The notes below the pieces were generated by a model that was not told the origin of the DNA, did no database searches, and saw nothing but the letters and a program-made list of their open reading frames with translations. From a virus, in the IMG/VR virus record IMGVR_UViG_3300035564_000128, positions 1 to 25,362 of that record: a DNA stretch of 25,362 nucleotides, one strand, 5' to 3'. Shown here in pieces: positions 1-25,362 of this stretch (within the stretch, counting starts at the first letter, position 1; the number at the start of each line of letters is the position of its first letter). The position numbers were made by a program, and so were the translations under genes.

Positions 1-52
1 GTGATGTCGAAATAGGACTGTCTCTCTTCACCCAACAGAAGGAGGGGAAAGG

Positions 53-289
53 ATGAAAGAACAAATACAGCAACTTCTCGTCAAATGGCAAAAAGAGGCC
101 GATGCGAACAGGGCGAAGATTGATATACTCAAACAGGCGAGAGAGATCTTACCGCCCAACGTAATTGACGCGCCATTCAGCGAACTCTTAACCGAGCAGA
201 CGCGACTCCAGATGTGCAGAGCCGACTTGCAGGAATTACTATTTGGCTGTGATGAAAAGCCGGCATTCCTCAGAAAGATAATGGATTGA
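53..289 (+). CDS. Small helical hypothetical protein (78 aa)
   Basis: I do not recognise a family. The ATG follows an AAGGAGG-type ribosome binding site at about 39-45 with normal spacing, which supports the start. The product is charged and predominantly helical in appearance (an N-terminal EQIQQLLVKWQKEADANRAK stretch could form a short coiled coil), has two Cys residues and no signal peptide or membrane segment. It is the first complete gene of the window. The 52 bases before it hold only the possible last codons of an upstream reading frame ending at TAG 13-15. A role as a small phage accessory protein is inferred from position only. Confidence 0.6.
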   Translation: MKEQIQQLLVKWQKEADANRAKIDILKQAREILPPNVIDAPFSELLTEQTRLQMCRADLQELLFGCDEKPAFLRKIMD

Positions 290-375
290 TTTTTCCCCTA
301 ACTCGGAAGGAAAACAATAAGCAAACAAGAGATTGAAGACGCGAAAAATGAAATGTTCGGCTGGTGGGGGATCCC

Positions 376-507
376 ATGACCATATTCCCGACATCAGCAA
401 AACGGTTTGTCCTTTTTCTTGCCCTGGTATCGGTAGCAGGGGCGCAGACACACAAGAAAATCACCCGTCACTATTCGCAGACTATGATGCAATTATTGCA
501 ACATTAA
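376..507 (+). CDS. Tiny predicted secreted peptide (43 aa)
   Basis: This short reading frame starts at an ATG overlapping a TGA stop (ATGA at 376-379) and ends at TAA 505-507. Its N-terminus has a basic residue pair (Lys9-Arg10), then a hydrophobic run FVLFLALVSV and the cleavage-like sequence AGAQ. This is a Sec signal peptide of the same kind as several larger genes in this window. Only about 19 residues would remain after cleavage (THKKITRHYSQTMMQLLQH). No Cys is present, so it is not an obvious spanin lipoprotein. It lies between the 78-aa gene and the gene at 540. Its role is unknown, and it could be a chance frame, although a perfect signal peptide by chance is unlikely. Confidence 0.45.
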   Translation: MTIFPTSAKRFVLFLALVSVAGAQTHKKITRHYSQTMMQLLQH

Positions 508-539
508 CCCACTCTTTACCTAACCAAAGGAGCCACACA

Positions 540-899
540 ATGAAAAACAACCAGATTCGTCAAGGCGACCTTCTTCTCATCGCCGTTAATTCGCTTCCGA
601 AGTCGAAACAGACAAAGAAGTCAAGGTCCCATCCGCTGCTGGATGGAGAGGCAACGGGCCATGTTCACGCCATTGAATGCGACACAGAAATCAAGCGTCT
701 GGAGTATAACGAGAAAGAGCTGCAGGACCCCTTAGAATCCCTCGGCATCTCGGCAACTGGGATCTGTGGCCTTGAGGTGAGTCAACCCGCAAAGCTCACC
801 CATCAGGAGCATTCGGCTCTTGATGTCCCGGTGGGAAACTATATCGCAATCCGTCAACGCGAGTACAGCCCGGAGGCCATCCGCAATGTCGCCGACTAA
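540..899 (+). CDS. Conserved small phage protein, RQGDLLL...RQREY type (119 aa)
   Basis: I chose ATG 540 because AAAGGAG lies at 526-532 and the family motif (RQGDLLLIAV) starts right after it. The same frame is open further upstream, but that part looks like chance sequence. Recognisable family pattern: an N-terminal QGDLLL strand, a central GEATGHVHAIE (GE.TGH.H) motif, then HQEHSALDVPVGNYIAIRQREYSP near the C-terminus. I know this pattern as a short protein recurrent in phages and mobile elements whose biochemical function is not known to me. The conserved His residues suggest metal or ligand binding, which is inference. Its stop overlaps the start of the DUF6745-type gene by 14 bases, so the two are probably translationally coupled. 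Confidence 0.75.
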   Translation: MKNNQIRQGDLLLIAVNSLPKSKQTKKSRSHPLLDGEATGHVHAIECDTEIKRLEYNEKELQDPLESLGISATGICGLEVSQPAKLTHQEHSALDVPVGNYIAIRQREYSPEAIRNVAD

Positions 900-2187
900 G
901 AAGATCGAGAAACTCACCCCGGCTCAGGAGGTTCTTCTTGAGAGAACATATTCCGAATGGCTTGCCGTCGGGCGAAACACCGCGCCTTTGAACCGCGAGA
1001 AGGCAACCGATATTCTCTACCGGTTCTATGCGGAAATTGGAAAACCCAAGCCGGTCGTCATGGTTTTCAGTTCTCCAATGATGTGCATTCTTGCGTGGGG
1101 TGCGTTGCGCGAGCTTGCCAAACAGAGCAAAGGCAGCCAGCTCGGCAGCCAGCTCGACAGCCAGCTCTACAGCCAGCTCCGCAGCCAGCTCCGCAGCCAG
1201 CTCGGCAGCCAGCTCGGCAGCCAGCTCGGCAGCCAGCTCCGCAGCCAGCTCGACAGCCAGCTCTACAGCCAGCTCGACAGCCAGCTCTACAGCCAGCTCC
1301 GCAGCCAGCTCTACAGCCAGCTCGACAGCCAGCTCGACAGCCAGCTCGGCAGCCAGCTCGGCAGCCAGCTCGGCAGCCAGCTCGACAGCCAGCTCGGCAG
1401 CCAGCTCCGCAGCCAGCTCCGCAGCCAGCTCGACAGCCAGCTCGGCAGCCAGCTCCGCAGCCAGCTCGACAGCCAGCTCGACAGCCAGCTCTACAGCCAG
1501 CTCGACAGCCAGCTCGGCAGCCAGCTCGGCAGCCAGCTCCGCAGCCAGCTCGGAAACTACTTCGGAGCACAGCATTGGTGTGCATGGGAGGTGTTCTACC
1601 ATTTCTGCCATCAGATCGGAGTGACCTATACTCCTGCCGAAATCAAAACACTCAATCTTTGGCTTGAGCAATCGCGAGAACTCCATTGGTGGTTTCCGTA
1701 TGACGGCATCGTCTTGTGTAGTGAGCGGCACAACATACTCTCGGTGGATGAGCAGGGTAGACTGCATTCGGACAAGGGCCAGTCGGTTGGTTATACTGAT
1801 GGCTGGGGCTTGTGGTCTTGGCATGGAGTGAATGTTGCGAAAGAGGTGATTGAATCACCGGAAAAGATCACCGTCAAGCAAATCGAAACCGAGCAAAACG
1901 CAGAGGTTCGACGTGTAATGATCGAACGATATGGTCAATCACGGTATCTCACTGACTCCGGCGCCAAGCTTCTGCATCAAGACTCTCTCGGCAAACTCTG
2001 GGCCAAGGAAATCCCCGGCGATGAATCTCTTGTTATGGTGGAAGTTCAGAACTCCACGCCTGAGCTAGACGGATCATTCAAGAACTATTTCCTCCGGGTC
2101 CCGCCGGACATCCGTGAAGCAAAACAAGCCGTTGCGTGGACCTTTGGAATGAAGCCGCAAGAGTATAAACCAGCATCAGAAAGCTAA
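886..2187 (+). CDS. DUF6745-type protein with 35 SQLX tetrapeptide repeats (433 aa)
   Basis: The start is ATG 886, preceded by CGGAGG at 871-876 and overlapping the upstream gene. Three parts are visible. Residues 1-83 are a helical N-terminal region (KKIEKLTPAQEVLLERTYSE). Residues 84-223 are 35 uninterrupted Ser-Gln-Leu-X units, with X only Gly, Asp, Arg or Tyr. Residues 224-433 are a C-terminal domain with WWFPYDG, NAEVRRVMIERYG (338-350), NSTPE (389-393), a YFLRVPPD motif and AVAWTFG (415-421). From memory this C-terminal pattern matches the DUF6745 family, known from actinobacteria and phages, in which short-period repeats before the domain also occur. No enzymatic function is established to my knowledge. 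A four-residue period fits neither a heptad coiled coil nor classical pentapeptide repeats. There is no signal peptide. Confidence 0.85.
   Translation: MSPTKKIEKLTPAQEVLLERTYSEWLAVGRNTAPLNREKATDILYRFYAEIGKPKPVVMVFSSPMMCILAWGALRELAKQSKGSQLGSQLDSQLYSQLRSQLRSQLGSQLGSQLGSQLRSQLDSQLYSQLDSQLYSQLRSQLYSQLDSQLDSQLGSQLGSQLGSQLDSQLGSQLRSQLRSQLDSQLGSQLRSQLDSQLDSQLYSQLDSQLGSQLGSQLRSQLGNYFGAQHWCAWEVFYHFCHQIGVTYTPAEIKTLNLWLEQSRELHWWFPYDGIVLCSERHNILSVDEQGRLHSDKGQSVGYTDGWGLWSWHGVNVAKEVIESPEKITVKQIETEQNAEVRRVMIERYGQSRYLTDSGAKLLHQDSLGKLWAKEIPGDESLVMVEVQNSTPELDGSFKNYFLRVPPDIREAKQAVAWTFGMKPQEYKPASES
1135..1554 (+). repeat. 12-bp tandem repeat, 35 units (AGC CAG CTC NNC)
   Basis: There are 35 head-to-tail units of 12 bases inside the DUF6745-type gene. 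In each unit the nine bases AGCCAGCTC are invariant and the last codon is GGC, GAC, CGC or TAC, except that the last unit ends in GGA. I counted X as Gly 12, Asp 10, Arg 8 and Tyr 5. Because the unit is a multiple of three, slippage would change copy number without shifting the frame. The near-perfect identity of the fixed bases points to recent expansion or continuous homogenisation. Confidence 0.97.
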
Positions 2188-2217
2188 ACCCACAAAAGAA
2201 AACGGAGAAACCAACCC

Positions 2218-2676
2218 ATGAAAAGCCTCATCATCCTATTCCTTTTATTCTCTACTACGGCAGGGGCACAGAACAAACTCACTGAGAAAGAATTTGATGA
2301 GATCCTCAATCAGGCGCAGGGAATTACCACGCGCACTCTTCAGCCAATCCATAGGCGCGCCGACACAACACTCTCAATATCCATAACAACTCAATGGCTT
2401 CTGCGTGGGTGCAGAATCTATGAACTTCTCGAACTCTACTCCCGCTATGAGAAGGAGGCAATGAGGGACTCGGTGCAGACGATAGAAATAATTCCCTACA
2501 CCTCACCAATGCGTTACGATACCGTGTATTGCGATGGGAAGGTGCGGTTGGTTCCGAACTATTGGGGAACGATTGATCTTATCTATCATCCACCGCAATA
2601 TCGCACGGTATGGATTCACCCCAATGCTCCACCACCAAATCCATTTATCGAATGGCTACGCAAACAATCGAACTAA
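2218..2676 (+). CDS. Predicted secreted protein with Sec signal peptide (152 aa)
   Basis: The family is not recognised. Residues 1-18 are a Sec signal peptide (MKSLIILFLLFSTTAGAQ) with a GA-Q cleavage site. The mature part begins with a helical segment (NKLTEKEFDEILNQAQG), then alternates beta-like stretches with Asp-Thr/Ser pairs (ADTTL, RDSVQ, YDTVY) and ends in a Pro-rich segment near HPNAPPPNPF. There are two Cys residues. It sits 30 bases after the SQLX-repeat gene and 15 bases before the HNH gene. A GGAGA purine stretch lies upstream of the ATG. Location in the cell envelope is inferred from the signal peptide. Confidence 0.7.
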   Translation: MKSLIILFLLFSTTAGAQNKLTEKEFDEILNQAQGITTRTLQPIHRRADTTLSISITTQWLLRGCRIYELLELYSRYEKEAMRDSVQTIEIIPYTSPMRYDTVYCDGKVRLVPNYWGTIDLIYHPPQYRTVWIHPNAPPPNPFIEWLRKQSN

Positions 2677-2691
2677 CCGAAGCAGAGATGA

Positions 2692-3309
2692 ATGCCTAAA
2701 CTAAACAGTGACGGGATCAACGCTGCAAAGCTCCGCTGTGCCAGGCGCGATGGGCTCAGGTGTAATAATCCCGCCTGCCACAAAGTGCTGGGAGAGGCAT
2801 ATCTTGATTCTCATAACCAAGAGAAAAATGTTTATCTCGAACTCGATCACATCGACGGCAATCCTGAGAACAATCCCGAAGATGGTTCCAACCATCAGCT
2901 GTTGTGCGTTCCCTGCAATCGACTTAAGAGCGCAAAGGATAAGCCGCGCGCCCCGAAGTTCCAATCCCACGTAGAGTTTAAGAAGCTGAGAAAAATACGG
3001 ATGCGAAAATACGGAAGTGTTCGCAATGAAAGGCTCTTACAGCAGTACGTCTCTATGGCGAAGAACCTAAACGCAGAACCAATAGCGATCAAGTTCTTCG
3101 AAGAGACCGTAATCAAGTACGTCACCATCGGCCGGGATGATCTGGTGAACGCGGCCGCCAATGAGGTTGAACTCAAGACAGCCCAGACCATCGGTCAAAC
3201 GGCAGTCCGGGGCTACCTCGACAAGAAAACCAATCCCATCAATGGCATATACGAAGAATATCAGGACGCCGAGGGGAATTGGTGCATTCGCAAGCGCAGG
3301 GATCAATGA
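2692..3309 (+). CDS. HNH endonuclease-like protein upstream of terminase (205 aa)
   Basis: A compact HNH fold with structural zinc ligands is visible: Cys24/Cys29 (RCNNPAC), Asp52-His53 (LELDHIDGN), Asn67 and Cys72/Cys75-Asn76 (LLCVPCN). The rest (about residues 80-205) is a basic helical region without a recognised domain, making the protein longer than a minimal HNH domain. HNH proteins encoded near terminase genes are known to assist DNA packaging in some phages (HK97 gp74 class). Here the gene is about 0.9 kb upstream of TerS, which is compatible with that role. A homing-type nuclease or DNA-modification role remains possible. The start ATG 2692 has only a weak purine stretch before it, and the upstream gene ends 15 bases earlier. 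Confidence 0.8.
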   Translation: MPKLNSDGINAAKLRCARRDGLRCNNPACHKVLGEAYLDSHNQEKNVYLELDHIDGNPENNPEDGSNHQLLCVPCNRLKSAKDKPRAPKFQSHVEFKKLRKIRMRKYGSVRNERLLQQYVSMAKNLNAEPIAIKFFEETVIKYVTIGRDDLVNAAANEVELKTAQTIGQTAVRGYLDKKTNPINGIYEEYQDAEGNWCIRKRRDQ

Positions 3310-3474
3310 ATGAAAGGGGTGGGTTTGCATAAACATGGAATTTCAGGCTTTGTTCCTAACGAGAAACACTTCACTGGAAAGAGGGGGCCGGGTAGCGGCA
3401 CTCGCCGCAAGGGAACCACGAGAAAACAGAGGCGCGCAAATCAACAACCGCATGTGAACAAGTATATGCAATAG
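3310..3474 (+). CDS. Small basic protein (54 aa)
   Basis: This short frame starts directly after the HNH gene stop (TGA 3307-3309, ATG 3310), suggesting translational coupling, and ends at TAG 3472-3474. The product is strongly basic: GKRGPGSGTRRKGTTRKQRR lies in the middle, with further His and Lys residues. This resembles a nucleic-acid-binding tail or a disordered basic peptide. No domain is recognised. Its stop overlaps the AGGAGG site of the next gene. A function in DNA binding is inference from charge only. Confidence 0.5.
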   Translation: MKGVGLHKHGISGFVPNEKHFTGKRGPGSGTRRKGTTRKQRRANQQPHVNKYMQ

Positions 3475-3482
3475 GAGGAAAA

Positions 3483-3836
3483 GTGAGCATTATTGGCAAG
3501 CCTATCGAGTGCAATCCTGAAGAGTATTGCAAGACCTTCCGCCACAAGCCCCGAAAGTACGGCGACGGGATCTTCTGCGAAACCCGTTATATTCCCATGC
3601 CTAACGCTGAGCCTATCGTCAAGGACGGAAAGCATCACATTTTTGTCATCCGCGACGGCAAACCCACAGAGATTTCTGCCAGTGAAGTCAAGGTGCTCCA
3701 AAGCGGCAATGCGCCACAGGGCTGCACCTGTGGCACCGATAAGACCTGCTGGAAGCATGAGAAGCCCCACGACCTCGGAGAGTATTTCCCCGGCGGCAAG
3801 CTGCCCAACAATGAACCAATACGATTTGAAGAATGA
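3483..3836 (+). CDS. Cys-rich hypothetical protein (117 aa)
   Basis: The start is GTG 3483, placed by a strong AGGAGG at about 3473-3478. Six Cys residues are present: Cys10, Cys16, Cys32 in the N-terminal half and Cys81, Cys83, Cys89 followed by His92 (GCTCGTDKTCWKH) in the C-terminal half. The latter looks like a metal-binding knuckle. No known family is recognised. Its stop overlaps the start of the next zinc-finger gene (ATGA). It belongs to a run of small Cys-rich proteins in the packaging block. Confidence 0.65.
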   Translation: MSIIGKPIECNPEEYCKTFRHKPRKYGDGIFCETRYIPMPNAEPIVKDGKHHIFVIRDGKPTEISASEVKVLQSGNAPQGCTCGTDKTCWKHEKPHDLGEYFPGGKLPNNEPIRFEE

Positions 3837-4081
3837 CAGCTCACCGCAACTGCCGATATTGCCACGATCCAATTCCTCAAAAGAAGCTCGGTCACGGCGC
3901 CAAATATTGCACCGTCCGCTGCAAGAACCTCGACGAGCGCCAGGTCAAACGGCCCGAGCGTCTTCGTCAGTGTAGACCATCGTACGATCGGATGATGAAG
4001 GGCTACAACCGCATGGATGCCGGATACGCCCATCCGTGTTACGAGACAGATTTTCCTTCCATTGCAATTCCCAAAAAATAG
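3833..4081 (+). CDS. Treble-clef-type zinc-finger microprotein (82 aa)
   Basis: An N-terminal zinc site is visible: Cys7-X2-Cys10 (CRYCHDPIP), then Cys26-X3-Cys30 (KYCTVRC). This CxxC...YCxxxC pattern is typical of small treble-clef or zinc-ribbon proteins common in phages. The C-terminal half is basic, then rich in Tyr and Pro, with no second domain. The start overlaps the previous stop by four bases. It lies just upstream of the terminase small subunit, so a DNA-related accessory role is plausible but unproven. Confidence 0.65.
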   Translation: MTAHRNCRYCHDPIPQKKLGHGAKYCTVRCKNLDERQVKRPERLRQCRPSYDRMMKGYNRMDAGYAHPCYETDFPSIAIPKK

Positions 4082-4096
4082 CAAAGCACAGATTCG

Positions 4097-4125
4097 TTGA
4101 CATCATCAAGCTATCGCGGTACGTT
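4097..4125 (+). promoter_or_regulatory. Possible sigma-70-like promoter upstream of terS
   Basis: A perfect TTGACA lies at 4097-4102 and TACGTT at 4120-4125, separated by 17 bases. The second box matches TATAAT at the three most conserved positions (T1, A2, T6) only. The site falls in the roughly 90-base gap between the zinc-finger gene and the terminase small subunit, one of the few non-coding gaps in the window. Primary sigma factors of Bacteroidetes use other boxes, so this depends on the host. Confidence 0.3.
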
Positions 4126-4171
4126 TGTGTGTGAGAATAAGTGGCTCGCACAGTCGAGCGGGAGATGTCAA

Positions 4172-4711
4172 GTGAAGCTCAAGGGTCGCCCCTTAAAATT
4201 CGCGGAGTTCATTCTTCGTGGAGATAATCAAACCAAAGCATACAAGAAGGCTGGATACAAACCGAAGTCTGACGCGGCGGCGGGAACATGCGCCGCGCGA
4301 TTGTTGAGAAATGTTCGCGTTTCACAATATCTCGAAGAACGCCGAGAAGAGATTGCCAAGAAAATTCAGCAAGAAACAAACATTACCGTTTGCGATGTCA
4401 TTCTTGAACTCAAGCGAATCGGTTTTTCTCGCATCAACAAGATTCTCTCGTTTAATGGTTCAACAGTCACGCTGAAAAATTCAAATGCGATTTCCGACGA
4501 CGACCTTGCTGCAATCGAATCAGTCAAAGAAGGCAAAGACGGCATTGCAATCAAACTCTATGACAAGGTTGGTCCACTCACGAAGATCGGCGAGCATCTG
4601 GGAGCATGGAAGCCCAATGGTTCTAATTCTAACCTTTCTCGTGTCGTTAATGTTACCGTTCGCGTTATCGGCGCAAAGCGTCCCTATCAGTTCCATGTCC
4701 AGGCAAACTGA
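4172..4711 (+). CDS. terS: Terminase small subunit (179 aa)
   Basis: Recognises the phage DNA end or pac/cos site and recruits the large subunit. The N-terminal segment (KFAEFILRGDNQTKAYKKAG, then AARLLRNVRVSQYL) is the helix-turn-helix pattern of the Terminase_2 family. The middle (TNITVCDVILELKRIGFSRI) and C-terminal (DKVGPLTKIGEHLGAW) parts are also characteristic. I chose GTG 4172 because GGGAG lies 7-8 bases upstream and homologues begin near the KGRPLKF segment. The frame is open up to a TTG at 4097, but that codon would overlap the possible promoter. It overlaps terL by 17 bases, the usual arrangement. Confidence 0.85.
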   Translation: MKLKGRPLKFAEFILRGDNQTKAYKKAGYKPKSDAAAGTCAARLLRNVRVSQYLEERREEIAKKIQQETNITVCDVILELKRIGFSRINKILSFNGSTVTLKNSNAISDDDLAAIESVKEGKDGIAIKLYDKVGPLTKIGEHLGAWKPNGSNSNLSRVVNVTVRVIGAKRPYQFHVQAN

Positions 4712-6227
4712 CGCGCTCGCCGATGTTACCGTAGATCTTCAACCCAAGCAGGCCGAACTCCTTGAGGTGATGCAGAACGGAACAGCCACCACCATTGGCT
4801 ACGGCGGTTCTCGTGGCGGCGGAAAATCTCACGGCGGACGTTCCGCGATTTATCTTCGTCGATTGTGGTACCCAAAAACAAACGCACTCATATTTCGCCG
4901 CACATGGGGAGAGGTATTTAAAAATCATCTTCGCCCGCTTCTGACTGAACACCCCGAACTCCTTCAGCACTATCGTTCACAAGAAAAAACGGTTTACATA
5001 CCGCAGACGCAATCCGAGATCACATTCGGGACTGCCGAGCACGAACAGGACATTCTCGCATTTCACGGTCTCGCCTTCGCGGATATTCTGGTTGACGAAT
5101 CACAGCGTTGCACTCAGTACATGCTTGAGAAGCTCAAGGAGTCCAACCGCTGCACGACGAACGAGGACATCACCCCGAAGATGATTCAGCTTATGAATCC
5201 CGGCGACCTCGGCCACGCATACAACAAGCGCGTCTTCATCGACCGCGAGTATATTGAGAACGAAGAGCCAGATGATTTCGCATTTGTCGAAGCTCACGGT
5301 TGGGACAATGTGATGTGGGTTCTCAAGGCGCTCAAGACCGATGGCCTGACCGCCGAAGACTTCTACGGATGGAACTCAGAGAAGCGGTTTGAGTATTTCG
5401 TAACGCGCTCGAACTACGGCAAGAAGCTCAACTCTCTTCCCGACTCCGAACGCAGGGCGCAACTACTTGGAGATTGGAACGTCTACGCGGGACAGTTCTT
5501 CAATATGCTTCGCAGGGACATCCACTACATCAGACCGTTTCAACCGCCGCAAGATTGGCGAGTGATGGCGACGATTGATTGGGGACAGCGATCAGTTCTC
5601 GAAGTCCAGGCATACAGCTTCAACGGCAACGTCTACAATTTTGGCGAAGTGTTCACCGAGCACCAAGCCGCAACGCCCCGCGCAATCGAGATGGCGGAGT
5701 TCCTAATCGCCAACAAATTCAAGAAGCTCCAGATTCAGTACGATACCAATATGGATCTCGACCTTTCGGAAGTCGGCTACGAGAAGGTTCCGGTCGAGAC
5801 GTTCCGCAAAGTGTTCGCGCAGACGATGGGCGACGACGCCCCGACACTCTTCCGAGTTTCCAAGCGAAGTGTCGACGAGCGGCATTACCGGGAACTGGCA
5901 AACGATGTGATGAAGGATTACCTCGATTGGCAGAAGGGCAAGGATGGAAGTTATACGCACAAGGCGCGATTCTTTGTTACCCAAAAATGCCCGAAGCTAT
6001 GGGAATCACTAAACAGTCTTCAGCATCCCGACAACAATCCAACTGGAAGAGACTTCGCCCGAAACATCGGATTGCAAGACCCATACGACGCAGCGAAGAT
6101 GAATCTACTTGCAATGCTTCCACCGTCAGAATTGAAACGGGCGCATCCCAAACAGTGGTACGAGGAAGTTGTTGAAGCCAACAAACCGAAGAACGTGCGG
6201 AAGAGCTGGAAGGATATTGTTGTCTGA
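4695..6227 (+). CDS. terL: Terminase large subunit (510 aa)
   Basis: Motor and nuclease of DNA packaging. ATPase domain: Walker A GGSRGGGKS (37-45), Walker B ADILVDES (129-136) and an NPGDLGHAYNK segment after it that is typical of this family. RNase H-like nuclease domain: Asp295 in ATIDWGQ, Asp350 in QYDTNMD and Asp462/Asp465 in DPYDAAK are the likely metal ligands. ATG 4695 was chosen because it gives the usual N-terminus with a short spacer before Walker A and the common overlap with terS. The frame is open further upstream inside terS, but that part has no family similarity. The length is normal for the family. Confidence 0.95.
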   Translation: MSRQTDALADVTVDLQPKQAELLEVMQNGTATTIGYGGSRGGGKSHGGRSAIYLRRLWYPKTNALIFRRTWGEVFKNHLRPLLTEHPELLQHYRSQEKTVYIPQTQSEITFGTAEHEQDILAFHGLAFADILVDESQRCTQYMLEKLKESNRCTTNEDITPKMIQLMNPGDLGHAYNKRVFIDREYIENEEPDDFAFVEAHGWDNVMWVLKALKTDGLTAEDFYGWNSEKRFEYFVTRSNYGKKLNSLPDSERRAQLLGDWNVYAGQFFNMLRRDIHYIRPFQPPQDWRVMATIDWGQRSVLEVQAYSFNGNVYNFGEVFTEHQAATPRAIEMAEFLIANKFKKLQIQYDTNMDLDLSEVGYEKVPVETFRKVFAQTMGDDAPTLFRVSKRSVDERHYRELANDVMKDYLDWQKGKDGSYTHKARFFVTQKCPKLWESLNSLQHPDNNPTGRDFARNIGLQDPYDAAKMNLLAMLPPSELKRAHPKQWYEEVVEANKPKNVRKSWKDIVV

Positions 6228-6397
6228 TGCAGGAAGAACTCGAAGTCACGCCATACGAAATCGTAGCCGGTCCCGAGGACGAAGAGAATCGCGGTCAGAT
6301 TGTTACGCTTGCCCTGACAGGCGCAGGTAAGTGGCAACGCCAAGCAGTTACGAGATTGACAGTCACGTTGGGAATCATTCAAACTCATCCAAACTGA
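6227..6397 (+). CDS. Small hypothetical protein (56 aa)
   Basis: Starts at ATG 6227 sharing its A with the terL stop (TGATG) and ends at TGA 6395-6397, three bases before the next gene. The product is acidic at the N-terminus (EELEVTPYEIVAGPEDEEN) and beta-like at the C-terminus (RLTVTLGIIQTHPN). No family is recognised. The tight spacing on both sides supports a real gene rather than a gap. It could be a small virion or packaging accessory protein. Confidence 0.5.
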   Translation: MQEELEVTPYEIVAGPEDEENRGQIVTLALTGAGKWQRQAVTRLTVTLGIIQTHPN

Positions 6398-6400
6398 CCA

Positions 6401-6787
6401 ATGGACTCTGACGCTGAAAAGGCATACGAAGACTTCCGCAAGATGCTCGGCGGTCAAACCCCCCGGGAGTTCGCCGGAGAGCGCCGACCCTGGAAGCGCC
6501 CAGAGGACAGTCCGCTCTACGTTGACCTGTCGGATATGAACGCGGTATCGAACGAGATGGGTGTGATTACAACATTCCCGATGCACCGCAGGCGCTTCAA
6601 GGTATCAAAGCACATAGACCCGAAGGAAGTATTGATTGGCGCGGACAAGTGCCGTGTATTCGGTCACACGCCGATTGCTGAAGCACCGGAAGCCACCTGT
6701 GCTCAGTGTGGCAAGACCCGCGCAGAGCTTGAAGCGGTCGGAGAGATTTGGGATGGAAAGGGTTCGCTGAAGGGGATTAAGGTATGA
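6401..6787 (+). CDS. Zinc-finger-containing hypothetical protein (128 aa)
   Basis: The C-terminal part carries Cys84, His89, Cys100 and Cys103 (CRVFGHTP, then CAQCGKT), a one-zinc knuckle resembling small prophage proteins with a CxxFGH...CxxCG pattern. The N-terminal part (residues 1-70) is charged and not recognised. The stop overlaps the portal start by four bases (ATGA at 6784-6787). It is the third Cys-rich small protein of the packaging block. Confidence 0.65.
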   Translation: MDSDAEKAYEDFRKMLGGQTPREFAGERRPWKRPEDSPLYVDLSDMNAVSNEMGVITTFPMHRRRFKVSKHIDPKEVLIGADKCRVFGHTPIAEAPEATCAQCGKTRAELEAVGEIWDGKGSLKGIKV

Positions 6788-8913
6788 TGATAAAAATTCC
6801 AGACCTGACAGACGAGCACCAGAAGGCCGAGTTCGACTCTCTTATCCGCCGGTGGATCGAAGAGGATAATTCCGTTCACAAGGCCCGCGTCCCATCGTGG
6901 AACAAGATCGACCAACGCCTGACATCCGAAATTTCTGTTGGCGGCTTCTCTACCGACTTTATGGGTGACTTAGGCCGTGCCAATGATCCACGAACCGAGG
7001 ACTCCGGCAGCCCGCAACTCGTCAGCTTGAACCGCGCCCGTATGAACCACGAGGCGGTTCTGGGCGACTTCCTCGCCATCAAGCGCAAGCTCTCGATTCA
7101 ACCCCGAACCAAACGAGACGAGAAGATTGCCCGTATTATTCAGGCCAGAGTTGAGTACATCGAAGATTCCGAGATGTTCCCGACGATGGTCTACTTCCCG
7201 GCGATGGACAACGGCTTTGCTCGCGGTCTACATTGGATCAAGGTCCGCTACGATCCCCAGGCCAACAATCTCAAAGGAAAGTTCAGAGTAACTACCGTCA
7301 GCGCAAGGGATGTTTTGGTTGACTGCCGATCACGCGGCCCGTTTTTCCAATCAGCCCGAAGAAAGACTCACCGCTTCCAGCTTGAGGTCGAGGAAGCAAA
7401 AGAGCAGTGGAAGATATACCCAACCTTCAAGCCCGAAGTTCTCGGACCAGACGGCGAATACGATGAAGGTTATTCGCGCACGGAAGCCTCTACCGAGAAC
7501 TTCTGCACCGGCTACGAGGTTCACTTCCATCAAACCGTCACCCATTACTATCAGGCGACCGGCAATCAGGCCGAGCCGATGCAGGAAATCAGTGAAGAGC
7601 AGTTCTCCAAGATGAAGGAAAGTCCTCAGTCCGAGCAGATGGTATTTGAGGGCGACCGGGAAGAGAAGTATTACGCCGCGCTGTTCAATACCCACACCGG
7701 AACCCTCTCTGTCGAGGAAAGCCCGTTCGGAATGGACGTTCTGATTCCCGTGGTCAACATCGACACCGACCAAAGCCTCTACCCAATGGGCGACATCGAG
7801 ATATACTCCAATCTCCTTGACCTCTTGGATGTTCTGGTTTCTGTGTGGCTGTATAACACAAAGCGTACCAATAAACCCTTCTTCGACGTTGACCCGCGTA
7901 TCTATCAGCAGATGCAGGCAGAGATCGACGAGAAGATCGAGCATGGTGGAGCAATCCCCGGCCTCAAGGGTGTGCATGAGATTTCCGCCAATAGCGGCAT
8001 CGCCGCGATGGTCCAGCTGCTTCTCGGGTGGATTCAGGATATTGCCTCAAAGCACAACGCCTCGATGGGACAACCCCCCGGCAAGCAGATTAGCCGCAAC
8101 GCTCTTCAGATGATGATTGCCCGCGACCGTTCGGCACAGGGCCGCAAGGATCTCACGGTCAACTTCGCCCTGACGAGCCTCGTGAAGCTGATGACGCGAA
8201 TGATTATCGAGTTCGAGCAGGAGCCCGACGAGTTCCCGCTTCAGAACGCTCAACGCGGAACGCCCGCCTACGGCTACCTGAATCAGAAGTGGACTCTTCA
8301 CGACTACATGGGCCACCTGCACGAGATGTATAACATTCCTGAAACCGGACAGACCCCCGAAGAGATTGCCGGTATTCAGAAGCAGCTCATGGAAGCCCGT
8401 AAGAAGTTCGAGGCCACCAACCAAGTCGAGCCCGACGAGAACGGCGCAGATGGCTTCATCATCCCCTCTCTGCCGGAAGATATGCGGGAGTTCACCATTG
8501 AGCAGCTGATCGCATTTCAGGAGCAATCCAACTTAGACGAAGCCTCGTTCGAGCAAGCCTACCAGCCGCAGGAAGGCAAGATTCAGATATTCAAGATCAA
8601 CGACATCACGACCAAGAAGGACGTTGACTTCAATATCAAGTATTCACTCGATACCGACACCACCAACGACCCGCAGGCCAAAGCAGCCAAAGCGATGACC
8701 TATCACAAGATGGGTCTACTCTCCAAAGCCGACACGCTTGAAATGGCCGGAGAGCCGAACGCGGATGAGCTTGTCAAGAACGCCAACGAAGAGCAGCAGA
8801 TGATTCAACTCGCAACCGAGCTTGCCCAACGTCCAGATGTAATGGCAATAGTTGTGAAATTATTGCAAGGCGCAACGGCACAGGGGCAACCACAGGCAGA
8901 GGTAAAACAGTGA
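6784..8913 (+). CDS. Portal protein, P22-like (709 aa)
   Basis: Forms the dodecameric ring at the capsid vertex through which DNA is packaged. The support is position (after terL, before scaffold and capsid), size, and a layout typical of large P22-type portals. This includes an N-terminal region with LVSLNRARMNHEAVLGDF, a mixed region with ARDVLVDCRSRGPFF (the usual 'domain facing a conserved Asp' segment), and a helical middle with YPMGDIEIYSNLLDLLDVLV. The C-terminal helical barrel-like portion ends in a Gln-rich tail. The start is ATG 6784, overlapping the upstream stop. A catalytic function is not expected. The family assignment comes from pattern recognition rather than an alignment. 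Confidence 0.82.
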   Translation: MMIKIPDLTDEHQKAEFDSLIRRWIEEDNSVHKARVPSWNKIDQRLTSEISVGGFSTDFMGDLGRANDPRTEDSGSPQLVSLNRARMNHEAVLGDFLAIKRKLSIQPRTKRDEKIARIIQARVEYIEDSEMFPTMVYFPAMDNGFARGLHWIKVRYDPQANNLKGKFRVTTVSARDVLVDCRSRGPFFQSARRKTHRFQLEVEEAKEQWKIYPTFKPEVLGPDGEYDEGYSRTEASTENFCTGYEVHFHQTVTHYYQATGNQAEPMQEISEEQFSKMKESPQSEQMVFEGDREEKYYAALFNTHTGTLSVEESPFGMDVLIPVVNIDTDQSLYPMGDIEIYSNLLDLLDVLVSVWLYNTKRTNKPFFDVDPRIYQQMQAEIDEKIEHGGAIPGLKGVHEISANSGIAAMVQLLLGWIQDIASKHNASMGQPPGKQISRNALQMMIARDRSAQGRKDLTVNFALTSLVKLMTRMIIEFEQEPDEFPLQNAQRGTPAYGYLNQKWTLHDYMGHLHEMYNIPETGQTPEEIAGIQKQLMEARKKFEATNQVEPDENGADGFIIPSLPEDMREFTIEQLIAFQEQSNLDEASFEQAYQPQEGKIQIFKINDITTKKDVDFNIKYSLDTDTTNDPQAKAAKAMTYHKMGLLSKADTLEMAGEPNADELVKNANEEQQMIQLATELAQRPDVMAIVVKLLQGATAQGQPQAEVKQ

Positions 8914-9413
8914 GGCAAATTCCACTTACACAAGGCCAGTTTGCCACTGTCGATGATTGCGATTATGACGCTCTATGTGCAGTCAAGTGGTGTGCCAATT
9001 CAACACCGTGGGGATTCTACGCATTTCGCACCACCATGAAGAATGGAATTGTTACATCGGAGTATATGCACCGCAGAATCATCGGCGCCAAGTTGGGAGA
9101 GTTTGTTGATCACATCAACCATAACGGCCTCGACAACCGGCGGGAAAACCTTAGAATTTGTACGCTTTCCCAAAATGGTGCAAACCAACGTAGGCAGAAC
9201 AGAGTGAAGTCCAGCCCATACAAGGGAGTTTCTTGGGATGCCGCCAACAAGAAGTGGACTTCAAGAATTTGGGTAAATGAGAGAAAAATTTGGCTCGGCA
9301 GATTTACAGATGAAATGTTAGCGGCGAAGACCTACGACACCGCGGCCGTAAAGCATTTTGGAGAGTTCGCACATACGAATTTTCCCCAACCAACACAAGG
9401 AGCGCAGCAATGA
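8910..9413 (+). CDS. HNH homing-type endonuclease with AP2 domain (167 aa)
   Basis: Free-standing homing-endonuclease architecture. An HNH domain (about residues 50-95) has His54 (YMHRRIIG), Asp67-His68 (FVDHINHNGLDN) and Asn76/Asn80 (NRRENLRICT). An AP2-type DNA-binding domain follows at about residues 103-160 (YKGVSWDAANKKWTSRI, then WLGRFTDEMLAAKTYDTAAV). The start is GTG 8910, overlapping the portal stop (GTGA), and its own stop overlaps the next gene (ATGA), so it is seamlessly embedded in the operon. Such genes are mobile and usually dispensable. An insertion between portal and downstream genes is likely. Cleavage target unknown. Confidence 0.92.
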   Translation: MRQIPLTQGQFATVDDCDYDALCAVKWCANSTPWGFYAFRTTMKNGIVTSEYMHRRIIGAKLGEFVDHINHNGLDNRRENLRICTLSQNGANQRRQNRVKSSPYKGVSWDAANKKWTSRIWVNERKIWLGRFTDEMLAAKTYDTAAVKHFGEFAHTNFPQPTQGAQQ

Positions 9414-9673
9414 AAACCATCGTCAAAACCGTTGGTCAGGTAACAACCCTCTCGCTCATCGCAGAGGGAACATCGGATCTCGCAGGCTTCAATCACCTCA
9501 TCGGCAACGAGAAGGCCGCAAAGGTCAAGATCACGACAGACACGGACACGGTGGAACTCAAGCCGGCAGGCAAGGCCAACAACGGGCCGAAGAAACTCAC
9601 GAATGTCTGCAAACTGGAACTCGTGATTACTTCGCCGAAACCGACACCGGCAGAAGAAAAGGCGGAGAACTAA
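9410..9673 (+). CDS. Small hypothetical protein (87 aa)
   Basis: The family is not recognised. The product looks beta-rich (TIVKTVGQVTTLSLIAEG, then KVKITTDTDTVELKP and KLELVITSP) with a charged Pro/Glu tail. It starts within the stop of the HNH-AP2 gene (ATGA) after an AAGGAG site, and a further gene follows three bases after its stop. It has no signal peptide, membrane segment or Cys cluster. The arrangement suggests a virion or assembly accessory protein. Confidence 0.6.
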   Translation: MKTIVKTVGQVTTLSLIAEGTSDLAGFNHLIGNEKAAKVKITTDTDTVELKPAGKANNGPKKLTNVCKLELVITSPKPTPAEEKAEN

Positions 9674-9676
9674 CCT

Positions 9677-10183
9677 ATGACCCATGCAACCGCACAGCCG
9701 ATTGTTGATGAGTCGAAGGTGAAGGAGCTTAACCGTAAGCAACCGATTCTGCCAATCAAGGATTTCGAGGACGTTCTGATTCAACTTCGCCCTGACCTGC
9801 ATTGCCGAACTTGCTATGGCAGGGGTTACACGAGCTTCAGCCACGACCCGAAGACCGGCAAGCAGACGATGAACCTCTGCGGCTGCGCCACGTTCGGCGA
9901 GACAGAGATCCTAAAGGTTCTCAGGGCTATCGGAATCATCTCTCAGCAGCTCGACCAGATGAACGGAGTCTTTGCCGAAATCCTCATCCGCATCGAGAAG
10001 GCTCAGGTCGATCAGATTGCAATGGGCAAGGCTATTATGGGCCTCTTGCTGATGCCATCTAAGATCAAACAAGTTATCAACAAAGTCACATCATTTCTGA
10101 AGGGAGCACGGCAAAATGTCATCCAAGAAATCCAACCCGACGAAGCACCTGACAGTGGATGCGGGAAAGCAGTTCAAGACTGA
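9677..10183 (+). CDS. Zinc-ribbon hypothetical protein (168 aa)
   Basis: Cys43-X2-Cys46-X-Gly-X-Gly-Tyr (CRTCYGRGY) and Cys68-Gly-Cys70 form a DnaJ-like half zinc site in the N-terminal part. The region from about residue 75 is helical with a probable coiled coil (EILKVLRAIGIISQQLDQMN). The C-terminal end is overlapped for 68 bases by the next gene in another frame. No specific family is recognised. Four genes in this packaging block carry such Cys pairs. Confidence 0.6.
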   Translation: MTHATAQPIVDESKVKELNRKQPILPIKDFEDVLIQLRPDLHCRTCYGRGYTSFSHDPKTGKQTMNLCGCATFGETEILKVLRAIGIISQQLDQMNGVFAEILIRIEKAQVDQIAMGKAIMGLLLMPSKIKQVINKVTSFLKGARQNVIQEIQPDEAPDSGCGKAVQD

Positions 10184-10277
10184 AGCTCAGTCGATTATGA
10201 AGAAAGATCCCGTCCCAATGGGCGACACGGAGAACTTCAAGATCACCAAAGACAAGAAGGTTCGCAAGGGTCAATGA
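10116..10277 (+). CDS. Small Lys-rich protein (53 aa), overlapping its neighbour
   Basis: ATG 10116 is preceded by AAGGGAG at about 10100-10106. The frame ends at TGA 10275-10277 and overlaps the preceding gene by 68 bases in a different frame. The product is basic and rich in Lys, Asp and Gln (MSSKKSNPTKHLTVDAGKQF at the N-terminus, FKITKDKKVRKGQ at the C-terminus) with no recognised family. The next gene starts inside its stop (ATGA), which argues that both are translated. It could be a small assembly factor. Confidence 0.5.
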   Translation: MSSKKSNPTKHLTVDAGKQFKTEAQSIMKKDPVPMGDTENFKITKDKKVRKGQ

Positions 10278-10423
10278 GTCCAGAAAAACTCGATAGGCTG
10301 CTTCAGAAGCTCCGAGAGAAACTTCGTCAAGACACCGTTCCCGACGATGTAACCGGAAGCATCACGGTCAATGTTCAATCAGGCGGGCTCTCAGGAAGTG
10401 TGACAGTCGAACAGAAAATATAA
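10274..10423 (+). CDS. Small hypothetical protein (49 aa)
   Basis: Starts at ATG 10274 overlapping the preceding stop and ends at TAA 10421-10423, directly before the terminator region. The N-terminal half is a charged helix (KLDRLLQKLREKLRQD), the C-terminal half two beta-like stretches (GSITVNVQ, GSVTVEQ). Not recognised. It is the last gene before the Rho-independent terminator. Confidence 0.5.
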   Translation: MSPEKLDRLLQKLREKLRQDTVPDDVTGSITVNVQSGGLSGSVTVEQKI

Positions 10424-10462
10424 CCGGCTCACGCTGAATAGGTTGTAAGACCTCAATTCATC

Positions 10463-10508
10463 AAGCCACAGTCAGAGAAGGCACACGCCTCTCTGGTTGT
10501 GGCTTTTT
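10463..10508 (+). terminator. Rho-independent terminator
   Basis: AAGCCACA (10463-10470) pairs perfectly with TGTGGCTT (10498-10505). Inside, CAGAGAAGGC (10473-10482) pairs with GCCTCTCTG (10487-10495) with one bulged A and an ACAC loop. The stem ends in a run of five T at 10504-10508. It separates the packaging block from the scaffold and capsid genes, so it may reduce read-through from upstream or mark the start of a separately transcribed head operon. Confidence 0.85.
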
Positions 10509-10516
10509 CATTAAAC

Positions 10517-10531
10517 ACTCTCACAGAGAGT
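10517..10531 (+). promoter_or_regulatory. Short palindrome just before the scaffold ribosome binding site
   Basis: ACTCTC-ACA-GAGAGT is a perfect 6-bp inverted repeat with a three-base spacer, abutting the AGGAG site (10532-10536) of the scaffold gene. In RNA it could form a small hairpin next to the ribosome binding site and affect initiation. As DNA it could be a small operator. No family is assigned. Confidence 0.35.
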
Positions 10532-10545
10532 AGGAGAATCACAAA

Positions 10546-11847
10546 ATGGCAAAAGACACAAGCGACATCGTAGAGGATAGTCTCGCCGCATTGGGCGAAG
10601 ATCAGGGAAGTGGACTGCCGACTCCGGCGGATATTATCGCTGCCGAGAACGCAGCGGCAGGCGGCAAGGTGGGGGAAGATGACTCGCAGGGCGAGACTGT
10701 TCAACCCGAATCGGGCGATAAGGAAGAGAACGCATCGGTCCTCGAAGGAATCGACATTGAAGCACTTGAAGAAAAAGTCTCTATCGGGGCGGCACTCACG
10801 GACGAAGAGACGGAAGCTCTAAAGCAAATAGAGCAAGCTGTGGAGGAGCCGCCCCCAGTAGAGATGCCAGAAAAGAGTTACAAGATTGCGGGAAAGGAAG
10901 TTGCCTACGAAGAGATGGAAGATCGGTATGTAAAAGAAACGGGAACCGACATCTCTAAGCTCACGATGGAAGCCCGCGAAAAGAACGTCGATATGTTCGC
11001 CCGCGTTCAGAACCGGGAAGCGGCCCATGTTGCCGTTGCAGAACGGCAGAAGGTTGTCGCCAAAGAGACCAAAGAGATTGAGGCCGAGAAGATCCGAGTC
11101 GCAGAGATGAAACGCTCGATCGAAGCCGAGCGCAAAGAGATTGAGTTCGCCAGAACCCGACTCGCTGCCGAACGGAAGCGCCTTGAGGCCAAAGCCGCCA
11201 TCAACATCACCAAGCAGGACATCAAAGACCCTGAGACCGGAGAGACGGACTACGACAAACTCCGGCAGTACAACGGAAAAATGGAAGCGGCAGAACAGCT
11301 CTCAGAACTTGAATCACAGGAACAAGAGATCAGCCAAAAGGAGCGGGCAATCGAATCAAGCCTCGTTCATACAATTTTGACTGACTTCCAATTATCGCAC
11401 CCTCAATATCGCACCAGCGAAGACATGAGAGAGGTGGCGAAGAAGATCCGATCAGGTCAAGCGGTTTCAGCAGAGGATGAAATCAAAGTGCTCCAGATGA
11501 CATCCATGCTGAATGATGCTTCTACAATGAACATCTCGCTTGATAAGGTTTACGCCTCTCGCAAGGCCGTGAACCAGATATTGCCGGAAGTAGCACAGCC
11601 TACGGTCCCGGCTCGTGGAGCAAAAAAGCCTTCAAGTCCAGAAACTTTAGCGCAGAAGATTATCGAATACAAGGCGCGCTTGAAGAAGAATCTTCGTCTT
11701 GCCGAAGGCGGTGGCGCAGGCCAACGCGGCAAAGCAACCGGCAAAACGCTTGGTCAACAGGTGATGGAGGAAACGAAACTCCTTCTTGCCGAGGACCATC
11801 CCCAGGATGACTTCGCTCGTCATGTGTACGACAGTCCGAAACGCTAA
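10546..11847 (+). CDS. Scaffold-like coiled-coil protein (433 aa)
   Basis: Probably directs capsid assembly and is later lost from the head. It is acidic and low-complexity at the N-terminus (about residues 1-105). Long charged coiled coils follow at about residues 150-225 (KETKEIEAEKIRVAEMKRSI) and 235-275. The C-terminus is basic (KARLKKNLRLAEGG), the usual capsid-binding side of scaffolds. It sits directly before the major capsid gene, which is the standard scaffold position. The ATG follows AGGAG. No protease motif is seen. The assignment rests on composition and position, not on sequence family. Confidence 0.7.
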   Translation: MAKDTSDIVEDSLAALGEDQGSGLPTPADIIAAENAAAGGKVGEDDSQGETVQPESGDKEENASVLEGIDIEALEEKVSIGAALTDEETEALKQIEQAVEEPPPVEMPEKSYKIAGKEVAYEEMEDRYVKETGTDISKLTMEAREKNVDMFARVQNREAAHVAVAERQKVVAKETKEIEAEKIRVAEMKRSIEAERKEIEFARTRLAAERKRLEAKAAINITKQDIKDPETGETDYDKLRQYNGKMEAAEQLSELESQEQEISQKERAIESSLVHTILTDFQLSHPQYRTSEDMREVAKKIRSGQAVSAEDEIKVLQMTSMLNDASTMNISLDKVYASRKAVNQILPEVAQPTVPARGAKKPSSPETLAQKIIEYKARLKKNLRLAEGGGAGQRGKATGKTLGQQVMEETKLLLAEDHPQDDFARHVYDSPKR

Positions 11848-11875
11848 CCACGAGTAGAAAGGAAGGGTTAGTATT

Positions 11876-13069
11876 ATGGCAGATAAGCCAGTTGTCAAAC
11901 GGGCTCCGATTACTGCTCAGACCGGCACAACGACCAATATTGATTTTAGTGCCGAGCTGACGATGGATCACGAGTCAGAAACCCCATTGCTGGCTTTGGT
12001 CTCGAAGCTGAAGACGGCAAAGGTTTCCACGTACAATTACAAGTTTGCGGTGGACCGCTTCATCCCGCGAACCGCAACAAACACCACGGGCCAAGCTGCA
12101 ACCGCCGCGGGCGTAGCTCAAACGATCACGCTGTCCACGACCGAGGCCGGTTACTTTAACATCTACGATGTTGTCGAACTCGTCGGTCCGGCAGAAGACG
12201 CTACGCATACAGCTCAGTGTTTCATCACGGCAGCCACCGTTGGGGGCACGACTCTCACGGCCAAACCGTTCGATCCCGCGCTTGGCGTTGTGGCAATCAC
12301 TGATACAACCGTTGTCCGCCGACTGTTCAGTTCAATGGTCGAAGGTTCCAGCGGTCGCACCTCTCATCAGACTGTGCCGACAGTCTATTCGCAGTACATC
12401 CAGATTTTTGAGGATTACTTCGATGTGACGAACGTGCAGGCTGAAAACCGGCAGTACACGATCCCAGAGCGCGCCCGACTTCGGGAAGATACCCGCAAGA
12501 AACACGCGCTCGACCAGGAGTACGCATTCTTCCTGTCGAAAGCCATCTCCGCTTCTTCGAGCTACATCGACACATCCAGCGTGACGGGCTACAACCGCTA
12601 TCAGATGTCCGGAATCAAGGACCAAATCAGCACGAACACGATGAGCTACGGCGACAAGCTCGACCAGGACGAGCTCTTCAACTTCATCACCCAAGTTCAC
12701 AATCCGACCTACACGGGCGGCAACAAGCGCCTCGTGTTCGCGTCCGGCACGTTCCTCGGAGCGGTGAACAAACTGGCATCTCCGTCACTGCGTATCTCGA
12801 CCCGCGAATCAACGTGGGGCGTTGCCATCAGCGATGTTCAGTTCGCCGGTAAGGTCTGGTCCTTTGTCGAAGCTCCGGTTCTCTCGGAAGCCCGCGACGG
12901 TCATGCGGTAGTCCTGCATCCGATGTTCTTGCGCAAACGCGTGTTCCTGCCAACAACGTACAAGATGAACGTCCAAAATCCGATTGACAACTTCTTCCGC
13001 GATGGCTTTGTGACTTCGGTCGCAATCGAACAGCGCCTCGAAGAAGTCGCTGGTTGGATCAGTGTTTAA
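11876..13069 (+). CDS. Major capsid protein, SU10/DUF5309-like HK97 fold (397 aa)
   Basis: Main shell protein. The pattern resembles the DUF5309 family. It has an N-terminal ITAQTGTTTNIDFSAELTMD region, then SETPLLALVSKLKTAKVSTY. An inserted beta domain (about residues 78-145, FNIYDVVELVGP and TVGGTTLTAKPFD) ends in EGSS. It is followed by YSQYIQIFEDYFDVT and a long helix RLREDTRKKHALDQEYAFFL. The C-terminal part contains GGNKRLVFASGTFLGAVNKL and DGHAVVLHPMFLRKRVFLP. The start follows AAAGGAAGG (11858-11866). It lies between the scaffold-like gene and a small head gene, the normal order. No N-terminal cleavage site is evident. Confidence 0.8.
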   Translation: MADKPVVKRAPITAQTGTTTNIDFSAELTMDHESETPLLALVSKLKTAKVSTYNYKFAVDRFIPRTATNTTGQAATAAGVAQTITLSTTEAGYFNIYDVVELVGPAEDATHTAQCFITAATVGGTTLTAKPFDPALGVVAITDTTVVRRLFSSMVEGSSGRTSHQTVPTVYSQYIQIFEDYFDVTNVQAENRQYTIPERARLREDTRKKHALDQEYAFFLSKAISASSSYIDTSSVTGYNRYQMSGIKDQISTNTMSYGDKLDQDELFNFITQVHNPTYTGGNKRLVFASGTFLGAVNKLASPSLRISTRESTWGVAISDVQFAGKVWSFVEAPVLSEARDGHAVVLHPMFLRKRVFLPTTYKMNVQNPIDNFFRDGFVTSVAIEQRLEEVAGWISV

Positions 13070-13100
13070 TCTCACAAACCTCTAAGGAAGGAGTACTCAC

Positions 13101-13553
13101 ATGAGTACGAAAAAGACTGTCTATCTGGAATGCAAGTATCTCGGGGGTTACTACCCGAAGGCGATGAAAGTCAAGAACTCGACAACCGGCCTCTTGGAAG
13201 GACGCGAGCTCAAGTTCATCAATGGACGCACTCAGGTCTCAGAGGAAGAGCTTGCGATCCTGAAGCAGCACGAGAAATGGGGTTCGGAGTTCGGAGAGAA
13301 AGGAACGCTCGGACAGAAGGCTATTGCCCGTCAGGTCGAAGTCAAGAAGGGCGTGAGCCCGACAGACCAGATCAGAGAGCAGCTCCTTGCTCAGGGCCAT
13401 CAGAAACTCGCCCTGAAACCCGAAGAGCAACCCGAGACCGACGAACAGATCATTGCCCGCCTTGCCGCTGAACACGATGAAACCAGCGGAGCAGCAAAGA
13501 ACCTTGCAGGCACAGAAGGCAAGTCGAAGAGGTTAGGAAAAACAGGTTCATAA
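13101..13553 (+). CDS. Small head-associated protein (150 aa)
   Basis: The N-terminal half has a small beta pattern, KTVYLECKYLGGYYPKAMKV, then LKFINGRTQVSEEELAIL. I associate this with short proteins encoded right after the capsid gene in tailed phages (F.NG...V.EE pattern). The C-terminal half is charged and probably disordered. A strong AAGGAAGGA lies at 13084-13092. Head completion or capsid accessory function is inferred from position. Confidence 0.6.
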   Translation: MSTKKTVYLECKYLGGYYPKAMKVKNSTTGLLEGRELKFINGRTQVSEEELAILKQHEKWGSEFGEKGTLGQKAIARQVEVKKGVSPTDQIREQLLAQGHQKLALKPEEQPETDEQIIARLAAEHDETSGAAKNLAGTEGKSKRLGKTGS

Positions 13554-13575
13554 CGAGAAAGCGAGGAAACTCAAT

Positions 13576-14130
13576 ATGCGTAAGAAAATCTTCAAATCAG
13601 TATTCCTGGCGCTGACATTGGTTCTGGCCTTGACAATTTTGGCCGATTCCGCGCTGGCTGTGAAGTGGACCTTCACCGCCGTCAACAACATCGTCACCCT
13701 GAACGGGTACGGAAAATACTATCGTGTCACATGGCAGGCCCCCGGCACAACGGCCCTGCAAAAAGATACGGTAATCATCAATCTGCCCGTGTCTCTTCCG
13801 CAAACAATCACCGGAACAGACACAACGCTATTCCAGGTCAATGTTACCACCTCTGATTCAGCGGTCATTGGCGTTCGCTATCAAGTCTCATCGGACAACA
13901 CTACGTGGAAATCCTACACAATAGGCACGGATTCCACGACATGGTACCCGGGAGCTTACGATGCAGATGTCACAAAGGCTATGAATACTTTTGTGATTTC
14001 TTCGCCTCAGTATGGCGGACCTCAACCATATAAGAGAATTATGATCGTGGGTTACAACCCCTCATCGAGAACTCTCTATGGATGGGTGGCGAAACTGAAG
14101 GTGGACATCATACCGTTCAAGCAGAATTAG
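13576..14130 (+). CDS. Predicted secreted beta-rich protein (184 aa)
   Basis: Residues 1-28 form a Sec signal peptide: basic start MRKKIFK, hydrophobic core VFLALTLVLALTILA, cleavage-like DSALA-V. The mature part is beta-rich with many Thr and Ser residues and Asp-Thr/Ser pairs (KDTVI, TDTTL, SDSAV, TDSTT), suggesting a beta-sandwich. It lies between the small head gene and the first adaptor-like gene, where a virion protein would be expected. This makes an export signal surprising. The next gene's region is preceded by a GC-rich hairpin. The family is not recognised. It resembles the protein at 15122 in size and layout. Confidence 0.7.
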   Translation: MRKKIFKSVFLALTLVLALTILADSALAVKWTFTAVNNIVTLNGYGKYYRVTWQAPGTTALQKDTVIINLPVSLPQTITGTDTTLFQVNVTTSDSAVIGVRYQVSSDNTTWKSYTIGTDSTTWYPGAYDADVTKAMNTFVISSPQYGGPQPYKRIMIVGYNPSSRTLYGWVAKLKVDIIPFKQN

Positions 14131-14153
14131 CCGTTTCCGCTTCATCTGTCCAC

Positions 14154-14187
14154 GGGGCCGAGCCCCTGCGAAGGAGTGTTCGGCCCC
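14154..14187 (+). promoter_or_regulatory. GC-rich hairpin between secreted and adaptor genes
   Basis: GGGGCCGA (14154-14161) pairs perfectly with TCGGCCCC (14180-14187) around an 18-base loop containing AAGGAG. It is followed by AACTTTATC, not a T run, so it is not a standard terminator. It could serve as an RNA processing, stabilising or translation-control element before the gene at 14212. Confidence 0.4.
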
Positions 14188-14211
14188 AACTTTATCAAGG
14201 AGAAGCGGAAG

Positions 14212-15105
14212 ATGCTCACCGGCCAGTTGCTCTCGTACATACAACGCTATCAGTATTTTCAGGACAAGCGCATCTCTATCACGCCCGACCTTGCCTATCT
14301 TGGCGGGTCATGGGCTCAGGCTGAAATATGCTCTGAACTACTTTGCCTCGAAAAGAAGATCACCCTTGCTATTATCGCCAATCAGGAGGAATACGTCTTT
14401 TCTCCTGCGACCGTCTCAGCCGCAACGGCCACATCTCCGGTCCGGCTTACCGTGACCGCGCATCCGTTCAACACCGGCGATACCATTCAGATCGGCGGTA
14501 TTCTTGGTCTGACGGGCGCAAACGGCTATTTCACCTGCACAAAAGTAAACGCCAACACGATCAGCCTCGACGGTTCGACAGGCGGCGGTGCATGGACTTC
14601 CGGCGGGACGGTTTATCATTGCCTCTCATCCGCGGTTGACATCAAGATGATTTCCCGAAGCGAATATCCTTTCGGGCCAATCAAGCGAAAGCAGATTCAT
14701 ACAGCCCAAGAGGATCGCGCCTATATGATAGATTCTCAAGGCGCAGATACAAGTGGCGGTCCTCAACCAGGCTCTTACAGCGTCATCTACGAAGATCCGA
14801 TTCGTCTCACGTTCCAACCCAAGCCGACCGCAAATACAACGGTCAACTTGGTTATCTGGCGCAAACCGCTTCCAAGTGAAGCCTTGAGCGCATCGGTCAA
14901 TCCGATTATTCCCGCACAGTTCGACAAGGCCCTCTATCTGGGCGCTCTCGTGCAAGTACTGGAACTTCTGCAACTCGAAGAAGCCGCGCCAGTAATTGCC
15001 CAAGTGCGTCAGGTGTATCAAGAAGAAGTAGCCCGTCAAGCGGCGATTATGGCTTCTACGCGAAGAGTGCGAAAAGAAAGCACGAAATCATTCAAGTGGT
15101 CATAG
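14212..15105 (+). CDS. Head-tail adaptor-like structural protein with inserted beta domain (297 aa)
   Basis: I chose ATG 14212 because AAGGAGAAG lies just upstream. An in-frame GTG at 14176 falls inside the hairpin and is less likely. The outer parts fit adaptor proteins of the neck. These are an N-terminal helix (MLTGQLLSYIQRYQ), a beta region with EYPFGPIKRKQI and DPIRLTFQPKPTANTTVNL, and C-terminal helices (FDKALYLGALVQVLELL). Residues about 66-138 are an extra small beta domain with HPFNTGDTIQIGGILG and ANTISLDGST, a pattern seen in many phage structural proteins. It is the first of three adaptor-like proteins. The assignment is tentative because adaptor families diverge strongly. Confidence 0.62.
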   Translation: MLTGQLLSYIQRYQYFQDKRISITPDLAYLGGSWAQAEICSELLCLEKKITLAIIANQEEYVFSPATVSAATATSPVRLTVTAHPFNTGDTIQIGGILGLTGANGYFTCTKVNANTISLDGSTGGGAWTSGGTVYHCLSSAVDIKMISRSEYPFGPIKRKQIHTAQEDRAYMIDSQGADTSGGPQPGSYSVIYEDPIRLTFQPKPTANTTVNLVIWRKPLPSEALSASVNPIIPAQFDKALYLGALVQVLELLQLEEAAPVIAQVRQVYQEEVARQAAIMASTRRVRKESTKSFKWS

Positions 15106-15121
15106 CAGGAGGGTAAAGGTA

Positions 15122-15691
15122 ATGAAAAAGCTATTCGTTCTTCTCGCGCTCGTAGCATTGACTGTATCGCTCGCGCCGGCGCAACAGGAACTATCGAGCC
15201 TCACCTACTCGACAGCGACCTTCATGTTCGATGACACCACCGCAACCTACGCGGTCAATCAGGTGGTCACGGACACGAACTACAAGCTGATCGTATTCCC
15301 GAAGGCAGTCGGAACCGATAAGGGAACAAGCTCTTGGTTGGTCGCCTTCAGGGTCTCGATTGATACCGCAGAGTGGACCAACGCCTCTTTCCGGTTCTTC
15401 ATCTACAAAGATTCCGCAGGCTTCAAGAAGCTCAAGAACAAACAGCTTTTCACTGTAGACTCGACGGAATCGACCAAGCTGACCGCTATTCCCTTCACGG
15501 TGACGTTTGATACTCTCGGGGTCAACGCAACTGGGGTGACATCAGCCTACGGAACCTATCAGCCTTCACAGCCTATTCCATTGAGGCTCACAAACACACT
15601 CGGCAATCTCTATGTGAGAATGGTGGCAATGGCCGCTTACAAGAAACCCGTTCACAAATGGGTCAGGCTCGAATGTTGGACAATGCGCTAA
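15122..15691 (+). CDS. Predicted secreted beta-rich protein (189 aa)
   Basis: It has a Sec signal peptide in residues 1-20 (MKKLFVLLALVALTVSLAPA) followed by Gln-Gln. AGGAGG at 15107-15112 places the start. The mature part is beta-rich with Asp-Thr/Ser pairs (DDTTA, TDTNY, VDSTE, FDTLG) and ends in a strand-rich YVRMVAMAAYKKPVHKWVRL segment. Size and build are similar to the protein at 13576, and the two flank the first adaptor gene. No family is recognised. Possibilities are an exported protein acting on the host envelope, or a virion decoration protein with an unexpected leader. Confidence 0.7.
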   Translation: MKKLFVLLALVALTVSLAPAQQELSSLTYSTATFMFDDTTATYAVNQVVTDTNYKLIVFPKAVGTDKGTSSWLVAFRVSIDTAEWTNASFRFFIYKDSAGFKKLKNKQLFTVDSTESTKLTAIPFTVTFDTLGVNATGVTSAYGTYQPSQPIPLRLTNTLGNLYVRMVAMAAYKKPVHKWVRLECWTMR

Positions 15692-15703
15692 GGGGTGGCT
15701 TAG

Positions 15704-16591
15704 ATGGCTACGACCAATCTCAATACGCTTATCCGTGCCGCTGCTCGCAAACTCAAAGACGAGCGCACAAGCCCTGCGTCGAGCGACGATACGGGCCATG
15801 TATATTCAAGCGCCCTGTTGACGGAGTATGCAAACCGAGCCGTTCGGGACTTCCTGAGAGATTCATTCAAGGCTCTCGGCAAGGACCGCTTCGCAGAACT
15901 CTTCCCCGAGTACATCAAGCAGTCTGGGGTGCTCACGCTCGCAAGCGGACTGGCCGCAAAACCATCAGATGCCTTCCTGGTGATCGACCTGTTTGTATCT
16001 GATCTCTCGCTGAAGTTCGACCCATTGGGAGAATCGAAGGTAGCTCAGGTGCAGGTCAGTGATGCCGGTCTGGACAACGCAAGCGCCACGCATCCGAAGT
16101 TCTGGGATGAGGACGGTTCTATCAAGACGCTCGGGGTGACAAGTGGAAGCGTTATCGCCCGCTATATCAGCATTCACCCCGACCTATCGGTTATCACCAC
16201 AGCGACAAGCGCAGGAACCGTCTACACGACCGCGGCGAACCTGTCTTACACCGCCGCAACCAAACTCCTGATAATCGACGGCGAGCTTCACATCTTCGAT
16301 ACGAACATACCGACCAATCAGGTTATTCAGCTTTGGACAAGCACCACCGTCTACACTGGAAGAGTCTCAAGTTACCACATAACAATCGGCGGGGATGCAG
16401 AGGTTTATCTTGACGGTGAGAATCTTCCGGCAAGCGACATCGTTCCATCAAATCTTCTCGGCATTGCGATCAGCGGTTCAGGTCCGAACCCAAACGACAT
16501 CAAGCTCAAAGAGTACTGGCACGGCGAGATACTTGAGCGCATGGTTCAAATGGGCGAGGCCGATGCTGTTAGAATTTCAAGTGTTCAATAA
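15704..16591 (+). CDS. Second adaptor/neck-like structural protein (295 aa)
   Basis: The N-terminus (TNLNTLIRAAARKLKDE, then YSSALLTEYANRAVRDFLRD) has the two-helix pattern typical of phage adaptor or head-completion proteins. A beta region follows (SDAFLVIDLFVSDLSL), with an extra beta segment at about residues 165-255 (GTVYTTAANLSYTAA, AEVYLDGENLPAS). A C-terminal helix (EILERMVQMGEAD) closes the protein. A virion neck role is inferred from position between capsid and tail genes and the N-terminal pattern. No database assignment is possible by eye. Confidence 0.55.
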   Translation: MATTNLNTLIRAAARKLKDERTSPASSDDTGHVYSSALLTEYANRAVRDFLRDSFKALGKDRFAELFPEYIKQSGVLTLASGLAAKPSDAFLVIDLFVSDLSLKFDPLGESKVAQVQVSDAGLDNASATHPKFWDEDGSIKTLGVTSGSVIARYISIHPDLSVITTATSAGTVYTTAANLSYTAATKLLIIDGELHIFDTNIPTNQVIQLWTSTTVYTGRVSSYHITIGGDAEVYLDGENLPASDIVPSNLLGIAISGSGPNPNDIKLKEYWHGEILERMVQMGEADAVRISSVQ

Positions 16592-16601
16592 GGAGTAAGC
16601 C

Positions 16602-17558
16602 ATGCAGAACTATCAAACCTACGCCGAGTTCGATTCCCTCTGCCAGAACATCGCCGGAATGAGCCCCAACGAGATTCAGCCAATGGTCCGGCAGAGGATT
16701 ATCAACGACTTCATCTTCCAGGTCTACGGTTTGATGGATGGCACGAATCACCCGTTCTGGAACCGAACCATCTCGCTCACGGTAGCCTCAGACCTTGAGT
16801 TCCTGTGCGATACCGTCACAGGCTCAGGAATACTTACCGCCCTAAACGCAACAGCGCACTCGATCACCCGAAGCACCGGCACGTTTGCCGCCGGAACGCT
16901 TCTCGGAATTTCGCTCGTCACAAAGGCTACCGGAATTAAGGTCGCTCAGTATCTTGCCCGAGTCACCGTAGCTGGTGCGACCGCAACCTATGAGATTATC
17001 GGATCGGTAACTGGCAGCGAGACCACATTCAACTCGTCAAATCACGTTCTCTTCGTCAATTGCCTCAAGAAGCTCTCGGCCACAAGTGCCTCTCTGGGCT
17101 CGAACTACATCAAGGAAATCGTCAAGGTATTCGACGATCAGGGAACCGATATTCTCGGCGCGACGGGCAAGGAAAGGGTCTTCAACACCGACCACGATGC
17201 CAAGCGTTTCGGCAATCGCTCCCAGGACTATCTATCGGCCTCGGATGTGTTCGTCTATCACGCAGGCGATACGATCTATTTCTTCGTCGGTTCCTCTGCC
17301 ACGGCCCTCGGAGTGGTGCAGGCTGAAGTTATTATCAAACCGACCATCTACACCGATGCCACGAAGACGAATCTTCTCGACTGCCCGCCAGAAGAAAATG
17401 GAGCCCTTAGAGATTCGGTAGTTGCAGAGTTTATGAAGGCGATCAATAAACCTGTTCCCGCGGATGTCGCCAAAGGCGCAGCCGCTCTTCAGGCAAAGGT
17501 TCAGGCAGCTCAGGCCGACCGCATCAAGGCAATGGAAATGAAGGGAAAGGCTGACTAA
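16602..17558 (+). CDS. Third adaptor/neck-like structural protein (318 aa)
   Basis: The N-terminal helices (EIQPMVRQRIINDFIFQVYG) are followed by a beta insertion at about residues 72-150 (SITRSTGTFAAGTLLGIS, YLARVTVAGATATYE). A second beta region has DTIYFFVGSSATALGVVQAE, and a C-terminal helical tail is rich in Ala and Lys (KGAAALQAKVQAAQADRI). An AAGGAG site overlaps the end of the previous gene. The stop overlaps the start of the large tail gene (TAATG). It likely joins neck and tail, but the exact role is unknown. Confidence 0.5.
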   Translation: MQNYQTYAEFDSLCQNIAGMSPNEIQPMVRQRIINDFIFQVYGLMDGTNHPFWNRTISLTVASDLEFLCDTVTGSGILTALNATAHSITRSTGTFAAGTLLGISLVTKATGIKVAQYLARVTVAGATATYEIIGSVTGSETTFNSSNHVLFVNCLKKLSATSASLGSNYIKEIVKVFDDQGTDILGATGKERVFNTDHDAKRFGNRSQDYLSASDVFVYHAGDTIYFFVGSSATALGVVQAEVIIKPTIYTDATKTNLLDCPPEENGALRDSVVAEFMKAINKPVPADVAKGAAALQAKVQAAQADRIKAMEMKGKAD

Positions 17559-20488
17559 TGCCATCTCCACTGTTCGATGGATTCTTAGGACATGATGTTG
17601 ACAGGGCTGGCTCGCCATTCAATTCAGCAATGGCAGGGCAGAACTTTGTCATCCATCGCCGCAGAAATCCAAAGAATAGCAAGGAAGGTTATATCGAGCT
17701 TGCCGACGGCTATGCGAAGAAGTTCTCGGCGCTTCCGGTAAACGATACGACGATCCGCAGGCTTTCCGATATAGCCTATGAGGACATCTACAACCTGTGG
17801 ATTCCAGAACACGGTGGTCGGAACGTCACCGTTGTTGCCGCGACCTATCGCAAGAGTGGATTCTTCTGGCAGGGAATTTCAGGCTCGGCGTGGTCTGTTT
17901 CTGGCGGCAGTCTGACGAAGGTTACTGGAGCGGGAACAGCATTTCTAACCGAACTCGTTGTAGGTCAGCATGTCCTTTTTGATTCAACGCCGAAGATAGT
18001 TCTCTCGATCACCAACAATACCGAACTGTTTGTCACCGTCGCCTTTGGCGGGGCGACAAGCGGAACCGCGGTAGCCTCTGCTCCATACATTGAACGATTC
18101 GGGATCTTCATTCGCCCGTATTGGAACGGCTCTTCGTGGGTTGACGAATGGTTTGAAACGACCGAGATGTTCATATTCACACTCAAGGCCCTCGGCTCTT
18201 ATGCCACCACGCGGCTCTACATCGACGATGGCACATTCAATTTCAACACACTTGACCCCGGCGCTACCGTATTCACAACCGACTACTTCAAGAACTGGTC
18301 GATTGTTTATGGAGCCTTCGGCGACAATGAGAACTATGACATCGTTAAGGCTTCCGGCTTTGGAAGCGAGTTTGTCGCCAATAGCTACTACCTCGACCTG
18401 ATTCATGTCAACACCGATTTCAGCACAAGAACGCCGGGAACAAAACTTCTGGTCTATCGCTCGTTCCAAACCGCGGAGCTTTCATCAACGCTTTCGAGTT
18501 TCATCTACGGATTGCTTTCTGAGGCGCGCTTGACAAGCGGCAACACGGCAAGCGACAGATCCTTGATGCTCGGCAACCGGACCAAGAGCTTTATTGCGAC
18601 GCACTCCGGTTACACCCTTCCCACGCACACAAGAACGGTCGATGGTGTAATCGCAGACATCGGATGCCCCGAAATCTGGGCCTACGCCGTTTGCCTCGGA
18701 ATTAGAGTTCAGAACGCGGCAACCGATCCAGTTCCAGCGGGAACATATACCCTCAGATACTCACTCGTTCTCGATGATGGAACTGAATCCAGACTCTTCG
18801 GCGCATGGACCGCAGCAGGGTCAGCGACTCACGAATGGGACACCCTTACTCTCGGCGGAAGCGTTACGCTCACCACGGGGCAGGGGATCAGGGTAAACGG
18901 GCTCTTCAGCTTTGGGGCATTGCCGATTCGCGCAAAATACCTTCGCGTCTACATGACCGATGATGTTGTCTATTACAGGGTCGTAGACCTCGACCTGAAT
19001 GACGCGAGCACATGGGGGCAAACCTACGCTTCGCCGCTTCCGGTGACTATCAACGGCACGATCAAGCATTTCTTCGCTGTTAGTATCGACACCGACATCA
19101 CGAACGCAATGTGGACCGCATCGACGGGTGATTCGGGAACCGATGCCGTTACGCAAATCGGCAGGTCTATTGATGATGACGGTGTGGTTCAGTTCAAGGC
19201 CGCCGCAGTAGTCGGGCGTACGTGCTTTACGATTGGAGTGCGAAAAGACGGAACGCTCTATCCAAACCACATTTTTGCAAGCCTTCAGAATGGCGACGGC
19301 GCTCCGCAGTATGACGCATTTGGACTTGTCGCTGAGAACATGATCGACCTCGAATACAACGATGGTGACGAGTTAATGTTCGGCTATCCGGCAGGCGACA
19401 CGCTTCTTGCCTTCAAGCGCCGCAGCGTCATCAAGGTCTCTCAGGGTTCTTCTGGAAACGCGGTGGTATTCATCCGAGATTTCGTCACAAAAGCCGATGG
19501 TCTTTGCAGTAGTCGAACAGTGGTAGGCTTTGAGGATGTGATCTACTGGGCCGGCTACAATGGCGTCTACTCGTTCTCTTCCCAGGGGATTCAAGTTCTG
19601 AATTTCAACTGGCTCAACGAGTGGAAGGCAATCATAGACACGTACAAGGAAGAGGCGGTCGCAATTTTCGACCGCACCAATCGGCAATACCGCCTTGCCT
19701 ATCAAACCGGAGCTTCGACCTACGCCGAGAGAATACTTGATGTCGATACCGGAGAGTGGGTCTTGAGCGCATTGACCGACCAGCCGGAGCGTTTCGCCGC
19801 CGACCAGAAGGGCGGAACAGTAGACTTCCTTTCGGGCTCTCTGATTCAAACGCTCGGAGCCGGAACACTTCACGATGGCTCGAACTTCATTATGGAGTAC
19901 ATGACCAACGATCTGCTCGCTTCACAGAATCAAATTGCAGACGCATTACTTCTGGATGTCAGGGTCAAATATCAGTCGGATGTCGCATTGTCATTGACGC
20001 TCTACCGAGATGGGGTTCCCCAGTCCGCAGTCGTAGCGGCGGCCGGAAACGGCTCAGTTCTCATCTCGGCAGGGCTATCTTATCGCTGCAAGAACTTCCG
20101 ATTAAAGATCATTGCGGTCACAACCGATGTCAACCAATCGGTTAAGATCAAAGAAATCTGCCCCAGGTATCAGATGATTCCGGCGGGAGTTACCCGTCCA
20201 TCATTCGCATCCGAAGGCGCAGCCGCAGCGATTGACCAAAGACCTATGACGCTTGCCGATGTCCGCTCTGGAACCTGTAACCTCGTCGCCGGAGTGCTCA
20301 CAACCGTCACGTTCACCACGCCGTATTCGGTCGCGGTCGGAACGGGCTACTCCCTGAAAGCCGATGTATTCGATGTAAACGGCAACTGGATCATGTCAGC
20401 GGAAGCGAAAAATCAAACCCGATACGGATTCGACATCACTTCGCCCGAGGATGGATATGTCAGGTACGTGGCCGCATCGTATCAGTAA
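17558..20488 (+). CDS. Large tail/nozzle-like structural protein (976 aa)
   Basis: This is the largest gene in the window and almost entirely beta in appearance. The N-terminus begins MPSPLFDGFLGHDVDRAGSP. Residues 113-178 are an inserted domain (LTKVTGAGTAFLTELVVGQH, SITNNTELFVTVAFGG) that I know as a common phage tail module. Further on, EDVIYWAGYNGVYSFSSQGI and DRTNRQYRLAYQ look like blades of a propeller or nozzle, as in tail-tube/nozzle proteins of podovirus-like phages. The C-terminal part has KVKYQ-like strands and a final YVRYVAASYQ. It follows the adaptors and precedes fibre-like genes, consistent with a tail hub or nozzle. There is no signal peptide. Confidence 0.65.
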   Translation: MPSPLFDGFLGHDVDRAGSPFNSAMAGQNFVIHRRRNPKNSKEGYIELADGYAKKFSALPVNDTTIRRLSDIAYEDIYNLWIPEHGGRNVTVVAATYRKSGFFWQGISGSAWSVSGGSLTKVTGAGTAFLTELVVGQHVLFDSTPKIVLSITNNTELFVTVAFGGATSGTAVASAPYIERFGIFIRPYWNGSSWVDEWFETTEMFIFTLKALGSYATTRLYIDDGTFNFNTLDPGATVFTTDYFKNWSIVYGAFGDNENYDIVKASGFGSEFVANSYYLDLIHVNTDFSTRTPGTKLLVYRSFQTAELSSTLSSFIYGLLSEARLTSGNTASDRSLMLGNRTKSFIATHSGYTLPTHTRTVDGVIADIGCPEIWAYAVCLGIRVQNAATDPVPAGTYTLRYSLVLDDGTESRLFGAWTAAGSATHEWDTLTLGGSVTLTTGQGIRVNGLFSFGALPIRAKYLRVYMTDDVVYYRVVDLDLNDASTWGQTYASPLPVTINGTIKHFFAVSIDTDITNAMWTASTGDSGTDAVTQIGRSIDDDGVVQFKAAAVVGRTCFTIGVRKDGTLYPNHIFASLQNGDGAPQYDAFGLVAENMIDLEYNDGDELMFGYPAGDTLLAFKRRSVIKVSQGSSGNAVVFIRDFVTKADGLCSSRTVVGFEDVIYWAGYNGVYSFSSQGIQVLNFNWLNEWKAIIDTYKEEAVAIFDRTNRQYRLAYQTGASTYAERILDVDTGEWVLSALTDQPERFAADQKGGTVDFLSGSLIQTLGAGTLHDGSNFIMEYMTNDLLASQNQIADALLLDVRVKYQSDVALSLTLYRDGVPQSAVVAAAGNGSVLISAGLSYRCKNFRLKIIAVTTDVNQSVKIKEICPRYQMIPAGVTRPSFASEGAAAAIDQRPMTLADVRSGTCNLVAGVLTTVTFTTPYSVAVGTGYSLKADVFDVNGNWIMSAEAKNQTRYGFDITSPEDGYVRYVAASYQ

Positions 20489-21572
20489 AATACTGTTACT
20501 TCTGATTCTCTTCAGCCTGAGCGCGCTCGCACAGCGGTCTCAGGTGATCCGCGTCGATACCATCCGCTCTTACATGAATGGAAATCTCACGATCAGAACG
20601 ATGGTTCGCATCGTCGTAGACAGCGCGGGCCTCAAACATGATACCGTCGCTTATCTGTCCGATCTGACAGGTGGGGGCGGATGGAAGCGCGTGGCGGGTA
20701 AACTCGAACCGCAGTACGCCACCGATACCGTTTCATTTCACTACGCAGAGCTTGATTCCTTGAAAGCCGCGCTCCTGAGGTTCGGGATTGCCAAAGGTGA
20801 TTCACTTCAGCTCGTCAGTCCAACGGGACAGGTAGCGACAATCACCTATCAAGGATCTACGAACAGCAACATCAAGTACCCAAGTCCACCGACGGGCTCC
20901 GCCGGATATGTTGCACTAAGAGATACGAACGACCACATCAAGGTAGACAGTGTTCGCATTCCCAATCCATCAAATGGTACCTACGTCACTATCGTCAATA
21001 CCACAGGAACGGCAGATACCACGCTGAACATTCTCGCCCTTGGTGGAGGCGGAAACATCGGGGTGTCGGGCGTAACAGTAGATGAAACAAGAACAGATTC
21101 GACGCTCGTAGATGACGCCTATCTATTCGCATCGGTGGCGGGAACGACTGACCACGCCTATGCCTATGGCGGAATCTACGCTGGATATATCGACCTTCTG
21201 ACCGAAACGGGTGGGGGTTATAGTCAGGGCGGGGGAGTGATCTTCGGCTTCAGCTTGCCGGATTCGGAATATAGCGTTCTTAACGTTTATGTCGATTATT
21301 GGGCGAAGGAGGGGTTGGCCAGCACCGCGCTCCGAGTGCAGGAAACAATGGATGGAATTGTAAGTGGCACGAAGCATTACATCATCTATCAGGGTGCACT
21401 GGCAAGCCACTATTCACACATAGGTCGCGTTGTTCGCATAAACTTTTATCTGGATAACCGCTACGGGTATTCCGGTAATCTCAAATTTCAGTGGGCTCGC
21501 TACGGCGCACAGGATGGAACCGAGACAACGCTATACGCCGGAACAACTATGGTCACATACAGAATCCAATGA
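20457..21572 (+). CDS. Fibre-like protein with Sec signal peptide (371 aa)
   Basis: The start ATG 20457 lies 6 bases after GAGG (20447-20450). ATG 20451 is too close to it. The first 32 bases lie inside the end of the tail gene. The signal peptide has a basic start (HRISK), a hydrophobic core ILLLLILFSLSALA, then Gln. The mature part has many Asp-Ser/Thr pairs (VDTIRS, TDTVS, LDSLK, GDSLQ, VDSVR), Gly-rich turns (TGGGGW, GGGGNIG) and a C-terminal beta domain from about residue 215 (YGGIYAGYIDLL, GRVVRINFYLDN). This is the make-up of a trimeric adhesin or fibre. Function inferred from composition and location; family unknown. Confidence 0.65.
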   Translation: MSGTWPHRISKILLLLILFSLSALAQRSQVIRVDTIRSYMNGNLTIRTMVRIVVDSAGLKHDTVAYLSDLTGGGGWKRVAGKLEPQYATDTVSFHYAELDSLKAALLRFGIAKGDSLQLVSPTGQVATITYQGSTNSNIKYPSPPTGSAGYVALRDTNDHIKVDSVRIPNPSNGTYVTIVNTTGTADTTLNILALGGGGNIGVSGVTVDETRTDSTLVDDAYLFASVAGTTDHAYAYGGIYAGYIDLLTETGGGYSQGGGVIFGFSLPDSEYSVLNVYVDYWAKEGLASTALRVQETMDGIVSGTKHYIIYQGALASHYSHIGRVVRINFYLDNRYGYSGNLKFQWARYGAQDGTETTLYAGTTMVTYRIQ

Positions 21573-22351
21573 AAAAGATTCTCTTCATATTCTTTTTACC
21601 GCTACCGCTATTGCTAAACGCCCAAACGGTTTGGCTTAGAGCAAGGGCAGACATGAACTCAAGTGGCCCAGTTATGCTCTCTCCGTTCGACTCTGGTGAG
21701 TTACCGGCGGGATCAACATGGGTAGGGGAGTTTACTTTGTTATGTAGGGTATGGGGAAAACGCTTCGTGATAATTACTAATCCTGCCAACCCTTGCCAAG
21801 CTGATGATCGCGGCTTCTATTTCTGCTACTCAGGTATAAGGACGCTCATCTCAACCCCGTCTGGTTCAACGCTAAGTACGACGTATGACTATACCTACCA
21901 CTGTTCACAATTAGACACCAACATTGCCATCTTTTACGATTTGGGTGGCGGGGATTGCTTGCCCTATACCGACGACCATCATTATCCATCAAGCGCGCCA
22001 AACGAGATACTCTACAATCCCGACGGTGGGGCATACAACCTCGGGAGCTGGGGTCCACCCGCGCAAAACCTTGATTTGCCAGAGCACATGGCTTTCATGT
22101 ATGGAGATTTCTCTAACCAACTCGACACACTACCCGCGAAACTCAGAATCAGATTCATTGTCACGTTGGGAGCCGCGGGTCACGTTCAACTCAAGTGGGG
22201 GCCAGCCTATTGCAGCGCCTCTTACGATTGGCCGTCTTACCGGAAAGGACTACCGCTTTTGGGATGGAAGTACGGCCCCATTAGCGAAGTGCCTACATTT
22301 TGGACTCAGGTTCGCCGCGGCTCTACTCTCTGGATGAAGAGGATAGGTTAA
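21569..22351 (+). CDS. Predicted secreted protein (260 aa)
   Basis: ATG 21569 overlaps the previous stop (ATGA) and is immediately followed by the signal peptide MKKILFIFFLPLPLLLNAQ. The frame is open upstream but has no sensible start there. The mature part has several Cys residues (LLCRVW, NPCQA, FYCYSG-like region, HCSQL, DCLPY), aromatic-rich stretches and Asp-Thr pairs. The C-terminal segment (KLRIRFIVTLGAAGHVQLKW, PTFWTQVRRG) looks beta-rich. Disulfides are possible if it is exported. No family is recognised. It is a candidate surface or fibre-associated protein. Confidence 0.65.
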   Translation: MKKILFIFFLPLPLLLNAQTVWLRARADMNSSGPVMLSPFDSGELPAGSTWVGEFTLLCRVWGKRFVIITNPANPCQADDRGFYFCYSGIRTLISTPSGSTLSTTYDYTYHCSQLDTNIAIFYDLGGGDCLPYTDDHHYPSSAPNEILYNPDGGAYNLGSWGPPAQNLDLPEHMAFMYGDFSNQLDTLPAKLRIRFIVTLGAAGHVQLKWGPAYCSASYDWPSYRKGLPLLGWKYGPISEVPTFWTQVRRGSTLWMKRIG

Positions 22352-22815
22352 TGATCATCCGTGACCAACAATTCGAGCGTGAACTAGAACGGATGCTCTT
22401 CCGTCTACCGAAGGATGGCGACCTGAGGCCCATTCTGACAAGCCTCGCCAAAATGATCGGCAAGGAACTCGACCGCATTGAGAAGATCGCCACCCCTGCC
22501 GTTACTCCGTCTCCAGCTTCAGGCGGAACGGTGATAGTCAACGGAACGACAGTAGTCACAAGTGTTGGAGCTGCCCCAACAGGAGTAATCGCAATCATAA
22601 ATCAAGCAGTAGTCGCGGGAGTAAACACAATCAGCTTCGCATCGCCGCTTTCAAGCGCAACCTACGGAGGCTTTCTGGTGCTCTCAGATTCGACCGGAAT
22701 GCAGATTCAGATGAGCCCATTGGAACTCGTAGCAACATCGATGACGAAAAACAACTTCATCTATAATGCACCGCAAGCTGGACAATTAAACGGCTTCGCA
22801 ATGGTGGCAAACTAA
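22351..22815 (+). CDS. Small structural protein with helical head and beta tail (154 aa)
   Basis: ATG 22351 shares its A with the preceding TAA. AGAGGATAGG lies just before it. Residues 1-50 are amphipathic helix (ERELERMLFRLPKDGDLRPI, KMIGKELDRIEKI). A Pro/Ser hinge follows. The rest is a Val/Thr-rich beta region (GTVIVNGTTVVTSVG, VNTISFASPLSSATYGG). This head-plus-beta design is common in small tail or fibre attachment proteins. It is the only gene of the 20457-25362 block without an export signal. Exact role unknown. Confidence 0.55.
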   Translation: MIIRDQQFERELERMLFRLPKDGDLRPILTSLAKMIGKELDRIEKIATPAVTPSPASGGTVIVNGTTVVTSVGAAPTGVIAIINQAVVAGVNTISFASPLSSATYGGFLVLSDSTGMQIQMSPLELVATSMTKNNFIYNAPQAGQLNGFAMVAN

Positions 22816-23253
22816 ATGAAGAAACTACTTTTCATACTGATGCTTCTGCCGGTGATTGCACTTTCGCAATCTCCTGACCGGAAGGCATTCCAGGAAATCC
22901 ACGTCGACACCCTTCGCCCAAACCATTACGGGCCGGGGTGGGCAATTGTCATTGCATGGCATGACACCATCTCGGTGAAGATTTTCAAAGACTCACTTCT
23001 TGCAAAGAAGGTCAGAATCGGCCCTAATGGTTCGATGCTCGACTCTGCAAAGGTTAGGACAGATTCTCTCTCGTTCTATTCAGGCGGAATTGCTTACAAC
23101 GCCTACAAGAATGCTCCTTCAGGCGGAAGCGCAAGTGGTAGTTGGTGGGAGATTGATGGAAATGGAAACATGATGCCCCGAAAATCCGGCGGTGAAGGTG
23201 ATACCTACTGGGAGCTCGATGCTCAAGGCAATCTTATGTCAAAGGCCTGGTGA
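22816..23253 (+). CDS. Fibre-like protein with Sec signal peptide and duplicated motif (145 aa)
   Basis: The start directly follows the previous stop. The signal peptide is MKKLLFILMLLPVIALS, then Gln (predicted LS-Q site). The mature part carries Asp-Ser/Thr pairs (VDTLR, KDSLL, LDSAK, TDSLS) in a repetitive beta pattern. Near the C-terminus is a duplicated motif: WWEIDGNGNMMP at about 110-121 and YWELDAQGNLMS at 131-142. The E.D..GN.M motif is familiar from phage tail fibres and structural repeats. It is short for a fibre, so it may be a segment of a multi-component one. Confidence 0.65.
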   Translation: MKKLLFILMLLPVIALSQSPDRKAFQEIHVDTLRPNHYGPGWAIVIAWHDTISVKIFKDSLLAKKVRIGPNGSMLDSAKVRTDSLSFYSGGIAYNAYKNAPSGGSASGSWWEIDGNGNMMPRKSGGEGDTYWELDAQGNLMSKAW

Positions 23254-23256
23254 ACC

Positions 23257-24015
23257 ATGAAGAAACTCATACTCGCACTACTTCTTATGGTATTTACATT
23301 TCCATTGCTCGCCCAGATGGACACCGATAACACGCGGGCGATCGTGCCGAGAACATCCCACTATGGAGAACTGGGCACGCTTGGAAAATACTGGCGCGTC
23401 GGCCACATTGATAGCCTACTTCTTCTCTACAGGCCGATGATCAACGGGATTATGGCGGGAACGATGATCTTTGTTGATTCTACCATATTCAAAGCCTCGC
23501 TACTGAAAAATGCCGACTCAACAACGCTCAAGGCGGGTCTTGTGGCGAAGTCAGACAGCTCTGCCATGCCGGGATACATTACAAGGTCTCAGATTGCTAA
23601 TGACTCAACGACGCGCAACGCGTTGCTTGCGCTCAAGGTGGCAAAATCCGATAGCACCGCCACCGGAATTACCATTGCCCTTGATTCAGCATGGATTAAC
23701 ACGACCGATACACTGATTGTGCCTCTGCCAAAATACGCGGTCCAACTTGACTCCATTGGCATCTATCAGTTGACAGGGGCTACCGCGAGCGTCGTCTACA
23801 AATTCCTGTATGCGACCAATGCGCGGGGAAGCTGGACGGCTGTTATCACTTCTCCAGCGACAATCACCTCTGTGACAACAGAGACTTGGCAATCCACGCT
23901 GAACAACCGAACCCTTCCCGCGAATGGAGTATTGGGGATATTGTGTTCGACGGTAACGACAAAACCGAAACTTGCCGCATTACATTTTCTCGGTAAACAC
24001 TTGCAATCTGACTGA
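23257..24015 (+). CDS. Fibre-like protein with Sec signal peptide (252 aa)
   Basis: Signal peptide MKKLILALLLMVFTFPLLA, then Gln. At the start of the mature part, VPRTSHYGELGTLGKYWRVG matches the 'P...LG....RW..IY' element found in many phage tail fibres. A repetitive segment (about residues 80-150) holds many Asp-Ser-Thr units (VDSTIF, ADSTTL, SDSSAM, NDSTTR, SDSTAT) and could form a shaft. The C-terminal part (VVYKFLYATNARGSWTAVI) is a likely beta head. The stop overlaps the next gene (ATGA). Probable tail-fibre or adhesin component with an export leader. Confidence 0.7.
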   Translation: MKKLILALLLMVFTFPLLAQMDTDNTRAIVPRTSHYGELGTLGKYWRVGHIDSLLLLYRPMINGIMAGTMIFVDSTIFKASLLKNADSTTLKAGLVAKSDSSAMPGYITRSQIANDSTTRNALLALKVAKSDSTATGITIALDSAWINTTDTLIVPLPKYAVQLDSIGIYQLTGATASVVYKFLYATNARGSWTAVITSPATITSVTTETWQSTLNNRTLPANGVLGILCSTVTTKPKLAALHFLGKHLQSD

Positions 24016-25362
24016 TGACTACTCGCAGGCAGTTCATACAGAGATTAGGACTTGTCGCACTCGGCGCACCGATGATGGCCAAAGATATGCCGCGCATCCT
24101 CATGCCCGATCCTGGGATTGTAGAACTCATTGGCAAGCGGTCGCTGAACGCAAAGCACTTCGACCTTCGCAATGGCTTTCTTCAGATGAAGGCCCACACC
24201 GCGCACATTCACTATCCCGATGGGCCTTTGAAGAACGGCGCAATGCAGGACATCAATTCGATTGCCGAGTACAACCCGTCGTCAAAGTCCTGGGCGATGA
24301 CCCGCGCCGGTTACGAAGCGGAAATTGGTCTCTATGGTGACGTGAGGTTTCACAATGTCGATCATTCGATCACCTTCACACTGGACAATCCCTCGAAAGT
24401 CGAAGCTGTTGCAAGTAATGATGACTTGGGTAGACAAGGAAAGTCTTTGATCTGGCGTGACATCATTCAGTCCGGCGGGCATCAGATTGTTCAGTTGAGA
24501 AATTCTTCACTGGCAAAGATATTTCACTTCGACGAAAAGCCCAAGTCGAACACGATTGATTTTGCCGTTGATTTCACAGGTGCAGATTTTGAGCTGGCCA
24601 CAGATAAACCCACCACAAGGCTCGTCAGGTCCGTGAAAGCCAGACAGACGAAGCTCCGGAGTCTGGGTCAAAGACAAACCTTCATTCGCCCACCACGGGC
24701 ATGGAATCACCGCGGGGAGTCTGTAGATATTGAGCTACGATTCTATCTCAAATCTGGAAAGCTCAGAGCCTCGAAGATCATTCCTCAAGCGTTTATTGAC
24801 GGGACCTTTGATGAACCCGCCGCCTGGTTGGAAACCGACACTACAACATCTTATTACGCCGGAGCTGGCGACGGTCGCGCGGCGTACAGCGCCAATGCGG
24901 TCTGGCTCATTATCCGAGCAACGAATGGAAATTTCGTAGATACCACGACGGCCGCTATGGGAGTTCCATATTTGAAGTGCTCATCTACCGGCAACAACTT
25001 TTCCCAAATGCACCGCGGCTTTTTTCCAATTGACACTTCGGGCATCGGCAGTGCGAACACCATAACTGCGGCGAGCTTCTTTGAATACATCGAGTATAGC
25101 GTAACCACACTAGGTCAAATGGCCGTTAATCTAGTTTCGTGGAATGGCACTCAGACCTATGACATAGGAAACTATGGTTCAACAAGATTTTGCACATCAG
25201 ACGTTTCCAGCTTCACGGATTTGTCATATAACGAATTCGTTCTCAACTCGGCAGGCCAAAACAATATAAACAAAACGGGAACATCTAACTTTGGAACAAG
25301 ATGCGCTTGGGATCTTGACGACAACCCGCCTGCATGGTCAAGTCTCGCCGTGAGCCAAGAAA
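24015..25362 (+). CDS. Long Tat-signal-bearing tail/fibre-like protein, cut by window end (449+ aa)
   Basis: The frame is open from ATG 24015 to the last base, so the C-terminus is missing. The N-terminus has a twin-arginine motif, Thr3-Arg4-Arg5-Gln6-Phe7-Ile8, then a moderately hydrophobic LGLVALGAPMMA and Lys-Asp, as expected for Tat export of folded proteins. Residues about 40-270 are mixed (NGFLQMKAHTAHIHYPDG, DVRFHNVDHSITFTLDNP). From about 300 a module with RGFFPIDTSGIGSANTITAA resembles the 'R.FL.FDTS.IP..ATI' repeat known in phage structural proteins. The start overlaps the previous stop (ATGA). Likely virion or adhesin protein. The Tat signal is unusual for a phage gene, and an accidental RR motif cannot be excluded by eye. 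Confidence 0.75.
   Translation, partial: MTTRRQFIQRLGLVALGAPMMAKDMPRILMPDPGIVELIGKRSLNAKHFDLRNGFLQMKAHTAHIHYPDGPLKNGAMQDINSIAEYNPSSKSWAMTRAGYEAEIGLYGDVRFHNVDHSITFTLDNPSKVEAVASNDDLGRQGKSLIWRDIIQSGGHQIVQLRNSSLAKIFHFDEKPKSNTIDFAVDFTGADFELATDKPTTRLVRSVKARQTKLRSLGQRQTFIRPPRAWNHRGESVDIELRFYLKSGKLRASKIIPQAFIDGTFDEPAAWLETDTTTSYYAGAGDGRAAYSANAVWLIIRATNGNFVDTTTAAMGVPYLKCSSTGNNFSQMHRGFFPIDTSGIGSANTITAASFFEYIEYSVTTLGQMAVNLVSWNGTQTYDIGNYGSTRFCTSDVSSFTDLSYNEFVLNSAGQNNINKTGTSNFGTRCAWDLDDNPPAWSSLAVSQE

Follow-up and report, generated by a model that had tools for sequence, protein, structure and literature searches.

Sec-type leaders on about half of the late genes of a tailed phage, probably of Bacteroidota, suggest that outer virion parts might be exported before assembly

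INTRODUCTION

The usual assumption is that tailed phages assemble their virion proteins in the cytoplasm and that these proteins lack leaders; to our knowledge, tailspikes too are usually made without leaders. The coat proteins of filamentous phages are virion proteins with signal peptides that are assembled in the membrane during extrusion; the phage described here shares the signal peptides but is tailed and builds its head in the cytoplasm.

Two features of exported proteins in Bacteroidota are relevant to the locus described here. Substrates of signal peptidase I carry a Gln directly after the cleavage site, the Q-rule, which was described for cellular proteins in a study that nowhere mentions phages (PMC5837995). 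The O-glycosylation motif D[ST][AILVMT], termed the glycosylation motif herein, is used only by noncytoplasmic proteins, in which it is enriched (PMC12871550); that review does not mention phages, and the likeness to our locus lies in the motif only. A comparable phage system has been described in the Nixviridae prophages of Porphyromonas gingivalis, in which phage genes carry Q-rule signal peptides and were read as possible modifiers of the outer membrane, with functions unknown (PMC10367356). The leaders described here are likewise Q-rule leaders on phage genes, but the prophage leaders have no tie to the virion module or to the glycosylation motif. In the literature, we found no tailed-phage virion proteins described as Sec precursors and nothing beyond the prophage study.

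RESULTS

Gene content and host of the phage

We analyzed a window of 25,362 nucleotides (nt) from the IMG/VR virus record IMGVR_UViG_3300035564_000128 (Table 1). Terminase, portal, and capsid genes, the last recognized by weak homology, lie in one late module, placing the phage among the tailed phages (Caudoviricetes). The window appears to hold the packaging and virion genes of a phage with a short tail, a feature inferred from gene content alone. The host is probably a Bacteroidota bacterium. The sole cellular hint was one contig in a UBA10030 metagenome-assembled genome (MAG), and UBA10030 as the host was not supported by motif use, with no enrichment in 15 sampled exported proteins of that genome. 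A capsid search of 395 genomes of the probable host phylum gave weak matches only, the best on a contig without a recognizable phage module, and searches among isolate phages turned up nothing related to the portal and tail proteins or to the products of 13576 and 24015 (genes are named herein by the position of their first nucleotide).

Table 1. Genes of the window with and without predicted leaders
Position (strand)	Product	Leader	Predicted cleavage	Remarks
2218..2676 (+)	early 152-aa protein	yes	AGA/Q	glycosylation motif 3 vs 0.3 expected
4172..8913 (+)	terminase small and large subunits, portal	no		phrog_51, phrog_979/phrog_2, phrog_156
11876..13069 (+)	major capsid protein	no		25.5% over 61% to putative capsid protein of Vibrio phage VS-ABTNL-3
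13576..14130 (+)	184 aa, adjoins capsid genes	yes	no Gln at +1	leader score 19.4
14209..15105 (+)	adaptor/tail-like	no		kept in five relatives; weak match to phrog_584 major tail protein
15122..15691 (+)	189 aa, between adaptor-like genes	yes	APA/Q
15704..17558 (+)	two connector-type genes (15704-16591, 16602-17558)	no		present in G002 and G402, identity up to 70%
17558..20488 (+)	976-aa tail protein	no		weak match to phrog_511 internal virion protein; kept in G002 and G402
20457..21572 (+)	371 aa, fibre-like	yes	ALA/Q
21569..22351 (+)	260 aa, 6 Cys	yes	LNA/Q	overlaps preceding stop
22300..22815 (+)	171 aa, between leader genes	no		G402 orthologue 66%
22816..23253 (+)	145 aa, fibre-like	yes	ALS/Q
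23257..24015 (+)	252 aa, fibre-like	yes	LLA/Q
24015..25361 (+)	incomplete gene, cut by window end	Tat-like N-terminus (TTRRQFIQRLG)		from sequence alone

Predicted Sec leaders on about half of the late genes

The first-pass annotation had reported Sec signals on six late genes alternating with cytoplasmic-looking virion genes, and on the earlier genes 376 and 2218. With a home-made scorer of n-, h-, and c-regions, Sec-type leaders were predicted for seven of seven genes tested (2218, 13576, 15122, 20457, 21569, 22816, and 23257), all with a positive n-region, a hydrophobic h-region, and an AXA-type cleavage site for signal peptidase I. The scorer passed 4 of 930 spurious open reading frames (ORFs) (0.4%), 0.93% of shuffled N-termini, and none of the 27 leaderless virion proteins of the same modules. 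Chance leaders were rejected, since 6 of the approximately 13 late genes pass (p of about 1e-9 at the 0.93% null rate). The alternation was borne out as well: 14209, 15704, 16602, 17558, and 22300, which lie between leader genes, have no leader, nor do the capsid, portal, and scaffold genes. As judged from sequence predictions, the leaders on about half of the late genes are real export signals. No predicted +1 residue of the leader proteins is a Cys, as a lipoprotein would have, and no C-terminal sorting domain of type IX secretion cargo was matched (NCBIfam). Gene 2218 sits outside the virion module.

A Tat signal on 24015, also claimed earlier, is plausible: the predicted N-terminus (MTTRRQFIQRLGLVALGAPMMAKD) fits the twin-arginine motif, with a short h-region. 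No family match or relative was found for this gene, and its glycosylation motif count is at chance (2 versus 1.7 expected).

Leaders persist in related contigs

Conservation of the leaders in related contigs had been proposed as a check, and the leaders held up. Relatives were found with the major capsid protein as the anchor (capsid identities of 76, 60, 54, and 44%), and orthologues at matching gene positions in up to five of these contigs retain the leaders, while their mature parts fall to 24 to 61% identity. Leader-bearing orthologues were found for 13576 in five relatives, for 15122 in G002 (49709) and G402 (53252), for 20457 in the same two contigs, and for 21569 and 22816 in G402 (60035, 24% identity, and 61299, 61% identity, respectively). 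The G402 counterpart of 23257 (5-823, 57% identical) has its N-terminus cut off by the contig end. The slot of the leaderless gene 22300 holds, in G002, a protein with a C-terminal domain that also occurs in the 976-aa tail protein.

The closest relative (G001) encodes an 850-aa Sec-leader protein with a pectate-lyase spike domain (PF12708, 8.6e-16) of the kind found in tailspikes; in family searches, none of the leader proteins of the window itself matched known fibres or spikes. The mature part of 13576 is predicted, with low confidence, to be all-beta (AlphaFold2 pLDDT of 63, with generic low-score fold matches), the predicted structure of 20457 is unusable (pLDDT of 36), and we could detect no relationship of the 13576 family to the 15122 family.

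Cleavage sites and glycosylation motifs

Gln occupies the +1 position in 19 of 24 leaders when the best AXA-type site is picked by inspection, and in 10 of 18 when sites are chosen blind to +1 (background of 4.1%; p = 5e-10); the 13576 family mostly lacks it. The predicted cleavage sites thus match the Q-rule.

The glycosylation motif occurs 108 times in 24 leader proteins versus 27.5 expected (3.9-fold enrichment) and is flat in 27 leaderless proteins (45 versus 47.9), as are the control motifs (reversed, E-, N-, and D[ST]-other). For the window alone, the counts are 36 versus 6.2 in leader proteins and 15 versus 13.7 in leaderless ones. The enrichment, confined to leader proteins, is an independent signal that agrees with export. 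By family, there are 20 motifs versus 4.3 expected for 13576, with DST in one shared column in five of five aligned members, 16 versus 2.4 for 15122, and 22 versus 6.0 for 20457; counts are 5 versus 0.3 for 22816 and 8 versus 1.2 for 23257, which contains DST-bearing repeats, and the motif is not enriched in 21569 (1 versus 0.8). Neither the Q-rule sites nor the motif signal figured in the first-pass annotation.

Leader-bearing structural proteins in Cellulophaga phages

The first-pass annotation knew of no described phage with this arrangement. This was too strong, given the prophage leaders of Porphyromonas (PMC10367356) and public records of Cellulophaga phages that had gone unremarked. In phi10:1 (gp091-094) and phi19:1 (gp101-104), eight leader-bearing proteins are annotated as structural from experimental tandem mass spectrometry (MS/MS), a method in which envelope contaminants can enter the virion data. 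The spike domain of gp093 is also present in phi14:2 gp097, another MS/MS-annotated protein, where it is fused and has no leader. Like the window, phi10:1 and phi19:1 have runs of Sec-leader late genes, mostly of the Q-rule type; unlike it, their virion gene order is different, their sequences are unrelated (no homology was detected between their leader proteins and those of the window's clade), and the glycosylation motif is depleted in their leader proteins (23 versus 63 expected, with members partly homologous and thus not independent). Glycosylation is therefore not a general feature of leader-bearing phage proteins. In phi10:1, we detected no leader gene among those of the head region. 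We know of no discussion of the Cellulophaga phage leaders in print.

DISCUSSION

The MS/MS-listed leader proteins of other Bacteroidota phages suggest, by analogy, that some tailed phages may export spikes, fibres, or coat extras before the virion is completed. For the phage described here, we consider it fairly probable that spike, fibre, or decoration proteins are exported, processed, and joined to virions at lysis; virion membership of the leader proteins in this clade is argued by the same analogy. Capsid, portal, connectors, and tail tube would be made and assembled in the cytoplasm, and a second, outer set, comprising the fibre- and spike-like proteins at the module end plus a pair of beta-type proteins encoded close to the capsid genes, would be made with Sec leaders. 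After export, the signal peptidase I of the host would remove these leaders, in most cases exposing a Gln that the host can convert to pyroglutamate; in the window's clade, the proteins would probably also be O-glycosylated in the periplasm. Having folded outside the cytoplasm, they would bind to particles when lysis mixes the compartments. Whether several unrelated Bacteroidota phages divide assembly in this way, with a DNA-filled particle in the cytoplasm and Sec-exported outer parts (O-glycosylated in this clade) joining it at lysis, we regard as an evenly balanced question.

The first-pass annotation had offered either exported fibres or adhesins, or envelope-modifying proteins. Export stood, and the choice now leans toward fibres, given PF12708 in the closest relative, the fibre-like window proteins, and the Cellulophaga MS/MS annotations. 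It is nevertheless possible, if rather unlikely, that the leader proteins are exported without entering virions, remaining instead in the infected cell's periplasm or on its surface and altering that cell, for example, in phage exclusion, receptor masking, or a change of adhesion. Leaders, Q-rule sites, and glycosylation motifs indicate export only, and the Q-rule genes of the Porphyromonas prophages were read in this way (PMC10367356); 2218 could be such a gene. What tells against an envelope-modifying role is that the slots between virion genes are conserved in several phages, that the leader proteins include fibre- and spike-like ones, and that the analogous Cellulophaga proteins are MS/MS annotated, one of them having a domain that also occurs in a leaderless tail protein of the virion.

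A second doubt touches the glycosylation step alone: the motif enrichment could stem from fibre-type sequence, export being right and O-glycosylation wrong. The DST-containing repeats of 23257 and the depletion in the Cellulophaga leader proteins would fit such an origin, as would motif values ranging from 0.63 to 1.97 in exported proteins of the sampled host genomes, but families that are not fibre-like (13576 and 15122) are enriched too and the control motifs are flat, making this origin unlikely, if still worth weighing.

It is considerably less probable that these virion proteins remain cytoplasmic and use the hydrophobic N-terminus for docking or membrane insertion rather than for export. 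The Cellulophaga leader-bearing proteins, which are annotated in virions and whose cleavage is predicted, would allow for this, but complete n-h-c leaders, AXA-type sites, and Gln at +1 would be unexpected for such a role, as would a periplasmic glycosylation motif under selection in the leader proteins alone. Among the gene products of tailed phages, it is classically lysis proteins such as spanins and exported endolysins that bear leaders, but no lysis family was matched in family searches and six proteins of 145 to 371 aa, some fibre-like, are unlike spanins or endolysins, so that ordinary lysis functions are a highly improbable explanation.

If outer virion proteins are indeed exported, the assembly, host range, and receptor binding of Bacteroidota phages would hinge on the secretion and glycosylation systems of the last host, and leaders would be useful in annotation as pointers to candidates for receptor-binding proteins among the late genes. 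With virion proteomics already done on the Cellulophaga isolates, the idea is testable at once.

Three gene starts deserve comment. The 376 start, assigned a Sec signal earlier, opens 43 codons only (MTIFPTSAKRFVLFLALVSVAGA, followed by QTHKK...) and hence encodes a tiny peptide at best, so that 376 was rejected as a normal gene. The 20457 start has a ribosome-binding site, and a longer ORF begins at 20451. A leader-like stretch at 4617-4690, upstream of the large terminase subunit gene, is an ORF-extension artefact inside the gene for the small subunit, and the large subunit likely starts at 4695 or later.

Signal peptides on the late genes and their conservation

The 25,362-base window holds tailed-phage genes for terminase, portal, a scaffold-like protein, and capsid, and a first-pass annotation had reported Sec-type signal peptides (here, leaders) on six late genes, named by start coordinate (13576, 15122, 20457, 21569, 22816, and 23257). 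Using a purpose-written, simple n/h/c-region scorer, we found all six, as well as the leader claimed for the earlier gene 2218, and leaderless connector and tail genes do separate the late leader genes, as described. The scorer passes 4 of 930 spurious open reading frames (ORFs), 0.93% of shuffled N termini, and none of 27 leaderless virion proteins; at the 0.93% rate, the chance of 6 of ∼13 late genes passing is about 1e-9.

Related contigs were gathered by capsid, portal, and adaptor searches, which also returned short or partial ones. In all five main relatives (G001, G002, G005, G003, and G402; with the window, the clade), a 13576 orthologue with a leader directly follows the capsid block. 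G402 has orthologues of six window leader genes: those of 13576, 15122, 20457, 21569, and 22816 occupy the same slots and have leaders, and that of 23257 has lost its N terminus at the contig end. Leaders are kept although mature-part identity drops to as little as 24% (G402 versus window), and homologues consistently lacking the leader, which the first-pass annotation had named as counterevidence, were looked for in the clade and not seen. The leader proteins are very probably exported.

Features of the window and related records
Record	Positions	Feature
Window	376-504	43-codon ORF with complete leader and Gln at +1 (SVAGA|QT); may encode a tiny exported peptide or be a gene remnant
Window	1067-1585	Tandem repeats within gene ending at 2187, stop-free in several frames (one reads SQLGSQLDSQLYSQL)
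Window	2692-3309	HNH-type gene
Window	4617-4690	Leader-like stretch, upstream extension of TerL frame overlapping small terminase gene; most likely an artifact
Window	8910-9413	HNH-type gene
Window	17558-20488	976-aa tail protein
Window	22300-22815	22300 slot
G001		Related contig, capsid identity 76%
G002		Related contig, capsid identity 60%
G005		Related contig, capsid identity 54%
G003		Related contig, capsid identity 44%
G402		Related contig, 61.9 kb
L018	1-3098	Portal homologue (46%), frame interrupted; short contig assigned to Bacteroidetes MAG UBA10030 (bin may be wrong)
L046	3848-9392	Cellulophaga phage, MS/MS-annotated leader proteins; O-glycosylation motif strongly avoided
L051	7455-13592	Cellulophaga phage, as for L046

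Cleavage sites and the O-glycosylation motif

Gln at +1 is usual in Bacteroidetes signal peptidase I substrates (PMC5837995), and leaders of this kind are already known on phage genes, in Porphyromonas prophages (PMC10367356). Because the scorer slightly favors certain residues at +1, Gln among them, the test was run without this bonus: Gln occupied +1 in 10 of 18 sites chosen blind to that position, versus a 4.1% background (p = 5e-10), and in 19 of 24 when the best AXA-type site was picked by eye; the leaders without it are 13576 family members. Both this excess and the portal homologue whose contig was assigned to a Bacteroidetes MAG (an assignment that may be in error) indicate a Bacteroidota host.

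In Bacteroidota, D-S/T-[A/I/L/V/M/T] is the O-glycosylation motif of noncytoplasmic proteins (PMC12871550). Among clade proteins, it occurs 108 times in 24 with leaders versus 27.5 in shuffles (z = 16), and 45 times versus 47.9 in 27 without; the counts pool related, non-independent members, and per-protein and per-family results agree with them. Control motifs (reversed, Glu, Asn, and D[ST]-other) were flat. For the window alone, the figures are 36 versus 6.2 expected (leader) and 15 versus 13.7 (leaderless). The enrichment extends to families 13576 and 15122, neither of them fibre-like, and a DST site falls in one shared column across five aligned 13576 members. In sampled Bacteroidota genomes, the ratio for exported proteins was 1.97 (G010), 0.63 (G110), and 1.07 (G007), and that for non-exported proteins was near 1 throughout.

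Leader proteins of other phages and a possible place in the virion

In GenBank records, leaders are present on eight genes of Cellulophaga phages phi10:1 (gp091 to gp094) and phi19:1 (gp101 to gp104), mostly with Gln at +1, and experimental MS/MS is given as the basis for annotating these genes as structural; the pattern is repeated in phi46:3, phi13:2, and Ingeline_1. Relatives of the gp093 spike are present in 33 Cellulophaga phage records. In phi14:2, its domain lies inside gp097, a 1,275-aa leaderless tail protein with annotation likewise from virion MS/MS, so the domain occurs both ways in Bacteroidota phages. Leaders are common to these phages and the clade, whereas the motif, enriched in the clade, is depleted in Cellulophaga leader proteins (23 versus 63 expected; leaderless, 28 versus 28). 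Exposure to the periplasmic enzyme could lead to depletion or enrichment alike.

The window's leader proteins had no family match in the databases searched. Genes 20457, 22816, and 23257 look fibre-like in sequence, and 13576 is predicted to be all-beta with low confidence, with no fold assigned from its generic, low-scoring matches. An incomplete 850-aa leader protein of G001, the closest relative, contains a PF12708 pectate-lyase domain, which is typical of spikes. Position, resemblance, and analogy modestly favor the clade's leader proteins being virion members over the main rival, also raised in the first-pass annotation, that they modify the infected cell's envelope. As virion members, they would be exported from the cytoplasm, have the leader cleaved, fold outside the cytoplasm, and, we infer, join particles at lysis. 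The open-access literature searched yielded no account in which virion proteins of a tailed phage are Sec precursors or substrates of Bacteroidota O-glycosylation.

Other features of the window

In G002, two paralogues of the 8910 gene occupy separate positions around the portal gene, and this scatter suggests that the HNH-type genes are mobile homing genes. Also in G002, the 22300 slot holds a separate small protein that carries the 976-aa tail protein's C-terminal domain, suggesting domain exchange.
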